From Candidatus Formimonas warabiya (GTDB lineage Bacteria; Bacillota; Dehalobacteriia; Dehalobacteriales; Dehalobacteriaceae): 64,000 bases of DNA. The position numbers and the translations under genes are program-made. A model generated the notes under the pieces. It had not been told where the DNA came from. It searched no databases and saw only the letters and a list, made by a program, of their open reading frames with translations. Positions 1-64,000 of this stretch are shown here, one piece after another (the stretch's first letter is position 1; every line of letters starts with the position of its first letter). The stretch covers positions 62,001 through 126,000 of the forward strand of contig NZ_CP017634.1 in the NCBI RefSeq assembly GCF_002777255.1. Reading direction: 5' to 3'.

Positions 1-89
1 TGGCTGCTGATGCCTTAGCCGCCAAGGAATCTGTGAAAGTGATTTTCCGCATCAAAGGGGATCAAATCGCACCGGAACAAAACATGTAG
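1..89 (+). CDS. C-terminal end of an upstream protein (partial)
   Basis: An open frame runs from the window edge to a TAG at 87-89 and encodes about 28 residues ending in PEQNM. Only the tail is present and no family can be assigned. It lies 19 bases before the next gene on the same strand, so it is probably co-transcribed with the secreted-protein genes that follow and may itself be a surface protein. The reading frame is inferred from the absence of stops and the position of the next ribosome binding site. Confidence 0.5.
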   Translation, partial: AADALAAKESVKVIFRIKGDQIAPEQNM

Positions 90-108
90 ACTGCAAGGTG
101 GTGGGAAA

Positions 109-645
109 ATGAAATTAAAACTGAGATATATTCTATTTTATATTTTTATCTTGACATTGGCTGCCATGGGCATTTCCTTTTCCCGATTCAGCACTACTTT
201 AACTAATTCCGGAGCAGAAAACACCACGCCGCCGGATATTGAATTTTCCACATGGGTACTGGATTATCACGCGGCATCCGTTTCTTTAGATAATATGTTT
301 CCGGGAGATACCAGGACCATTGCCATCTGGGTGAGAAATTGGCAAGCGGGAGACCCGGTAAAAATAAGCGGTTACACGCAAAATTATAACCTGGAATTGG
401 AAACAACGGGAAACCTTCCCTTAGAATATACCTTGGCGGATGACGAAGGTAAGGAGGTAAACCTAAGCCGTCCGGATTCCTTCCGTTATATCGGTGAGAC
501 CCAACAGCTTTCTGCTGATATGCCTGAAACAAAGGAATATCTGCTAAGCATTTCCTGGCCGGTAGAAAAGAAAGACTTTCGTTACAGAAATGAAATCGAT
601 TATCTGGAACTAAAAATAAGGGCTGTGCAAGCAGAAGGAATTTGA
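109..645 (+). CDS. small membrane-anchored or secreted protein, possibly TasA/camelysin-like
   Basis: The 178-aa protein starts at an ATG preceded by AAGGTGGTGGG. Residues 5-25 form one hydrophobic segment ending near a short FSRFSTT stretch. This resembles the signal region of SipW-processed TasA/CalY proteins, where the hydrophobic core is followed by a small aromatic patch. The remainder is polar and beta-rich, with a GDTRTIAIWVRN segment like the GD...I.V.N motif of that family. I infer an exported matrix or fibre-type component, but similarity is weak and no catalytic motif is visible. It sits in a run of exported-protein genes and is followed 20 bases later by another. Confidence 0.5.
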   Translation: MKLKLRYILFYIFILTLAAMGISFSRFSTTLTNSGAENTTPPDIEFSTWVLDYHAASVSLDNMFPGDTRTIAIWVRNWQAGDPVKISGYTQNYNLELETTGNLPLEYTLADDEGKEVNLSRPDSFRYIGETQQLSADMPETKEYLLSISWPVEKKDFRYRNEIDYLELKIRAVQAEGI

Positions 646-665
646 TAATGGGGGGATAGACAGCA

Positions 666-1424
666 ATGGGTTTTCTGAAAAACAACGGTCATAAATTTGC
701 ACTTGGTGTCCTACCCGCCATGACGATGCTGGTGTTGTTTTCTACGGTGGCTTTGGCAAGCTACATGCATCATGCTCTGCTTAATACCTATATTGCCGCT
801 TCCGGGGCAGAATTCTATTTTACCAGTGACCTTTTGACAGATCAGACAACGGTTCCTGCCTATCAAATCACCCATGACTGGCAAACAGGCGCTGATGCAA
901 ACATCCGCTTTCAGCTCCGTAATTTTGAAAACCCTCTCCATATATCGAATAGAGAGATCTCGTACATTGTAGTGCCGGAGCCGGTGGGTGCAAGTATCAG
1001 CGGAACTATTCCCCCGGGCGGATCTGAGGGACAAATAGTTACGATATCTGTGCCTTCACCGGCCAATCCCAACATGCCTTTGGAAGTGACGGTGACGGCA
1101 ACCGCTACCTCACCTTACTCAAAAACCCTCCAGGGAAAGTTTATTATCACCCCGGCTATATCTTATCAAATGGCGGAAAACGCAGGTTCTCCTGTCGCTG
1201 TTCTAACTATTAACTTGGCCCCAAATACGGAATTTAACCGGGATGTGATGATTACCTGGCCGGAAGGAGCCAACCCTGACATGACCAATCCCATCGTCAT
1301 CGGCAGGACAATAGAAGAGAGAACTCTGACAACTTCCCTTAATACGGCGGCTATCTATGAACTGGTTTTCTTTAAGAATCATCCGGAAGATGATTATGGG
1401 GGCGTAACGGTGACAGGACTTTAA
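666..1424 (+). CDS. secreted protein of unknown function with N-terminal signal segment
   Basis: The 252-aa protein starts at an ATG 20 bases after the previous stop, behind a GGGGGATAG-type ribosome binding site. Residues 11-31 are a signal peptide or membrane anchor (hydrophobic core ending in ALAS). The mature part is rich in T, V, P and S, with two likely beta-sandwich modules: around residues 50-155, containing IPPGGSEGQIVTISVPSP, and around 160-252. I do not recognise an enzyme family. The gene lies between two other exported-protein genes and ends 11 bases before the GLUG-repeat gene, so the three probably form one operon building a cell-surface structure. Confidence 0.6.
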   Translation: MGFLKNNGHKFALGVLPAMTMLVLFSTVALASYMHHALLNTYIAASGAEFYFTSDLLTDQTTVPAYQITHDWQTGADANIRFQLRNFENPLHISNREISYIVVPEPVGASISGTIPPGGSEGQIVTISVPSPANPNMPLEVTVTATATSPYSKTLQGKFIITPAISYQMAENAGSPVAVLTINLAPNTEFNRDVMITWPEGANPDMTNPIVIGRTIEERTLTTSLNTAAIYELVFFKNHPEDDYGGVTVTGL

Positions 1425-1435
1425 GGAGCACTATT

Positions 1436-4400
1436 ATGCATAATAAAGTAATCAAAAAAAACAGATTAATCATGGGGCTGCTATTTGGGATATTTTTTCT
1501 CTGTACCTTTTTGGCTTTTTTGCTTTTTGAAGCCAACGTGGCCTCTGCGGTAAGTCCGGAATGGACTGGGGGAATTGCGGCAAACTTTGCCGGCGGTACA
1601 GGAACTGAAAACGATCCCTATTTAATCAGCACCGGGGAGCAGCTGGCCTATTTTTCCCAGCGGGTTAATGCCGGGATAACCTATGCCGGTAGTTTTATCC
1701 AGCTGACCCAGGACATTCTTCTCAACAGTATGAATGCTGACGGTACCTTTGTATCCGCCTCGCCAAGACAGTTTACAAAAATCGGCAGCAATTTGAGGAA
1801 GTTTCAAGGGCAATTTAATGGAGCAGGCTATGAAATAATCGGCTTGTATATCGATAAACCAAATGAAAGCTACCAGGGACTGTTTGGCTATGCCGACACA
1901 GGTAGTATGATTCGGAACGTAAGCATATCGGGAAGGATATCCGGAAAATCTCAAACAGGATGTGTGGCCGGCTATACAAATGGAGGAATCAGCAACTGCA
2001 CAACAAACTGTGCGGTAATATCCAGCGGTGGCGGGAAGAACTATACAGGAGGCGTAACCGGGGAGGCCGGGGCGGGCAGCAAAATAATCGACTGCACTGT
2101 TTCAAGGGCTGTATCAGGGTACACTTATGTGGGCGGCGTGGCTGGTAAAACAGAGGGTGAGATAACGAGATGCAGTGTCAATGGTACGGTAACAGGCTCT
2201 TATGATTACGTGGGCGGCATTGCCGGATATGCCGGTACCGGCAGCAAAATAATTGACTGTACTGTTTCAGAAGACATATCGGGAAATAATATGTATGTGG
2301 GCGGCGTGGCCGGTAAAACTGAGGGAGAGATATCAGGATGCAGCGTTAGCGCTACCATCACAGCACCTAATAATAGCTACATCGGAGGTATCGCAGGATA
2401 TGCAGCCGGTATCGGCAGCAAAATAACCGACTGCACTGTTTCAGTAATTGTAAATGAAGCAAATGGCGGAGGCTATGTGGGCGGCGTGGCTGGCAGAACT
2501 GACGGAGAGATAAGGGGATGTACCGCCAGTGTTACAGTGACAGGACCTAATAGTTATATCGGAGGTATCGCTGGATATGCTTACGGGGCGGGCAGCAAAA
2601 TCAGCGAATGCACCGTTTCAGGAACTGTAACAGCAGCAAGCGGTTTCGGTTATGTGGGCGGCGTGGTCGGTAAAACAGACGGAGTAATAACGGAGTGCAC
2701 TAGCGATTGCACGGTAACAGGTTTAGGCCAACATAACGTGGGAGGCGTAGCAGGATATGCCGGCACTGAAAGTGTTATAAGCAATTGTTCATCTGCTGGG
2801 GATGTATCGGGAATAGCTGAGATAGGCGGCGTGGTGGGTTACACGGATGGCGTCGTTACAATTTGCATCAATACCGGCACTGTGAACGGGAGTAACGGTC
2901 ACACAGGAGGTGTGGTCGGGGCGGCGGGCGGAAACAGCACTGTTAGCAATAGTTTTAATTCAGGAGCAATTGATGGGGGGAACGGTCAAGGCGGAGTAGG
3001 CGGAATAGTAGGCTATGCTAACCCGGATTTTACCATATACCATAACTTAAGTGTAGGTACAGTGGAGGGTAATCAATTGGTGGGGGGCGTTGTCGGCAAT
3101 GGCAATGCCATTCATAATGATAACGCCTGGAATAACTATTATCTAGATTACGAAGGTGCTCCGGATGGAACAAACAGCGGTGATGTCCTGAATAATGACG
3201 GCGCTTTACCCATCGGGGATATGACATGGGAAGAAGTCTACGATCGTTTGGACGATGATGAGGGCGAGGGAGTATGGTCCCAGGATATGGATGATAATGG
3301 GATTCCAAAGCCGGAAGTTACTGTTGCTGAGGGTGAAATAGTAAGCTCAAAAATAAAAGAAGGCAAATATTATACAGCAGCATTTCCTGAGGCTACTTCG
3401 ATCACTATCACTTCAGACAGCGTTTTTACTGGAGCCTTTAACGTGCACTATAATGAGGCCTGTAACCTGGCAACCCAAACCATTGGTTTGATGAATGGGG
3501 AGACGGTAGTAACACTGCCGGCCGGCACCTCAATTATTATGCTGGTTGATGGTGCTTACTATTATAAAAACATGGAAACTGCTTTAGGAACAAGGCTCCC
3601 CTTGAATGAGTTTTATCATATGGGCAGTGGGACGTTAAAATATGCTCCTGCAGAATCAATTCCGGCTGGAGCTACGAAGGAATACTTATTTATCTTTGAT
3701 TTTTCCAAAACTGCTGGTGGTATTGCAGCTGGTACTTACCATATTAAGCTTTTGCCTGCACATGGTACTTTTTCGGGTACTATGCCCACTGTCGCCGTTG
3801 CAGGAAAGAACGCCTACACGCTCACAGCTAGCAGCGGGACAGATAGGTTTACGGTTAGCCTGGGGAGAGTCTTAGCTCCCGGTTATGATTTTAAGACAGA
3901 TGGAAAAATATCTGCTTTTGAATTCTGTTTGGTAAATGATGAGGCAGTAGTACCACTGCCAGTCGGAACAAAGATTAATGGCAACCTAATTTTTGCAGCC
4001 CTACCATATGTCTTTATTACAGCTGCTTTTGAAGATAATATAAACATTTCATTAGACATGTCAGATTGTGCAGTTCCTCTTCCGCCAGGGAATTATACAG
4101 TGCAGGTTAAAGCATATGCTTGTTCAAATGTCATGTATCCCCGGAACGGTTATGTGCTGCATAGCGGCACGGCAGATGTTGCATTAACAGCACCAATACA
4201 GTATGCCATTAAGGCAAGTGCGGAAACGAGGGTTTTTGACCAGACCTCATCTCCCATTCCAGTAGAATTTAATATCCAAACGCTAGGCGCAGAAAGAGTC
4301 AAGGTAACTTTGCAGCGCAAATATGGCATGGTTTACGCCAATATTCAGGATCAGGTGAATCAGCCGGTAACGATTACGGATGGGATCGCTATCTTGAATA

Positions 4401-4504
4401 TACCTGCCGGCTACGGAAAAGGAACATACCGCTTTGTGCTTAATCTCTGCGATGACAATGGCACAGAGAAGGCACAGGCAGCACAAAGTATGATCATAAA
4501 ATAA
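1436..4504 (+). CDS. large secreted GLUG-repeat surface protein
   Basis: The 1022-aa protein has a signal or anchor segment at residues 13-38, then from about residue 165 to 560 some 14 tandem GLUG-type repeats with a GG(V/I)(A/V)G core followed by xxxGxIxxC. The repeats alternate between two versions (GKTEGEI and GYAGTGSKI), so the real period is a pair of about 75-80 residues. Most repeats carry one cysteine at the same place, in DCTVS or RCSVN. A Ser/Thr-rich beta region of about 450 residues follows. GLUG repeats are known from bacterial adhesins and surface proteins and are expected to form a beta-solenoid. Adhesion is an inference; no enzymatic motif was found. The start follows AAGGAGCACT. 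Confidence 0.75.
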   Translation: MHNKVIKKNRLIMGLLFGIFFLCTFLAFLLFEANVASAVSPEWTGGIAANFAGGTGTENDPYLISTGEQLAYFSQRVNAGITYAGSFIQLTQDILLNSMNADGTFVSASPRQFTKIGSNLRKFQGQFNGAGYEIIGLYIDKPNESYQGLFGYADTGSMIRNVSISGRISGKSQTGCVAGYTNGGISNCTTNCAVISSGGGKNYTGGVTGEAGAGSKIIDCTVSRAVSGYTYVGGVAGKTEGEITRCSVNGTVTGSYDYVGGIAGYAGTGSKIIDCTVSEDISGNNMYVGGVAGKTEGEISGCSVSATITAPNNSYIGGIAGYAAGIGSKITDCTVSVIVNEANGGGYVGGVAGRTDGEIRGCTASVTVTGPNSYIGGIAGYAYGAGSKISECTVSGTVTAASGFGYVGGVVGKTDGVITECTSDCTVTGLGQHNVGGVAGYAGTESVISNCSSAGDVSGIAEIGGVVGYTDGVVTICINTGTVNGSNGHTGGVVGAAGGNSTVSNSFNSGAIDGGNGQGGVGGIVGYANPDFTIYHNLSVGTVEGNQLVGGVVGNGNAIHNDNAWNNYYLDYEGAPDGTNSGDVLNNDGALPIGDMTWEEVYDRLDDDEGEGVWSQDMDDNGIPKPEVTVAEGEIVSSKIKEGKYYTAAFPEATSITITSDSVFTGAFNVHYNEACNLATQTIGLMNGETVVTLPAGTSIIMLVDGAYYYKNMETALGTRLPLNEFYHMGSGTLKYAPAESIPAGATKEYLFIFDFSKTAGGIAAGTYHIKLLPAHGTFSGTMPTVAVAGKNAYTLTASSGTDRFTVSLGRVLAPGYDFKTDGKISAFEFCLVNDEAVVPLPVGTKINGNLIFAALPYVFITAAFEDNINISLDMSDCAVPLPPGNYTVQVKAYACSNVMYPRNGYVLHSGTADVALTAPIQYAIKASAETRVFDQTSSPIPVEFNIQTLGAERVKVTLQRKYGMVYANIQDQVNQPVTITDGIAILNIPAGYGKGTYRFVLNLCDDNGTEKAQAAQSMIIK

Positions 4505-4511
4505 ATCATTT

Positions 4512-4535
4512 AACCGCAGGGCGGTTTGTTTTTTT
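4512..4535 (+). terminator. rho-independent terminator after the GLUG gene
   Basis: AACCGC-AGG-GCGGTT stem-loop followed by T-G-TTTTTTT, eight bases after the stop codon. A second, weaker hairpin with AAAACCCTT/AAGGGCTTTT arms lies at 4552-4577. Confidence 0.85.
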
Positions 4536-4614
4536 GTAGGAATTTGTAATGGAAAACCCTTGCGTAAAGGGCTTTTCTGTACTTGTCAGGAAGTATAAAA
4601 ATTTATAGGTAACA

Positions 4615-4770
4615 AGTATAAGTGCAACTAAGGCTTCCGCCGGCGCAGAGGTTTGGCGCAAGCCAAGTTTTCTAATAAAAATATTTTTAATAGGATTAAG
4701 CGGAAGAAGGAAAACATATCCTGATAGCGAATGATAATGAAGAGATCCAAAATCAGGAAGGGGGCTTTTT
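4615..4770 (+). ncRNA. structured leader RNA, riboswitch-like, class not recognised
   Basis: Upstream of the small zinc-ribbon gene the RNA can fold into a three-way junction. P1 pairs CTTCCGC (4634-4640) with GCGGAAG (4700-4706). P2 is an 11-bp helix (4647-4657 with 4662-4673, one bulge) closed by a GCAA tetraloop at 4658-4661. P3 is an A/T hairpin at about 4674-4692. Further on, CCTGAT (4720-4725) can pair with ATCAGG (4752-4757), whose 3' arm overlaps the start of the Shine-Dalgarno GGAAGGGGG. That arrangement would let a fold upstream control translation. I compared it from memory with common riboswitch consensus sequences and found no match. The folding is by eye only. Confidence 0.45.
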
Positions 4771-4773
4771 ACA

Positions 4774-4923
4774 ATGATGCTTAGCTGTGATAAGTGCGGA
4801 AAAGAAGTGGCCAGTGAAGATGTTTATGATGTAAATGGTCAAAAGCTTTGTGAGAGTTGTGCCATTGGGAGCAGCAGCCAAAAGAGTCCTTCCAAACCTT
4901 GCGGACCGGGGTCCGGTGCCTAA
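4774..4923 (+). CDS. 49-aa zinc-ribbon-like protein (CxxC...CxxC)
   Basis: A short gene with ATGATG start nine bases after GGAAGGGGG and a TAA at 4921-4923. The protein has CDKCGK near the N-terminus and LCESCA 18 residues later. This is a four-cysteine knuckle typical of small zinc ribbons or rubredoxin-like folds. It has a short Ser/Lys/Pro tail with one extra Cys. Its function is unknown. It stands alone between terminators behind a structured leader, so it appears to be a separately regulated single-gene unit. Start choice between the two adjacent ATGs is open. Confidence 0.7.
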   Translation: MMLSCDKCGKEVASEDVYDVNGQKLCESCAIGSSSQKSPSKPCGPGSGA

Positions 4924-4929
4924 ATAACA

Positions 4930-4957
4930 GGCCAGCCTTTTCAGGCCGGCTTTTTTT
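4930..4957 (+). terminator. rho-independent terminator after the zinc-ribbon gene
   Basis: GGCCAGCC / GGCCGGC stem (one mismatch) around TTTTCA, followed by seven T. Confidence 0.7.
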
Positions 4958-5005
4958 ATTATTCCTCAGAGGGTGGACGTGGAGAAAAGAATGGAGGAGT
5001 AAAGT

Positions 5006-6580
5006 ATGAAGTACACTTTTTCCAAAATTGTAGACATTCCCAAGATCCAAGCGCTGATGGAAGAGTTTTATTTAGCTACCGGGATCCCCTGCGGTATCAT
5101 TGATACTGACGCCAACATCTTGGTATCTGTGGCCTGGCAGGATATTTGCACCAAATTTCACCGGAAAAATGCCCAAGCGCTTTCATTATGCCATGAAAGC
5201 GATATGTTTATTAAGGATCATTTAAATTCCGGCCAGCCCTATGTTTGTTATGAATGTCCCCTTGGATTAATTGAGGCGGCTGCTCCGATTATGATTGACG
5301 GAGAACACCTGGCCACTATTTTCCAGGGGCAATTTTTTTTCCGGGCTCCGGACATCAAACGCTTTTATTTGCAGGCCCGGTTGTATGGCTTTGATGAAAA
5401 GGATTACCTGGCCGCTTTAGAAAAAGTACCATTTTTGACCCCGGAAAAGCTGTATGCCATCATGGGCTTCTTTCGCCAGCTTGCTGAGTTATTGGCTTAT
5501 ATGGGATTTGCCAATCTCAAACTTTTGGAATCAAAGGAAAAGGTCGTGCAGGAAAGTGAGGACAGGTTAAAGACGATCATTAATAATTCTCCCTGTGTGG
5601 CGATTCAAAGTTATGATCTGGAGGGAAAGGTCCTGTTTTGGAACCAAGCCTCGGAGAAAATGTTTGGGTGGACGGAAAAAGAAACCGTGGGAAGAACTCT
5701 CCGTGAAATTATGCGTGATGAAAACAATGAAAAAGAGTTTCAGGACATCCTTCAGGCGTGCGGAAAATCAGAAAACACCTATGGACCCTTTGTCTGGAAC
5801 ATAACGAATAAAAACGGCATCGAAAAGAGCTTTCTTTCTACCGCGTTCCCCATCCATTATGACAACGAAAAAACGGAATTCATCCGCATGAATGTGGACA
5901 TTACCGAACAGAAACAGATGGAACAAGAGTTTATCCGGTTTGATCAGCTAAACTTGATCGGAGAAATGGCTGCCAGTATCGGGCATGAGGTGCGGAATCC
6001 CATGACTACGGTACGGGGGTTTTTACAGCTGCTTCTCGGCAAAGATGATTGCCGTACTTATCATGAATATTTCCACTTAATGATTGAAGAACTTGACCGG
6101 GCTAATGCCATCATTACGGAATTTCTCTCTTTAGCGAAAAGTAAAGCCGTAAAATTAGAGATGAAGAGTTTAAACGCCATTATTGCCGCTCCCCTGATTG
6201 ATGCCAATTCCTTGTTATATGGGCAAAATTTCCGCTGGGAATTAGGAGAAATACCTCATTTAGCCCTGGACGAGAACGAAATACGCCAGTTAATTTTAAA
6301 TCTTACCCAAAACGGGATTGAGGCCATGTCCCCGGGGAAAAGCCTTACCATCTCCACTTTCAAAGAAAGCGCTGAAGTGGTTTTATCGGTGCAGGATGAA
6401 GGGAAGGGGATCAGAGCGGATCTGCTGGATAAATTGGGCCGGCCTTTTCTGAGTACCAAGGAGCACGGGACAGGACTGGGGTTAGCCGTCTGCTACAGTA
6501 TTGCCGCCAGGCATCATGCCCGAATCACCGTAGAATCTTCGCCGGAGGGAACGACTTTTTTTGTCAGATTTAAGGTATAA
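5006..6580 (+). CDS. orphan sensor histidine kinase with PocR, PAS, HisKA and HATPase domains
   Basis: The 524-aa protein starts at an ATG after GGAGGAGTAAAGT. Residues 5-165 match the PocR ligand-binding domain, with conserved cysteines near 48, 62, 81 and 84 (CYECPLGL). Residues 183-305 are a PAS domain. The phospho-acceptor His327 lies in GHEVRNP. The ATPase shows the N box (432-440), G1 DEGKGI (464-469) and G2 GTGLGLAV (488-495). PocR domains are known to sense small organic molecules in propanediol and related systems; the ligand here is unknown. No transmembrane segment is seen, so it should be cytosolic. No response regulator is adjacent, so the partner is elsewhere. Confidence 0.9.
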   Translation: MKYTFSKIVDIPKIQALMEEFYLATGIPCGIIDTDANILVSVAWQDICTKFHRKNAQALSLCHESDMFIKDHLNSGQPYVCYECPLGLIEAAAPIMIDGEHLATIFQGQFFFRAPDIKRFYLQARLYGFDEKDYLAALEKVPFLTPEKLYAIMGFFRQLAELLAYMGFANLKLLESKEKVVQESEDRLKTIINNSPCVAIQSYDLEGKVLFWNQASEKMFGWTEKETVGRTLREIMRDENNEKEFQDILQACGKSENTYGPFVWNITNKNGIEKSFLSTAFPIHYDNEKTEFIRMNVDITEQKQMEQEFIRFDQLNLIGEMAASIGHEVRNPMTTVRGFLQLLLGKDDCRTYHEYFHLMIEELDRANAIITEFLSLAKSKAVKLEMKSLNAIIAAPLIDANSLLYGQNFRWELGEIPHLALDENEIRQLILNLTQNGIEAMSPGKSLTISTFKESAEVVLSVQDEGKGIRADLLDKLGRPFLSTKEHGTGLGLAVCYSIAARHHARITVESSPEGTTFFVRFKV

Positions 6581-6623
6581 TACTTGGTAAGGTTTTCTTA
6601 TTTCAGAGCAAAGCGGGGATAAC

Positions 6624-7385
6624 GTGGATAGTTATACGGAAAAAGCCGTTCAGGAGTTAAAACAATGGCAGCGAAAAATGACCAGGAAACCGTCCCTCAC
6701 GGGGCGTTTGTCTAAAGGCTGGCAGAATAAGGTCAACAATATCATTCCCGAAAAAGTGCATGCGGTGTTGACGAACGCCATCAAACATATGGTCCGGGCG
6801 GTATTAATCGGTTCGGAATTTATCACAAAAAGCCCCCTCACCGAGGAAATGTCCTTCGAAGCAAGGGAGGCCCTCATCCAGGATAAAATTAATTTTTATA
6901 AAAAGGCGGCTGCGGCGGAAGGAGCAGGAACGGGAGCCGGGGGTATATTTTTAGGATTGGCCGATTTTCCCTTGCTCTTAAGCATCAAAATAAAATTCCT
7001 ATTTGATGCGGCCGGTCTATATGGGTTTGATGTGAGAGATGTCAAAGAGCGCCTATATATTCTGTACATTTTCCAGCTGGCTTTTTCCAGCGAAAAAAGA
7101 CGAGGGGAAGTATACCACCATATTTTGCACTGGGATGAATGGGTGAAGACCCTTCCGGCCAGTGTGGACAACATTGACTGGCGCCTTTTTCAGCAGGAAT
7201 ACCGGGATTATATTGATTTGGCCAAAATGCTGCAATTGGTTCCCGGAATCGGCGCTTTTGTGGGGGCTTATGCCAATTACCACTTACTGGATAAGTTGGG
7301 GGTAACGGCGATGAATTGCTACCGGATGCGCCTTCTATTGAAAAATGATGAAGAAAAAGGAGATCCCTTGTATCCTAAGGAGTGA
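6624..7385 (+). CDS. EcsC family protein
   Basis: The 253-aa protein uses a GTG start after CGGGGATAAC. It has the EcsC-family pattern: a charged N-terminal helix; a glycine-rich membrane-interacting stretch around residues 95-120 (GAGTGAGGIFLGLADFP), followed by LLLSIKIKFLFDAAGLYG; and a second Gly/Ala stretch near 205-225 (VPGIGAFVGAYANY). In Bacillus, EcsC is linked to the EcsAB ABC transporter, but its biochemical role is not established. The gene follows the histidine kinase by 43 bases on the same strand and is followed by a hairpin. No ecsAB is present in the window. Confidence 0.8.
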   Translation: MDSYTEKAVQELKQWQRKMTRKPSLTGRLSKGWQNKVNNIIPEKVHAVLTNAIKHMVRAVLIGSEFITKSPLTEEMSFEAREALIQDKINFYKKAAAAEGAGTGAGGIFLGLADFPLLLSIKIKFLFDAAGLYGFDVRDVKERLYILYIFQLAFSSEKRRGEVYHHILHWDEWVKTLPASVDNIDWRLFQQEYRDYIDLAKMLQLVPGIGAFVGAYANYHLLDKLGVTAMNCYRMRLLLKNDEEKGDPLYPKE

Positions 7386-7399
7386 GCCCTATAAATAAA

Positions 7400-7417
7400 A
7401 GCGGCCTAAAGGCCGCT
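7400..7417 (+). terminator. GC-rich hairpin after EcsC gene
   Basis: Perfect AGCGGCC-TAAA-GGCCGCT stem 15 bases after the stop. The following T-run is poor (CTATTATGG), so it may be a weak terminator or an RNA-stabilising hairpin. Confidence 0.5.
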
Positions 7418-7482
7418 CTATTATGGATATAAGCAAATAAGGTGAATGGATTTATCAGGTTTATCCGGTACCCCGGTTCCTG

Positions 7483-7507
7483 AAAAGCCCTTTGGGCTTT
7501 TTTATTT
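7483..7507. terminator. bidirectional terminator between EcsC and the LicA-like gene
   Basis: AAAAGCCC-TTT-GGGCTTTTTT stem-loop with A/T tails on both sides. It lies at the 3' end of the minus-strand gene and downstream of the plus-strand gene. Confidence 0.8.
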
Positions 7508-8455
7508 TGTGATCGCTTTAATCGCTTTGTCTAAAGAACCATCTTCAATTTGGGCAAGGGCCCTGTTAAAACGGTTTAATCCGTATGGCCAGTATTCGTC
7601 GTAAGGCTTGCCGTTGTCGATTTGCAGCACAGACCATAAGGCCCAAAGGTAATCACAGAGATATTTATTAATCACGACACGGCCGTAATTCTCTTCAGAA
7701 ATTTCTCCCCCATAGTATTCGCTTAAGAAAACGTTTTCTTCTTCTTTACTGAGGCTGTTCTCTAAAGATAAAGCGGCCAAGTCAAAATTGGCATCATTCA
7801 TACCGGCATATTCCCAGTCGATGAGATAAAGCTTGTCCTCACCAACGACCCAGTTTTCCGGCAGGGTATCATTGTGGCAAGGTTTTTCCTCATAAGGATT
7901 TTTTTCGTAAGCAGCTTTAATCTCCAAATATTTTCCCCAACAGGTATCATTTGGCTCATAGGTAACCAATTTTTTCGATTCAACTAAAGCGGCATAATTT
8001 TCTACTTCTTGAATCAGGTCAAATTTTGAAGCCAATTTTTGACCGCAAGTATGGTAAGCTTTAATCACCTTAGCTGTTTCGATGAGCCAATGAGTCCCAT
8101 CATGAAAATCAGGGATGTGCAGCGTTTTTCCGTCAATATAGCCGGCGACCTGGTCCCCGGTAACATCGTTGTGATAATAAATGGGACAGTTGATCCCCAG
8201 ATCGGCCATGAGCAAGGCGTTGTGATGTTCTGCCGGCCGGTTAATAAACTGGGAGGTTCCGGCGCCGGCCACCCGGATGGCATAAGCCACATTGTCAATG
8301 GTCACTTTGTAGTTAGAATTGGTTAAACCTCCGGGCAACGGTTCAATGCTTTGAATCCTTTTTTCGTCAAAGTAGGGGATGCTGCTGATCATTTTGTATA
8401 TATATCCAATATGATCTAATCTGATTTCGGAATCAATAATCACTTTTTCTTCCAT
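7502..8455 (-). CDS. LicA/choline kinase-like phosphotransferase
   Basis: The 317-aa protein belongs to the aminoglycoside/choline kinase fold. CHNDTLPENW is the HxDxxxxN catalytic loop, and LIDWEYAG carries the Mg-binding Asp that follows it. The N-terminal lobe has LPGGLTNSNYKV, a nucleotide-binding loop seen in choline kinases. LicA enzymes phosphorylate choline or ethanolamine for surface glycopolymers or lipids; choline, ethanolamine or a related amino alcohol is the likely substrate but is not proven. The start is taken as the ATG at 8455 because AAAGGAG lies nine bases upstream; a longer TTG start would place the ribosome site inside the gene. It is a single gene, divergent from hisC. 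Confidence 0.8.
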   Translation of the reverse strand: MEEKVIIDSEIRLDHIGYIYKMISSIPYFDEKRIQSIEPLPGGLTNSNYKVTIDNVAYAIRVAGAGTSQFINRPAEHHNALLMADLGINCPIYYHNDVTGDQVAGYIDGKTLHIPDFHDGTHWLIETAKVIKAYHTCGQKLASKFDLIQEVENYAALVESKKLVTYEPNDTCWGKYLEIKAAYEKNPYEEKPCHNDTLPENWVVGEDKLYLIDWEYAGMNDANFDLAALSLENSLSKEEENVFLSEYYGGEISEENYGRVVINKYLCDYLWALWSVLQIDNGKPYDEYWPYGLNRFNRALAQIEDGSLDKAIKAITK

Positions 8456-8778
8456 CTGCTTAATCTCCTTTTTCAAATTAAAGTTTGTGGATCGCTCATA
8501 TCATGAAGGGAATATTGATACGATGATGATAAACTTAGACAGCCCCTCCTTGGTCGATATTTGTATATAAATGTCGAAGCCCAATCTAGTTTATAATAGG
8601 TAGGTGTTTGAATCAAGTTCAATTTTTTGTTCAATTTGTTTGATTTATTGTTCGGCATCCCAAAGAGATTTTTCATGGAGAAGGCTTGGGGACATTTTTG
8701 TCGAAATAGAAAAATGATCAAAAAGAAAGGCAAAAGAGGAATTGTCTCTGACAATTCGCCAGGGAAAGGAAGGAATGT
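8456..8778. other. 323-bp divergent intergenic region with an inverted repeat
   Basis: No gene seen. It must hold promoters for the minus-strand kinase and for hisC. An imperfect inverted repeat TCGATATTT-gtatat-AAATGTCGA lies at 8554-8577, and a TATAAT lies at 8592-8597 without a convincing -35. A short reading frame across this stretch on the minus strand lacks a ribosome site and was not accepted. Confidence 0.4.
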
Positions 8779-9852
8779 TTGTTGAGTAAATATTGGAGCA
8801 GGATTGCCCAATCGATGGAACCATATATTCCAGGTGAACAGCCCAAAGATAAAAAGTATATTAAATTGAATACCAACGAAAATCCTTACCCGCCGTCCCC
8901 CAAAGTGCTGGAGTCCCTCCGGGCGGCTGCGGACCCCAGTCTCAGGCTTTATCCCGATCCCACCTGCGACGAATTACGGACGCAGATAGGCCGCTTTTAT
9001 TCTCTGAGGAAAGAAAATGTTTTTCTGGGCAACGGGTCCGATGAAGTGCTGGCTTTTTGTTTTTTGGCTTTTTTTAATCCGGAAAAACCGATCCTTTTTC
9101 CCGACGTAACCTATAGTTTTTATCCTGTTTATGCCCAGCTTTTCAAAATTAACTATGAATCGGTGCCTTTGGATGATCACTTTTCCCTTCCCGTAGAGAG
9201 GTTTCTCACCAAAAACGGGGGAGTTATCTTTCCTAACCCCAATGCTCCCACGGGAAAATATCTCTCCTTGGATCATGTGAAAACTATTCTTGTGCACAAT
9301 CCGGACAGTGTGGTGATTATCGATGAGGCGTATATCGATTTTGGCGGAGCATCAGCGGTGTCTTTGATGAGGGATTTTCCTAATTTGTTAGTGGTGCAGA
9401 CCTTTTCCAAATCCCGCTCTTTGGCAGGCTTACGGATCGGCTTCGCTCTGGGACATGAGGATTTAATCGCAGGATTGGATCGGGTGAAAAATTCTTTTAA
9501 TTCCTATACCTTAGACCGCCTCGCTTTGATTGGGGCCCGGGAAGCGATCAAGGATGAAGCCTATTTTCATGAGACCAGAAATAAAATCATCCAAACCAGG
9601 GAAAAAGTGTCTGCGCATTTAAGAAAACTGGGTTTTCAGGTGGTACCGTCCCAAGCAAACTTTATTTTTGCCACCCATGCCCAGGTGAAAGCAAATGCCT
9701 TATTCCAGCACCTGAGGGACAGGGGGGTGCTGGTGAGATATTTTAACAAGCCCAGGATCGATAACTACCTGCGCATTACCATCGGTACCGATGCGGAAAT
9801 GGCTGCCTTTTTACAAAAAGCGGCAGAAATTATATCTTTTCTTGGCTCTTAA
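8779..9852 (+). CDS. hisC: histidinol-phosphate aminotransferase family
   Basis: The 357-aa PLP-dependent aminotransferase of fold type I transfers the amino group between histidinol phosphate and 2-oxoglutarate. Visible motifs are LNTNENPYPPSP at the N-terminus, NGSDEVL, PNPNAPTG, the DEAYIDF aspartate that holds the PLP pyridine nitrogen, and FSKSRSLAGLRIG with the Schiff-base lysine. Length fits HisC. Two adjacent TTG codons (8779 and 8782) follow AAAGGAAGG and either could start translation; no ATG is usable. No other his genes are nearby, so it may also serve as an aromatic or general aminotransferase. Its 3' end overlaps the convergent DUF502 gene by 23 bases. Confidence 0.85.
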   Translation: MLSKYWSRIAQSMEPYIPGEQPKDKKYIKLNTNENPYPPSPKVLESLRAAADPSLRLYPDPTCDELRTQIGRFYSLRKENVFLGNGSDEVLAFCFLAFFNPEKPILFPDVTYSFYPVYAQLFKINYESVPLDDHFSLPVERFLTKNGGVIFPNPNAPTGKYLSLDHVKTILVHNPDSVVIIDEAYIDFGGASAVSLMRDFPNLLVVQTFSKSRSLAGLRIGFALGHEDLIAGLDRVKNSFNSYTLDRLALIGAREAIKDEAYFHETRNKIIQTREKVSAHLRKLGFQVVPSQANFIFATHAQVKANALFQHLRDRGVLVRYFNKPRIDNYLRITIGTDAEMAAFLQKAAEIISFLGS

Positions 9853-10405
9853 CCAGGCCGGCAGAAGCGATAAACTTGATGGCATCTTCCACGGACATAT
9901 CCAGCACGGTGACCATTTCTTTGGGTACCAGGACCAGGTTCCCCGCCCACTGCATGGATTGCATCAGGTAAACCGAAACATAACCGTCTAATCCGAACCT
10001 GTCCAGCTCTTCGTTGGTGATGAACCCTAATAGTTTTATGTCGGAGCTGGGGATATGGACCAGGGCCAGCTGGGAGAATCCTTTTTTGCCTTCCGTAAAA
10101 GTGGAAATGGTATCCCGTACCGTGGTATAAATAACTTTTACCAAAGGAACATTGGTAAAAACCATATCAATATAACGGAACAATTTTTTGCTGAACCAGT
10201 TTTTGGACAACATGCCTACAAGGGTAATAACGGCTACCGCTAATAAGATGCCCATCCCGGGATAGGTGGGGATGGCAAAGATTTTTAACAGGCCGGCAGC
10301 CAGGCTGTCCATGAGGGCGCCTACCTTATATACGATAAAAACCGTAATGCCTACCGGAGTAATCAATAATAATCCCCGTAAAAAGAATTTAACTAATTTT
10401 TTCAA
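9830..10405 (-). CDS. DUF502 family membrane protein
   Basis: The 191-aa protein has two membrane segments, near residues 8-33 (RGLLLITPVGITVFIVYKV) and 48-70 (GMGILLAVAVITLVGML). A soluble domain follows, with VPLVKVIYTTVRDTI and GYVSVYLMQSMQ-type segments characteristic of DUF502. Family function is unknown. I chose the TTG at 10405 because AAGGAGG lies eight bases upstream; a longer frame to 10537 has no ribosome site and adds an unlikely N-terminus. The gene converges on hisC and is divergent from the PHP gene. Confidence 0.8.
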   Translation of the reverse strand: MKKLVKFFLRGLLLITPVGITVFIVYKVGALMDSLAAGLLKIFAIPTYPGMGILLAVAVITLVGMLSKNWFSKKLFRYIDMVFTNVPLVKVIYTTVRDTISTFTEGKKGFSQLALVHIPSSDIKLLGFITNEELDRFGLDGYVSVYLMQSMQWAGNLVLVPKEMVTVLDMSVEDAIKFIASAGLVKSQEKI

Positions 10406-10602
10406 AATAATTCCTCCTTGAAGAGCTATTAGATTATTGCCAGAAAATACAAGTAATAAACTTCCCGGTAATAAAGAGTAAGGTTTTTGATGACTGGAGG
10501 GCTTGTTAATAAAATTATACAAAAGTTCTCTCTGCAAAAGAAGGTAAAAATACCCTTCATGTCAAAAAATCATAGATAAACAAAATTTTAGGAGAAGGTT
10601 TT

Positions 10603-11484
10603 ATGTTTGCGGATCTGCATACCCATTCTTTTTATTCCGACGGCACAAATTCACCGCAAGAAATCATTAGCCTGGCAAAAGCCAGGGGTATCCGGGCCCT
10701 GTCTCTCGTGGACCATGATACCGTGCAGGGGATCCCTGATTTTCTCTCGGCAGGGGAGAAACAAGGTGTGGAAGTGATTCCCGGACTGGAAATATCCACA
10801 TCCATTCAAGGGAAGCGCATTCACATTCTGGGTTATCACATAGACTGTGAAAACCCCTTTCTGGCTGAGTTTTTGTCTCACATCTCCCGGGCCCGGACGG
10901 AAAACACCAGAATGATTCTCGATAAGTTGAATCAGATGAATTGGCTGGATTATCCCTGGGAAAGGGTGAGGGAACTAAATCTGGGAAGAGCATGGGTGCA
11001 CAGCAGTCATGTTTTTCGAGCCATGATGCAGGATGGATTTTATGCCGATTGGGACCAGTGGATGGACTTTTACTACCGCTATTTCGGTAAAAGCAGCCCG
11101 GCCTATTTAGACATCGAGGGGTTTACTCCGGAGAATGCCATCGATGTGATCATCAAAGCCCAGGGCATCCCTGTTTTGGCGCATCCCAAGCTGATCGGGG
11201 ATGATGAACAAATTAGGCCCCTGGTGGAACATGGGCTAAAAGGGATAGAGGTGTTTTATCCCGCCCATGATGCCGCTGATGTGATCAAATACGGAGAGAT
11301 GGCCGGGAAGTATGGCCTGGTTATTACCGGAGGAACCGATTGGCACGGCAAAGGTACGGAATGGAAGGTAAATCTGGGTGACTGCGGCATCGATGCAGCG
11401 CTGTTCACCCGCTTGAAGACATTTCGGCTCCAGGAAGAAAAAACCTCAGAAAAAGGGAAGGGGAAGAAGGGTTCATCATGCTAA
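10603..11484 (+). CDS. PHP domain metal-dependent phosphoesterase
   Basis: The 293-aa PHP-domain protein begins MFADLHTHSFYSDGT, the first metal motif (HxH...D). It continues with LVDHDT, PGLEIS and HILGYH, VLAHPKL and a C-terminal GGTDWHG. These supply the His/Asp/Glu ligands for a trinuclear metal centre. The family includes 3',5'-nucleoside bisphosphate and RNA 5'-end phosphatases (YciV/TrpH type); this is the likely activity but is not certain. Start ATG follows TAGGAGAAGG. The next gene, yhaM, overlaps its end by seven bases, so the two are translationally coupled in a probable nucleic-acid turnover operon. Confidence 0.85.
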   Translation: MFADLHTHSFYSDGTNSPQEIISLAKARGIRALSLVDHDTVQGIPDFLSAGEKQGVEVIPGLEISTSIQGKRIHILGYHIDCENPFLAEFLSHISRARTENTRMILDKLNQMNWLDYPWERVRELNLGRAWVHSSHVFRAMMQDGFYADWDQWMDFYYRYFGKSSPAYLDIEGFTPENAIDVIIKAQGIPVLAHPKLIGDDEQIRPLVEHGLKGIEVFYPAHDAADVIKYGEMAGKYGLVITGGTDWHGKGTEWKVNLGDCGIDAALFTRLKTFRLQEEKTSEKGKGKKGSSC

Positions 11485-12464
11485 TTAACCTATTAAAGCC
11501 GGGGGATGCTGTGTTAGGATTTTTCCTGCTCAAATCCATGGAATGTAAAACATCCAGCAATAATAAAAAGTACTTGGATTTAACCCTGGCGGATAAAACA
11601 GGGGAAATTAACGGGAAACTGTGGGATTGCACCGAAGAGGATGAAACCGGTTTCCATGAGCATATTTTGGTTAAAGTCAAAGGTCTGATCGGAGAATGGC
11701 AGAACAGGCTGCAGTTGAAGATTGAAAAAATTAGGCCGGCTGGTCCTCAGGACGAGGTGAGCATGGAAGATTTTATCCCTACGGCGCCGGAGAGTTCCGA
11801 ACAGATGTACGGTGTGGTTTTGCGCTACGTGGAAGAAATAAAAAACAAAGATATTCAGAAAATTGTCTCCCGCATCATCGCGGAGAAAAAAGACAGGCTG
11901 CTGTTTTATCCTGCGGCCAAGCAAAACCACCATGCCGTTAAAGCCGGACTGCTCTATCACATTAAGACCATGCTGGTGGTGGCTGAGAAGCTTAGCACCG
12001 TATATCCCTGGATTAACCGGGATTTGCTCTATGGGGGAATTATCCTGCACGATATGGGGAAAATTGATGAAATGGCAGCGGGTGAAATCGGCTTAATTGT
12101 TGATTATACCGTAGAAGGGCAGCTGCTGGGCCATATTGTTCAGGGTATTAAAGAAATTGATCAGATCGCCAAAGAAGAAGGCGTTGACGAAGAAGTATCC
12201 CTGCTCCTGCAGCATATGCTTCTGTCCCATCATTATGAGCCGGAATTTGGCAGCCCGAAAAGACCGATGATCCCGGAAGCAGAACTGCTTCATTATATCG
12301 ACATGATTGATGCCAGAATGTTTGATATGAAGAATGCTCTGGAAAATACGACTCAGGGTCAATTTTCTGAACGGGTGTGGGTGCTGCACAATAGAAAATT
12401 ATACAAAACGTCTTTTCATCCTCCGGAGGGAGGAGATTTTGAGCACGCGGAGAGGAGGGGCTAG
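11478..12464 (+). CDS. yhaM: 3'-5' exoribonuclease YhaM family
   Basis: The 328-aa protein has an N-terminal OB fold (residues 10-90, with LDLTLADKTGEINGKLWD) and an HD phosphohydrolase domain. The HD domain shows NHHAVKAGLLYH, the metal-binding HD in IILHDMGK, and a later HHYEPEFGS plus YIDMIDARM. This arrangement is that of YhaM, a Gram-positive 3'-5' exonuclease acting on RNA and DNA with Mn. It overlaps the PHP gene and ends one base before the exonuclease III start, placing three nucleic-acid enzymes in one operon. Confidence 0.9.
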   Translation: MLINLLKPGDAVLGFFLLKSMECKTSSNNKKYLDLTLADKTGEINGKLWDCTEEDETGFHEHILVKVKGLIGEWQNRLQLKIEKIRPAGPQDEVSMEDFIPTAPESSEQMYGVVLRYVEEIKNKDIQKIVSRIIAEKKDRLLFYPAAKQNHHAVKAGLLYHIKTMLVVAEKLSTVYPWINRDLLYGGIILHDMGKIDEMAAGEIGLIVDYTVEGQLLGHIVQGIKEIDQIAKEEGVDEEVSLLLQHMLLSHHYEPEFGSPKRPMIPEAELLHYIDMIDARMFDMKNALENTTQGQFSERVWVLHNRKLYKTSFHPPEGGDFEHAERRG

Positions 12465-12465
12465 G

Positions 12466-13224
12466 TTGAAAATAGTTTCATGGAATGTGAATGGACTGAG
12501 AGCGGTGCAAAAAAACGGTTTCCTGGATTGGGTGCAGAAAGAACAACCGGATATTTTATGCTTGCAGGAAACCAAAATACAAGAGGATCAACTGACAGAA
12601 GAACTGAAAGGGATCCCCGGCTATCAGGCTTATTTTTCTTTTGCCCAGCGTAAGGGCTACAGCGGAGTAGCTACTTATGTGAAAGAAGAACCCTTATTTG
12701 TGCGGTATGGCATTGATGACCCTAAATTTGACGGAGAGGGCAGGATCCTGATCACGGGGTATGCCGATTTTACCCTGTTCAATATTTACTTCCCCAACGG
12801 ACAAAAGGATGATCAGCGTCTCAACTATAAGATGGAATTTTATGACGCCGTGCTTGCCTATTGTGATCAACTGGTCAGTCAGGGGTCAAAGCTAATTATC
12901 TGCGGGGATTACAATACGGCCCATCAGGAGATTGACCTGAAAAACCCCAAATCCAATGAAAAAAGGTCCGGTTTTTTGCCGGAAGAGCGGGCCTGGATGG
13001 ATAAGTTTAGCGCCCACGGTTATATCGATACCTTCCGGTGGTTTTATCCGGACCTGGTGAAATACTCCTGGTGGAGCTACCGGTTTAACGCCCGGGAAAA
13101 GGGTGTGGGATGGAGAATTGACTACCATTTCGTTTCCCAGAATCTGATCGAGAAAATTAAAAAGGCGGACATTCTGGATGATGTTATGGGCTCCGACCAC
13201 TGTCCGGTGATCATTGAATTATAG
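12466..13224 (+). CDS. xth: exodeoxyribonuclease III (AP endonuclease)
   Basis: The 252-aa protein is of the exonuclease III/endonuclease-exonuclease-phosphatase family and acts in base-excision repair of abasic sites. Motifs are VSWNVNGLRA, LQETKI (metal-binding Glu), GDYNTAH, WRIDYHFVS and the terminal GSDHCPV with the catalytic Asp-His. Length is normal. The TTG at 12466 is the start: it directly follows AGAGGAGGGGCTAGG and gives the canonical LKIVSWNVNG N-terminus. A longer frame would overlap yhaM by 130 bases. Confidence 0.92.
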   Translation: MKIVSWNVNGLRAVQKNGFLDWVQKEQPDILCLQETKIQEDQLTEELKGIPGYQAYFSFAQRKGYSGVATYVKEEPLFVRYGIDDPKFDGEGRILITGYADFTLFNIYFPNGQKDDQRLNYKMEFYDAVLAYCDQLVSQGSKLIICGDYNTAHQEIDLKNPKSNEKRSGFLPEERAWMDKFSAHGYIDTFRWFYPDLVKYSWWSYRFNAREKGVGWRIDYHFVSQNLIEKIKKADILDDVMGSDHCPVIIEL

Positions 13225-13262
13225 CACTTGTTTGAAGAAGCCTGATTAGGAGGGGGAATTTT

Positions 13263-13472
13263 GTGACACAATATAAAGCAAGATTTGATGCCTGCTACGG
13301 ACGGTTTAAAAACGATCTGGAGCGGAATGCCGCCCGGTTGAAGGTGAAGCTGATTTATGCCGAAATGCAGAAAAGAAAGCAGGTCCTGGAAGAAGAATTG
13401 AAAGAGATTGAAAAGATAGAAGGGGCGGAACAAAAAAGATTTACGGAGACCTTTATGGATATTTTGGAGTAG
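13263..13472 (+). CDS. small hypothetical protein, helical
   Basis: The 69-aa highly charged protein starts at a GTG eight bases after AGGAGGGGG. It is predicted to be almost entirely helical, with a Lys/Glu-rich region at residues 25-60 (RKQVLEEELKEIEKIEG) that could form a coiled coil. I do not recognise a family. It lies between exonuclease III and pyrophosphatase on the same strand with short gaps, so it is probably co-transcribed. Confidence 0.6.
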   Translation: MTQYKARFDACYGRFKNDLERNAARLKVKLIYAEMQKRKQVLEEELKEIEKIEGAEQKRFTETFMDILE

Positions 13473-13503
13473 CTTCAAAAGAAGATACAGGAGGTTTAAA
13501 GGT

Positions 13504-13992
13504 ATGGAAGGGACTGTAAAGGCATTTATCGAGATCCCCAAAGGGAGCAACAACAAATATGAGTATGATAAAGAAAAGGGAGAATTTGTCCTGGACCGGG
13601 TATTATACTCCCCCCTGCATTATCCCGGAGATTACGGATTTATTCCGGAGACACTGGCGGATGACGGTGATCCGGTGGACGTGCTGGTTTTGGTTACCAA
13701 TCCCACTTTCCCGGGCTGTACCATGCGGGTAAAGCCCATTGGAGCCCTTCTGATGGCAGACGACAAAGGCGAGGATATTAAAGTGCTTTGCGTGCCTGTG
13801 GCCGACCCCAGAATGTCCCAGTTTACCGACCTGGATGCCCTGCCTGCCCACACCTTGAAAGAGGTGGAATATTTCTTTTCCATTTACAAGGACCTAGAAG
13901 AAAAACAGGTCATTACCAGGGGCTGGAAAGATGTTTCCTTTGCGTGGCAGGTAATTGAGAAAGGAAAAAAGGCCTATCCCCGGGCCAAATAA
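13504..13992 (+). CDS. ppa: inorganic pyrophosphatase, family I
   Basis: The 162-aa enzyme hydrolyses pyrophosphate to two phosphates. The family I signature DGDPVDV is at about residues 58-64, with GDYGFIPET before it and VPVADPRM after it; all metal-binding Asp residues are present. Length fits a soluble bacterial family I enzyme. ATG start follows ACAGGAGGTTTAAAGGT. The gene ends the operon and is followed by a strong terminator. Confidence 0.93.
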   Translation: MEGTVKAFIEIPKGSNNKYEYDKEKGEFVLDRVLYSPLHYPGDYGFIPETLADDGDPVDVLVLVTNPTFPGCTMRVKPIGALLMADDKGEDIKVLCVPVADPRMSQFTDLDALPAHTLKEVEYFFSIYKDLEEKQVITRGWKDVSFAWQVIEKGKKAYPRAK

Positions 13993-14027
13993 CACCTAAG
14001 ACAAAAATAGGATGGATATCCAAAATA

Positions 14028-14063
14028 AAAAGAGTCAACTGATGATGAGTTGACTCTTTTTTG
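14028..14063. terminator. rho-independent terminator after ppa
   Basis: AAAGAGTCAACT / AGTTGACTCTTTT stem (10-12 bp) around a GATGATG loop, followed by six T. A-rich sequence on the other side also suits the convergent minus-strand gene. Confidence 0.9.
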
Positions 14064-14120
14064 TCCCGTTATTCTTCTCCCTATCCCGGTAACCGGGCCC
14101 CGAAAAAAGGCTTGTCCTTT

Positions 14121-15023
14121 TTAAAACACTCTTCTTGCCGTTACGTAACGGCTCTCATAATATTCTTCCGAAAGAGCCGAGATGATTACGCCCTTGGAAG
14201 TTGTGCTGGCATGGATAAAATCACCGTCCCCAATATAGATGCCCACGTGGGAAATTCCCCTGCCGGAAGTCTTAAAGAAGACGAGATCGCCGGGAATCAG
14301 GTCCCGCTGTTTCACCCGGTCTCCTTCATCGGCCTGGTCAGCTGAACTATGGGGCAGGTCAATCTCAAAATGACTGAATACAAAACGGATAAAACCGGAG
14401 CAGTCAAAGGAATCCGGTCCTGATGCCGCATAGGAATAGGGATATCCTAAAAACTCTTCCGCATAATCAATAATTTCAGCGGCAAGATCGTCCGCCTCGG
14501 CTTCTTCAGGATCATTGCCATTGTTATCATTATCGTCATGGGTTCGGTCGTCTTTCCGGGAGGCCAAGGATTGATTTTGCTTGGAAACAGGAATGAGCAA
14601 GGTCTGTCCGATCTGGAGGGCGTTGGGATTCACCGTCTTATTTGCGGCAATAATGTCCGCAATCGCTACCCCTTCCGTTCGGGCGATACTGGTAAAGGTA
14701 TCACGCGCTTTTACTACATATTTCTCATATTGTGTTCCGTCCGCCGCCCCTTCATTATTTTTTGCCGGCGGTGTAGATAGATTGTTATTTTTACCGGGTA
14801 TGAGAAGGGTTTGTCCAATCTGCAATTTATCGGGATTAGACAATTTATTATAATTAACGATATCTTGGACTGTCACATGATAGATAGAAGCAATTCCGGA
14901 TAAGGTTTCGCTGGCTTTCACAACGTGGACAACATTTGCGTTCTGGGTGGGGTTTGCGGCCAAAGCCGGACTCGAAAAGGCCAGGGGAATGAAAATTGCG
15001 GCAATAATTGCGAATTTGCGCAC
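14121..15023 (-). CDS. secreted LysM-LysM-NlpC/P60 peptidoglycan endopeptidase
   Basis: The 300-aa protein has a signal peptide (residues 1-22, ending ALAA). Two LysM domains follow (about 32-77 and 100-145, each ending IGQTLLIP) that bind peptidoglycan, then an Asp/Asn-rich linker (160-180). The C-terminal NlpC/P60 cysteine peptidase starts near 185. Its catalytic Cys is in DSFDCSGFIRFVF, the His in GISHVGIYIGDGDFIHA; the third residue is likely the His of DFIHAS. Such enzymes cut D-Glu-diaminopimelate bonds in cell-wall stem peptides. Single gene with its own upstream region. Confidence 0.9.
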   Translation of the reverse strand: MRKFAIIAAIFIPLAFSSPALAANPTQNANVVHVVKASETLSGIASIYHVTVQDIVNYNKLSNPDKLQIGQTLLIPGKNNNLSTPPAKNNEGAADGTQYEKYVVKARDTFTSIARTEGVAIADIIAANKTVNPNALQIGQTLLIPVSKQNQSLASRKDDRTHDDNDNNGNDPEEAEADDLAAEIIDYAEEFLGYPYSYAASGPDSFDCSGFIRFVFSHFEIDLPHSSADQADEGDRVKQRDLIPGDLVFFKTSGRGISHVGIYIGDGDFIHASTTSKGVIISALSEEYYESRYVTARRVF

Positions 15024-15301
15024 TTCAGCTCCTCCAAATCATCTTTTGTTAGATTTTTTACTTATTCGCCGTTTATTGCTAAAATCCTGTCATTTCATGA
15101 ATATTTATGTAAAAATAGTATTAAGTAATAATTTATGACCCTAAATAGGGATGAAATATGGTAAACTTTAAAAAAATTATAAAAACAGGGAAACATTTCT
15201 TTTAGCTTTGTACGTCTATATGAATGACTTTTGTTTTCACAACGAAACAGATAGGTGCATGGATGAGGTCAAAGAAGCAGAAAAATAGAGGGAGAGAAAT
15301 A

Positions 15302-16594
15302 ATGGACACGGAAAACGAGAAAAAGATTACGAAGTTGGCTAAATTTCGTCTCGGGGTGAAAAAGTGGTCCCGGAGGGGTAAATGGGTAATCCCCATTCTG
15401 GTCGTGGCAGCGGTAGCGATATATTTTATTTCGCACCGCAGCGAGAGCAATGGGCTGCCGGTAACGACAACGAAAGTAGAAAGACAGGATATGGAACAGA
15501 CCGTGGTGGCGAATGGACGGTTGGACGCGGTGACCAAACAGGAGTTTTTTGCTCCTGTAGACAGTATTTTGATGGATTTGTCCGTGAAGGTGGGGGATGC
15601 CGTAAAAAAAGGGCAGAACCTGGGCCGGTTGGATACCTTAGGACTGCAGCGGGATTTGGAGGAAGCCAATGCGGATTTGGCGGCCAAAAAAGCTGCCTTG
15701 GCCAAAGCCCGGGCTGTTAATGACCAAATTGACTTAAAACACAAAGAAACCCAGTATTCTCAGGCAAAGAAGCATTACGAACGCGTCAAAAGCCTTTACG
15801 ACCAGGGCGCGGTGACAGCGGAAGACCTGGAATCAGCCGAGACAGAATACGTGGGCGCGGAAAAGGAATATCTGGAAGCCTCTGCGCTGATCGGGGAAAA
15901 GGCAACGGAGAGTGAGGTTTCTTCCTTGCAGGCCCAAGTGGATTTGGCGGAGCAAGAAGTGGCCCAGGCGGACGAGCGGGTAAAGCTGGCCTCTTTTATT
16001 GCCAACGGAGATGGGGTTGTGCTTTTTGTGGGGGCAGAAAAAGGAAGCCAGGTGCAGGAAGGGACCAGACTGATCGTGGTGGGAAACACGGATGCCCTGG
16101 AGGTTACGGCAAATGTGAATGAAATGGATGCGGGCAGTCTGAAAAAAGGCCAGCCGGTAAAAATTGAATGCGCCGTGTTGCCGGAAAAAGAATTTACGGG
16201 CGAAGTGAGCCGGGTCTCCAATGCCGCCATTACGTCCGACAACCAAGGAAATGAAGGAGTATCCTTGCCGGTTACCGTGAAGCTGACGGGAGACACCGCC
16301 GGCCTGAAACTGGGCTTTACGGTGGATTTATTAATCACCACCATGAAGGAAGAAAACTTGCTGACGATTCCGGTAGAGGCCATCGTCAGCCAGGAAGAGA
16401 CAAAAATGGTATACGTGGTGGAGAACGGGACGGCGCGGAAAAGAAACATCCGCACCGCTTTGGGAAATGAGTTGTATGATGTGGTGATTTCCGGCTTAAA
16501 AGAGGGAGAAGAAATCATCCTGAATCCTCCTCCGGAGCTCCAGGATGGCCAAAAAGTGCTGGTCAGCCCGGAGCAAAAAACGAGCAGCAGGTAA
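15302..16594 (+). CDS. HlyD/MacA-type efflux periplasmic adaptor-like subunit
   Basis: The 430-aa membrane-fusion type protein has one N-terminal membrane segment (about residues 25-44, WVIPILVVAAVAIYFI). It also has the split biotinyl-lipoyl domain (GDAVKKGQNLGRLD), a long coiled-coil hairpin (about 115-215) and beta-barrel domains. Gram-positive members pair with MacB-like ABC transporters to export peptides or antibiotics. The ATG at 15302 is preceded by GAGGGAGAG; an upstream in-frame extension lacks a ribosome site. It heads a three-gene operon with the ATPase and permease. Confidence 0.88.
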   Translation: MDTENEKKITKLAKFRLGVKKWSRRGKWVIPILVVAAVAIYFISHRSESNGLPVTTTKVERQDMEQTVVANGRLDAVTKQEFFAPVDSILMDLSVKVGDAVKKGQNLGRLDTLGLQRDLEEANADLAAKKAALAKARAVNDQIDLKHKETQYSQAKKHYERVKSLYDQGAVTAEDLESAETEYVGAEKEYLEASALIGEKATESEVSSLQAQVDLAEQEVAQADERVKLASFIANGDGVVLFVGAEKGSQVQEGTRLIVVGNTDALEVTANVNEMDAGSLKKGQPVKIECAVLPEKEFTGEVSRVSNAAITSDNQGNEGVSLPVTVKLTGDTAGLKLGFTVDLLITTMKEENLLTIPVEAIVSQEETKMVYVVENGTARKRNIRTALGNELYDVVISGLKEGEEIILNPPPELQDGQKVLVSPEQKTSSR

Positions 16595-16609
16595 GAGGAG
16601 GGGAAAATC

Positions 16610-17338
16610 ATGATCAAAATTCATGATTTAAGGAAAACATATTTTACGGGCCGGGTCTCAGTGGAAGCATTGCGGGGCATTTCTTTTCATGTCAAATCGG
16701 GAGAATTCGCCGCGATTATGGGACCCTCCGGCTCCGGAAAGTCAACCTTGATGAATTTATTGGGCTTGTTGGACCGCCCCACAGGGGGGTCGTACTTATT
16801 GGATAATGTGGAAACGGCAGGAATGAACGAGAAAGAACTGGCCAAAGTACGCAACCGAAAGATTGGTTTTGTTTTTCAAACCTTTAATTTATTGCCCCGG
16901 TTGACAGCCCAAAAAAATGTCGAGCTGCCCTTGATCTATGGCGGTGTTTCATCCGGCAACCGGGCGAAAAAGGCTGCTTTGGCATTAGAGCGGGTAGGAC
17001 TGTCGGACCGCAAACACCATTATCCTAATGAGTTGTCCGGGGGGCAGAACCAAAGGGTGGCCATTGCCCGGGCCCTGGTCAACCATCCCGCTGTGATCCT
17101 GGCCGACGAGCCTACAGGAGCCCTGGATACGCGCACCGGGGAGGAAATTATGGCGATTTTTCAGGAATTGCACCGGGAAGGGGCCACCATTGTCCTGGTC
17201 ACCCACGAAGCCGATATTGCCAGGCATGCCCAACGCATTCTCCGCTTTCGGGACGGGCTGCTGGTGCATGATGAAGCGGTGGAAAATCCTGTCCAGGCCA
17301 GGACGGGAACATCCGATCAACCAGCGGAGGGGGCATAA
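16610..17338 (+). CDS. MacB-like ABC transporter ATP-binding protein
   Basis: The 242-aa ATPase has Walker [10 protein letters not shown] (about residues 38-46), a Q-loop, the signature [15 protein letters not shown], Walker [13 protein letters not shown] and the H-loop VTHE. This is the LolD/MacB-type subfamily energising lipoprotein, peptide or drug export. Its start follows GAGGAGGGGAAAATC, 15 bases after the adaptor gene, and it ends four bases before the permease. Confidence 0.92.
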
Positions 17339-17341
17339 CCG

Positions 17342-18526
17342 ATGAATTTATGGGAGTCTTTCGGATTAGCCGTGGAGAGTATTCGGGCCAATAAAATGCG
17401 CTCCTTTTTAACGACCCTGGGCATCGTCATCGGCATCACTGCGGTGATCATCGTCATGGCTATTGGTCAGGGGGGACGGGCGATGCTGATCAGCGAAATG
17501 GAAAGGTTCGGCACAAATTTATTTGCCATCTATGTGAATTACGAGGACGGAGAGGGCACCCGGCAAGGGGATTTTTCTGACCTGGATATTGAGGTGATTA
17601 AACAGCTGGTGCCTGAGGTGAAATATCTTTCTCCCGTCCGCTATGATATGATGCACGTGCGGGGCACCCGGGGGGAACAGTCCGCCGAAGTCATCGGCAC
17701 CAACGGGGATTACGACGAGATCAGAAATTTCGATTTCAGATGGGGAAAGTACTTTTCCCGCACGGATGAGGAGATGGGGCGGCGCGCGACAGTTTTGGAC
17801 GAAGAACTTGCCGTGGAATTATTTGGATACGGCAACCCGGTAGGGCAGCGGGTGATGCTGAATGGGAATGCGGCTACCGTAATCGGGGTATTGAAAAAAG
17901 AAGAATCTGTTTTGGGCTGGAATTCGTCGAAACGGGCCTATATTCCCTACTCCATGACCAAAAGTATTACCGGGTGGGACATGATCCACCAATTGGAGGG
18001 GAGTGCCCGCAGCAAGGAAGATGTCAATCTGGCCATGGAACGGGCCAAAAAAATCCTGGAACGGCGTCACCATGTACCCGGCCATTATCTCTCATACAGC
18101 ATGGAACAGGAAATGCAGTCGGCCAACAAGATTACGGGAATTATGACCCTGGTCGTGAGCGCGATTGCGGGGATTTCCCTTTTTGTGGGGGGAATCGGGG
18201 TGATGAATATTATGCTGGTGTCGGTGACGGAGCGTACCCGGGAAATCGGTATCCGTATGGCCCTGGGCGCTTGCCGCCGGGATATACTGGGCCAGTTTCT
18301 TATTGAGGCTGTTTGCATCTGTGTTTTCGGCGGCATCATGGGCATCATTCTAGGATATGGCGGGGCCAGCTTAGTAGCCCTTTTTGCCAAATGGCCGTCC
18401 CTGGTTTCCGGGAAAACGATCTTGGTGGCATTTCTATTTTCCGCCAGCGTGGGGTTGTTTTTCGGCATCTATCCCGCCAATAAGGCGTCCAAATTGGATC
18501 CCATTGAGGCTTTGAGAAGAGACTAA
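17342..18526 (+). CDS. MacB/FtsX-like ABC transporter permease
   Basis: The 394-aa permease has four membrane segments: one at residues 20-42 (LTTLGIVIGITAVIIVMAIG), then a large extracytoplasmic MacB_PCD domain (about 45-250), then three segments in the last 130 residues. The C-terminal FtsX motif reads VTERTREIGIRMALGA. It completes the tripartite export system with the two preceding genes. The last 53 codons lie inside a 211-bp repeat created by the adjacent insertion sequence, so this copy remains intact. Confidence 0.9.
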   Translation: MNLWESFGLAVESIRANKMRSFLTTLGIVIGITAVIIVMAIGQGGRAMLISEMERFGTNLFAIYVNYEDGEGTRQGDFSDLDIEVIKQLVPEVKYLSPVRYDMMHVRGTRGEQSAEVIGTNGDYDEIRNFDFRWGKYFSRTDEEMGRRATVLDEELAVELFGYGNPVGQRVMLNGNAATVIGVLKKEESVLGWNSSKRAYIPYSMTKSITGWDMIHQLEGSARSKEDVNLAMERAKKILERRHHVPGHYLSYSMEQEMQSANKITGIMTLVVSAIAGISLFVGGIGVMNIMLVSVTERTREIGIRMALGACRRDILGQFLIEAVCICVFGGIMGIILGYGGASLVALFAKWPSLVSGKTILVAFLFSASVGLFFGIYPANKASKLDPIEALRRD

Positions 18527-18578
18527 AGGCCGGGACCCTCAGGTGTTCTTGCCATTTAATGGTTTGGTCTGCTATAAT
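18368..18578 (+). repeat. 211-bp direct repeat, left copy (target duplication)
   Basis: This copy contains the last 53 codons of the permease, its stop, and the promoter that belongs to gatC, ending exactly at TATAAT. It is repeated without visible difference at 20555-20765 on the other side of the insertion sequence. IS1634-family elements are known to create unusually long, variable target duplications, which explains it. Confidence 0.92.
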
Positions 18579-18584
18579 CCCGTA

Positions 18585-18624
18585 TTTGACACTTGATCAA
18601 AATAAAAATCCTGCAAAGCCTTGA
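18585..18624 (+). repeat. left terminal inverted repeat of the IS
   Basis: Imperfect 40-bp match to the reverse complement of 20509-20548, with TTTGACA at the outer side and AAAGCCTTGA at the inner side. Confidence 0.75.
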
Positions 18625-18646
18625 TTTGAAAGGTTTTGCAGGATTT
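18606..18646 (-). terminator. hairpin inside the IS end, likely transposase terminator
   Basis: AAATCCTGCAAA / TTTTGCAGGATTT stem of about 12 bp with additional CCTT/AAGG pairs, 30 bases beyond the transposase stop. In other IS elements such end hairpins also limit read-through in either direction. Confidence 0.6.
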
Positions 18647-18675
18647 AATGTATGTGTAAAAAGTGCGTACTTTTT

Positions 18676-20418
18676 TTACTTTTTCGTTTCTTTAAAAATT
18701 TTTTTCATGATGCTTGTTGCAACAATCTGATAGTCCGTGCGAAAGCCAAAAGCATCATGAAGCGCATCGGTAAAATCTGTTCTTGTGTAGGTTGGAACAT
18801 ACCCTTCGTTTTTAACTTCTAGAAAATCCATATCTCTCAGCCCGCCAATAATCTCGTGGCATGTGAAATTTTCGTTGAGCCTCTTTTCAAGTAGCCTAAA
18901 AATAATTAGCGATATAAAGCAAGTGGTAAAATGCGCTTCAATCCTGTCATCATTGCTTAAGTACACAGGTCTTGCTTTGAATTCGCTTTTCATAATCCTA
19001 AAGCATTCTTCGATCTCCCATCTCCTGTGATTTACCTTGATGATTTCAGATACATCATCCTCAAGGTTTGTGCAAATTCCATAAAAACCATCAAAGGCTT
19101 CTTCTTTCTGGATGAGAGTAGAATCAATGCTGTAGATCTCTTTTTCTGCGACTTCTCCATCAGGAGTACAGCTTGTTTTATGAATAAACCTTTTGTAATC
19201 GTTAGGATTGCATTTCTTAATTTTTATTGGGTTTGCATCTATAACCTTTTGGGCACGTTCTATTTGAGAGTTACGGATTTTACGCTGATAATCCCTGTAT
19301 TTGATAGAGTAGGTTACAATAAGCCTTTGTTCAAAACCGTTTTCTTTGATCCAACGTTCCTTGTAAAAAACTTTAGCTCGTATTTTGGCTTTATCTTCAG
19401 TAGTGGCTTTATCTATCATTTCATCAAGCTTGGAAATGTCATAGGTTTTTTCGCTATCTGGAAGTTTCCAGCCATCTGGAGCAAGAGCCCATTTTTTTAG
19501 GTGCTCTTTTAATTTTTTAATAGACTGAGTTGTAATAAACGCCCGTCCATCTTTGTCGTTAAACTTTCGATTATCTTCGGAAGCAAGGCCTGCATCAGTA
19601 CAGACGATGAATTTGGAAAGTTCAAAATCGGATAAAATCTTTTTTTCCAATGGCTTTAAAGTCAGCTGCTCGTTCATATTACCCCTGTTAATGCTAAAAG
19701 CCAGAGGAATGCCATCCCCGTCCATGAATAGTCCCATTTGGACTATTGGGTTTGGTCTGTGTTCTTTTGACGGACCGTATTGTTTACTGCCGTCTTCCTG
19801 TTCTATTTCAAAAAAGTAATTGGTGCAATCATAGTAAAGTACACTGGTGTTTCTTTTGGAAACCTTAAGGCTGTTTTCATACAAAGAGGACTGAATAAAA
19901 CCTGTTTCCTTGGAAAGCACTTCAAGAGCTCTGTATATTTGATGTAAATCAAAATTAGGCTGCTCAATAAACCTTTTAGAAAGCTCGTATGTTGCAAGTT
20001 TTGAGGAAGGGAAGATAACTCTGCCGTAAATTAACCTTGAGAGAATTGAATCCAGGTCAAAATCAAATTTGTACCTTTGGGAAATATCTTTACAGATCTT
20101 ATGAATTCCGAGTTCGTGATAAATCTTTTGCAGAAATAGATATCCGCCGTTGAAGGAACGCTGTTCGTCTTTCGAAATAATTTTAGATTGCTCGAAAGGA
20201 ACAAGTATTTTCCGTATTTGTTCCTTTTCTTTTTCATTCAATTTTCTTATATATTCTTTAGCCCACTCATATGGATCTGCACCATTAAGTTTTTCCCTGA
20301 GTTCAGTTTCGGTTCCAAGTTTCTCAACAGTAATTGTGCGTTCTTTCTTATTCATATAAACAGTTTTTGTAACATAAAGTGAAGCTGAATTTTTTGAACG
20401 TGATACCTTTAATCTCAT
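18676..20418 (-). CDS. IS1634 family transposase
   Basis: The 580-aa DDE transposase of the IS4 superfamily, IS1634 group, carries its three acidic residues in LYYDCTNYF, VCTDAGLAS and RRWEIEECFRIMKSEF. The last has the Y/R...E...K pattern of IS4-type enzymes. The frame is complete and there is no frameshift, so it may be active. The ATG at 20418 follows GGAGGATTGCTT; a TTG two codons earlier is possible. Confidence 0.92.
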   Translation of the reverse strand: MRLKVSRSKNSASLYVTKTVYMNKKERTITVEKLGTETELREKLNGADPYEWAKEYIRKLNEKEKEQIRKILVPFEQSKIISKDEQRSFNGGYLFLQKIYHELGIHKICKDISQRYKFDFDLDSILSRLIYGRVIFPSSKLATYELSKRFIEQPNFDLHQIYRALEVLSKETGFIQSSLYENSLKVSKRNTSVLYYDCTNYFFEIEQEDGSKQYGPSKEHRPNPIVQMGLFMDGDGIPLAFSINRGNMNEQLTLKPLEKKILSDFELSKFIVCTDAGLASEDNRKFNDKDGRAFITTQSIKKLKEHLKKWALAPDGWKLPDSEKTYDISKLDEMIDKATTEDKAKIRAKVFYKERWIKENGFEQRLIVTYSIKYRDYQRKIRNSQIERAQKVIDANPIKIKKCNPNDYKRFIHKTSCTPDGEVAEKEIYSIDSTLIQKEEAFDGFYGICTNLEDDVSEIIKVNHRRWEIEECFRIMKSEFKARPVYLSNDDRIEAHFTTCFISLIIFRLLEKRLNENFTCHEIIGGLRDMDFLEVKNEGYVPTYTRTDFTDALHDAFGFRTDYQIVATSIMKKIFKETKK

Positions 20419-20508
20419 AAGCAATCCTCCAAACTACTTATATTATAACATATCACGCGTTATCACGCAATTGGAAGTGCGAAAATTTGACAAAAAAATA
20501 AGCCTATC

Positions 20509-20548
20509 TCAAGGCTTTCAGGGATTCTTTCTTTATTCAACTGTCAAA
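20509..20548 (-). repeat. right terminal inverted repeat of the IS
   Basis: Reverse complement reads TTTGACAGTTGAATAAAG and so on to AAAGCCTTGA, matching the left end imperfectly over 40 bases. Confidence 0.75.
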
Positions 20549-20554
20549 GGCCCG

Positions 20555-20713
20555 AGCTTAGTAGCCCTTTTTGCCAAATGGCCGTCCCTGGTTTCCGGGA
20601 AAACGATCTTGGTGGCATTTCTATTTTCCGCCAGCGTGGGGTTGTTTTTCGGCATCTATCCCGCCAATAAGGCGTCCAAATTGGATCCCATTGAGGCTTT
20701 GAGAAGAGACTAA
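20555..20713 (+). pseudogene. duplicated 3' fragment of the ABC permease
   Basis: The last 52 codons and stop of the permease (SLVALFAKWPSL to EALRRD) recur here without a start codon or ribosome site, as a by-product of the insertion. In-frame codons extend a short way into the IS, but translation is not expected. Confidence 0.9.
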
Positions 20714-20735
20714 AGGCCGGGACCCTCAGGTGTTC

Positions 20736-20765
20736 TTGCCATTTAATGGTTTGGTCTGCTATAAT
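20736..20765 (+). promoter_or_regulatory. sigma-A type promoter for gatCAB
   Basis: TTGCCA (20736-20741), an 18-bp spacer and TATAAT (20760-20765), 39 bases before the gatC start. The same promoter exists at 18549-18578 in the left repeat copy, where it now points into the insertion sequence, antisense to the transposase. Confidence 0.75.
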
Positions 20766-20803
20766 TAACAATAGTGTTTAGCTTGTCAAAGGATGGTGAA
20801 ACA

Positions 20804-21088
20804 ATGGCTATTTCCCTAAAAGATGTGGAGCACGTGGCCATGCTCGCTCGTTTGGAATTAACGGCAGAGGAAAAAGAAATGTATACCGGGCAACTGAATG
20901 CCATTTTGGAATACATCGGGAAGCTTCAGGAACTGGATACCAGCCAAATCCCTCCCACGGCCCACGTGTTGCCCATACATAATGTGTTACGGGAGGATCA
21001 GGTCCGTCCCTCCATGGACAGAGCAGAGGTGCTCCAAAATGCTCCCTATGAGGAAGAGGGTCAGTTCCGGGTGCCGAAGATCGTTTAA
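20804..21088 (+). CDS. gatC: aspartyl/glutamyl-tRNA amidotransferase subunit C
   Basis: The 94-aa GatC subunit of the amidotransferase converts Glu-tRNA(Gln) and Asp-tRNA(Asn) to the amidated forms. It shows the typical VEHVAMLARLELTAEEKE helix and the C-terminal LREDQVRPS...APYEEEGQFRVPKIV segment that wraps around GatA. The ATG at 20804 follows AAAGGATGGTGAAACA. It is the first gene of a gatCAB operon. Confidence 0.93.
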   Translation: MAISLKDVEHVAMLARLELTAEEKEMYTGQLNAILEYIGKLQELDTSQIPPTAHVLPIHNVLREDQVRPSMDRAEVLQNAPYEEEGQFRVPKIV

Positions 21089-21112
21089 GGTTTCAAAAGG
21101 AGGTTTTGTAGA

Positions 21113-22588
21113 TTGAGTTTATTCCGGCAGACGGCCCATGAACTCCATGGGCTTTTGATGAAAAAAGAAATTAGCTCTTACGAACTGGTCCAAAGCATCT
21201 ATGAGAGAATAGACCAGGTGGAAGAGAAAATTCATGCCTTTACTTTCCAAATAGAGAAAGATCAGGCCTTGGCCCGGGCCAGGGAAGTGGATGCCCGCAT
21301 CACCCGGGGAGAAAGGCTCCCTTCTTTAGCCGGCATCCCCATGGCTTTAAAAGACAACATGTGCACAAAGGGAATTCCCACAACTTGCTCTTCTAAGATC
21401 CTGGACCGTTTTGTTCCTCCCTATGACGCCACGGTGGCAAGAAAGCTAAGGGAAGCCGACAGCATCCTGGTGGGGAAATTAAATATGGATGAGTTTGCTA
21501 TGGGATCCTCTACGGAAAATTCCGCATTTTTTCCTACGAAAAACCCCTGGAATCTGGACTGTGTTCCCGGCGGCTCCAGCGGCGGTGCGGCAGCTGCCGT
21601 AGCGGCAGACGAAGTAATCTTTTCTTTAGGATCAGATACCGGGGGATCCATTCGCCAGCCCGCTTCTTTCTGCGGGGTGGTAGGCTTGAAGCCTACCTAT
21701 GGTTCTGTTTCCCGGTACGGTTTGATTGCTTATGCTTCCTCTTTAGACCAAATCGGGCCGGTCACGAAAGATGTCACGGATTGTGCTTGGGTGCTGAATG
21801 GGATCGCCGGATATGACGGCAAGGACTCTACTTCGGCAGAAGTGGCCGTTCCTGATTACCGGGAGTGTCTCACCGGCGAGGTAAGGGGAATGAAGATCGG
21901 TATCCCGAAAGAATACTTTGGGGAAGGGTTACAAGCCGAAGTGAAAAATGCCGTGCTGGATGCCGTCCATAAGCTGGCGGATTTAGGCGCAGAGGTGGAG
22001 GAAGTTTCCCTGCCCCATACGGAATACGCTTTACCTGCCTATTATCTGGTGGCATCGGCGGAGGCCAGTTCCAATTTGGCCCGCTATGACGGGGTGAGAT
22101 ATGGTCATCGGGCCAGGGAGATGCAGGATATTGTAAGCATGTTTAAGAGAACCCGGGACGAGGGTTTCGGTGCGGAGGTAAAAAGGCGCATTATGTTGGG
22201 CACCTACGCCTTGAGTTCCGGATATTATGATGCTTATTACTTAAAGGCTTTGAAAGTACGGACCCTGGTGAAACAGGATTTTGACCGGGCTTTTGAAAAA
22301 TTTGACGTATTAATCAGCCCGACCGCTCCTACCGTGGCCTTTCAATGCGGGGAGAAAGCCAATGATCCCTTGGCCATGTATTTATCTGATGTCTGTACCA
22401 TCCCCATCAATCTGGCCGGTATCCCCGCCATTTCTCTGCCCTGCGGTTTTTCTCACGGGCTGCCTGTAGGGCTCCAGATGATGGGCAAGGCTTTTGGAGA
22501 AGAAGCCATTCTGCGCGCCGCTTTTGCCTACGAGCAATCGGCCGGATCGAACAATCTCAAGCCTAACCTTTCCGGGGAGGTGGCATAA
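21113..22588 (+). CDS. gatA: aspartyl/glutamyl-tRNA amidotransferase subunit A
   Basis: The 491-aa amidase-signature enzyme releases ammonia from glutamine for tRNA amidation. The catalytic Lys is in ALKDNM, and the Ser-Ser pair is in [13 protein letters not shown] and [16 protein letters not shown]. Full length. TTG start with AGGAGG ten bases upstream. The stop lies one base before the gatB start. Confidence 0.95.
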
Positions 22589-22589
22589 G

Positions 22590-24038
22590 ATGAGTTTGGA
22601 CCAGTATGAAGTGGTCATTGGTTTAGAAGTTCATACGGAGTTGAAAACCAATACAAAAATATTCTGCACGTGTACTACGGAATTCGGCGGGGACCCCAAT
22701 ACCCATGTCTGCCCGGTCTGTTTAGGGCTTCCGGGCGTTCTCCCCGTATTAAACAAGAAGGTAGTTGATTTTGCCATTAAGGCGGGCCTGGCTTTAAACT
22801 GCCAGATTGCCGAGTTTTCCAAATTTGACCGGAAGAATTATTATTATCCCGATCTGCCGAAGAACTTTCAAACGTCCCAGTATGACCTGCCCATCTGTGT
22901 CCGGGGCTATCTTGATATTGAGGCGGATGGGGAGCAAAAACGCATCGGCATTACCAGGATCCATATGGAGGAAGACGCGGGAAAACTGGTTCACGCCGGG
23001 GCGACCATCTCCACCTCCCATTATTCTCTCGTGGATTATAACCGGACGGGTGTGCCCCTCCTGGAAATCGTCTCGGAACCGGATATGCGTTCTCCGGAGG
23101 AGGCCCGGTCCTACCTGGAAAAATTGAAGGCGATTCTGGAATATACGGAGGTTTCCGACTGCAAAATGCAGGAAGGTTCCCTGCGCTGTGATGCCAATAT
23201 TTCCGTCATGCCTAAAGGCAGTACCGCTTTGGGAACCAGGACGGAAATCAAGAACCTGAATTCCTTCCGGGCCCTGCAGCGGGCTTTGGAATACGAGATT
23301 CAACGTCAAATCGACGTGGTGGAAGAGGGCGGGGAAGTTGTCCAGGAAACCCGGACCTGGGATGATGGGAAAGGCATCACCCTGTCTTTAAGAAGCAAGG
23401 AAGAGGCACATGACTACCGTTACTTTCCCGAGCCGGATCTGGTGCCCCTGGTGATCAGCAGGGAATGGGTGGAAAATATCCGGAAAACCTTGCCGGAACT
23501 GCCCCAGGCCCGCAAAGAAAGGCTGATAGCCCAATACGGCCTTCCGGCCTATGACGCCTCCATTATTACCGGCTCCAAAGCCCTGGCGGATTTTTTTGAT
23601 GCTTGTGTGCAAGATTATCCGGAAGCCAAAGTGGTGAGCAATTGGCTCATGGTAGAACTGATCCGCCTATTAAATGCGGAGGATAAGGACATTGCCGAAT
23701 CTCCCATTACGCCGGACATGCTGGTGGGGATGCTGAAATTGATGGACAAGGGGACCATCAGCGGAAAAATTGCCAAGACGGTATTTGAAGAGATGTTCAA
23801 GACAGGGAAAAAGCCGGAAGAGATCGTCAAGGAAAAAGGATTGGTGCAAATTTCCGACGCGTCGGCCATCGAGGCCATGGTGGAGGAAGTCCTGGCGGCC
23901 AACCAGAAGTCGGTGGAAGATTTTAAGGCAGGTAAAACACAAGCCCTGGGCTTTTTGGTGGGCCAGGTGATGAAAGTATCCAAGGGGAAAGCCAATCCCG
24001 GCATGGTCAATGCCTTGCTCACGGAAAAGATGAAGTAA
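22590..24038 (+). CDS. gatB: aspartyl/glutamyl-tRNA amidotransferase subunit B
   Basis: The 482-aa GatB kinase/tRNA-binding subunit activates the misacylated tRNA by phosphorylation. It begins [13 protein letters not shown], has the CTCTTEFG...CPVC zinc-site cysteines, the HMEEDAGKL and [17 protein letters not shown] motifs, and a C-terminal YqeY-like domain ending [14 protein letters not shown]. The ATG at 22590 follows GGGGAGGTGGC; a frame extending 96 bases upstream overlaps gatA and is not used. The presence of gatCAB suggests that the organism lacks a glutaminyl-tRNA synthetase. Confidence 0.95.
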
Positions 24039-24071
24039 AGCCGGGGATTGTTTTTGAGATGTATGATCGTG

Positions 24072-24106
24072 AAAAAGCTGCCGGACATGGTGTCCGGCAG
24101 CTTTTT
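24072..24106. terminator. strong bidirectional terminator between gatB and the SLH gene
   Basis: AAAAAGCTGCCGGACA-TGG-TGTCCGGCAGCTTTTT, a 16-bp perfect stem with A and T tails, serving both converging genes. Confidence 0.93.
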
Positions 24107-24120
24107 CACTTTATTGGCAG

Positions 24121-27100
24121 CTACTCCTCCCAATTTTGATCATCCAGCGGGATTTGTATTTCGATGGCAGGAGAGGTTACGTCGAAAACATCTCCCGCAA
24201 TCATCGTTGAAACATCACCAAGGTGGAAGGCTGTTAATGGGATGGTGATCGTGGTGCCGGCGGCCACGCTTTCTTCTTTTGCCGTGAGTATCATTGTTTT
24301 CAAATGAACATCTTCAAATTCACTTCCGGCAATGCCGATATCACGAATTTCGTCCTCACCTGCCCTGGCAGTGAAGGAATTGCTATTTGCGTCCTCAATG
24401 CTTTCGACTATTCCGTTCCAATCTTCGTCGCTAAAAATATGATTATTATACTTAAATGTAATGGTATAAACCGAATCAGATACACTTACCGATTCCACCA
24501 TGAGCTGCTTCTGCAAATTGTCCAGATAGTTACCGACATTAATGGCATTGATATCAATGTGTCCCGGTAATGTATCATCTTGATATGCGTTCGTGTCTGA
24601 AAGCCCGAAAGCATTAAAATTATGATAACAATCGTTAAGCATATACTGCTGCTCCGCAACGGCAGCTTCGTAACCATTGCGCGTAATCCAGGGCTGATCC
24701 ATGTCCCGGGAGTTTTTAACGATGCCCAATAATGGAAAGCTGGTATACCAGTCCGACCAAAGATCCATATAAGCCTCTTGTACTTCTTGATAGGTACCCT
24801 CCAGATCCTCCGGAACATTATGGGGGTTTTTTTCATCATTGTTTTCCAACGGGTACAAATACTGCTTTAAACTGTGAATCCCGTTTGTGTCGTTATTGAG
24901 CATATTGATGGATCCATACAAGGGCAATACTTTGCCATCTTCTCCATAGGCCTGGTCAATAAAATACTGGGCTTTGGCAATGATGTTTTGAATCAAGGCA
25001 TTTGCATTGTTTCCGCTGATCGTGGCCAGACCCGGCTCCACAGCTTTTACATAACCGATACTGCTATTGGCGTTTGATGAATTATCCTCAATGATAACCG
25101 GGGTTTTTACATCAATTGATTCAATCTGGCTTATTCCTTCGCCAACGATCCGGATGGTATTATCTGGAATGGCGGTTTGATCATCAACAGTAATATTCCC
25201 TAACGCCGAGTCTCCTTGGATATGAATACTGTGGCTGCCCCCTCCGTTAATAATGGTGTTGCCGGATGCAGTTACATTGTTTATGGCAGCATCCCCAATA
25301 CCGATCTCACGCCCAAAGGTCAGATCGCCAACTATTTTCATATTCTTCAGGGTTATACCTGCCGCTTTAATAGTAACACTGCCGGTAATAGCTGCTGTTC
25401 CTGAAGCAGGCCCATAGGTGCCTGACGTAGTAAAATCATATGAATTATTGTATATTTCACTTGTATTCGGTGCATCGGAAGCAGTATTATCAAACACTGA
25501 AACAGCATCGGCACACATAACCTGTATTTGATATGTTTTTGTACTGCCGTTCTGTGCGGTCACGACAATTTCAACCGTGTTTAAGCCGGATGAAAGAGCT
25601 ACCGGACTTGATGCATCGGTATTGTTTACCTTCGCTGTGGCATGGCTTTCCGCCGTCGCCGGAGTGACCATGATACTATTTGTATGGTCTGGTAAAGAGA
25701 CATAGTATTGGGTAGTATTGGAAACAAATACAGGGTAAAGTGTTCCGGCAGATAGTGCAATTCCAGTCAAGTCTGCATTGGCGGATGAGGTATGTGCAGA
25801 ACCGCCGCCGCCGCTGCCACCTGTAGCAGCGGCGGTGGTGATGATGGCAGACCCTCCGGCAACGGCATTTCCTCCCGCGGTCACACCGGTGACACCTTGC
25901 CCTACGCTTACTTTAGTCCCTAGAGTATCCACTTTTACATCATTGGCTTTTGCCTCCACATTGGTGACAGCGCCGTTTCCCATAATATCGGCCTGAGCAT
26001 GGGCAATAACCGTTTCAACTATAGCGCCCTGAGCTGTGCTAATGATGGTACCGCCCGCCGTTTGTGCCACATTGATCTTGGAAACGGTGCCACTGGTCAG
26101 GATTAATTCGGCTTTTGTCTCCGCATTTAGAGTCTGGATATTTCCCTTCACCTCAACACTTGTTGTACTGCTTTTATTGCCTATCACAGTTACCTCTCCA
26201 AAGCTGCCTTCCAGTATAACCTGGGAGCCCGCTTCCAGCTTCTGGACAGTGGTGCCTTGGTCGGTGACGATGCGGACTTCATAATTGACATTATCAATTA
26301 TCATGGTCCCATTGATCGTCGAGCCATTGATCACATGGATAGAGTTCTTGCCGCCGCCGCGCACAACGGTGCGGCCTTCCACTTTAACCCCATCTAGGGT
26401 TACGTTTCCTGTGCCCACTCCGTCGCCAATGATCAGGTCGCCCTTTACTGTGACACCCTTTAAGGTCACCTCCGGTACATTGATCATCACATTGCCGTCG
26501 GCAACGGTGGTGTATGTGCCGGGTGCTTGAATGTAGGTTTTTAAAATATGATGCATGGCTTGGGCAAATTCAGCACGTGTGACGTGGGCAGTTGGGTCTA
26601 ATTTGCCCTCTCTGCCCTGGATATATCCGGCTGCAACAAGGGCGGCAAGTTCAGGCTTCGCCCAATCGCTGATTTGGGATTTGTCGCTGAATTGGTCAAG
26701 GGGGCCGTAATCGGTGCTTTTGAGCTTGAAGGCCCGGGCCAGTGCTGTAAAGGCTTCCTGCCGGGTAATAAAATTCTCGGGACCCATTTGGTTGCCGTTT
26801 CCCTTGAATGTGCCCATCTGTACCGCCTTTGCCATGTCGTCGGCATACCATTTTCCGGCGGAAACGTCGGTGAATTTGGAAATGCTGCCTTTTTGGGATG
26901 CGCCGAAGGCACGGTTGACGATGGCGGCCATTTCTCCCCGTTTTAGGTTGGCATTGGGCATGATTTTGTTGTCTGAACCGGTGAGCAAACCATGGGAAAT
27001 AGCTGCCTCAATTGCTGCTTTTGACCAATTGTCCGGGATGTCGGTTAAATCACCAGGGGGTGCCGCCAGCACAGGAATTGCGGTATAAAGGAGCAATACA

Positions 27101-27201
27101 AGGGCGAGCAGCAGATCCATCATTTTTCCTGTTCTCATTCTAACTTTACCATAAGACCTTTTTTTCAGCATTGCCGGGAGGAAATTCTTTTCCACAATCA
27201 A
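24121..27201 (-). CDS. SLH-domain cell-surface protein with beta-helix-like and cadherin-like regions
   Basis: The 1026-aa exported protein has a signal segment at residues 26-47 (LLLALVLLLYTAIPVLAA). Three SLH domains (about 52-215; ITRQEAF and VTRAEFAQA repeats) anchor it to secondary cell-wall polymer. A repetitive beta-rich region follows (about 225-450, GDLIIGDGVGTGNVTLDGV type), then a Gly/Ser linker. Next comes a cadherin-like beta-sandwich (about 475-560, LTGIALSAGTLYPVF...YQIQV), more beta-helix-like sequence, and a predominantly helical C-terminal domain ending DDQNWEE. The start is TTG at 27201 or GTG two codons on; AAAGGAG precedes both. A role at the surface is clear; the ligand or substrate is unknown. 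Confidence 0.88.
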   Translation of the reverse strand: MIVEKNFLPAMLKKRSYGKVRMRTGKMMDLLLALVLLLYTAIPVLAAPPGDLTDIPDNWSKAAIEAAISHGLLTGSDNKIMPNANLKRGEMAAIVNRAFGASQKGSISKFTDVSAGKWYADDMAKAVQMGTFKGNGNQMGPENFITRQEAFTALARAFKLKSTDYGPLDQFSDKSQISDWAKPELAALVAAGYIQGREGKLDPTAHVTRAEFAQAMHHILKTYIQAPGTYTTVADGNVMINVPEVTLKGVTVKGDLIIGDGVGTGNVTLDGVKVEGRTVVRGGGKNSIHVINGSTINGTMIIDNVNYEVRIVTDQGTTVQKLEAGSQVILEGSFGEVTVIGNKSSTTSVEVKGNIQTLNAETKAELILTSGTVSKINVAQTAGGTIISTAQGAIVETVIAHAQADIMGNGAVTNVEAKANDVKVDTLGTKVSVGQGVTGVTAGGNAVAGGSAIITTAAATGGSGGGGSAHTSSANADLTGIALSAGTLYPVFVSNTTQYYVSLPDHTNSIMVTPATAESHATAKVNNTDASSPVALSSGLNTVEIVVTAQNGSTKTYQIQVMCADAVSVFDNTASDAPNTSEIYNNSYDFTTSGTYGPASGTAAITGSVTIKAAGITLKNMKIVGDLTFGREIGIGDAAINNVTASGNTIINGGGSHSIHIQGDSALGNITVDDQTAIPDNTIRIVGEGISQIESIDVKTPVIIEDNSSNANSSIGYVKAVEPGLATISGNNANALIQNIIAKAQYFIDQAYGEDGKVLPLYGSINMLNNDTNGIHSLKQYLYPLENNDEKNPHNVPEDLEGTYQEVQEAYMDLWSDWYTSFPLLGIVKNSRDMDQPWITRNGYEAAVAEQQYMLNDCYHNFNAFGLSDTNAYQDDTLPGHIDINAINVGNYLDNLQKQLMVESVSVSDSVYTITFKYNNHIFSDEDWNGIVESIEDANSNSFTARAGEDEIRDIGIAGSEFEDVHLKTMILTAKEESVAAGTTITIPLTAFHLGDVSTMIAGDVFDVTSPAIEIQIPLDDQNWEE

Positions 27202-27443
27202 ATCACTCCTTTACTTTTGTGAATGTCCTTTGACGGATTTATTTTCTTTATCCCCTTTCCATTAAAGCGGTATTTCCGCGTTTTCTGCGCACTAGATGAA
27301 AACATGTTTACACCTCCCCAAATTATGTTTAAAATAGCATCTATAGCAACAGTCTAGCAAACAATTGCAATATTTTTGTGATATCATGCCGGATGTTGGG
27401 AAATGGTAATCTAGGTCAAAATATAACCCTTGAAGGTGATTCT

Positions 27444-30400
27444 ATGTCTCGCATACCGCCGGCTTACGGCCAGATCGTACCCCCCCATATCAAAAACCTG
27501 CTGATCCGCCCCCGTTTGCATCACCTGGGTCAGCAACTGCTGTCTCATCCTATCACCACTGTCGTAGCACCGGCCGGGTACGGCAAAAGCGTTTGGGTCT
27601 CTTCCCTCCTGGAAGAGCAGGATTGGCCTCTTACGGCCTGGCTCAATCTGGAGCAACGGGATGGGGAGCCTTCAAACCTGCTTTATCACCTGATTCATGC
27701 CGTCAAAAGGGTGGTGCCTGCATTTGGTACTGAGTCCCTGCGCACGCTGACCAGCCTGGAAAACCTAACCCGTGACTGGCCGGTTGCTGTCACCGCCTTT
27801 TTGGCAGAACTCCCTTTAGACCGGGAACTAGTCCTGGTCCTTGATGATGTCCATCTGATTCATGAAAATGAGGCAGCATGCGCGATTCTTGACCGTATCC
27901 TGCGCTGGCTTCCGGATCACATCCATCTGGTGCTGATCAGCAGAAGCAATTTACCGTTAAAATTATACCGCCAAGAGCTTAACGAAAATCTGCTGGAAAT
28001 CCGGGGCAGCCAGCTCTTGTTTGGCATTGAGGAAGCCCGGTCCTTGTTTTCCTTAATGGGACTCACGCTGACAGAGGAGGAAATAGCCGCTGTCCATGCC
28101 TGGACGGAAGGATGGGCGGTTGGTCTGCGCCTGGCAGGAATCTACATGAAACAGTCGGGGGACCAGCCGGATAAGGTGATCCGGGCTTCCCGGCAGGAAG
28201 ACTCCAGGTTGTACCAGTATTTGAGCAACGAATTGCTGGCGACGCTGCCGGCCCACCTGAAGGATTTTTTACTGAATTCCTCGCTGCTCCCCTACCTGGA
28301 AGCAGAACTGTGCCAGGCAGCTTTTCTCTGCACCGACAGCTTGGGAATGCTGGAACAGCTTCATAGATACGGCTTGCTGAGCCGGGTGGAAGGCCGGCCG
28401 GTTACCTGGCGCATCCATCACCTGATCGGTGCCTACCTGGCGGACAGGGCGGGAGAACTTCTATCCCCGGCTTATATTGGTACTGTGCACAGCCGGGCCG
28501 GTGCTTTTTTTGAACAGAAAGGGGATATTGACCGGGCCATCGAGCAAGCGGTGATTTGCGCCGATTGGCCTAGGGCGGCCCATTTGATTCATCACTATGG
28601 CTACGATTACTTTACCGGCACGGGCCGTTTGGACGGGCTTTTCAAGTGGATCGGACAACTGCCGGAGAAACTGGTAGCTGGGGATCACTGGCTTCTTTAT
28701 TATAAAGGGAAAAGTATGATGCAAATTGACGACGTGGAAGCAATAACCATCTTATCCGCTTCCATGGACTGCGCCGTGGAAAAAGAGGATGTCAAATGTG
28801 AGGCTTGCTGCCTGCTTGCCATGATCAGCTCATCCGTCTTCAGTGGTGATTATAAAAAAGGAAAAGAACTAGGCCGGCGCCTTTTGGCAAAGCCCTCCCT
28901 GTTAACGGATCCCCGGTCCCGCGGGGCAGCCCTGACCGCGGCGCTCTGGAACGCCATGTATACGGACGACTTGCCCCAGGGACTTAAGCTGAGCCGGCTT
29001 GCCCTCCGGCTCGAACTTAACCCGGAATTTAAAATGAATGTACTTTATATGTCCGCTTTCATTCATTATCGTTTGGGCAATTTATCCTATGCCCGCCAAT
29101 TAATTGAAGAGGCTCTGGACATGCCTTTTGTCCAGGAAAATGAGCGCTGTCTGATAACGGGGTATACGATTTTGATTCTTGTCGTCAACTTTAGCGAGGA
29201 TCATACGTCTTTTGAGGAAATCTGCCGGCAAATCCTGCGTATCGGGGAAAAATATCACATGCCCATTCATACAGGCCGTGTTTACCTGAACCTTGGCTAT
29301 AAAAATACCAGAGCAGGAAACTTTATGGAAGCCCGACGCAATTTTGCCCTTACCTACGATTATTTTATGGCGGGAGGAGGCACTTCCATTGCCATCCAAG
29401 CAGCTCTTCTCAATATGCTGCCCCGCATTCGAACCGGGGAAAATGCGGGAGAACTCCTACAGGAAACCGAGAACCTATTAGCCAGGTTTCAGGCTTTCCC
29501 TTATGGCCAGGGTATTGATTATTATACATTTACCTTAGGCGGTATTGTGGCCCTGGAAGCCGGAGAGCTTGATCTGGCCCGGCAGTGGTTTGAAAAATCC
29601 GCCGGGCGCTGGCGCCAGAATGAAGCTAAGCAGAACCTGGCAGCTACCAACTTGCTGCTGGCCCACGTCCACTTGCTTCAGGGCGATGAAAAGGCTGCGG
29701 ACAGTCTCCTGGGCCAGGCTCTGGGTACGGCGGAAGCCGGCCAGTGGGTAAATTTCTGGGAATGGAACGATGAAACGGTTTACACCATGTGTCGCCGGGC
29801 GGTACTGAAGAATATCCACATAAACTGGGCGGTCCGGCTGCTGAGCCGGTGGTTTCCCCTCCGTTCACGGCGGGAACTGGGCTGCCTGCTGCTGTCACCC
29901 CATAAGCAGCAGCGTGCCTGCGCCGTCTCTCTCTTTCAAGACCGGGCCAGGGAAGAGGGAATGACGGTGATCTACGCATTTTTTCTGGGTGGATTTCGCC
30001 TTTTTATTAACGGATGGGAAATTGACAAAAAGGAATGGAAAACCCGGCGGGCGGAAAAACTGGTCAAATGCCTGCTGGCGGACAGGCGGGATCATACCAA
30101 GGAGGAACTTATCGAGCAGCTTTGGCCCGGCAGTGACCTCCCGGCCGGAGACGCCAGCTTGAGAACGACCTTAAACTATGTGCGCAAAGTTTTGGCCGGG
30201 TCCGGCGCAGATGAAGACAGCGTGGTCCTGCGCCGGGGTAAAGTTTATCTGAACCCTCGAATGGAGGTCTATTGCGATTATGAATTTTTCACGGCCGAGG
30301 TTCAGCAAGCCGTGCATTACCTGGAAACGGGCAGCCCTTACGGGGTGATCGCTTTGGATCAGGCAGTGCGCTTATACCGGGGCACCTTTTTACCGGAAGA

Positions 30401-30722
30401 CGTCTACGAGGATTGGGCCAATCCTATCCGCAACCAGTTGTACCGCCGCTACCTGGACGCCCTGCTGAAGCTGGCCCATGCCCATTATGCCCAAAATAAT
30501 TTAACGGCGGCGCTGGAAGCCTGCCGCCAATATTTGGCTGCTGAACCGGTGGATGAACCGGTAGTAAGACTGGCTATGGAGATACTGGGGCAGGCGGGGA
30601 AAAGACAGAAGGCCTTGTCTATGTACCATGAACTGGCAGTTACGATGGAGAGGGACTACGACACCGTACCGGAACCGGAGACTGTAAAGCTCTATCACCT
30701 CATCCGGAACGGAAGCGAATAA
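27444..30722 (+). CDS. MalT-like STAND ATPase regulator with C-terminal OmpR-type HTH and BTAD domain
   Basis: The 1092-aa protein has Walker A APAGYGKS at residues 42-49 and Walker B VLVLDDVHL near 120, followed by a winged helix and TPR-like helical repeats (about 350-830). A C-terminal winged-helix DNA-binding domain (about 850-930, WKTRRAEKLVKCLLADRR) precedes a BTAD domain (940-1085). Such proteins are ligand-triggered transcription activators. The ATG at 27444 follows GAAGGTGATTCT. It lies divergently from the SLH gene, which is a candidate target, but this is inference from position only. Confidence 0.85.
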   Translation: MSRIPPAYGQIVPPHIKNLLIRPRLHHLGQQLLSHPITTVVAPAGYGKSVWVSSLLEEQDWPLTAWLNLEQRDGEPSNLLYHLIHAVKRVVPAFGTESLRTLTSLENLTRDWPVAVTAFLAELPLDRELVLVLDDVHLIHENEAACAILDRILRWLPDHIHLVLISRSNLPLKLYRQELNENLLEIRGSQLLFGIEEARSLFSLMGLTLTEEEIAAVHAWTEGWAVGLRLAGIYMKQSGDQPDKVIRASRQEDSRLYQYLSNELLATLPAHLKDFLLNSSLLPYLEAELCQAAFLCTDSLGMLEQLHRYGLLSRVEGRPVTWRIHHLIGAYLADRAGELLSPAYIGTVHSRAGAFFEQKGDIDRAIEQAVICADWPRAAHLIHHYGYDYFTGTGRLDGLFKWIGQLPEKLVAGDHWLLYYKGKSMMQIDDVEAITILSASMDCAVEKEDVKCEACCLLAMISSSVFSGDYKKGKELGRRLLAKPSLLTDPRSRGAALTAALWNAMYTDDLPQGLKLSRLALRLELNPEFKMNVLYMSAFIHYRLGNLSYARQLIEEALDMPFVQENERCLITGYTILILVVNFSEDHTSFEEICRQILRIGEKYHMPIHTGRVYLNLGYKNTRAGNFMEARRNFALTYDYFMAGGGTSIAIQAALLNMLPRIRTGENAGELLQETENLLARFQAFPYGQGIDYYTFTLGGIVALEAGELDLARQWFEKSAGRWRQNEAKQNLAATNLLLAHVHLLQGDEKAADSLLGQALGTAEAGQWVNFWEWNDETVYTMCRRAVLKNIHINWAVRLLSRWFPLRSRRELGCLLLSPHKQQRACAVSLFQDRAREEGMTVIYAFFLGGFRLFINGWEIDKKEWKTRRAEKLVKCLLADRRDHTKEELIEQLWPGSDLPAGDASLRTTLNYVRKVLAGSGADEDSVVLRRGKVYLNPRMEVYCDYEFFTAEVQQAVHYLETGSPYGVIALDQAVRLYRGTFLPEDVYEDWANPIRNQLYRRYLDALLKLAHAHYAQNNLTAALEACRQYLAAEPVDEPVVRLAMEILGQAGKRQKALSMYHELAVTMERDYDTVPEPETVKLYHLIRNGSE

Positions 30723-30747
30723 AAAAGCCCTTTGAGGGCTTTTTTTA
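30721..30747. terminator. bidirectional terminator between the regulator and the CoA-transferase
   Basis: AAAAAAGCCC-TTTG-AGGGCTTTTTTT stem-loop at the convergent ends. It overlaps the stop region of the minus-strand gene. Confidence 0.88.
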
Positions 30748-32247
30748 TTCCGCTTTCATATTTCCCGTATCCAGCAGTCTTTTATGCCAGGACAGGGCTT
30801 CATCGAGCACATGGGGCGTATGTTGAAACTTTCCTTTACAGGCTCTTTCGAAGTAATCCCACAACATGGGCTGGTAATCAGGATGGGCGCATTTTTCAAT
30901 AATGGTTTTGGCCCGTTCTTTGGGGCAGAGTCCTCTCAAATCGGCAAAACCTCGTTCCGTGACAATGACCATGACATCGTGTTCGGTATGGTCGTGGTGG
31001 GATACCATGGGGACAATGGAAGAGATGGCTCCCCCTTTCGCTGTGGAGGGGGTGGTGAATACGGAAATATAGGCGTTGCGGGCAAAATCTCCCGATCCGC
31101 CGATGCCGTTCATGATTCTGGAACCCATAATGTTGGTAGAGTTTACGTTGCCGTAGATGTCGGCTTCGATGGCGGTATTGAAGGCCAGGACGCCCAGCCT
31201 TCTGATTACTTCCGGATTGTTGCTGATTTCCATGGGGCGCAGGATGATCTTATCTCTGTAAAAATCAATGTTTTCTTTGAATTTTTTCAAACCTTCCGGT
31301 GAAGGGGAAACAGCTGTGGTGGAAGCTGCCTTTACTTTTCCTACGTCAATTAAATCCAGAACGGCATCCTGCACGACCTCCGTATAAACCCAGAGATTCT
31401 CAAAGCTGGATTCCTTGAGACCGGCCAGAACCGCATTTGCCACGGAACCAACCCCAGACTGGATGGGGAGAAGATTTTCCGGCAGTCTGCCGGCGGAAAC
31501 CTCTTGTTTTAAAAAGTCAATTAAATGTTGGGAAATCTGCTGGGAGGTCTCATCCACTGCCGCAAATTTTTTGCCTTGGTCGGGAATATCCGTGATCACC
31601 ACTGCGGCAATTTTCTCCGGTGTGCAAGGAATATAGGTGGTGCCGATGCGGTCATCGGGTTTGGTGATCATAATGGGTTTTCGAAAAGGAGGTTTTTCCA
31701 CGGAATAGACATCGGCCATACCTTCGAATCCCAAAGGATGGCTCAGGTTGATTTCCACAATGACCTGATCGGCCATTTCCACGAAGGTAGGGGAACCGCC
31801 CAGGGAATTACCGGGAATCAGATTGCCTTCCTCCGTAATAGCTACTGCTTCAATGATGGCCAGGTCGACTTTCGGCACAAAACCGTTTTTTACGTATTGG
31901 GAAAAATGGCTCAGATGCATGTCGGTATAGGCGCAGGTTCCGGCGTTAATGCGCTTTCTTAACGATTCATTGGTTTGATAAGGATATCTCCGGCATAAAA
32001 AATCTTCTTGGGCCAGGATGCCGTCCAGTTCCTCGCCCACAGATGCACCTGTATATAATCCAATCCGGATTTTTTCTCCGGATTTTTTTAACCTTTCCAC
32101 CAAGGCCAGTGCCACTGCCTTGGGATAACTGGACAGGGTAAATCCGCTGGTCGCGATATTCATCCCATCTTTAATTAACAATGAGGCTTCGTTGGGCGAC
32201 ATAATTTTTTGAATGAGGTGGTGATTTCTGATTCTTTGTTCCACCAT
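30745..32247 (-). CDS. acetyl-CoA hydrolase/transferase family, probable succinyl-CoA:acetate CoA-transferase
   Basis: The 500-aa class I CoA-transferase of the Cat1/AarC group moves CoA between short acyl groups (acetate, succinate, propionate, butyrate). The active-site Glu lies in YTEVVQDA, with PIQSGVGSVANAV before it and the GIGGSGDFARNAY loop after it. The ATG at 32247 follows AAAGGAGGTCATCAGCC; a longer frame has no ribosome site. It stands alone, divergent from nifV. A role in acetate/succinate fermentation chemistry is likely; the substrate pair cannot be fixed from sequence. Confidence 0.88.
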   Translation of the reverse strand: MVEQRIRNHHLIQKIMSPNEASLLIKDGMNIATSGFTLSSYPKAVALALVERLKKSGEKIRIGLYTGASVGEELDGILAQEDFLCRRYPYQTNESLRKRINAGTCAYTDMHLSHFSQYVKNGFVPKVDLAIIEAVAITEEGNLIPGNSLGGSPTFVEMADQVIVEINLSHPLGFEGMADVYSVEKPPFRKPIMITKPDDRIGTTYIPCTPEKIAAVVITDIPDQGKKFAAVDETSQQISQHLIDFLKQEVSAGRLPENLLPIQSGVGSVANAVLAGLKESSFENLWVYTEVVQDAVLDLIDVGKVKAASTTAVSPSPEGLKKFKENIDFYRDKIILRPMEISNNPEVIRRLGVLAFNTAIEADIYGNVNSTNIMGSRIMNGIGGSGDFARNAYISVFTTPSTAKGGAISSIVPMVSHHDHTEHDVMVIVTERGFADLRGLCPKERAKTIIEKCAHPDYQPMLWDYFERACKGKFQHTPHVLDEALSWHKRLLDTGNMKAE

Positions 32248-32447
32248 GGCTGATGACCTCCTTTTTGCCAATAAATATGACACACTTCTACACAAAAAGG
32301 GAAAATCCTTTAAGTATACAGTATAAATTCTTCTTATTGCAGGATTTGCGTCTTTTCAGAATGGCTTTCATGTGGTATTATTGCAATATTAAGAATTTTT
32401 CTACAGATACGATCTTAATCAATAAGTGCTAAATTGGGGGGATAATT

Positions 32448-33575
32448 ATGTCAAAGAGCATTTATATTGTGGATACCACTTTGCGGGATGGAGAACAAAC
32501 CGCAGGCGTGGTTTTCGCCAACCAGGAAAAGGTCCGGATCGCCCAACTCTTGGATGATATGGGGGTAGACCAAATCGAGGCCGGGGTGCCGGTGATGGGC
32601 GGTGATGAGCAAGAAGCGATCAAAAAGATTGTCGGTCTCAAGTTAAAGGCCAGTATCATGGGATGGAACCGGGCGGTGATCGGCGACATCAAAGAATCAT
32701 TGCGCTGCGGGGTGGATTCCGTAGCCATCTCCATTTCTACCTCCGATATTCACATTAAACATAAGCTCCAAAGTACCCGGGAAGAAGTATTACACAGAAT
32801 GGTCAAGGCCGTGGAATTTGCCAAAAAGGAAGGCGTGTACATCTCTGTGAACGCGGAAGACGCCTCCCGGTCGGATCTGGAGTTTCTCACTCAGTTTGCT
32901 ATCGAAGCCAAAAAGGCAGGAGCAAACCGTTTGCGTTATTGTGATACGGTAGGAATCATGGAGCCCTTTTTAATCTATCACCAGATTAAAGAGTTAAAAA
33001 AGGCCGCCGATATTGATATTGAAATGCACACCCATAATGATTTCGGCATGGCCACGGCAAACGCTCTGGGCGGCATTAAGGCCGGTGCCAATTGGGTGGG
33101 TGTGACCATGAATGGCTTGGGGGAACGGGCAGGCAACGCGGCCTTAGAAGAAGTGGTTATGGCCCTGAAGCATTTATGGGATATTGATCTTCATTTTAAG
33201 ACGGAGCGTTTCAAGGAAGTAGCTGAATACGTGTCCCAGGCATCGGGCCGGAATTTACCGGTGTGGAAAGCCATTGTCGGCTCCAATATGTTTGCCCATG
33301 AATCAGGGATTCATGCCGACGGAGCCATTAAAAACCCGGCCAACTATGAGGCCTTTTCGCCGGAGGATGTGGGTCTGGAGCGGCAGATTGTGATTGGAAA
33401 ACATTCCGGCACCAAGGCCATCATGATGAAGTTTAACGAATACGGCATCACCTTAGACGACGAGGAGGCCGGGGAAATCCTTCCCCGCATCCGGGCTGCT
33501 GCCGTTGATTTAAAAAGATCCCTCTTTGACAAAGAGCTGGTGTATATTTATGAGGAATGGCAAAGAGAAAAATAA
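32448..33575 (+). CDS. nifV: homocitrate synthase (NifV-type)
   Basis: The 375-aa enzyme of the HMGL/IPMS family condenses acetyl-CoA with 2-oxoglutarate to homocitrate, a ligand of the nitrogenase FeMo cofactor. Motifs are DTTLRDGEQTAGV (substrate and metal), RYCDTVGIMEP, EMHTHNDFGMATAN (metal His-x-His) and GLGERAGNAALEEV. HESGIHADG comes late. It lacks the C-terminal regulatory domain of isopropylmalate synthase. No other nif gene is in the window, so a role in another pathway starting from 2-oxoglutarate is possible. The start follows TTGGGGGGATAATT. Confidence 0.85.
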   Translation: MSKSIYIVDTTLRDGEQTAGVVFANQEKVRIAQLLDDMGVDQIEAGVPVMGGDEQEAIKKIVGLKLKASIMGWNRAVIGDIKESLRCGVDSVAISISTSDIHIKHKLQSTREEVLHRMVKAVEFAKKEGVYISVNAEDASRSDLEFLTQFAIEAKKAGANRLRYCDTVGIMEPFLIYHQIKELKKAADIDIEMHTHNDFGMATANALGGIKAGANWVGVTMNGLGERAGNAALEEVVMALKHLWDIDLHFKTERFKEVAEYVSQASGRNLPVWKAIVGSNMFAHESGIHADGAIKNPANYEAFSPEDVGLERQIVIGKHSGTKAIMMKFNEYGITLDDEEAGEILPRIRAAAVDLKRSLFDKELVYIYEEWQREK

Positions 33576-33604
33576 GACCCAGAAAGCGTAATTTTTTTGC
33601 ATTC

Positions 33605-33639
33605 AAAAACGCGGCCGGAAGGAAACGGCCGCGTTTTTT
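33605..33639. terminator. rho-independent terminator after nifV
   Basis: AAAACGCGGCCG / CGGCCGCGTTTTTT perfect stem around GAAGGAAA. It also serves the convergent minus-strand gene. Confidence 0.92.
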
Positions 33640-33652
33640 CATTATTCTGTCC

Positions 33653-33955
33653 CTAACGCTTGATGGTAAATGACCAGTTGGACCCATTGTTGTTGTCCCA
33701 ATTATTGGCACTGTCTTTGAAACAGAAGTTGAATAGGCCATCCTGTGCCATGGTAACATCGCAGGTACATCCGTTAGCGGTATTGTACATAGGCAGATCT
33801 TGAACATTATTCCAACTAGAACCGAAACCACAGTGTAAATAAACCTGGTCCGCTCCGCATTGTTTTAATAAACCTTCATAAGTGATGCGGCATTTTTCAC
33901 CGACTTGGTCGGGCATGGGGTCAAGTCTGATTCCTTGATTGCTTAACTGGTACAT
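33653..33955 (-). CDS. small CBM25-like carbohydrate-binding protein
   Basis: The 100-aa single-domain protein contains VYLHCGFGSSWNNVQDLPM, a central MAQDGLFNFCFKD and a C-terminal NNWDNNNGSNWSF. This is the Trp/Asn pattern of family 25 starch-binding modules. It has no signal peptide, so it should act in the cytosol, perhaps on glycogen. It is divergent from a paralogue at 34120 (165-bp gap) and next to a GT4 glycosyltransferase. ATG follows AAGGAGGAAAAAA. Confidence 0.75.
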   Translation of the reverse strand: MYQLSNQGIRLDPMPDQVGEKCRITYEGLLKQCGADQVYLHCGFGSSWNNVQDLPMYNTANGCTCDVTMAQDGLFNFCFKDSANNWDNNNGSNWSFTIKR

Positions 33956-34119
33956 TTTTTTCCTCCTTCATCATGAAAATTATTTTGGTCCCTATTTAGG
34001 ATTTCCTCCGGGTCCGGTTCTTATTAAGCCTTTTTTTCCCATACATAAAACATTTTGTTTACCGGAATATTAATAATGGTAAAAAGCTCAGGAAAATATT
34101 TATCTAGGGGGAATGAAAT

Positions 34120-34491
34120 TTGGACAAAAAGTGGACAAATTTTGCCAAAAATGATGATAGATTACGGCTGATGCGGGAGGCGGAATATCCCGGCGGCGTG
34201 GTAGTCGATCCTACGCCCATTACCGCCGGGGCCAAAGTGACCGTTCTGTATTACGGGTTATTGGCAGAATCCGGTGCCGGCGAAGTGTTTTTACATACCG
34301 GCTATGGCCCTAACGACAGGTGGTATGATGTGTATGATTTTAAAATGGGAAAGACTACCCGGGGATTTGAAAAAACTTTTGACGTGAACGATCCCACCCG
34401 ATTAAATTTCTGTTTTCACGACAGCGGAGGAAATTGGGACAATAACGCCGGAAGCAACTGGAGCTTTGAAATTCATACCGGCAATCAATAA
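34120..34491 (+). CDS. second small CBM25-like carbohydrate-binding protein
   Basis: The 123-aa paralogue of the divergent gene at 33653 has VFLHTGYGPNDRWYDVYDFKM, LNFCFHDSGGNWDNNAGSNWSF and no signal peptide. It is longer at the N-terminus by about 20 residues. The TTG start follows TAGGGGGAATGAAA; no in-frame ATG is available. Both copies keep the aromatic and Asn residues expected to contact alpha-glucan. A terminator separates it from the glycosyltransferase. Confidence 0.75.
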   Translation: MDKKWTNFAKNDDRLRLMREAEYPGGVVVDPTPITAGAKVTVLYYGLLAESGAGEVFLHTGYGPNDRWYDVYDFKMGKTTRGFEKTFDVNDPTRLNFCFHDSGGNWDNNAGSNWSFEIHTGNQ

Positions 34492-34536
34492 AAGCTGTTT
34501 GAGAAATAGGTTTTATCCTTCTTGCACGTTTTTTGG

Positions 34537-34563
34537 AAAGCGCAGCACGTGTTGCGCTTTTTT
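34537..34563 (+). terminator. rho-independent terminator after the CBM25-like gene
   Basis: AAAGCGCA / TGCGCTTT stem with a GCACGTGT loop, followed by TTT. Confidence 0.8.
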
Positions 34564-34591
34564 ACGTAGTCTAATGAGAGGGGAGAAAGCA

Positions 34592-35860
34592 ATGCGCATT
34601 TTGATGCTTTCTTGGGAGTTTCCCCCCCACAATGTAGGTGGATTGGGCAGGCATGTCTATCATCTGACGAAAGATCTGGCTGCTCAAGGGGAAGAAGTAC
34701 ACCTGTTGACCGGTTCCGCCCAAGGAGCTCCTGAAGAGGAAATGATCAATAACATTAAGGTTTACCGGGTTAATAGCCTCAATCTGCCTTCCCGGGATTT
34801 TGTGACCGGGGTTCTGCAATTAAATTTTGCCTTAATTGAAAAGGCGATCAGCGTCATGGAAAGCCAGGGGCCTTTCGATTTGATTCATGCCCATGATTGG
34901 CTGGTGGCATTTGCGGCCCGGGCCGTGAAACACGCCTACAAAATTCCTTTGGTGGCGACGATTCATGCCACGGAATATGGGAGAAACCAGGGATTGCATA
35001 ATGATGTCCAACGCTATATCAGTGACGTGGAGTGGTGGCTCACCTATGAAGCATGGAGAGTGATTGTGTGCAGCCGTTATATGAAATCAGAACTCCAAAG
35101 AATTTTCCAACTCCCCGAAAATAAAATTCATGTGGTGCCCAACGGGGTGGATATCGGCTCCTTTCAATCGGTAGGGCATTCCTTTAACCGGAAAAACTAT
35201 GCCCATGACCAGGAAAAAATGGTCTTTTTTGTAGGACGGCTGGTTCCGGAAAAAGGACTGCATATTCTCTTGGATGCCGCTCCGAAAATCTTGCATTACT
35301 GTCCGGACGCGAAATTCATCATCTCCGGTACGGGCCCCAGCGAAGAATACCTGAAAAAGAAAGCACATATGATTAATATTAGCTCCAAGGTGTATTTTAC
35401 CGGTTACATCGATGATGCGATCAGGAACGGTTTCTATAAAAACGCCCATGTGGCCGTTTTTCCCAGCCTTTATGAACCTTTCGGCATTGTGGCCTTGGAG
35501 GGTATGGCGGCAGGAACCCCGGTGGTGGTAACGGACGTAGGAGGATTCAGTGAAGTCGTGGAACACGGGGTGGACGGGTTGAAAGCATACCCCAATAATC
35601 CCAATTCTCTGGCGGATAACATTATTCACTTGTTAAAAAATCCGGAATATGCAAATACATTAAAATCAAGAGCCTATCAGAAAGTGGCCACTCATTTTTC
35701 CTGGAGCAAAATTGCCTGGAAAACGAAAGAAGTCTATCAAAGGGTACAGGAGGAGGCAAGGCAACATCAGTGGGAGACAGGGCCGGTTCAAGCACAAACC
35801 GGGTCCCAGGAAAGGATCAGTGTACTGAATGCCTTCACCGGGCTTCTTAAATCACACTAA
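34592..35860 (+). CDS. GT4 family glycosyltransferase (glycogen-synthase-like)
   Basis: The 422-aa retaining glycosyltransferase has a GT-B fold. It starts [21 protein letters not shown], the donor/acceptor loop typical of GT4 and GT5 starch or sucrose synthase relatives. It contains [22 protein letters not shown] and [17 protein letters not shown] (the E-x7-E motif). The ATG at 34592 follows AGAGGGGAGAAAGC; a longer frame crosses the terminator and is rejected. It lies 14 bases before the nucleotidyltransferase gene, with CBM25-like genes upstream. A polysaccharide or glycogen-type role is plausible, but donor and acceptor are unknown. Confidence 0.88.
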
Positions 35861-35874
35861 CAGGAGGAGATGCT

Positions 35875-38328
35875 ATGAAAGCCATTATTATGGCTGGTGG
35901 TGAGGGGTCGCGTTTGCGTCCTTTAACCTGCGACAGGCCGAAACCGATGGTGCCTGTGATGGACCGGCCGATAATGCAGCATATTGTAGAGTTGCTCTAT
36001 CGCCATAATTTTGCCCATGTGGGGGCAACATTAATGTATTTGCCCGAAGATATCAAAGATTTTTTTGGCGACGGGTCCGATTTCGGTATCAAAATGCAAT
36101 ATTTTGTGGAAGAAAGTCCTTTGGGTACGGCAGGAAGCGTAAAAAATGCCCAGGAGTTTTTGGATGATACTTTTTTGGTTATTAGCGGTGATGCCCTAAC
36201 CGATTTTGATCTTAGCGCCATCATGGACTTTCACAAAACGAAAAAAGCGGCTGTGACGATTGTGCTGACCAGAGTTCCTAACCCGCTGGAATATGGGGTG
36301 GTAATTACCGATGCCGATGGATGCATCAAGCAGTTCCTGGAGAAACCCAGTTGGGGTGAAGTGTTCAGTGATACGGTAAATACAGGCATCTACGTGATCG
36401 AGCCGGAAATCCTAAATTTTATTCCGCCGGCTACCAGCTTTGATTTCAGCAAAGATCTTTTCCCCCTGCTTTTGCGCCAAGGGTATCCTATTTTTGGCTG
36501 CGTCATGCCGGGATATTGGTGTGATATCGGCAATCTTTCCCAATACCAGCAAGCCCATTATGATATTTTGGCCGGCCGCACGGGCATTGTTCCCGGGGGG
36601 GCCCAGCTTGCTCCGGGGATCTGGGTGGGTAAAGGTGCGGAAATTCATGAGGAAGCGCGCCTGGAATCCCCTGCCTTTATCGGCCAGGATGTAAAAATCG
36701 GTAAGGATGCTTGTGTGGGAAGTTTTTCCGTCATTGGTGCCAATAGTATTTTAGACGAAGGAGTCTCTTTAAAAAGAAGCATTATCTGGAATAATGTTTA
36801 TTTGGGTAAAAAGGTTACCTTAAGAGGCGCTTCCGTGTGCAACCGGGTAAAAATTAAATCTCACGCCGCTGTTTACGAAGAAGCAGTGATCGGGGACGAC
36901 ACGGTTTTAGACAGCTATACCGCTGTCAAACCGGGGGTAAAAATCTGGCCCCATAAAACCGTGGGAAAAGGGACGATTTTAAAGGAAAGTCTAATCTGGG
37001 CGGAAAATGTCAAAAAGAATTTGTTTGGCGCAAACGGCGTATCGGGAACCATCAATGTGGACATCACCCCGGAAGTTGCCGTACGCTTGGGAGCAGCCTT
37101 CGGATCCTGCAGTAAAAAAGAAGGTCAGGTAACGGTGACAGCCGACGGGTATCCTTGTGCCCAAATGATCAAGAATGCCCTTGCCGTGGGACTTTTATCA
37201 ACAGGATGTCATGTTCTTGATTTGGGAAAAACCGTGACACCGGTCAGTCGATATGGGGTAAGAACATTGGGCGTGCACGGGGGAATGCACGTGAGCACGA
37301 TGGACCATGGGGAAAAAGTTTGCATTACTTTTTTTGACCGGAAAGGAGCAAATATTTCTAAATCCGAGGAACGAAAAATTGAGAATGCTTTTTTCCGGGA
37401 AGATTTTCGCCGGGTCACAGGAACTCAGGTGCCCAATTTAAATATCTATCCGGATATTGTCAGTGCCTATTATGAAGACCTGATCAAGTCGGTGGATGTT
37501 GATCAATTAAAGAGTTTCCGGCTGCGCATTTTTGTTGATTATGATCCGGTCAATTTTGGGGCATACTTGCCTGGTATGTTGGAAAAATTAGGCTGTGAAG
37601 TGATCCTGTCGGAACGGATCCAAAATGAGACCCTGTTAAAATACGATGGAAAATGGCAGCGGGATCAGGTCCTTCATCTGAAATGTGACTTGGGTGTGGT
37701 GATCAGCTCCGACGGAGAATATCTGGTTTTGATCGACAGCAATGGGACCATTATTCAGGAAGATCTTTTTACTGCTCTGGTATCCCTGATTCTGCTCAAG
37801 ACCAATACTCCCTGTACAGTGGTGATACCTGTTACCGCTTCCCAGGTGATTGAGCAAATGGCCCGTCAATACCAAGGTACCGTCATCCGTACCAAAACGG
37901 CCCGACAGTTTTTTATGGAAAAAGTATTGTCTGAACAGATGAGCAATAGCCAGACTGGTTATCAGCAGTTTTCCATGCAATTTGATGCCATTCATGCCTT
38001 TGTCAATATTCTGGAATATTTAGCCAAAGAAAAAACCACCTTATCTGTTTTGATCGGTGCCGTTCCCGAATTTTATGTCTCCCGCCGGGAAATTGAATGC
38101 CCCTGGGATGCCAAAGGAACCGTGATGCGCCGGCTCATTGAAGAGCATGAAAGAGAGACGGAATTGTTGGACGGCGTCAAAGTACGGCATGAAAACGGCT
38201 GGGCTTTAGTTCTTCCGGATTCGGATGAACCTGTGTGCCGTATTTTCAGTGAAGGTACCAGTATGGAGGTTGCGGAAGAATTGACGGCCATGTATGCAGA
38301 TAAAGTGAATAATTACCGAAAAGAGTAA
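35875..38328 (+). CDS. sugar-phosphate nucleotidyltransferase fused to a degenerate phosphomannomutase-like domain
   Basis: The 817-aa fusion has three parts. Residues 1-235 are a nucleotidyltransferase with [10 protein letters not shown] and [10 protein letters not shown] motifs, making NDP-sugars such as GDP-mannose or a glucose equivalent. Residues 250-370 hold left-handed beta-helix hexapeptides. Residues 385-817 are a phosphohexomutase-like domain. In that last domain the TASHNP active-site serine aligns with Met476 ([10 protein letters not shown]), and the DGDAD metal loop is SSDGE at 611-615, so mutase activity is unlikely. Start follows AGGAGGAGATGCT. Probably co-transcribed with the GT4 gene. 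Confidence 0.88.
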
Positions 38329-38360
38329 CTTAAAAAAAGCGCGTACCATTTACTAAAACT

Positions 38361-38408
38361 CCCCTGATGCTATTATTGATCCCCCCAATAGTGAAAGGGG
38401 TTTTTTTT
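38361..38408 (+). terminator. rho-independent terminator after the nucleotidyltransferase
   Basis: CCCC / GGGG and CTATT / AATAG nested stem, followed by eight T. Confidence 0.8.
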
Positions 38409-38482
38409 GTTGCCGTCTCAAAATTTTTTTCACATTTTGTACTTACGGACAAAATGGACGGGTATTTTCATATCAAAAAAAG

Positions 38483-38514
38483 TCCGGACATATGGAAAAT
38501 TCCGAATATATGGA
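38483..38514 (+). promoter_or_regulatory. two tandem 14-bp inverted repeats, proposed activator sites
   Basis: TCCGGACATATGGA (38483-38496) and TCCGAATATATGGA (38501-38514), consensus TCCG-N6-YGGA, 18 bp start to start. The second site is identical to 54123-54136, where the same pair and spacing recur ahead of the transporter operon. This is likely an upstream activating sequence for the sigma54 activator encoded at 62062. Confidence 0.7.
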
Positions 38515-38600
38515 TTTATGTTTTTAAAACTTTTTAAGCATAGATACTATTCCGCCCATAATAGCTGAATAAACAGTTGGCGAGTTGGTGGTTATTGTTA

Positions 38601-38614
38601 TGGCATGAAATTGC
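38601..38614 (+). promoter_or_regulatory. sigma54-like promoter ahead of the DapA-like gene
   Basis: TGGCATGAAATTGC matches the -24/-12 consensus, but GG and GC are nine bases apart instead of ten. It lies 87 bp after the enhancer pair, nearly the same distance as at the transporter promoter (88 bp), which supports it despite the spacer defect. Confidence 0.5.
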
Positions 38615-38782
38615 AAATAACAGAAGTATAAAATTTGGAGGTGATCGTATGGAGGGGTAAATAATCTTTCCTTAATATGTGTAATATGAAACGGATATGA
38701 TCGGATTTAAGTGCAAAACACAGGGTGGATTGCTAGAAGGATTTTATGTTTGCAGTTTATTATTTTACGAGGAGGAATTGAG

Positions 38783-39688
38783 ATGACGACATCTGCGCAA
38801 TTAAGAGAACAAATGAAGGGTGTACAAAGTATCGTAATTACACCGTTTAAAGAAGATTTTTCTTTAGATATTGAAGGCTTAAAGCAGAACCTGGAGAGAA
38901 TGATTAACTTTGGTTCCAATGGGATGGTTATAGGGGGCAGTTTAGGAGAATTTTCTTCTATGACCATGGAAGAAAGAAAGCTTATCTTCAAAATTGCCGT
39001 CGATACGGTGAAAAGTAGAATCCCTGTTGTGTGCAATGTTTCAGATAGCTATATTGAAAGAACAATTCAGTTGGCAAAATATGCCAAGGAAATTGGCGCC
39101 GATGGTGTCATGTGTACACCACCTTACTATCAGAAAGTAAGTGAAGAGGGAATGTACCAGTTCTATAAAGCCTTAAATGATGCCGTTGATATTGGTATTA
39201 TGGCCTATAATACCAGCCGCTCCGGAAACCATATGACCCCAAAATTTATTGCCAGAATTGCAGAAATTCCTAACGTAGTTGCCTGCAAACAAGGTACCCG
39301 TGATATTGAAGAATTGGAAGAAACCGTATACCTGGCTGGTGACAAAATTACACTCATTTGCGGGAGTGAAGTAATGGCAGTCCCTTGCTTGGCCATGGGA
39401 TATAAAGGCACTACTTCTACGAGCTCTTCCTTCATGACCGAGATGATCGTTGCCATGTACAAAGCAACTCAGGAAGGTGACTACAAAAAAGCAGCGGATA
39501 TCTATTTTAATGGCTGGGGCGAATATCGCCGTTTTTTAAAGAAAGGCGGTATGCCTGCTACTGCAAAAGCAGCTATGAATATTCTGGGAATTCCTGCCGG
39601 CCCCACTCGTTTACCCTTTCTTGAACTCAGTGATGATCTGAAAAAAGAGCTTAAAGGTATTTTAGAAAGAATGGGATTGTTAAAGTAA
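38783..39688 (+). CDS. dihydrodipicolinate synthase (DapA) family lyase/aldolase
   Basis: The 301-aa class I lyase is of the DapA/N-acetylneuraminate lyase family, which acts on 2-oxo acids through a Schiff base. The lysine is in VVACKQGTRD, the tyrosine in IMAYNTSRSG, and the substrate carboxylate loop reads GGSLGEFSSMT, which differs from the GTTGE of lysine biosynthesis. It is therefore probably a catabolic aldolase or dehydratase and not DapA proper; the substrate is unknown. The ATG at 38783 follows ACGAGGAGGAATTGAG. It is preceded by enhancer-like repeats and a sigma54-like promoter and sits at the head of the organic-acid island. Confidence 0.85.
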   Translation: MTTSAQLREQMKGVQSIVITPFKEDFSLDIEGLKQNLERMINFGSNGMVIGGSLGEFSSMTMEERKLIFKIAVDTVKSRIPVVCNVSDSYIERTIQLAKYAKEIGADGVMCTPPYYQKVSEEGMYQFYKALNDAVDIGIMAYNTSRSGNHMTPKFIARIAEIPNVVACKQGTRDIEELEETVYLAGDKITLICGSEVMAVPCLAMGYKGTTSTSSSFMTEMIVAMYKATQEGDYKKAADIYFNGWGEYRRFLKKGGMPATAKAAMNILGIPAGPTRLPFLELSDDLKKELKGILERMGLLK

Positions 39689-39737
39689 TACAGGCATAGT
39701 TCTGTCTGCAAAAGTCTTAACTGATTCAAACTAAAAT

Positions 39738-39777
39738 AACTAAAGGCTGTAATGTTTCGTCGTTACAGTCTTTAGTT
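39738..39777. terminator. long stem-loop after the DapA-like gene
   Basis: A 15-bp stem with one G-T pair and a ten-base loop. The T-run is weak because the 3' arm itself is T-rich (CTTTAGTT). A similar hairpin follows the transporter operon at 60680-60719. Confidence 0.55.
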
Positions 39778-39861
39778 GAATTAATGGTTAAAAGTCATAA
39801 TCATATAAATATTTTATGAAGAAAAAGGAGGAAAATCAAAAACTTAGAAGAAATAGAGATA

Positions 39862-39878
39862 ATGTGATAATATCACAT
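39862..39878. promoter_or_regulatory. 17-bp perfect palindrome, candidate operator
   Basis: ATGTGATA-A-TATCACAT lies 137 bases before the lyase large-subunit gene. It resembles the general layout of CRP/FNR- or GntR-type operators (TGTGA...TCACA), but the spacer is five bases, not six. A GntR regulator gene ends this operon region, which makes it one candidate binder. Confidence 0.45.
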
Positions 39879-40015
39879 GATGATATTGATTCTTGCTTAG
39901 GTGATCATGCACCAGCCCCAAACGTACTATATTTTTCATAAGTAAAAAAAGAGCGTCTAAAAAACTAAAACTTTTTGATCCAAAAATATTCTAAATATTT
40001 AAGAAGGTGTTTTGC

Positions 40016-41179
40016 ATGAAAAAACAAAGCGGGACATTTTGGGGTTATCCCAGAAAAGACGGGGAGGTTGGCATTAGAAATCATGTGGCAATAATTGCGG
40101 CAATGGATAATTCAAATCCCATTGTAAGGAGAATCGCGCAACAGGTAAATGGTGCAGTAGCAGTATGTTGTAGCTATGGACGCGGACAGGTTGGTGAAGA
40201 TTATGAACAGCACGTAAGAATAATGTCTGGATTAGGCAGTCATCCCAATGTCCATTCAGCTGTTGTGGTAAGTCTGGAGCCCAAAACTGCCTGGCACATT
40301 GCGGAACGGATAGAAAAAACCGGTCGGCCCGTAGAAGTAATTGCCTTGGAAGACGAAGGAACGATCATGGCTACTTATAAGGGCGTTCGGGCAGCAGGAA
40401 AATTAATTGCGATGGCGACGGAGGAGTCTAAAGTAGAATACCCGCTTTCTGAGTTGGTAATTGGTCTGGAATGTGGGGGATCCGATAGTAGTTCCGGAAT
40501 TATAGCTAACCCAGTGATCGGTTTACTATCCGACCAATATATAGATATTGGTGCTACGGTTATACTCTCCGAGACTGTAGAATGGATGGGAGCGGAACAC
40601 TTATTAGCAAAAAGAGCCGTTACGGCCGAATTAGGAAGAAAAATAATTGATGCCGTAAAATGGTATGAGGATTATGCGTTGTCTGTTGGCATTGATATCC
40701 TGGGCACCAACCCTGCCCCGGATAATATTGCAGGGGGCTTAACGACAATAGAAGAAAAGGCTCTTGGCGCAATTAAAAAAGGAGGTAGCAAAGAAATAAA
40801 GGAATTGGTTCAATGCGGGTATAAACCTTCCAAGAAAGGGCTTATACTGATGGACGCGCCCCCTCCCGGTGTGGAAAATACCACAGCTATCGTTGCAGGA
40901 GGTGCCCATATCGTTCTTTTTGCAACGGGAAGGGGCAATCCCATTGGCAATCCCGTTGTGCCGACGGTTAAGATCACCGCGAATCCATTTACGATGGAAA
41001 AACTTCCGGACAATATTGATGTAGATCTTAGTCCTGCCTTGACAGGGATAGAAACTCTGGAAGAAGCTGCTGCGAGACTCAATTTAGAGGTAGGAAAGTT
41101 TATTAATGGTAAATTCTCAAAGACTGAAATTTTCGGAGATCTTGAAGTATCCGTAACCCGAATCGGATTTAGCGTTTAA
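40016..41179 (+). CDS. UxaA/SuyB-like lyase large subunit (altronate dehydratase or sulfolactate sulfo-lyase family)
   Basis: The 387-aa protein is of the UxaA C-terminal (GarD/altronate dehydratase) superfamily. It has YPRKDGEVGIRNHVAII at the N-terminus, LECGGSDSSSGIIANP in the middle and a C-terminal GNPIGNPVVPTVKI...NPFT. The segment CSYGRGQVGEDYEQH replaces the HxxGCG type loop seen in sugar-acid dehydratases. From memory it is closer to SuyB, the large subunit of sulfolactate sulfo-lyase, which splits sulfolactate to pyruvate and sulfite. The small SAF subunit is encoded two genes later. ATG 40016 follows AAGAAGGTGTTTTGC. Substrate not proven; an aldarate is the alternative. Confidence 0.75.
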   Translation: MKKQSGTFWGYPRKDGEVGIRNHVAIIAAMDNSNPIVRRIAQQVNGAVAVCCSYGRGQVGEDYEQHVRIMSGLGSHPNVHSAVVVSLEPKTAWHIAERIEKTGRPVEVIALEDEGTIMATYKGVRAAGKLIAMATEESKVEYPLSELVIGLECGGSDSSSGIIANPVIGLLSDQYIDIGATVILSETVEWMGAEHLLAKRAVTAELGRKIIDAVKWYEDYALSVGIDILGTNPAPDNIAGGLTTIEEKALGAIKKGGSKEIKELVQCGYKPSKKGLILMDAPPPGVENTTAIVAGGAHIVLFATGRGNPIGNPVVPTVKITANPFTMEKLPDNIDVDLSPALTGIETLEEAAARLNLEVGKFINGKFSKTEIFGDLEVSVTRIGFSV

Positions 41180-41192
41180 GGAGATGGAAAAA

Positions 41193-42482
41193 ATGCACAT
41201 AGAAATTCCATATGGTAAAGGTAAAATACCCGTTGAAATTCCCGAAAGGAATCTTATGCTTATTGCGACACCGGCAGGGAAATCTTCCCATGTGATCAAT
41301 GAAGATGAAGAAATACGGAAAGCTTTATCTAATCCAATAGGAACGGATACGTTAAAGAATCTCGCTGCAAAACTCAGCCCGGAGGATAAGGTGGTAATCT
41401 TAACAAGTGATTATACAAGGCCTACTCCTTCAGAAAGGATTATTCCTTATCTTTTAACTGAAATGAAGGAGGGGGGGGTTAGTTCTAAGCAAGTCACCGT
41501 AGTTTTTGCTTCAGGGCTGCATCGACCTATGACAAAAGAGGAGATGGATAAAGCACTGGGAGGACTAAGGAACGAAGTAAACGCGATATCTCATGATGCC
41601 TATCAACATGAATGTGTTCCCATAGGGATATCGAAAAATAATACTCCGATAGAGATAAACCGGGTCGTATTTGAAGCAAAATTAAAAATTTCCATAAGTA
41701 CCATAGAGCCTCACCATGCAGCCGGTTGGTCGGGCGGGGGGAAAAATGTGATGCCTGGGATTTCAAGTAGCAAATCAATTTATGCGCACCATAAACAAAT
41801 GCTTAGCCCGGGTGTTGCCATAGCAGTATTTGACGGGAATCCCTTTCGCGAAGATATTGAGGATATTGCATGTAAAGCGGGAATTGATTTTATCTGTAAT
41901 GTGATTCTCACAGAAGATAAAAAGATTTCTCAGGCGTTTTGCGGTCACGTGGTAAAAGCGCATCGTGCAGGAGCAAAGGTTTGCGAGAAATGCTTATCAA
42001 TAGAGGTGCCGGAATTGCCGGACATCGTGATCGCTACGCCCGGGGGTGCGCCCAGGGATAATAACCTTTGGCAGACAGAGGGTAAAACCTTAACAAGAAT
42101 TAAAGACATAATACGGCCAGGGGGTATCATCATACTGGTTTCCGAGTGTTCAGAGGGAGTCGGCCAAAAGGAGTTTCAAAAGGATATCGAGACCCAACTA
42201 TCGACAGGTGATTTACAAAAAGTCATTGATACAATTGCGGAAATGCCTTTTACTGTACAGACAAATAAAACAGCGAGAATAGCTAAATTACTGCAAAACC
42301 AAGAGATATATTTTGTGACTTCGGAAACGATGCAGAAAGTTTTTACAAATCCGCCTTTTCGCATGTTTTCTTCTTTGCAGGAAGCTTTCGATGCGGCAGT
42401 TAAAAGTATGGGAGAAACGGCCAAGGTATTGGTAGTGCCTGAGGCGCCTGGCATTGTTTTGAAGCTGCCCAGTTTAAAATAA
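41193..42482 (+). CDS. LarA family nickel-dependent 2-hydroxyacid racemase
   Basis: The 429-aa LarA homologue carries a nickel-pincer cofactor on a lysine and racemises or epimerises 2-hydroxy acids by hydride transfer. All key residues align with lactate racemase: His110 (GLHRPMT), His174/175 and Lys184 (PHHAAGWSGGGKN), His199/200 (YAHHK). TRPTPS near residue 75 is also typical. The ATG at 41193 is chosen because AAGGAG lies nine bases upstream; an ATG at 41184 would abut that site. Lying between the two lyase subunits, it probably supplies the enantiomer that the lyase uses. The larB/C/E cofactor genes are not in the window. Confidence 0.85.
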   Translation: MHIEIPYGKGKIPVEIPERNLMLIATPAGKSSHVINEDEEIRKALSNPIGTDTLKNLAAKLSPEDKVVILTSDYTRPTPSERIIPYLLTEMKEGGVSSKQVTVVFASGLHRPMTKEEMDKALGGLRNEVNAISHDAYQHECVPIGISKNNTPIEINRVVFEAKLKISISTIEPHHAAGWSGGGKNVMPGISSSKSIYAHHKQMLSPGVAIAVFDGNPFREDIEDIACKAGIDFICNVILTEDKKISQAFCGHVVKAHRAGAKVCEKCLSIEVPELPDIVIATPGGAPRDNNLWQTEGKTLTRIKDIIRPGGIIILVSECSEGVGQKEFQKDIETQLSTGDLQKVIDTIAEMPFTVQTNKTARIAKLLQNQEIYFVTSETMQKVFTNPPFRMFSSLQEAFDAAVKSMGETAKVLVVPEAPGIVLKLPSLK

Positions 42483-42502
42483 TGTTAAAGGGGAGTGAGT
42501 TT

Positions 42503-42793
42503 ATGATGGATAGCATGAAAAGGTTAGTCTCGTTATCTGCAGAAGACAATGCCGCTACGGCACTTTCTGATATTTCCCCGGGAGACGAATGCTGCCTGGA
42601 AGTTGCAGGTAATAAATATAAATTTAATGCCGAAGAAGGGATACCCTTTGGTCATAAAGTAGCATTAATTGATTTTCAACCGGGGGATCAAGTAATAAAG
42701 TATGGCGAAATAATTGGCAGAGCTACTAAAACAATAAAAAAAGGCAGTCATCTTCATATTCATAATGTCGTAAGCGACCGTGTCGTTAAATAA
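42503..42793 (+). CDS. UxaA/SuyA-like small SAF-domain subunit
   Basis: The 96-aa protein has the SAF domain of the UxaA N-terminal/SuyA family: AEEGIPFGHKVALIDFQPGDQVIKYGEIIGRAT, ending HLHIHNV, the conserved histidine pair. In classical UxaA this domain is fused to the large part; here it is separate, as in SuyAB. The ATG at 42503 follows AAGGGGAGTGAGTTT; an ATG at 42482 overlapping the racemase stop is possible but has no ribosome site of its own. Confidence 0.8.
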   Translation: MMDSMKRLVSLSAEDNAATALSDISPGDECCLEVAGNKYKFNAEEGIPFGHKVALIDFQPGDQVIKYGEIIGRATKTIKKGSHLHIHNVVSDRVVK

Positions 42794-42867
42794 GGAAAAC
42801 AAATTGAACCTTTTAATTGGTGGGGTTTTCTTTCAACATAAAGAAGAAGATAGAGGAGTGAGTGATA

Positions 42868-43059
42868 ATGAGTTATGCAGTTAAGATTAATGCAGATTGG
42901 TGTAAAATATGTAAAGTTTGCATTGATTTTTGTCCCAAGAATGTCCTTTATATCTCGGCAGAAAACCAGGTTGCCGTTAAAGATAGGGAAAGTTGTACGG
43001 GATGCATGATGTGTGAGTACAGATGTCCGGATTATGCGATCAGAGTGGAGGCGAACTAA
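42868..43059 (+). CDS. korD: 2-oxoacid:ferredoxin oxidoreductase, delta (ferredoxin) subunit
   Basis: The 63-aa protein carries two 4Fe-4S clusters, with CKICKVCIDFCP and CTGCMMCEYRCP. It passes electrons from the thiamine enzyme encoded next to it. ATG 42868 follows AGAGGAGTGAGTGATA. It ends two bases before korA, in a korDABC order common in archaea and anaerobic Bacillota. Confidence 0.9.
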   Translation: MSYAVKINADWCKICKVCIDFCPKNVLYISAENQVAVKDRESCTGCMMCEYRCPDYAIRVEAN

Positions 43060-43061
43060 AG

Positions 43062-44201
43062 GTGAGTAAGAAGCAGCTAAAAATGATGCAGGGAAATGAA
43101 GCCTGTGCAGAGGCAGCAATAGCTGTGGGTGCCCGGTTTTTTGCCGGTTATCCCATCACACCGGCTACGGAAATAGCGGAAACATTAGCAAAATTACTGC
43201 CCCAAAACGGGGGTTCATTTATTCAAATGGAAGATGAGATCGCCAGCATGGCTGCGGTAATAGGTGCTTCAATTGGCGGGGTAAAAAGCATGACTGCCAC
43301 AAGTGGCCCGGGATTTACCCTCAAACAGGAGAATATTGGTTACGCTGCGATGGTGGAAATTCCATGTGTCGTTGTTAATGTGCAAAGAGGAGGCCCCAGT
43401 ACGGGTTTGCCTACCCTGCCGGCGCAGATGGATGTGATGCAGGCCAGATGGGGGACCCATGGTGATCACCCCATTGTGGTTCTTACCCCTTCTACAGTAT
43501 ATGAGTTTTACAATCTTACGATCAAGGCATTTAACTTTTCTGAGATACTGAGAACACCGGTGCTTATCCTTTCTGATGCGGTGGTAGCCCACTTAAGGGA
43601 AAAAGTAGAACTACCCGACCCGGCCGATATTGAGATCATTAATAGAAAAAAAACGACAGCTCAACCTGATGTGTTTTTGCCCTTCAGAGCCGACGCCGAT
43701 GGTGTCCCGCCATTTGCCGATTATGGGACAGGTTACAGATACCATATGACCAGCAATAATCATGATGAATCTGGAGCACCGGCAACGAATAACCACAAAG
43801 TAGCGGAAACACTGTTACGCAGATTGCATGATAAGGTAGAGAAAAGACGGGCGGAAATTATCATAACGGAAGAAATCATGATGGATGACGCGGAAATTGC
43901 TATCTTTGCTTACGGGTGTACCGCTCGGTCCGCTTATAGTGCCGTGGAAATTGCCCGGGAAAGCGGTATTAAATTAGGGCTTATGAAAACCCAAACATTA
44001 TGGCCTTTTCCCAGGGAAATCATAGAGAAGTTTGCCAGCAAGGTTAAAGCCATCATCGTACCAGAAATGAATATGGGACAAATAGTGGGTGAAGTGGAAA
44101 AGGCTGCCTGTAAAGAAACCAGGATAATACCTTTAAATAAATTTGATGGAAGAATGATCACGCCGAATGAAATTATAAGTATTGTCAAAGAGGTGATATA
44201 A
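43062..44201 (+). CDS. korA: 2-oxoacid:ferredoxin oxidoreductase, alpha subunit
   Basis: The 379-aa alpha subunit has MQGNEACAEAAI, AGYPITPATEIAE, QMEDEIASMAAVIGAS, SGPGFTL and RGGPSTGLPT, all characteristic of the 2-oxoglutarate/branched-chain type KorA. Together with beta and gamma it oxidises a 2-oxoacid to acyl-CoA, reducing ferredoxin. The GTG at 43062, with GGAGG ten bases upstream, is the start; a longer frame overlaps the ferredoxin gene. The PITPATEI segment favours 2-oxoglutarate over pyruvate, but the substrate cannot be fixed. Confidence 0.9.
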   Translation: MSKKQLKMMQGNEACAEAAIAVGARFFAGYPITPATEIAETLAKLLPQNGGSFIQMEDEIASMAAVIGASIGGVKSMTATSGPGFTLKQENIGYAAMVEIPCVVVNVQRGGPSTGLPTLPAQMDVMQARWGTHGDHPIVVLTPSTVYEFYNLTIKAFNFSEILRTPVLILSDAVVAHLREKVELPDPADIEIINRKKTTAQPDVFLPFRADADGVPPFADYGTGYRYHMTSNNHDESGAPATNNHKVAETLLRRLHDKVEKRRAEIIITEEIMMDDAEIAIFAYGCTARSAYSAVEIARESGIKLGLMKTQTLWPFPREIIEKFASKVKAIIVPEMNMGQIVGEVEKAACKETRIIPLNKFDGRMITPNEIISIVKEVI

Positions 44202-45023
44202 ATGGCTATCCATACTCAGGACTATCTGCGCATTGATAAAATGCCTCATATTTGGTGTCCGGGCTGCGGTACCGGTATCATAGACGGAGCATTAGTAAGA
44301 GCGATCGGAAATTTAGGCTATGACCGGAACAATGTGATGGTGATTACCGGTATTGGCTGTTCCGCAAGAACAAACGCAATTCTTGATTTTAATACCTTCC
44401 AAACTACACATGGCAGAGCGTTGGGGTTTGCCACCGGGTTTAAGCTGGCAAGACCGGAAATGAAAGTAATAGTTATTACCGGAGATGGCGACGGCGCCGG
44501 TATTGGCGGCAATCACCTCATCCAGACGGCAAGAAGAAATATTGATATCACCACCATTTTGATTAATAACAGTATCTATGGCATGACAGGCGGTCAGTAC
44601 TCCCCTTTAACACCGCTGGGAAGCTATGCAACTACTGCGCCTTACGGCACGGTAGAGGATTCCTTTGATGTATGCAAATTAGTAGAAGCAGCCGGCGCAA
44701 CTTATGTGGCCAGGGCAACTGCCTACCATGTTACGCTTTTAGAAAAACTCATCATGAAGGCGATAGAACACCGGGGTTTCTCTTTTGTTGAAGCGATAAG
44801 TCAGTGCCCTGTCGGATTTGGACGCCGCAATAAAATGAAAACACCTACGGAAATGCTGAAATGGCAAAAGGAAAATGCGATAAATATAAAAGCGGCCTCT
44901 AATTATAGTGAGGAACAGCTTGCCGGAAAGTTCTTCATTGGTGAGTTTGTTGTGAAGGAAAAATCTGAATATATTGAAAGATACAATGCTTTAAAAGCAA
45001 AAGCACAAAAAAGGGGTGAATAA
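44202..45023 (+). CDS. korB: 2-oxoacid:ferredoxin oxidoreductase, beta subunit
   Basis: The 273-aa subunit binds thiamine diphosphate. It has WCPGCGTGI and the GDGDGAGIGGNHLIQTARRN motif with NNSIYGMTGGQYSP that holds the cofactor and Mg. The ATG follows korA's TAA directly, after AGAGGTGATATAA. It is one of four subunits oxidising a 2-oxoacid to acyl-CoA with ferredoxin. Confidence 0.92.
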   Translation: MAIHTQDYLRIDKMPHIWCPGCGTGIIDGALVRAIGNLGYDRNNVMVITGIGCSARTNAILDFNTFQTTHGRALGFATGFKLARPEMKVIVITGDGDGAGIGGNHLIQTARRNIDITTILINNSIYGMTGGQYSPLTPLGSYATTAPYGTVEDSFDVCKLVEAAGATYVARATAYHVTLLEKLIMKAIEHRGFSFVEAISQCPVGFGRRNKMKTPTEMLKWQKENAINIKAASNYSEEQLAGKFFIGEFVVKEKSEYIERYNALKAKAQKRGE

Positions 45024-45024
45024 T

Positions 45025-45567
45025 GTGGAGAGAAAAGAAATAGTCCTTAGCGGCTTTGGCGGTCAAGGAATTATTTTGGGTGGCCTTATTTTGGCGGAAG
45101 CAGCTGCGATATATGACGGTAAAAATGCGACCCATAATCAGTCGTATGGTCCGGAAGCCAGGGGAGGGGCCTGCAAATCTGAGGTAATTATCAGTGATAA
45201 AATGATTCACTATCCGGAAATTGAAGAACCTGATATCCTTGTTGCTTTGACGAAAGAAGCGGCAAGAAAGTTTGCCCATCATTTAAGACAGGATAGTATC
45301 GTACTGATTGATACCTGTGTGGGAGAAATAAAAGCAGGTGAAAATGTAAAAGTCTACGCTCTTCCCATTATTGAAACAGCAGCCCATGAATTGGGCAATG
45401 AGCTTGTTGCGAATATGGTGACCTTAGGCGCCTTGGCTCAAATTACCAAAATTGTTAGTAAAGAGGCGCTTGAAAAAGCATTGCTGTCCAGAGTACCCAA
45501 GGGCAGTGAAAAATTAAATAAAGATGCCCTGGATAAAGGATTTGAACTGGGAAAGATGGTGAATTAG
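45025..45567 (+). CDS. korC: 2-oxoacid:ferredoxin oxidoreductase, gamma subunit
   Basis: The 180-aa gamma subunit has LSGFGGQGIILGG, HNQSYGPEARGGACKSEVIIS and a C-terminal helical tail; it completes the enzyme. The GTG at 45025, eight bases after AAGGGG and one base after the korB stop, fits best; a GTG at 45016 overlaps korB. The next gene, sucC-like, begins three bases after its stop. Confidence 0.9.
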   Translation: MERKEIVLSGFGGQGIILGGLILAEAAAIYDGKNATHNQSYGPEARGGACKSEVIISDKMIHYPEIEEPDILVALTKEAARKFAHHLRQDSIVLIDTCVGEIKAGENVKVYALPIIETAAHELGNELVANMVTLGALAQITKIVSKEALEKALLSRVPKGSEKLNKDALDKGFELGKMVN

Positions 45568-45570
45568 CAA

Positions 45571-46719
45571 ATGAAACTCCTCGAATATCAAGGCAAAGAA
45601 GTGCTTTCGAGTTGGAATATCCGGGAACCGAAGGGAAAGGTGGTAAATAACAAGGAAGAAGCTGTCCGGGTCTTTCATGAATTAGATGAAAAAGCTGTCA
45701 TTAAAATTCAGGTGCCTGTTGGCGGCAGGGGCAAGGCCGGTGGGGTAAAAGTACTGAAAGAGGATGATGATATTCATTTATTTGTAGACAAATGGTTAGG
45801 TAAAGAGTTTAAGAGTTTTTCCGTGGAAAAATTTGTCGTGGAAGAATCTTTAGAAATTGAAAAAGAAATGTATATTAGTTTTGCTTTAAATCCTCAAATG
45901 GGCGGGCTGACTTTTATATTTTCCCAGGAAGGCGGGGTTGACATAGAAGAAATAGCCGCAAAAAGACCAGAAATGGTTTTGAAGATTAATCTAGACCCTG
46001 CACAAGAATATAAGGAATATTTTTTTCGAAAGGAATTAAGGAAGTTTGGTTTGCACGGCCAAGAACTAACCCAAATATCCGCCCTTGCCGCAAAGCTTTA
46101 CGATAACTTCGGGAAGAATGATTTGGTGCTTGTTGAAATTAATCCCCTTGTGATATTAAAAAATGGGGAAATCTCTGCCGCAGACAGCAAAATAGAAATT
46201 GATAACAGTGGGCTGTTTAGACAAAAAAGACTTCAGGTGTTTAATGAAAATACATATAAAACCGAAGCCGAAAAAGAAGCAGAAGATATTGGCGTTACTT
46301 ACGTTAAGCTAGACGGAGATATTGGTATTATTGCCAGTGGCGCCGGATTAGCCATGGAAACCATTGACTTAGTTAATGCGGCGGATCTAAGAGCAGCTAA
46401 TTTTTTGGAAACAGGCGGGGGAATAACCAAAGAATTAATCCATAGCGCATTAAACCTGGTTGTTCGAGACGAAAATATCAGAGCGGTAATAGTTAGCTTA
46501 TATGGTGGTGTAAATCCGCTGATAGAAGCGGCGAAAGGAATCGTAAGCGCAAAGGAAAGTTTTAACAGGAAAATTTTTATCGTCGTGAAAGCGCTTGGTA
46601 ATCAGCAGGAAGAATGCTGGAGGATACTAGAAAGCGCAGGAATCCCGGTTGTCAAAAATCATCGTTCCGAAGATGTGATTAGGGTATTAAAGGGTCTACT
46701 GGAGGGAATAGAAAGATGA
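45571..46719 (+). CDS. sucC: succinyl-CoA ligase (ADP-forming) beta subunit-like
   Basis: The 382-aa ATP-grasp beta subunit has KIQVPVGGRGKAGGVK, VEINPLVI, SGAGLAMETIDLV and NFLETGGG, the typical SucC blocks. It makes ATP from an acyl-CoA with the alpha subunit. Directly after korDABC it would turn the acyl-CoA product into free acid plus ATP. Succinyl-CoA is the usual substrate; malyl- or acetyl-CoA variants exist in this family. It overlaps sucD by four bases. Confidence 0.88.
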   Translation: MKLLEYQGKEVLSSWNIREPKGKVVNNKEEAVRVFHELDEKAVIKIQVPVGGRGKAGGVKVLKEDDDIHLFVDKWLGKEFKSFSVEKFVVEESLEIEKEMYISFALNPQMGGLTFIFSQEGGVDIEEIAAKRPEMVLKINLDPAQEYKEYFFRKELRKFGLHGQELTQISALAAKLYDNFGKNDLVLVEINPLVILKNGEISAADSKIEIDNSGLFRQKRLQVFNENTYKTEAEKEAEDIGVTYVKLDGDIGIIASGAGLAMETIDLVNAADLRAANFLETGGGITKELIHSALNLVVRDENIRAVIVSLYGGVNPLIEAAKGIVSAKESFNRKIFIVVKALGNQQEECWRILESAGIPVVKNHRSEDVIRVLKGLLEGIER

Positions 46720-47585
46720 GTATTCTTTTAACAAAAGATACTAGGGCGGTTATTCAGGGCATTTCGGGGAAAATTGGAAGTGTGCAGGCAATGTGGATGA
46801 AAAAGTATGGTACCAATATTGTGGCTGGCGTGACCCCCGGAAAAGGCGGCATTAAAATTGAGGAAATCCCTGTTTGTGATGATGTGGCAGAGACGGTTGA
46901 AAAATATGGGGCAAACGCTGCGGTGCTGTTTGTCCCGGCTCCTTTTGCAAAAGATGCCGTATTAGAGGCCGTTGACGCAGGTATTAAATTAATCGTATGT
47001 GTTCCTGAGCATATTCCGGTAAATGATACATTACTCATGAGAGCGAAAGCGCAAGAAAAGGGGGTAATCTTAATCGGACCTAATACACCGGGCATTATCA
47101 GTCCGGGTATTGGCAAATTGGGCATCATGCCGGCTAATATGTTTAACAAAGGCGGTATCGGTCTTATCTCTAGAAGTGGCACATTATCCTATGAAGTAGC
47201 GGGTTATATTAACGAAGCGGGTTATGGTGAAAGCACCATGATTGGTATTGGTGGTGACCAAATTCGGGGAACCGATGCCTCTTTTCTTTTAAAAGAATTT
47301 GAAGAAGACCCTGAGACAGACATGGTAGTCTTAGTAGGCGAAATTGGGGGAAGCTTTGAGGAAGATGCCGCTGCTTTTGCTAAAACTATGAAAAAACCGG
47401 TGATTGCATTTATTGCCGGGAAAAATGCTCCTGCGGGGAAAAGGATGGGTCATGCGGGGGCCATAATTACTGGCCATCAAGGAACGGTAGAATCAAAAAC
47501 CAAGGCATTACGGGAAGCTGGAGTTATGGTTGCGGAACGTATCCCGGATATTACCAGCATGATTCATAAAATATATGGGAAGTAG
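46716..47585 (+). CDS. sucD: succinyl-CoA ligase (ADP-forming) alpha subunit-like
   Basis: The 289-aa alpha subunit has the CoA-binding Rossmann start VIQGISGKIGS, GVTPGKGG, VGEIGGSFEEDAA and the phosphohistidine loop MGHAGAII. It forms the complex with the sucC-like product. It is the last gene of the operon begun at 40016; no strong terminator follows. Confidence 0.9.
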   Translation: MSILLTKDTRAVIQGISGKIGSVQAMWMKKYGTNIVAGVTPGKGGIKIEEIPVCDDVAETVEKYGANAAVLFVPAPFAKDAVLEAVDAGIKLIVCVPEHIPVNDTLLMRAKAQEKGVILIGPNTPGIISPGIGKLGIMPANMFNKGGIGLISRSGTLSYEVAGYINEAGYGESTMIGIGGDQIRGTDASFLLKEFEEDPETDMVVLVGEIGGSFEEDAAAFAKTMKKPVIAFIAGKNAPAGKRMGHAGAIITGHQGTVESKTKALREAGVMVAERIPDITSMIHKIYGK

Positions 47586-47709
47586 TATTATCGGAGCAAT
47601 ATAATGGCAAAGGGATGGAACGGACTACAATAAATATGCCTTCTGTGTGTGAATCACTTTAATTATTTGACCATATGTTGTAGTATTAAAAAAAGAAAAA
47701 ATACAATAA

Positions 47710-47730
47710 CTTATATGATGACATTATAAG
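47710..47730. promoter_or_regulatory. inverted repeat ahead of the GntR regulator
   Basis: CTTATA-tgatgacat-TATAAG, 64 bases before the regulator gene, inside the 208-bp gap after the sucD-like gene. A possible autoregulatory operator; not compared with known sites. Confidence 0.3.
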
Positions 47731-47793
47731 ATCTAAATGACATTAATAATCACGGTATATTAAAGAATGATACCAATACAGGAGGAAAAGTGC

Positions 47794-48516
47794 ATGCTAA
47801 TTAAGCGAAATAAGCTATACGAGGAAGTAGTAGAGAAAATATTAGAGATGATAAAGCAAAAGGAAATTGAAGAAGGCGAAAAATTTCCAACCGAAAAGGA
47901 ATTATCGGCTATGTTTGGTGTCAGCAGAATGGCCATAAGAGAAGCACTTTCCGCACTGCAGGCTTCCGGTGTTGTTGAAGTTAAACATGGTTCCGGGACG
48001 TATTTAAAAAATATTAATGATGACGTAATTATTAAACCTATTGCACGGGAATTGATTGCTCAAAAAGACAATTTATTAGATCTATTTGAGCTGCGGAGAG
48101 GTATTGAAACGGAAGCTGCAAGTTTGGCTGCTGTTAGAGCTTCTGATGAACAAATTAGCAAACTTAAAGAGGTACTGGCGCAAACAAGAAAAGCCCTGTC
48201 TGAAGGAAAGATGTTGGTTTCTGAGGACTTTGAATTCCATTTTGCGATTGTAGAGGCGACCAATAATAATACTTTCATCAAGGTCTATAACACGATTGCC
48301 AATAGCTTTTATGAGGGGCTTTCTTCTACTCATGAGATACTACAACAACGGTTAGGGCCGAGAGTGGTTGTATTAAGCGAACATGAAGAGATACTTAAAT
48401 ATATTGAAAAGAAAGAGCCTGAGTTGGCTAGAAGGGAAACTAGAAAGCATTTGGATAATGCATATGCCAGATTGGTTCAAGAATTGGAATGGGTTAATAG
48501 TAGAGTGAGGTGTTAG
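47794..48516 (+). CDS. GntR family regulator, FadR/FCD subfamily
   Basis: The 240-aa regulator has an N-terminal winged helix (about 8-75, FPTEKELSAMFGVSRMAIREAL) and a C-terminal FCD ligand-binding domain (about 90-230, with ELRRGIETEAASLAA and metal-binding histidines such as FEFHFAIV). FCD regulators commonly bind organic acids. ATG 47794 follows ACAGGAGGAAAAGTGC. It overlaps the LarA-like gene start region and probably controls the neighbouring operon. Confidence 0.88.
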   Translation: MLIKRNKLYEEVVEKILEMIKQKEIEEGEKFPTEKELSAMFGVSRMAIREALSALQASGVVEVKHGSGTYLKNINDDVIIKPIARELIAQKDNLLDLFELRRGIETEAASLAAVRASDEQISKLKEVLAQTRKALSEGKMLVSEDFEFHFAIVEATNNNTFIKVYNTIANSFYEGLSSTHEILQQRLGPRVVVLSEHEEILKYIEKKEPELARRETRKHLDNAYARLVQELEWVNSRVRC

Positions 48517-48518
48517 AG

Positions 48519-49772
48519 GTGGAGTTACCAAGGATTGTTAAAATCCGCCAGCAGCTGCCTAGACCCAAATTAGCTGACCCCATTGGTAAAGTCACTGAAG
48601 AGCTTAACAAATTAAATATACGGAACAAGGTAAATGACGGGAAATTAATTGCCATAACCGGCGGCAGCAGAGGTATTGCCAATATAAACTTAATATACAA
48701 GGAATTAGCGGATTATGTCAGAAAAGAGGGTGGCCGGCCCATCATTATTTCTGCTATGGGCAGTCATGGGGGAGGGACAACGGCAGGTCAAAGGGAAGTA
48801 TTGGCACATTTGGGCGTTACTGAGGACCTAATAGGATGCCCCGTTATGGCATCATGCGACATTGAACTGATCGGTAATACATCAACCCACCATCTTCCCG
48901 TGTATTGTGCCAAAGAGGCTATTACGGCCGATGGCTTAATCGTTGTGAACAGAGTAAAAGCGCACACTGCCTTTAGAGCTCCCAGAGAATCCGGTCTGCT
49001 GAAAATGCTGGCCATAGGGCTTGGCAGGACTCCAGGGGCAGATGCTATTCATTCCCGTGGTACAGAAGAAATCGGCAGTATTATTCTAGAACTTTCCAGA
49101 ATAGTGAGGGAAAAAGTAAATGTGATCGCAGGGTTGGCGATTGTAGAGAATGGATATGAAGAAACAGCAGTTATTGAAGGCCTTTATCCGGCTCAATTTG
49201 AAGCGGCAGAAGAAAGATTGCTCAAATATGCCAAAGAGTTAATGCCGAGAATTCCTTTTGATACTTTAGATCTTTTACTGATTGATGAAATGGGAAAAAA
49301 TTATAGTGGTACTGGCGTGGACACCAATGTAATTGGAAGATGGAGAATTCATGATGTAGAGGAGCCGAAGAAACCTAAAATTAAAAGAATTGGTATCTTG
49401 GATTTATCTCATGCTTCCCACGGAAATGCGAATGGGATAGGTCTGGCCGATTTTACTACGCAACGATTAGTGCATAAAATTGATTACCAAGCTACTTATT
49501 TGAATTGCTTAACGACTGGTTTTGTTTTAAGAGGGATGATTCCTGTAACTCTGGACTCAGATAAGAAATTGATAGAATCGGCATTAAGAACTTTACACCT
49601 TGCTAAACCCGAACGGGCAAAAACTTGCTGGATTAAAAATACCTTATTTTTGGATGAAATGTACTGTTCTGAAAGCTTACTGCCAGAAATAATAGGAAAT
49701 GCAAAATTAGAAGTGGTTGGAGATATACAGAATCCAAGATTTGATTGGGCAGATAATCTGATCAGGAGTTAA
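48519..49772 (+). CDS. LarA-like (DUF2088-type) protein A
   Basis: The 417-aa protein aligns over its N-terminal half with LarA. ITGGSRGI, AMGSHGGGTTAGQ with His83, KAHTAFRAPRESGLLK with His149 and Lys162, and DAIHSRG with His178 supply the same His/Lys set that holds the nickel-pincer cofactor in lactate racemase. The C-terminal half differs. The GTG at 48519 is chosen because GAGGTG lies six bases upstream and because it lines up residue for residue with the ATG of its paralogue at 60746. Possible racemase or epimerase of a 2-hydroxy acid; activity unproven. Confidence 0.75.
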   Translation: MELPRIVKIRQQLPRPKLADPIGKVTEELNKLNIRNKVNDGKLIAITGGSRGIANINLIYKELADYVRKEGGRPIIISAMGSHGGGTTAGQREVLAHLGVTEDLIGCPVMASCDIELIGNTSTHHLPVYCAKEAITADGLIVVNRVKAHTAFRAPRESGLLKMLAIGLGRTPGADAIHSRGTEEIGSIILELSRIVREKVNVIAGLAIVENGYEETAVIEGLYPAQFEAAEERLLKYAKELMPRIPFDTLDLLLIDEMGKNYSGTGVDTNVIGRWRIHDVEEPKKPKIKRIGILDLSHASHGNANGIGLADFTTQRLVHKIDYQATYLNCLTTGFVLRGMIPVTLDSDKKLIESALRTLHLAKPERAKTCWIKNTLFLDEMYCSESLLPEIIGNAKLEVVGDIQNPRFDWADNLIRS

Positions 49773-49802
49773 TGAGGCCCATGGAATATAATCAAGCAAA
49801 TT

Positions 49803-49843
49803 CCCGGTACGATGCAGTGAATTGTACCGGGTTTTGATTTTTC
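49803..49843 (+). terminator. rho-independent terminator after LarA-like protein A
   Basis: CCCGGTAC / GTACCGGG stem around a 13-base loop, followed by TTTTGATTTTT. Confidence 0.8.
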
Positions 49844-49919
49844 CCTGCACCTTGATAAAAAGGGTTACTTATTTTTCGACAAAAAAATAAATTGTTCCAT
49901 TTTGAAAAGAGGATAATTC

Positions 49920-49954
49920 TATATTATATAGAATATATTATATAGAATATAGAA
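49920..49954. repeat. 14-bp tandem repeats, candidate GntR operator
   Basis: TATATTATATAGAA occurs twice without a gap (49920-49933, 49934-49947), followed by a half copy TATAGAA. It lies 44 bases before the second GntR gene, in an A/T-rich stretch that also contains -10-like sequences. Confidence 0.5.
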
Positions 49955-49997
49955 TCATTCGGTAAAGTCAAAATAAAATAGATAAGTAGGCGAAAAT

Positions 49998-50720
49998 ATG
50001 GAACTAAAAAAAATAAACCCCCCACAAATAGGTAGGAAAACACTATCAGATCAAGTTTATGAGTTTTTAAAGGGAGCGATCATTTTCCAAGAGATACCAC
50101 AGACAAAATTAGGTGTTAAATTAAATGAAACTGAATTGGCCTCTCTTTTAGGAGTTAGCCAAACCCCGATACGAGAAGCGTTAAACATGCTTCGGAAGGA
50201 AGGCCTTGTTTTAGGCAACTCGTATCAAGGTTCAACAGTTATTGATTTTTCCATAGAGGATATTGATAACATTTTTGAAATGCGGGAAATTTTAGAGATC
50301 ACTGTGATCAGACATGCGTATCGTAAGTTTACCAAAGAAGACTATGAAAAACTTGAAGAAATTTTAAATGAATACGAAAATGTTTATTCTGATTTAGATT
50401 TTAGAGAAATATCAGAAGTAAATAACCGATTTCATAATTATTTAGTTGATAAATCAGGTAATAAATGGCTAAAAAAATTTTTGGATAGTATTAATGATTA
50501 CTTAATTATGGTCAGGTCACCCATCATGAAAACAAGGAAAGAAAACAAGGGACTAGATAATAGAGAAGCCATCATTGAACATAAGGAAATATTAAATGCT
50601 TTAAAAAATGGTGACTTAAATCAAGCTGAGATGGCCATGAAAAAGCATATTAATCGGGTAAAAAAGGAAATATGCGTATATCTTGAAAAACGTGATGCAG
50701 ACATGCCATTGAAGGAATAA
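49998..50720 (+). CDS. GntR family regulator, FCD subfamily (second)
   Basis: The 240-aa regulator has a GntR winged helix (about 15-80, LNETELASLLGVSQTPIREALNMLR) and an FCD domain (95-225) with EMREILEITVIRHA and FHNYLVDKSGN. ATG 49998 follows AGTAGGCGAAAAT, a weak ribosome site. It precedes the ComA-HPrK-pyruvate kinase cassette by 49 bases on the same strand and probably controls it. It differs clearly from the first GntR protein. Confidence 0.88.
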   Translation: MELKKINPPQIGRKTLSDQVYEFLKGAIIFQEIPQTKLGVKLNETELASLLGVSQTPIREALNMLRKEGLVLGNSYQGSTVIDFSIEDIDNIFEMREILEITVIRHAYRKFTKEDYEKLEEILNEYENVYSDLDFREISEVNNRFHNYLVDKSGNKWLKKFLDSINDYLIMVRSPIMKTRKENKGLDNREAIIEHKEILNALKNGDLNQAEMAMKKHINRVKKEICVYLEKRDADMPLKE

Positions 50721-50769
50721 TCTGGGCCGAATCCCAGTTAATTTAATAACTAAATTGGAGGAGATATTT

Positions 50770-51585
50770 ATGTGGAACGGAGTAGGTAAAATGGCTTGGG
50801 AAGGTATTATTACAGATCCTTATACAGGCAGAAATGCTGAAAAGCCCAGACGGCAAGGAAAGACAATCATATCTGACCTAGGATATGGGTTGGGGGAGAT
50901 AAAGGACTTTTTGGAAAATTGCGGGCAGTACATAGACCGGGCTAAATTGGCTTTCGGCACTACCGTTATTTACTCTAAAGATTACTTAAGAGAAAAAATT
51001 AAGTTATACAAAGAATTCGGTATCGACGTTAATCCAGGTGGGACTTGTGCTGAGATTGCTATTTACCAGGGAGTATTTGAGCCGTTTTTAGAAAAAGCAA
51101 AGGCAATGGGATTTACAACCATTGAAATATCTGACGGAACAATAAAAATGGATGATAAGGTTAGGACAAGTGTAATAACGAAGGCTTTAGAAGCTGGGTT
51201 TGAGGTTATTTCAGAAGTTGGCAAGAAACATATATCAGAACAGTTGGAGATACAAGAAGCGATTAGACAAATCAAGAGGGATTTAGAGTTGGGTGTTTCT
51301 TCGGTAACAGTGGAGTCAAGAGGATCCGCAAAAGGGATCGGGATTTATGATAAAGATGGAAAAGTGAAGGCTGATGATGTAGAAGCGATGTTAGCTGCAG
51401 GTATTGATCCCCAAAATCTCACCTGGGAAGCACCAACAAAAGATGGACAAGAGTTTTTTATAAGTTATTTTGGCAACAATGTGAATTTGGCTAATGTTAG
51501 GTATTTTGAAGTGATTGCTTTAGAGGGATTGCGCCGTGGCTTGAGAGGGGATACCTTGCATAAAATAGTTAATAACTTGCTGTAA
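50770..51585 (+). CDS. phosphosulfolactate synthase (ComA) family protein
   Basis: The 271-aa TIM-barrel protein matches the ComA family: KTIISDLGYGLGEIKDFLENCGQYIDRAKLAFG; GIDVNPGGTCAEIAIYQG; GFTTIEISDGTI; and VISEVGKKH (quoted in pieces: DLGYGLGE, KLAFGT, NPGGT, EISDGTI, SEVGKKH). ComA adds sulfite to PEP to make phosphosulfolactate in coenzyme M synthesis. Here no other coenzyme M gene is present, but a P-loop kinase and a pyruvate kinase follow, so a reverse, degradative role releasing PEP and sulfite is possible. ATG 50770 follows TTGGAGGAGATATTT. Confidence 0.8.
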   Translation: MWNGVGKMAWEGIITDPYTGRNAEKPRRQGKTIISDLGYGLGEIKDFLENCGQYIDRAKLAFGTTVIYSKDYLREKIKLYKEFGIDVNPGGTCAEIAIYQGVFEPFLEKAKAMGFTTIEISDGTIKMDDKVRTSVITKALEAGFEVISEVGKKHISEQLEIQEAIRQIKRDLELGVSSVTVESRGSAKGIGIYDKDGKVKADDVEAMLAAGIDPQNLTWEAPTKDGQEFFISYFGNNVNLANVRYFEVIALEGLRRGLRGDTLHKIVNNLL

Positions 51586-51614
51586 TATAAACAAATTAAA
51601 AGGGGTATAGAAAT

Positions 51615-52652
51615 ATGTCTTATTTTACAGATAATTCAAATCATAAAACTCTTTACGCGCAGACGAGGAAATTTGTTGAGGCCAATATTGCTGTTCATTC
51701 AAACTGTACTGAATTGATTTATCCTGATATGTATATGGATCCTGAAGTGCAGAAACGGCAGCCTGAAAAGTGGCGCAGCGTTAATGGCTTAGGAGTAAGT
51801 CAAATAGTTGACCCTGCCGGGAAACCGGATGCGGTATTATATGTACTAAATGAAAGCGGCCCTAACTCTGACCTTCGTTTATTATACCATGAAAACGAAT
51901 ATGTCATTGCCGGTCCCTTGCTTGAGTTAGAAAAGAATCCGCCGGATCGCCGCTATACTGTTTATGGTTGTGGCGGCTTACTGACTAAAATTATGGTGAC
52001 CACCCTGGAGGATCATCATGGCATTTGTAGCTTGCATGCTACAAGCATGTATTCTGAAAAAGACAATCATCTGCTTTTAGCGATCGGCGGGCCGGGCGCA
52101 GGTAAGACGATCCTATTATTGGAAGCCTGCCTGCGCAAAGGTTATAAGGTCTTAACGACAGAATATACGCATTTTAAAACTGCGGGGGATAGCATTATTT
52201 TCTATAAAGGATCTCTTTTTGACAATGTGAGAGTGGGAAATTTAATATATGATTTTCCCGAGTATGAAGCAATCTGGGGCAAAGAAATTATTACGGATAC
52301 AAAAAATGTATGGGATACAAAAGTAGCTTTAGATTTTCAACCATTACAGGTGGAAGAAAATAAAATTATTAATCCTGAAGTTACAATTGTTTTTCCTAAA
52401 ATTGAAAGTCAAAGGACAAGTGCTGATATCCAAACCATATCCTCCTATCAAACCCTATTCCAATTTTTTCTCAATGCAGGTGAACAAATAAATCGGCCTA
52501 GACTACTCTATGGGAGACTGCCTTTTTCATCCTTTGACAGTAAGAATAGAGGTATGCGGCGCCTCAAGCTGGTGCAAGATTTTCTTGATCAAGTCAATTT
52601 ACGCGCGGTAAAAACAATTTTTGCCGGTGTGAAGAACTCCTGGCCGCTGTAA
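51615..52652 (+). CDS. HPr-kinase-like P-loop protein, proposed small-molecule kinase
   Basis: The 345-aa protein has an unrecognised N-terminal part (1-130) and a core like the HPr kinase/phosphorylase C-terminal domain. HGICSLHATS (135-144) is followed by Walker A AIGGPGAGKT (156-165) and ACLRKGYKVLTTEYTHF, where HPrK has RGHRLVADD. The Mg-binding DD is therefore changed, and the domain lacks the HPrK N-terminal half. Serine-type hydroxyl phosphorylation is the family chemistry, so a hydroxy acid could be the substrate; this is inference. ATG follows AAAAGGGGTATAGAAAT, 29 bases after the ComA gene. Confidence 0.6.
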   Translation: MSYFTDNSNHKTLYAQTRKFVEANIAVHSNCTELIYPDMYMDPEVQKRQPEKWRSVNGLGVSQIVDPAGKPDAVLYVLNESGPNSDLRLLYHENEYVIAGPLLELEKNPPDRRYTVYGCGGLLTKIMVTTLEDHHGICSLHATSMYSEKDNHLLLAIGGPGAGKTILLLEACLRKGYKVLTTEYTHFKTAGDSIIFYKGSLFDNVRVGNLIYDFPEYEAIWGKEIITDTKNVWDTKVALDFQPLQVEENKIINPEVTIVFPKIESQRTSADIQTISSYQTLFQFFLNAGEQINRPRLLYGRLPFSSFDSKNRGMRRLKLVQDFLDQVNLRAVKTIFAGVKNSWPL

Positions 52653-52688
52653 ACGAAAACACTTAATCTCTTAATTAAAGGAGGAAAA

Positions 52689-54029
52689 ATGAGACATACA
52701 AAAATACTTGCGACGATAGGGCCGGCATCATTTTCCGAAAAAGTATTAACTGAATTAATATCAACGGGGATCAGTGGCTGTCGAATTAATTTTTCTCATA
52801 CCAGTTTTGAAAAAGCGGAAGAATTAATTTGGAAAATCCGCAAAGTTAGTGAAAAGCTTGCTAAACCTATTTGTATCCGGCAGGATCTGCAGGGGCCTAA
52901 AATAAGAATTGGGGAATTAGCGCAAGAGGAAGTGGTTTTACGGAGAGGCCAAGCCTTCAAACTTGCTCTGGGAAATATCATCGGTGATCAGGAATGTGCC
53001 GGTGTAGCTCAAAAAGAGTTTATGGAGGCTTTGCAGCCGGGAGCTACAGTGGTCATAGGCGATAACGAATTAAAGCTTGAGGTTATACATAAGGAAAGAG
53101 AAAGTGTTGATTGTAAAGTCATTATTGGCGGGGCGCTTAAACCCCAAAAGGGTGTAAGTGCGCCGGGTACTTTCATTGATTTTAAGGGTTTAACTAAAAA
53201 GGATTTAAGTGACTTGGATTTTGGGATCAGGCAAAAAGTTGACTGTGTTTCCATGTCTTTTGTACAAAGTGCTGATGACATTTATCGCCTAAAAGAAATT
53301 ATTCGCGAGCAAAGTTCCCAGGTACCTGTTATTGCGAAAATTGAACAATACAATTCATTAAAAAATCTGGATGAAATTATAAAAGCCTCCGACGGCATCA
53401 GTATTGCGCGAGGAGATCTGGCTGTCGAGCGCCCCCTGGAGGAACTAGGGCTGATTCAAAAAGAAATCATTAGGCGATGTAACATCGCCGGTAAATTTGT
53501 GATGGCTGGTTCCGGAATATTACAAAATCTTAGAAAAAATTTATGGCCTACGAGAGCAGAAGTGAATGATGTTACGGCACTTATATTTGAAGGAATCGAC
53601 GCGATCTCGTTTTCCGATGAGACGGCAATTGGTGATTACCCGGTGGAAAGCGTTCGTACCTTGGCAACTATTATCGAAAGTGTAGAAAAGGTGATCCTCA
53701 CTCATCATACGGCCTCAGATAGTTTTTATCGAAACATAGATGCAAATTTTACATATGTTCAGGGGAAAGAGAGTCTGGTTTTGTGTACCGATACTTTGGA
53801 GCCGGTGGTGAAATTAGCAAAAATGCATTACACAGCTCCTCTTTTAGTAGGCACCAAATCCTCAAATGAGGCAAATTATCTTTCGAATTATTGGGGCGTG
53901 TATCCTATTTACTGCCCACCGGAATTAATGGGGCAGGAGATGTTTGACTATGTGGTCAATAAAGCAATTGCCCTGGGAATTATTGATAATAAAAACCCGA
54001 TCATTAATTTGAATAATTATTGGGGTTGA
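52689..54029 (+). CDS. divergent pyruvate kinase homologue
   Basis: The 446-aa protein has the pyruvate kinase core: LATIGPAS, RINFSH (32-37), DLQGPKIR, the B domain, VIAKIEQ with catalytic Lys217 and Glu219, ARGDLAVE with Asp243, PTRAEVND and the C domain. The usual ATQMLESM block reads AGSGILQNL (273-281), so the catalytic Thr aligns with Ser275, and the MLSGETA block reads SFSDETA. It may still make pyruvate and ATP from PEP, or act on a related phospho compound. Start follows TTAAAGGAGGAAAA. Third gene of the ComA-kinase cassette. Confidence 0.8.
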   Translation: MRHTKILATIGPASFSEKVLTELISTGISGCRINFSHTSFEKAEELIWKIRKVSEKLAKPICIRQDLQGPKIRIGELAQEEVVLRRGQAFKLALGNIIGDQECAGVAQKEFMEALQPGATVVIGDNELKLEVIHKERESVDCKVIIGGALKPQKGVSAPGTFIDFKGLTKKDLSDLDFGIRQKVDCVSMSFVQSADDIYRLKEIIREQSSQVPVIAKIEQYNSLKNLDEIIKASDGISIARGDLAVERPLEELGLIQKEIIRRCNIAGKFVMAGSGILQNLRKNLWPTRAEVNDVTALIFEGIDAISFSDETAIGDYPVESVRTLATIIESVEKVILTHHTASDSFYRNIDANFTYVQGKESLVLCTDTLEPVVKLAKMHYTAPLLVGTKSSNEANYLSNYWGVYPIYCPPELMGQEMFDYVVNKAIALGIIDNKNPIINLNNYWG

Positions 54030-54104
54030 TATGATGGACTAATGCTCTTTTGGCAGCGGATGACATCGGCTGGAAAAATCAGAATTTATCATAACATAGA
54101 AAAT

Positions 54105-54136
54105 TCCGACAAACCGGAGGGTTCCGAATATATGGA
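54105..54136 (+). promoter_or_regulatory. two tandem 14-bp inverted repeats, proposed activator sites
   Basis: TCCGACAAACCGGA (54105-54118, perfect TCCG-N6-CGGA) and TCCGAATATATGGA (54123-54136), 18 bp start to start, exactly as at 38483-38514. They lie 88 bp upstream of a sigma54 promoter, a normal enhancer position. Confidence 0.75.
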
Positions 54137-54223
54137 ATCGCCGGCAAATATTTTTAGTAAGGTATGTGCGGAAATATGTTGGTATTACTGGAATAGAGGC
54201 TTCAGGGCCAGCGGATTGTTATC

Positions 54224-54239
54224 TGGCACGCAAATTGCA
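54224..54239 (+). promoter_or_regulatory. consensus sigma54 (-24/-12) promoter for the TTT transporters
   Basis: TGGCACGCAAATTGCA matches the TGGCACG-N4-TTGCW consensus with the correct ten bases between GG and GC. Predicted RNA start near 54250. Confidence 0.85.
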
Positions 54240-54484
54240 TAGTATCATGAGTAACCAGTCTAACCTGCTTAAATGAAACGGGTTAGGCAAAACAAATTAT
54301 AAAATTTTAAAATGGTTAAGGAGATGGTGCATGATTTTATAAAGAGATAAATTGATTTGATTCAGGCGGTTTAGTAGAAAAGACTGTATACTGTATTTCT
54401 CTATCAAAAAAAACGTGCAAAGGGAGAATATGTAAAATGTTGCTTTTATGCTCGATGGATTAATAATAATTGGGGGGTAAAGTA

Positions 54485-55528
54485 ATGTTCAGAAATAAAA
54501 GGAATTTCCTGTTTAATTTTATAGGGTTACTGACATTAATTGCTTTGATGGTATTGGTTGCCGGATGTGGCTCGTCTGAGAAATTGGAAAATGAAGCAGA
54601 GCAGCAGCCGGAAGCTCAAGCGCCAGCTCCCGAGTTCCCGACTAAACCAATTACATTAGTTGTCTCTTGGGGGGCTGGCGGCGGTAACGATATTGTAGCC
54701 AGGTCTATTGCCGCTATAGCAGAGAAAGACTTAGGGCAACCGGTTAATGTCGTTAATGTTCCAGGTGCCGGTGCTGAGATTGGCTTCACGCAAATTGCCA
54801 AAGCCGAGCCGGATGGTTACACAATCGGCATGATTGCCACCCCAACTATTGGGCTGAATACACTAGACCGAGAAACAACTTATAAACTGGACGACTTTAA
54901 AATATTATTGGGACTGGCTTCTGATCCCCGCGTTATTGCGGTAGCAGCGGATAGTAAATTTCAAACGATTGAGGACCTGATCAAATATGGCAAGGATAAC
55001 CCGGGAAAATTGCGCATAGGTCACGGCGGAGTTGGTACCCATGCCCAATATGCCGCCCTTGATTTCGGTGAGAAAAATGGCTTAGATATTATTGATGTTC
55101 CTTTTGAAGGCGCAGCAAGTGCGATAAGTGCCGTACTGGGAAAACATGTAGAAGCTTCTTGTCCTGCGGTTGGTGAAGTTTTATCTAATGTAAAGTCAGG
55201 TCAGATGAAAGTCCTCGTCGTTCTGGAAAATTCACGTTCTCCGGAGCTTCCTGATGTACCGTGTGCCAAAGACCTAGGCTGGGATATGGCCCATACTTCT
55301 GTCCGGGGTTTGATGGGCCCCAAAGATATGCCTCAAGACGTCGCGGATATTCTGACAAATGCATTTAAGAAGGCAATGGAAACAGAAGACTTTCAGAAAC
55401 AGATGAAGGATGCGGGTGTAACGGTTCAGTATATGACTGGTGATGATTTAACTAAATTAGTACAGGATCATGTTGTGATCTATAAACCTATTGTTGAAGC
55501 TGTAAAGGCAAAACAGGAGAAGAAATAG
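54485..55528 (+). CDS. TTT transporter substrate-binding lipoprotein (TctC family), first
   Basis: The 347-aa extracytoplasmic receptor has a lipoprotein signal with lipobox LVAGC at residues 22-26, a Glu/Pro-rich linker, then the TctC fold. The fold shows FPTKPITLVVSWGAGGGNDIVAR, NVPGAGAEIGF, AEPDGYTIG and VPFEGAASAISAVLG (each a family block). TctC proteins bind carboxylates and hand them to the TctAB membrane pair; sulfolactate is one known type of ligand for this family. ATG 54485 follows TTGGGGGGTAAAGTA. First gene of the sigma54-driven operon. Confidence 0.9.
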   Translation: MFRNKRNFLFNFIGLLTLIALMVLVAGCGSSEKLENEAEQQPEAQAPAPEFPTKPITLVVSWGAGGGNDIVARSIAAIAEKDLGQPVNVVNVPGAGAEIGFTQIAKAEPDGYTIGMIATPTIGLNTLDRETTYKLDDFKILLGLASDPRVIAVAADSKFQTIEDLIKYGKDNPGKLRIGHGGVGTHAQYAALDFGEKNGLDIIDVPFEGAASAISAVLGKHVEASCPAVGEVLSNVKSGQMKVLVVLENSRSPELPDVPCAKDLGWDMAHTSVRGLMGPKDMPQDVADILTNAFKKAMETEDFQKQMKDAGVTVQYMTGDDLTKLVQDHVVIYKPIVEAVKAKQEKK

Positions 55529-55564
55529 TTTAATCTTAAGTCTTTGAAAGTGGGTTTATAAACG

Positions 55565-56029
55565 ATGCATATGAACAAAGATATCGTATCATCAATAGCA
55601 CTTTTGGCACTCGGCGCAATTTATAGTGTGTATTCCCTGCAATATAAAATTGGGGATATTATCTATGCGCCGGGTTCCGGTGCCTTCCCCCTTCTTATTG
55701 GGATTTTATTAATGCTATTGTCCGCGGTTTTGTTGTTTTTGAGTGTTAAAAAACAAAGAGCCATAAAAGAAAGGGCTGCTAAAGAGGCGCACAAATTTCA
55801 TCTAAACAAAGCCTTTTGGCTCACCTGCATCGGCTTATTAATTTATACTTTCGTGATGCCTTTAATTGGATTTTTTCTTGCAACAGTTATATTGAATTTT
55901 TATTTAATTCGCGTATTAGGCGGCAAAGGATGGTTGGTCCCTTTGGTTATTTCATTAGCCCTTGGAGGATTACTGTATTGGCTCTTTGGCATGATGCTTA
56001 AAATTCCGGTCCCAACTTTTGGAATCTAA
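55565..56029 (+). CDS. TTT transporter small membrane subunit (TctB family), first
   Basis: The 154-aa protein has four membrane segments (about 8-26, 38-60, 83-105 and 115-150) and the TctB start with APGSGAFPLLIGILL. It pairs with the following TctA subunit. The ribosome site is weak (AAAGTGGG), and ATG 55571 is an alternative start. Confidence 0.88.
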   Translation: MHMNKDIVSSIALLALGAIYSVYSLQYKIGDIIYAPGSGAFPLLIGILLMLLSAVLLFLSVKKQRAIKERAAKEAHKFHLNKAFWLTCIGLLIYTFVMPLIGFFLATVILNFYLIRVLGGKGWLVPLVISLALGGLLYWLFGMMLKIPVPTFGI

Positions 56030-56043
56030 GGGGAGGTGAAATA

Positions 56044-57531
56044 ATGCTTGAATCTTTATGGGCGGGGTTTGTTAATGTGATGCATCTTACCCCACTTTTG
56101 GCCTGCTTCGCAGGAGTTCTTATGGGCACACTGGTTGGTATATTACCTGGTATAGGCCCAAGTGGCACGATGGCTTTGATGCTTCCTTTTACCTTTTCCC
56201 TGGATCCGACCTCAGCTTTGATCATGCTGGCAGGTATCTATTATGGCGCCCAATACGGCGGCTCAACGACAAGTATTTTGTTGAATTTGCCTGGTGAGGC
56301 GTCTAGCGTGATGACGGCAATAGAAGGTTACCAGATGGCGAAGAAAGGCCGTGGCGGGGCCGCTTTAACCATCGCTGCCGTAGGTTCGTTTATAGCCGGT
56401 ACGGTATCGATTTTTGGCTTGATTTTTCTCGGCCCGCCTTTAGCCAAGGCCGCATTAAGTTTTGGCCCTCCTGAAATTTTTAGTATCATGGTCCTTGGTT
56501 TTGTGATTCTTTCTACGATCAGCGGGGGGTCTACACTTAAATCGGGCTTAATGATCCTGGTAGGGTTGATGGTAGGAACCGTTGGATTTGATAATATTTC
56601 AGGGGTTGTTCGGTTTACCTTCGGGTCAACAACTGCCATGGATGGCATCGAATTTATTCCTGTTGTGATGGGTATATTCGGCATTGCCGAGATATTATGG
56701 TCATTGGTAGGTAACGAGGAAGAGATTAAGCCTGCCTCAATCCGCCTTAGGGATTTATATCCCAATCGAGAAGAAATTTCGCGTAGTGTTGCCCCTGTAT
56801 TCCGAGGTAGTATTTTAGGCTTTTTAATTGGATTAATCCCGGGACCATCAGCAGTTATATCGACGATGGTTTCATACGCTGCGGAAAAACGATTATCTAA
56901 GCATGGTAATTTTGGACAAGGTGCCATTGAAGGTATAGCGGGACCTGAATCAGCCAACAATGCCACAAGTACCGGAGCACTCATTCCTCTCTTGGTTTTG
57001 GGCATACCTTTTGCACCACCCACCGCCATTCTATTAAGCGGCCTGATGTTGCAAGGCATTATTCCGGGACCATTGCTATTTACCCAGCATGCGGATATTT
57101 TTTGGGGCTTGGTAGCAAGCATGTATATTGGCAATGTCTTATTGTTGATTTTTAACTTACCATTAGTGGGTGTATTTGCCAGTCTCTTAAGAATTCGCCC
57201 TGCTTACCTGAATACACTGATTATCTCCCTTTGCTTAATAGGGGCCTTTAGTCTTTCGAATAGAATGTTTGAGATGTGGATAGTTGTTGTGTTTGGTATT
57301 ATTGGTTTCCTAATGCAGTATTTTGGCTATAAAGGGGCACCATTGGTGTTGGGAATTGTTCTGGGGCCCATGCTGGAGACAAATTTTCGCAGATCACTAA
57401 TTATGTTGGCAAATCCGGCGGCATTTTTAGAAAGGCCGATTACAGTAACTATTTTGCTGATCGCGACACTGATTATCATACTTCCTTTTGTTTTGGAGCG
57501 GATCAGAAAAACGGGAGAAAAAAGAGCTTAA
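56044..57531 (+). CDS. TTT transporter large membrane subunit (TctA family), first
   Basis: The 495-aa protein has about 12 membrane segments and two inverted TctA repeats: GTLVGILPGIGPSGTMALMLP in the first and GFLIGLIPGPSAVISTM in the second. GAQYGGSTTSILLNLPGE is a further family signature. Forms the channel part of the carboxylate importer with TctB. ATG follows AAGGGGAGGTGAAATA. Confidence 0.93.
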   Translation: MLESLWAGFVNVMHLTPLLACFAGVLMGTLVGILPGIGPSGTMALMLPFTFSLDPTSALIMLAGIYYGAQYGGSTTSILLNLPGEASSVMTAIEGYQMAKKGRGGAALTIAAVGSFIAGTVSIFGLIFLGPPLAKAALSFGPPEIFSIMVLGFVILSTISGGSTLKSGLMILVGLMVGTVGFDNISGVVRFTFGSTTAMDGIEFIPVVMGIFGIAEILWSLVGNEEEIKPASIRLRDLYPNREEISRSVAPVFRGSILGFLIGLIPGPSAVISTMVSYAAEKRLSKHGNFGQGAIEGIAGPESANNATSTGALIPLLVLGIPFAPPTAILLSGLMLQGIIPGPLLFTQHADIFWGLVASMYIGNVLLLIFNLPLVGVFASLLRIRPAYLNTLIISLCLIGAFSLSNRMFEMWIVVVFGIIGFLMQYFGYKGAPLVLGIVLGPMLETNFRRSLIMLANPAAFLERPITVTILLIATLIIILPFVLERIRKTGEKRA

Positions 57532-57551
57532 TAGCAGAGGGAGGGCTATAT

Positions 57552-58040
57552 ATGAATAAAGTTGTGGACGGACTGTTGTTATGTCTAGGTGCTTACTTTT
57601 TCTGGAACTCTAACGCCTTTGATATTAATAACGTTACAGGGGATGTAGGCCCTGCCTTCTTCCCTAAGTTAATGGCTGTATGTCTTCTGATACTGGTAGT
57701 AAGTGATCTTTATTTAAATATTCGTAAAGATCGCAAGATGAGGAAAGTAGAAAAACCCCAAAATAAGGACATAAACTTACCTAGTTTTTTACCAAAGGCA
57801 AAAAAGGTATATGCTTCATTAGGGATACCGAATGTTACTCTAATTATGATTGCCTTGACCATTGTCTATTTATTGTTATTACCCCTGATGGGCTTTGCCA
57901 TTAGTACAGTAATATATACAATAGCTATGATGCTTATTTATGGAGTTCATAGTAAAAAGGTTTTATTCTGGGGAGGTTTTTTTAGCATTATAGTTATCTA
58001 TTTAATATTCAGCAAGTTATTGTTGGTACCTCTGCCATAA
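57552..58040 (+). CDS. TTT transporter small membrane subunit (TctB family), second
   Basis: The 162-aa protein has membrane segments near 5-20, 35-55, 90-112 and 118-160, with VGPAFFPKLMAVCLL as the TctB-type motif. It differs clearly from the first TctB, so this is a separate system and not a recent tandem copy. ATG follows AGAGGGAGGGCTATAT. Confidence 0.87.
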   Translation: MNKVVDGLLLCLGAYFFWNSNAFDINNVTGDVGPAFFPKLMAVCLLILVVSDLYLNIRKDRKMRKVEKPQNKDINLPSFLPKAKKVYASLGIPNVTLIMIALTIVYLLLLPLMGFAISTVIYTIAMMLIYGVHSKKVLFWGGFFSIIVIYLIFSKLLLVPLP

Positions 58041-58061
58041 AGAGATTAGGAGGTGGACAGT

Positions 58062-59552
58062 TTGTTGGAAAACTTATTGACGGGGTTAAGCTTAGCCATG
58101 CAGTGGGAACAGCTGCTTGCGATAGTAGTAGGCGCAATAGCGGGATATTTTGTAGGTATTGTACCAGGTTTGGGGTCGGCAACAGGAGTCGCTATTATAG
58201 TCCCGTTTACCTTTGGATTGGATCCTCTTGTGAGCCTGGCTATGTTAACCGCTTTATACGGTGCAGCTGAATACGGAGGGTCAGTAACAGCGATTTTACT
58301 TAATATCCCCGGTGAAGCGTCAGCCGCTGCAACTTGCTTTGATGGATACGCTTTATCTGAAAAAGGATTCCCCGGTAAAGCCCTGGGAATATCAATAACT
58401 GCATCGGGATTTGCAGGTGTTATCGGCACAATAGGCCTGGTTGCTTTGTCCGCGCCCCTGGCTAAATTTGCCTTAGCTTTTGACTCTGCCGAATATTTCA
58501 TGCTTGCTCTATTTGGGATTACCGTAGTAGGCGCACTTTCCGGCGAAAATCTATTGAAGGGTTTTATCTCTGTATTTTTTGGGCTGCTTTTAACAAGTGT
58601 AGGTATTGATCAAATTACGGGTCAGATCCGTTATGCTTCTATGCCGGAAATATTTGATGGGATCCCTTTTATTGTTGCATTAATAGGTTTATTTGGCATA
58701 AGCGAGATTCTCATTAGTTTAGAAGAAAAGCAAGAGAAAGGAGGACTGCGCACTGTAGGGCAACTTCCAAGTCTCAAGGAAACTATTCATTGCCTGCCGG
58801 CTATGACGAGAGGAAGCATAATTGGTTTCTTATTGGGCATATTTCCAGGCGCCGGTAAGGCGGTGGCCTCTTTCATTGCATATAACGAGGAAAAAAGGGC
58901 CTCTCGTTATCCTGAAAAATTCGGTACCGGGGTTCTTGAAGGAGTTGCCGCGCCGGAAGCAGCCAATAACTCCGTTGTAGGCGGTGCCTTTGTTCCCCTT
59001 TTAAGCCTGGGTATTCCTGGCTCGGGTACAGCGGCCGTTATTCTTGCCGCGTTTTTAATTCATGGATTGCAGCCGGGTCCTTCATTATTTACGAAGCATC
59101 CGGATATTGTGTATGGCCTTTTTGCCTGTTTGTTAATCGGAAACATTGTTATGGTTATGATGGGCTTGGGCTTAGCAGGCCAGTGGGGAAAGCTTACTTT
59201 GATACCGAAAAATATATTACTTCCCATTGTGATGGTAATCTGTGTTATCGGCGCCTATACTGTGACCAATAATATGGTGGCTATTTGGATTGCCCTTATT
59301 TTTGGTATCATTGGTTATTTTTTCCGCAGAGTGGATATACCTGTAGCACCTATCGTATTGGCCCTGGTTTTAGGGTCCATGATAGAAAGCTCTTTCAGGC
59401 GTGCTCTAGTATCATCTGTGGGGGATTACAGCATATTTTTTACCCGGCCCATAAGTCTTGTCCTTTTCTTACTAACAGTGCTATCAATAGTTTCTACATT
59501 CTTACGCTTACGTAAACAAAGAAGTCGAGAAAAAGATGGAGGTGAGTCCTAG
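58062..59552 (+). CDS. TTT transporter large membrane subunit (TctA family), second
   Basis: The 496-aa TctA has AGYFVGIVPGLGSATGVAIIVPF, GAAEYGGSVTAILLNIPGE and GFLLGIFPGAGKAVASFIAY repeats (quoted as family blocks) and a dozen membrane segments. The TTG at 58062 is preferred because AGGAGG ends eight bases upstream; the next TTG is possible, and a GTG at 58053 lies inside the ribosome site. Confidence 0.92.
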   Translation: MLENLLTGLSLAMQWEQLLAIVVGAIAGYFVGIVPGLGSATGVAIIVPFTFGLDPLVSLAMLTALYGAAEYGGSVTAILLNIPGEASAAATCFDGYALSEKGFPGKALGISITASGFAGVIGTIGLVALSAPLAKFALAFDSAEYFMLALFGITVVGALSGENLLKGFISVFFGLLLTSVGIDQITGQIRYASMPEIFDGIPFIVALIGLFGISEILISLEEKQEKGGLRTVGQLPSLKETIHCLPAMTRGSIIGFLLGIFPGAGKAVASFIAYNEEKRASRYPEKFGTGVLEGVAAPEAANNSVVGGAFVPLLSLGIPGSGTAAVILAAFLIHGLQPGPSLFTKHPDIVYGLFACLLIGNIVMVMMGLGLAGQWGKLTLIPKNILLPIVMVICVIGAYTVTNNMVAIWIALIFGIIGYFFRRVDIPVAPIVLALVLGSMIESSFRRALVSSVGDYSIFFTRPISLVLFLLTVLSIVSTFLRLRKQRSREKDGGES

Positions 59553-59605
59553 AGATTTTAATGTGTAGACTATGGTGATGAAGAATAAAAGGGAGGTAAA
59601 GAGGT

Positions 59606-60598
59606 ATGCGTAAGTTAAGTATGGTTGGATTAACGATTTTGATGGTTTTCGCCTTAGTTCTGACGGCGGCTTGTTCAAGTGGGACACAAGAAGGAAACGA
59701 CACCAGTCAACCGGCAGAGCCGGAGAAAATTTCCTATCCCGAGAAGCCCATTGATTTTATTGTGCCTTTTGCAGCCGGGGGAGGCACTGATTTAAATGCC
59801 CGTGTCATTGAAAAACTTGCAGAGAAATATCTGGGTCAACCTGTGGTAATTGTAAACAAGGAGGGAGCAGGGGGGCAAGTAGGTTACGAGCTAATCGCTC
59901 AGGCGAAGCCGGATGGATATACCATAGGTTATCTAAATTTACCCGGTGCCATCCAAATTGCTGCTGACCGGGAAACGAAATATGATCCCTTAAATAGCTA
60001 TGAACCCATCATCATGCAAGTATTAGAGCCCAAATTGGTAGCAGTACGTAAAGAGGCACCTTGGCAAACAATGCAGGAATACATTGATTATGCAAAAGCC
60101 AATCCTGGCAAATCAAAAGCGGCTAATAATGGGCCCGGTAGTGCTAATGAGCTTGCCATGAAAATGTTTGCTGATAAGGCTCAAATTGAGGTAACCCATG
60201 TTCCTTATGATGGGGCAGGAAAAATGATGGCTGCTTTACTAGGAGGCCATGTGGATATTGCACCTTTGGGGGTTTCTGAATTTAATACCAATGCGGAACA
60301 ATTAAGGGTGTTGGCAGTCTTTAGTAAGGAAAGAATTAAAGAATTAAAAGATGCCCCAACTGCTAAAGAGCAAGGGCTGGATTTAGACCTTTCAGCGCGC
60401 AGAGGCATAGTAGCACCAAAAGGGACACCCCAAGAAATAGTAAATTTCTTACATGATAATCTGAAAAAAATGTGGGAAGATCCGGAGTATATTCAAATGA
60501 TGGAACAGATTAACGCCATCCCTCTTTATATGAATGGGGAAGATTTCACGAAACGTATTCAAGAGGAACAAAAAATGATTGATGAATTAGCCAAGTAA
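59606..60598 (+). CDS. TTT transporter substrate-binding lipoprotein (TctC family), second
   Basis: The 330-aa receptor has lipobox LTAAC at residues 19-23, then IDFIVPFAAGGGTDLNARVIE, KEGAGGQVGYELI and AKPDGYTIGY (family blocks). It completes a second TctABC set and closes a C-B-A-B-A-C gene order. ATG follows AAAGGGAGGTAAAGAGGT. Weak similarity to the first receptor suggests a different or broader ligand. Confidence 0.9.
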   Translation: MRKLSMVGLTILMVFALVLTAACSSGTQEGNDTSQPAEPEKISYPEKPIDFIVPFAAGGGTDLNARVIEKLAEKYLGQPVVIVNKEGAGGQVGYELIAQAKPDGYTIGYLNLPGAIQIAADRETKYDPLNSYEPIIMQVLEPKLVAVRKEAPWQTMQEYIDYAKANPGKSKAANNGPGSANELAMKMFADKAQIEVTHVPYDGAGKMMAALLGGHVDIAPLGVSEFNTNAEQLRVLAVFSKERIKELKDAPTAKEQGLDLDLSARRGIVAPKGTPQEIVNFLHDNLKKMWEDPEYIQMMEQINAIPLYMNGEDFTKRIQEEQKMIDELAK

Positions 60599-60679
60599 AG
60601 AAGATTCCATTGTTAAAAGGGCTCCATTTTATCCGTTCGAAATATACATTTATTTATGTGAAAGTAGATATCTTTATGT

Positions 60680-60719
60680 AATAAAGACTGTCAATGAGTC
60701 CTTGTTGACAGTCTTTATT
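60680..60719. terminator. long stem-loop after the transporter operon
   Basis: AATAAAGACTGTCAA / TTGACAGTCTTTATT, a 15-bp perfect stem with a ten-base loop. The T-run lies in the arm, as in the hairpin at 39738. Confidence 0.7.
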
Positions 60720-60745
60720 AAACCGATACGTGTGGAGGTTTAATT

Positions 60746-62002
60746 ATGAAATTTCCTTTTTTTTATGCTGTACAGAAATTATTTCGACAGAAACAAATTT
60801 CAGACGTAGTTGGAGAATTAGATCAGGCGCTTCAACAAGTGGAATTTAAAAGTATGTTTACCCCCGGAGAAAGAATCGCAATTACTGTCGGGAGTAGAGG
60901 GATTGATAACCTAAGTTTAATCATAAATACTTTGGTAAGCAGATTAAAATTGATCGGAGCACTACCTTTTATCGTACCCGCGATGGGAAGCCATGGAGGG
61001 GCTACCCCTGAGGGACAATTAGAAGTGTTAGAAAGTTTAGGTATTTCCCCGGAGACCGTAGGTGCTCCCATTATTTCAGATATGGCAGTTGTGGATCTCG
61101 GTAAAACAGATAATGGTGCTATCGTTTACATGGATAAGAATGCTTTTGAAGCGGATGGCATTGTAGTAGTTAACAGGATCAAGCCCCATACAAGATTTAA
61201 AGCTGAGAATGAAAGCGGCTTAATGAAAATGATTGCGGTAGGCCTGGGCAAACATAAGGGATGCATTGAAATGCATAACTATGGATTATACCCTACTATT
61301 GTCAAAGCTGCGCGGGTGGCATTAGCAAAGGCACCTATCAGATTAGGGATAGGAATCGTAGAAAATGCATACGACCGCACGGCGAGAATTGTAGCTATTG
61401 CTAACCAAAACTTTGAATCTACAGATGCATGTCTCCTGAAAAAGGCCAAAAGTTTAATGCCATCTTTACCTGTGGATGATATTGATCTGCTTGTTGTGAA
61501 AGAAATGGGCAAAAATATCAGTGGAACCGGTATGGATGTGAATATTCTGGGAAGAGTTACCAGCCCTTTATTAAATGATGTTGATACGCCAAGAATTAAG
61601 AGAATTGTAGCATTGGATTTAACGGATGCCTCTCATGGAAATGCACTTGGAATGGGGCTGGCCGATATAGTTCCGCGCAGATTAGCAAATAAGATAAATT
61701 TCAATGCAACCTATGCAAATGTTGTATCGGCAGGGGTGCTCGATAGGGGTAAATTGCCTGTAGTATTAGAAAGCGATAAGGATGCTATTGAAGTAGCCTT
61801 AAAATCAATAGAGAGGCTAGATTATCAAAAGGCACGGATCGTTATTATCCGCAGTACACTAGAGCTGGGTAATCTAATTGTATCTGAGGAAATATATAGA
61901 GATATTACTAACTTATCTGATGTTTGTTTAAGTGAAAATAGATTTGATTTGGCATTCGATGCAGATGGAAATTTAAGTAATAAATGTTTTCTAGCGCCAT
62001 GA
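60746..62002 (+). CDS. LarA-like (DUF2088-type) protein B
   Basis: The 418-aa paralogue of the protein at 48519 is co-linear from the first residue. It has TVGSRGI, AMGSHGGATPEGQ with His83, KPHTRFKAENESGLMK with His148 and Lys161, and IEMHNYG with His177. It keeps the residues expected to bind a nickel-pincer cofactor and probably racemises a 2-hydroxy acid. It sits between the transporter operon and the sigma54 activator gene. ATG follows TGTGGAGGTTTAATT. Confidence 0.75.
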   Translation: MKFPFFYAVQKLFRQKQISDVVGELDQALQQVEFKSMFTPGERIAITVGSRGIDNLSLIINTLVSRLKLIGALPFIVPAMGSHGGATPEGQLEVLESLGISPETVGAPIISDMAVVDLGKTDNGAIVYMDKNAFEADGIVVVNRIKPHTRFKAENESGLMKMIAVGLGKHKGCIEMHNYGLYPTIVKAARVALAKAPIRLGIGIVENAYDRTARIVAIANQNFESTDACLLKKAKSLMPSLPVDDIDLLVVKEMGKNISGTGMDVNILGRVTSPLLNDVDTPRIKRIVALDLTDASHGNALGMGLADIVPRRLANKINFNATYANVVSAGVLDRGKLPVVLESDKDAIEVALKSIERLDYQKARIVIIRSTLELGNLIVSEEIYRDITNLSDVCLSENRFDLAFDADGNLSNKCFLAP

Positions 62003-62061
62003 TATTATTTTGAAATATATTATGTAATAAATGTAAATTTTGTTTGAAAGGGGGTTTTATA

Positions 62062-63846
62062 ATGTTAGTACAAGATGTTATGCGAATCAATCCCGTGGTC
62101 CTTTCTGAAGACAATCAAATCCAGGAAGTTTGTAAAAGATTAACTGCTTTGGAGTCAGCATGTGCGATTGTTCTAAATAGGAAAGGTGAAGTAGCCGGAA
62201 TTTTTGGGGGAAAAGAATTGATTAAAGTGATAACTTCACCAGAATACTTTCTTTTACCTGTAGGCAGTGCAATGACCGAAGTAAGTCCTGCCCGAATCGG
62301 GCAATTTGTTGATGAAGTTATACATGATAGCAATGACATTATTCCGGTTGTGGATGATGCTGATCATCCGGCAGGGTTACTTTATAAAACAGATTTGCTT
62401 AGAACTCTCTTAAAGCAGGAAAATGATTATTCAGGTGAAGTGCTCGATGTGACAGAATATAAATACATTTTGGAAACAATTGTAAATAACCCTTATGAAG
62501 GTATCATGGTTGTTAATGAAAAGGGCTTTATTATCATGATGAATCAGGCTTATGGAGAATTCTTAGGCAGGGATCCCCAAAAAACTATTGGGAAATTTGT
62601 TGGGGATGTAATAGAAAATACCCGTATGCAAATTGTATTGGAAACGGGAAAGGCGGAACTTTTACAGGTGCAGAGAATTAATAACCATGATATTGTTTGT
62701 AATCGAGTTCCGATTAGAAAAGGCAATAAACTTATTGGCGCATTTTGTCAGGTGCTCTTTCGAGATGTTGTTGAGTTTAAGAATCTGGCTAAAAATATGG
62801 ATCAACTAAAATTAGAACTGCAATATTATAAAAGTGAGTTTGATAAGCGACAAGGGACAAAATATACCATTGATAGCATTGTCGGCATGAATGCCAAAAT
62901 AATAAGACTTAAAGAATTACTTTTAAAAGCAGGACGCACTAACTCAACGGTTTTAATTCAAGGTGAAAGTGGCACGGGAAAGGAATTATTTGCCCATGCT
63001 CTTCATAATGCCAGCTACAGGAGAATGGGCCCTTTTATCAAAGTTAATTGTGCCGCTTTACCAGAGACACTGCTGGAGTCCGAACTGTTTGGCTATGACA
63101 CAGGTGCTTTTACTGGTGCTAAAAAAGGGGGGAGCATGGGTAAATTTGAATTAGCCCAAGGCGGAACCATTTTTTTAGACGAAATTGGCGACATGCCTCT
63201 TGGTATGCAAGCTAAAATATTAAGGGTGCTGCAAGAAAGAGAAATTGAAAGACTGGGGTCCGGAAATTCTATACCTGTGGATGTTAGGATAATAGCCGCC
63301 ACTAACCAAAACTTAGAGGAATTAGTTAAGAAAGGTGAGTTTAGGCAAGATCTTTTTTATAGACTGAACGTTGTGCCCTTAAATATCGTTCCATTAAGGG
63401 AAAGGCGAGAAGATATTCCTTTGTTGGTAGAATATTTATTGTTGAAATTAGCCAATAAACCGGGGTTTTCTAAAAAGCAAATTAGCCCTGAGGCTTTGGA
63501 TATATTGGTCAATGGACATTGTTGGCCTGGAAATGTAAGGGAACTGGAAAATATTTTAGAGCGGGCATTAAATTTTATGGGCGAAAGCAGCTTACTTAAG
63601 CCTGTTCATCTTCCGCTGGAAATTTTCAGTAAAAACATGAATAGAAAGCATGATTTTACACAGTTTGTTTCTTTAAAAAATAGTTTAGAAGAAATTGAGC
63701 ATATGCAGCTGGAAAAGGCTCTAATTGCAACGGAAGGGAATACCATTAAAGCTGCAAAGCTCTTGGATATAAGTAAATCCACCCTTTATGAAAAAATTAA
63801 GAAATATGGCATTATATTAAAAGATGATCTTTCAAAGATAGGGTAG
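62062..63846 (+). CDS. sigma54-dependent transcriptional activator with CBS pair and PAS domain
   Basis: The 594-aa enhancer-binding protein begins with a CBS pair (1-118, VQDVMRINPVVLSEDN and VDEVIHDSNDIIPVVDD), which often binds adenine nucleotides, then a PAS domain (about 135-235). The AAA+ domain has Walker A GESGTGKE (301-308), the sigma54-contact loop GAFTGA (348-353) and Walker B GGTIFLDEIGD (367-377). It ends in a Fis-type HTH (about 560-590). It needs sigma54 promoters such as the one at 54224. ATG 62062 follows GAAAGGGGGTTTTATA. It probably reads energy or substrate state and switches on the island. Confidence 0.93.
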   Translation: MLVQDVMRINPVVLSEDNQIQEVCKRLTALESACAIVLNRKGEVAGIFGGKELIKVITSPEYFLLPVGSAMTEVSPARIGQFVDEVIHDSNDIIPVVDDADHPAGLLYKTDLLRTLLKQENDYSGEVLDVTEYKYILETIVNNPYEGIMVVNEKGFIIMMNQAYGEFLGRDPQKTIGKFVGDVIENTRMQIVLETGKAELLQVQRINNHDIVCNRVPIRKGNKLIGAFCQVLFRDVVEFKNLAKNMDQLKLELQYYKSEFDKRQGTKYTIDSIVGMNAKIIRLKELLLKAGRTNSTVLIQGESGTGKELFAHALHNASYRRMGPFIKVNCAALPETLLESELFGYDTGAFTGAKKGGSMGKFELAQGGTIFLDEIGDMPLGMQAKILRVLQEREIERLGSGNSIPVDVRIIAATNQNLEELVKKGEFRQDLFYRLNVVPLNIVPLRERREDIPLLVEYLLLKLANKPGFSKKQISPEALDILVNGHCWPGNVRELENILERALNFMGESSLLKPVHLPLEIFSKNMNRKHDFTQFVSLKNSLEEIEHMQLEKALIATEGNTIKAAKLLDISKSTLYEKIKKYGIILKDDLSKIG

Positions 63847-63869
63847 TAAAGTAATTATGCGCCAAAAGT

Positions 63870-63925
63870 AAAGGAGTGTCGTAAAATTGCTTCTTTCATA
63901 AGTAGTTAACGATGCTCCTTTTCTT
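63870..63925 (+). terminator. terminator-like stem after the activator gene
   Basis: AAAGGAGTGTCGT / ACGATGCTCCTTT arms (two G-T pairs) around a 26-base loop, then TTCTT. The remaining 75 bases to the window edge show no recognisable gene. Confidence 0.55.
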
Positions 63926-64000
63926 ATGAAAAATCAGCTTAGAAATTATATAAACTTTGGCTAAACATAATGGGAAATGTCCGTATGGGCGGAAGATTTC

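Follow-up and report, generated by a model that had tools for sequence, protein, structure and literature searches.

Direct cleavage of sulfolactate, a component of some spores, is known to be carried out by SuyAB, which belongs to the altronate dehydratase family. Sulfolactate is described as a product of sulfosugar breakdown (PMC12890257) and, in reports on the SuyAB route, the dehydrogenases SlcC and ComC are proposed to act as racemising enzymes (PMC12421959, PMC12890257). ComA is presented, in a further report, in the synthetic direction (PMC5695019). In the window, i.e. the whole stretch of 64,000 nucleotides analyzed here, a ComA homologue is found within a unit of three genes, which likely form an undescribed route, where sulfolactate would be phosphorylated at the expense of ATP and split to PEP and sulfite.

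The three ORFs are all intact on the plus strand, at the positions reported in an earlier note on this DNA, and encode the ComA homologue (50770..51585), a P-loop protein (51615..52652) and a pyruvate kinase-like protein (52689..54029). The close spacing is also confirmed, with 29 bases (51586-51614) and 36 bases (52653-52688) between consecutive genes, as is the presence upstream of the unit's own regulator, a predicted GntR/FCD-family protein (49998..50720, plus strand; Pfam FCD 89.7 bits, GntR 41.7 bits). The preceding gene (48510..49772, plus strand) encodes a nickel-pincer isomerase of group 22 within the LarA superfamily, a candidate 2-hydroxyacid racemase (NF052515, 498.4 bits, cut-off 400); its membership in the unit is uncertain, because a terminator-like hairpin (49803-49831) separates it from the regulator gene. 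Downstream, two tandem tripartite tricarboxylate transporter sets (54485..60598, plus strand), in the order TctC-TctB-TctA and TctB-TctA-TctC, are candidates for uptake. The first two genes were identified by profile search (TctC 194.9 bits, TctB 73.1 bits), the remaining ones from the order of the ORFs and from the way in which TctA and TctC copies cluster in BLAST comparisons. Tct genes are present in several other loci carrying kinase and ComA as well; this transporter type is not sulfonate-specific, which counts against sulfolactate as the substrate. An Rfam search of positions 49700-61000 produced no match, and promoter-like sites were about as frequent as in shuffled sequence (17 versus a mean of 16.4).

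The linkage between the P-loop protein, called the kinase from here on, and ComA exceeds chance. By using the middle protein alone as a query, 27 loci were found, and at all of them a ComA gene lies within 5 kb of the kinase gene (one genome scan); the two proteins are therefore likely to work together. At 24 loci ComA directly follows the kinase on the same strand, with a gap of at most 406 bases and often with an overlap, while at the other three a pyruvate kinase gene, once together with transporter genes, lies in between. Gene starts in the compared loci were set at the first start codon. Among 395 genomes of the phylum to which the genome of L018 belongs, all 11 strong kinase loci contain ComA, only one of the ten genomes concerned being new; three weak matches (19.7-22.3 bits) were left out of this kinase count. 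Within 201 Chloroflexota genomes, a strong kinase is found in six, all belonging to the seven with an archaeal-type ComA over cut-off; the seventh ComA adjoins an XcbC-like coenzyme M lyase gene. This count leaves out a fragment (36.9 bits, in a genome which also has strong copies) and a weak match (19.1 bits). ComA was found within the fetched 1.5 kb for five of the eight strong Chloroflexota kinase loci; the other three correspond to a contig end (G118), an intervening pyruvate kinase (the L010 copy) and a case, on contig C84 of G063, that counts against the linkage, the kinase gene being separated from ComA by 9 kb and lying on the other strand. Kinase and ComA distances are strongly correlated (Mantel r 0.954, with none of 2000 permutations as high). 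Since L021 and L029 share assemblies with L011 and L010, one comparison was based on 25 of the 27 loci. All together, the linkage is near-universal and extends to bacteria of several phyla. A search of 60 relatives of the window's genome did not find the kinase, and 72,556 plasmid records likewise contained no match at E 1e-5.

The start codon of the ComA homologue is an ATG (50770) preceded by GGAGGAG; the start given in the ORF list, at 50755, is a TTG further upstream in the same frame. Membership of the protein in the phosphosulfolactate synthase family is supported by Pfam PF02679 (273.7 bits) and by the archaeal equivalog model TIGR03849 (294.1 bits, cut-off 280), which is also exceeded by four of the five other linked ComAs scanned, the one from L008 being slightly below (273.8). 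Within the aligned region, the window protein shares about 43% identity with ComA of M. jannaschii. The archaeal protein is identical at 57 of the 70 columns conserved in the kinase-linked set, including K137, which we take to be catalytic; five of the 13 non-identical columns fall outside the M. jannaschii stretch used. The K137 column holds a Q in 11 distant Chloroflexota relatives. In a tree built after removal of near-copies and of pieces shorter than 200 residues, by which L022 is absent from both the tree and the Mantel test, 28 kinase-linked ComAs, the window's included, form one branch with the ComA that lies beside the XcbC-like gene (support 95/93); here L049 was treated as kinase-linked despite its kinase being on a different contig. 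The earlier statement that genes for coenzyme M or spore sulfolactate are lacking nearby holds: the only PF04029 (ComB) match of the genome is at 5.108 Mb, about 5.0 Mb from the window ComA at 0.113 Mb, and neither ComB nor XcbC was found beside the latter, the window genes scanned around it belonging to other families. Among loci L008-L075, an XcbC-like gene was detected by BLAST in L052 only. Synthesis of coenzyme M or of spore sulfolactate was rejected, as no partner gene is near ComA.

The third gene (52689..54029, plus strand) encodes a divergent pyruvate kinase, with an identity confirmed by TIGR01064 (386.8 bits, cut-off 306.4). It is about 55% identical to the pyruvate kinases beside the kinase in L008 and L009, and 36.6% to the other pyruvate kinase of its own genome. 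The core motifs AKIE and ARGDL are kept; the ATQML motif, which lies near the substrate in pyruvate kinases, is replaced by GSGIL in the window, L008 and L009 proteins and by GGEVM in that of L010, a feature counting against the proposed cassette, and is kept in the pyruvate kinases of L024, L028 and in the genome's other one. Pyruvate kinase is present in 5 of the 27 loci; 7 others contain PPDK, another enzyme that interconverts pyruvate and PEP, so that 12 have one or the other. The remaining 15, many of them on short contigs, have neither, which again counts against the cassette. PPDK was named by profile for L018; the counts of PPDK, LarA, dehydrogenase and transporter genes were obtained by BLAST to a few profile-named members, and neighbours are named among the approximately 19 profile-scanned ORFs of 127 further ones around the 27 loci. 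The conserved co-occurrence sought in the earlier note is thus strong for kinase and ComA and only partial for pyruvate kinase, and the interpretation given there is supported in part, its HPr-kinase label excepted.

We consider it fairly probable that the cassette degrades sulfolactate by phosphorylation, through kinase, reverse ComA and pyruvate kinase. The kinase would convert sulfolactate and ATP to 2-phosphosulfolactate, ComA acting in reverse would split the latter, releasing sulfite and PEP, and the pyruvate kinase is proposed to return ATP while converting PEP to pyruvate. We infer that the substrate is (R)-sulfolactate, the enantiomer produced by ComA, and that ComA works in the catabolic direction, with use of ATP. 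The other enantiomer could be converted by LarA-type racemases or D-2-hydroxyacid dehydrogenases, one or the other being present in 19 of the 27 loci, as proposed for SlcC and ComC. Sulfite would be taken by DsrAB in the window's organism and in some relatives. At two loci, dsrA and dsrB start 1.9 kb (L015; 579.5 and 525.3 bits) and 6.2 kb (L021; 577.7 and 533.7 bits) behind ComA, on the same strand. Over-cut-off dsrA genes are present in 12 of 26 kinase genomes, namely the window's genome and 11 of the 25 others; in the remaining 14 dsrA is missing or below cut-off, which counts against this fate of sulfite. A taurine-type ABC transporter, whose model matches are under their cut-offs, lies directly upstream in L011, and ComB-like genes are found in L008 and L009. 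The dsrAB genes, this transporter and the ComB-like genes make a sulfonate more likely than a different hydroxy acid; a ComB-like phosphatase would, on the other hand, undo the kinase step. In the growth experiments reported for strain DCMF, with sulfite and sulfate offered as acceptors, methylated substrates are described as supporting growth and sulfite as not doing so (PMC8163858), which weakens the assignment of sulfolactate and DsrAB, if the host is strain DCMF.

The same genes could work in the opposite direction, with addition of sulfite to PEP by ComA and removal of the phosphate by the P-loop protein, in a reverse kinase reaction or by phosphorolysis, to give sulfolactate as a solute, a sulfite sink or a cofactor precursor. 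We regard this as unlikely. ComA is described as a synthase (PMC5695019), the PPDK that adjoins the kinase at 7 of the 27 loci could supply PEP, and the ComB-like genes of L008 and L009 fit with synthesis. However, the pyruvate kinase of the unit would drain PEP, dsrAB beside the kinase-ComA pair consumes sulfite, and the presence of GntR regulators and of genes for transport suggests catabolism of an imported compound. Moreover, ComB alone would suffice for synthesis, and a phosphate ester of low energy is an unfavourable starting point for a reverse kinase reaction.

A further possibility, also improbable in our view, is that the chemistry is the same and the substrate another 3-substituted lactate, such as glycerate, isoserine or a thio-lactate, phosphorylated at its C2 hydroxyl and from which the ComA homologue would eliminate a leaving group other than sulfite, again producing PEP. 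D-2-hydroxyacid dehydrogenases are present in 13 of the 27 loci, and the models nearest to the two scanned (L008, L030), with scores under cut-off, are those of phosphoglycerate dehydrogenase and glyoxylate reductase. In L017, the neighbouring LarA scores above the cut-off of the LarAH5 malate racemase model (509.3 versus 462), which counts against sulfolactate, and a second LarA of the window (41184-42482) is closest, with a score under cut-off, to the LarAH6 malate racemase; the tricarboxylate-type transporters point the same way. Against this, the ComA columns are conserved as in the archaeal enzyme, and the presence of dsrAB at two loci, like the taurine-type transporter, points to sulfite and a sulfonate. 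Malate was rejected on chemical grounds, since the carboxylate is no leaving group here and malate could not be cleaved by this route.

The preferred reading, catabolic phosphorylation of sulfolactate, assigns to the middle gene (51615..52652, plus strand) the role of a sulfolactate 2-kinase. Its product contains the P-loop GGPGAGKT and exceeds the cut-off of no family in either Pfam or NCBIfam. The P-loop part of the earlier description, an HPr-kinase-like protein, is confirmed; the HPr kinase identity was not demonstrated, as only trace matches to FomB-kinase (14.4 bits) and to the HprK-related model HprK_rel_A (11.9 bits, cut-off 200) were obtained and Pfam yielded no HprK family at E 0.1. 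The predicted fold is nearest to ATP-PEPCK: among the matches listed, the best solved structures are ATP-PEPCKs, aligned over 283 of 345 residues. Weak profile matches to two PEPCK chains (E 0.42 and 1.9) place an invariant histidine, H141, opposite a histidine that precedes the P-loop, a position at which PEPCKs have a metal-binding histidine. ATP-PEPCKs transfer phosphate to the oxygen at C2 of a three-carbon acid, and, according to their titles, structure entries of GTP-type PEPCK with beta-sulfopyruvate or sulfoacetate exist. We know of no activity for this unnamed kinase family.

The P-loop protein might instead have a regulatory role, as a protein kinase similar to HPr kinase that modifies one of the enzymes of the unit, ComA or a different one. 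The trace match to HprK-related kinase A is in line with this, HprK and PEPCK being held to be related folds; however, the structural match is to ATP-PEPCK, HprK is absent from the best 50 structure matches listed (which by itself excludes nothing), and an almost invariable linkage to a single metabolic enzyme, with which the protein co-varies, is what would be expected of a catalytic partner. As fold and linkage point to metabolism, this was rejected as a first choice and is very unlikely. Least probable of all, and rejected, is a reduced PEPCK feeding ComA with PEP from oxaloacetate: despite the fold, the alignment to 1xkv_A starts at its residue 84, leaving the first part of PEPCK without a counterpart, PF01293 (ATP-type PEPCK) does not match the kinase at E 0.1 and detects in the genome only two other genes, genome G000 has two ordinary full-length PEPCKs (741 and 739 bits), which leaves no need for the kinase in this role, and the pyruvate kinase of the unit would undo the PEP supply.

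With somewhat less assurance than for the cassette itself, we lean towards a sulfonate catabolism spanning phyla (Bacillota, Chloroflexota, Methylomirabilota and delta-proteobacterial lineages), where a new PEPCK-fold kinase family and reverse ComA, as a desulfonating lyase, would cleave the C-S bond to PEP, not pyruvate, and sulfite, feeding DsrAB directly in anaerobes. If true, this would be a second sulfolactate route, through phosphosulfolactate, and an added source of respiratory sulfite, hence of sulfide; it would also provide a function for the unnamed kinase family and explain why archaeal-type ComA lies beside a kinase in scattered, mostly uncultured bacteria.

The cassette shares with the archaeal ComA/ComB pathway to coenzyme M and with the bacterial Xcb route the enzyme family and the phosphosulfolactate intermediate, but its proposed direction is opposite, and a kinase replaces the ComB phosphatase or the XcbC lyase. 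Compared with ATP-dependent PEPCK, the window kinase is smaller, does not match PF01293 and is linked to ComA, and no decarboxylation is proposed. A P-loop and trace profile matches are common ground with HPr kinase/phosphorylase and FomB, although no match is near cut-off and HPr is absent from the genes of the unit. As described for the respiration of isethionate and taurine, where the glycyl radical enzyme IslA acts ahead of Dsr (PMC8473560), an organosulfonate would be converted to sulfite for respiration; the unit, however, has no glycyl radical enzyme and would use a phosphorylated intermediate and a reverse Michael addition. Profile searches revealed no SuyB-type lyase of the altronate dehydratase family among the three genes of the unit. 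A relative of this family lies 9.6 kb upstream; of its 316 plasmid matches, the 25 listed are either unnamed or named UxaA family hydrolase, altronate dehydratase or garD. With SuyAB, the cassette would share the net reaction, from sulfolactate to pyruvate and sulfite, and the presence of racemase-like enzymes at hand (PMC12421959, PMC12890257); SuyAB is described as an Fe(II)-containing lyase acting without phosphorylation (PMC12890257), whereas the cassette would proceed via PEP, by means of a kinase, reverse ComA and either pyruvate kinase or PPDK.

The phosphosulfolactate synthase (ComA) gene of the window (50770-51585), whose product passes the archaeal ComA equivalog cut-off of 280 with 294.1 bits, directly follows a GntR/FCD regulator gene (49998-50720). 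Downstream of it lie the genes of a P-loop protein (51615-52652) and of a pyruvate kinase, PK (52689-54029; TIGR01064, 386.8 bits, cut-off 306.4). All four are on the plus strand, the gaps between the last three being of 29 and 36 bases, as described in the earlier note, and each of these three is preceded by a plausible ribosome site. Two tripartite tricarboxylate transporter sets extend on the same strand up to 60598. Profile scans placed the P-loop protein, hereafter the kinase, in none of the Pfam and NCBIfam families at their cut-offs. The putative PKs of the window and of three related loci (L008, L009 and L010) retain KIE and ARGDL, and the ATQML motif is gone. The unit has a nickel-pincer isomerase of NCBIfam group 22 on each side, one at 48510-49772 (498 bits) and one at 60746-62002 (502 bits), against a cut-off of 400; a search at E 0.1 with the sequence of the former gave no solved structure.

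The kinase family was gathered by sequence only (145 proteins at E 1e-3, 120 of them listed), and 22 aligned members were used to scan the GTDB 220 species contigs, yielding 27 loci. ComA is present in every one of them; in 24 it directly follows the kinase without a change of strand; no gap there exceeds 406 bases, and often the genes overlap or are separated by one base. PK lies between the two in L008 and L010, and PK plus transporter genes (4.6 kb) in L009. Conserved co-occurrence of the three genes, which the earlier note proposed to look for, thus holds for kinase and ComA, and only in part for PK, found in 5/27 loci (L008, L009, L010, L024, L028). PPDK, another enzyme interconverting PEP and pyruvate, is encoded in seven (L012, L014, L016, L018, L023, L025, L034; TIGR01828 1357 bits in L018), and neither enzyme is seen in 15. 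Record titles assign the loci to Oscillospiraceae, Chloroflexota, Methylomirabilota, Thermodesulfobacteriota/Syntrophales, further deltaproteobacterial bins and one 'Proteobacteria' bin.

Within 201 Chloroflexota genomes, archaeal-type ComA exceeds the cut-off in seven, at 9 places, and a strong kinase occurs in six of these seven and in no others, at 8 places (five of the six were already in the GTDB contig scan). A kinase lies within about 1.5 kb of ComA in 5/7 loci over the cut-off versus 0/23 below it (30 Chloroflexota ComA loci returned). In one genome (G118) the two genes are on separate contigs, close to contig ends; in another (G063), which has three kinase copies, one copy and its ComA are on opposite strands with 9 kb between them. 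The seventh ComA genome, G260, lacks the kinase. In the phylum of L018's genome (395 genomes), 10 genomes carry a strong kinase at 11 loci, all adjoined by ComA, G300 being the sole new genome. None of 60 relatives of the host genome carries the kinase, whose distribution is therefore patchy.

In a ComA-family tree of 54 rows, the 28 kinase-linked ComAs and that of G260 form one branch (support 95/93), next to the group containing M. jannaschii ComA; without G260, the linked rows form a clade in 0/200 bootstrap trees. Because of long branches, the positions of G260 and L011 inside the branch are uncertain. Seventy columns are at least 95% conserved in linked ComAs, and 57 are identical in M. 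jannaschii (5 of the 70 fall beyond the stretch used), including K137, which we take to be catalytic. Kinase and ComA pairwise distances (27 loci: 26 relatives and the window) correlate with r 0.954, reached in 0/2000 permutations, shared host ancestry adding to this value. The ComA of G260 (L052) adjoins a lyase that reaches 476.9 bits on the coenzyme M XcbC model, against a cut-off of 575; this XcbC-like neighbour suggests bacterial coenzyme M synthesis in that genome. A distant Chloroflexota branch (L062-L074, 11 tree rows) has glutamine at the K137-equivalent lysine, and therefore probably performs other chemistry.

The genes, their linkage, the predicted PEPCK fold of the kinase, conservation and neighbours are observed; sulfolactate as substrate, its enantiomer, the catabolic direction and the nucleotide are inferred. 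The kinase would convert sulfolactate and ATP to 2-phosphosulfolactate, which ComA in reverse would split into PEP and sulfite; PK or PPDK would turn PEP into pyruvate, returning ATP, and DsrAB, where encoded, would take the sulfite. Locus L015 reads GntR, kinase, ComA, NifU-like, NifS-like, dsrA, dsrB, CbiA/CobB-like, with a DsrK-like gene (351.5 bits, cut-off 400) farther along; in L021, kinase and ComA precede fumarate reductase-like genes, a cytochrome b-like gene, dsrA and dsrB. On the same strand, dsrA starts about 1.9 kb (L015) and 6.2 kb (L021) behind ComA, and it exceeds the cut-off in 12/26 kinase genomes. A taurine/sulfonate-type ABC transporter (TIGR01729, 189.5 bits, cut-off 304.25) lies immediately 5' of the L011 kinase. 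ComB-like phosphatase genes in L008 (Pfam 137.3 bits, cut-off 26.4) and L009, both missing the NCBIfam cut-offs, cut against a simple catabolic reading.

Since contigs are often short, neighbour counts are lower bounds; profile scans covered about 19 of the 127 additional ORFs nearby. A LarA-type racemase is found in at least 9/27 loci, a D-2-hydroxyacid dehydrogenase in 13, one or both in 19, and a clear KorAB-type oxoacid:ferredoxin oxidoreductase in six. The L017 LarA, the only such neighbour NCBIfam-scanned, exceeds a malate racemase cut-off; this fits sulfolactate, the sulfonate analogue of malate, yet malate chemistry is equally compatible. A CoA transferase pair, a D-2-hydroxyacid dehydrogenase and PPDK recur 5' of kinase and ComA in L016, L018, L023, L025 and L034, with aldehyde ferredoxin oxidoreductase in the first four.

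The host genome (one contig, 6,441,270 bases) has one kinase copy, five PF02679 genes including the window ComA, one further PK, two ordinary ATP-PEPCKs, and dsrA and dsrB (574.1 and 519.8 bits). Its sole ComB is about 5.0 Mb distant, in agreement with the earlier claim that no coenzyme M gene lies near ComA. At 5251000-5270900 (L035), a divergent ComA homologue occurs in three similar copies within 11 kb (6733-7617, 12748-13590, 16177-17028 of the locus; TIGR03849 143 bits in one scanned copy, well under cut-off), among TctABC, AbrB-like, PrpF, MmgE/PrpD, isopropylmalate-dehydrogenase-like, aconitase-family and mandelate-racemase-like genes, with no kinase. A NIR_SIR-domain match with an internal stop codon (L042, 4888413-4888820) is perhaps a decayed reductase gene. 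Window positions 38711-42793 encode a DHDPS-family protein, the large part of an altronate/galactarate dehydratase, a LarA (nearest model malate racemase LarAH6, under cut-off) and, in 103 aa, apparently the separate small subunit of the dehydratase, followed by KorABG and SucCD; together they form a putative second hydroxy-acid island. Its split large/small dehydratase resembles SuyAB in layout.

In the passages of PMC8163858 drawn on, Dehalobacterium formicoaceticum (3.77 Mb) is the closest relative of strain DCMF (6.44 Mb), probably the host. Sulfite and sulfate were supplied as acceptors, and growth among added substrates was on methanol, choline or glycine betaine, the species description adding dimethylglycine and sarcosine + H2; growth on sulfite is reported in none of these passages, which disfavours sulfite respiration in the strain, and sulfonates are not mentioned.

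The phrase 'sulfolactate kinase' gave no match in open-access literature, and none of the matches listed there (titles and abstract starts; subscription journals mostly outside) concerned a sulfolactate kinase or reverse phosphosulfolactate synthase pathway. In the portions of a 2026 review used, SuyAB is given as the sulfolactate-cleaving enzyme, and 'phosphosulfolactate' is absent from the main text (PMC12890257). According to excerpts of two further papers, the ComA product is the (R) form (PMC5695019), and S to R racemisation via SlcC/ComC has been proposed ahead of cleavage in a sulfolactate degrader (PMC12421959); the LarA-type and D-2-hydroxyacid dehydrogenase neighbours therefore suit the proposed scheme.
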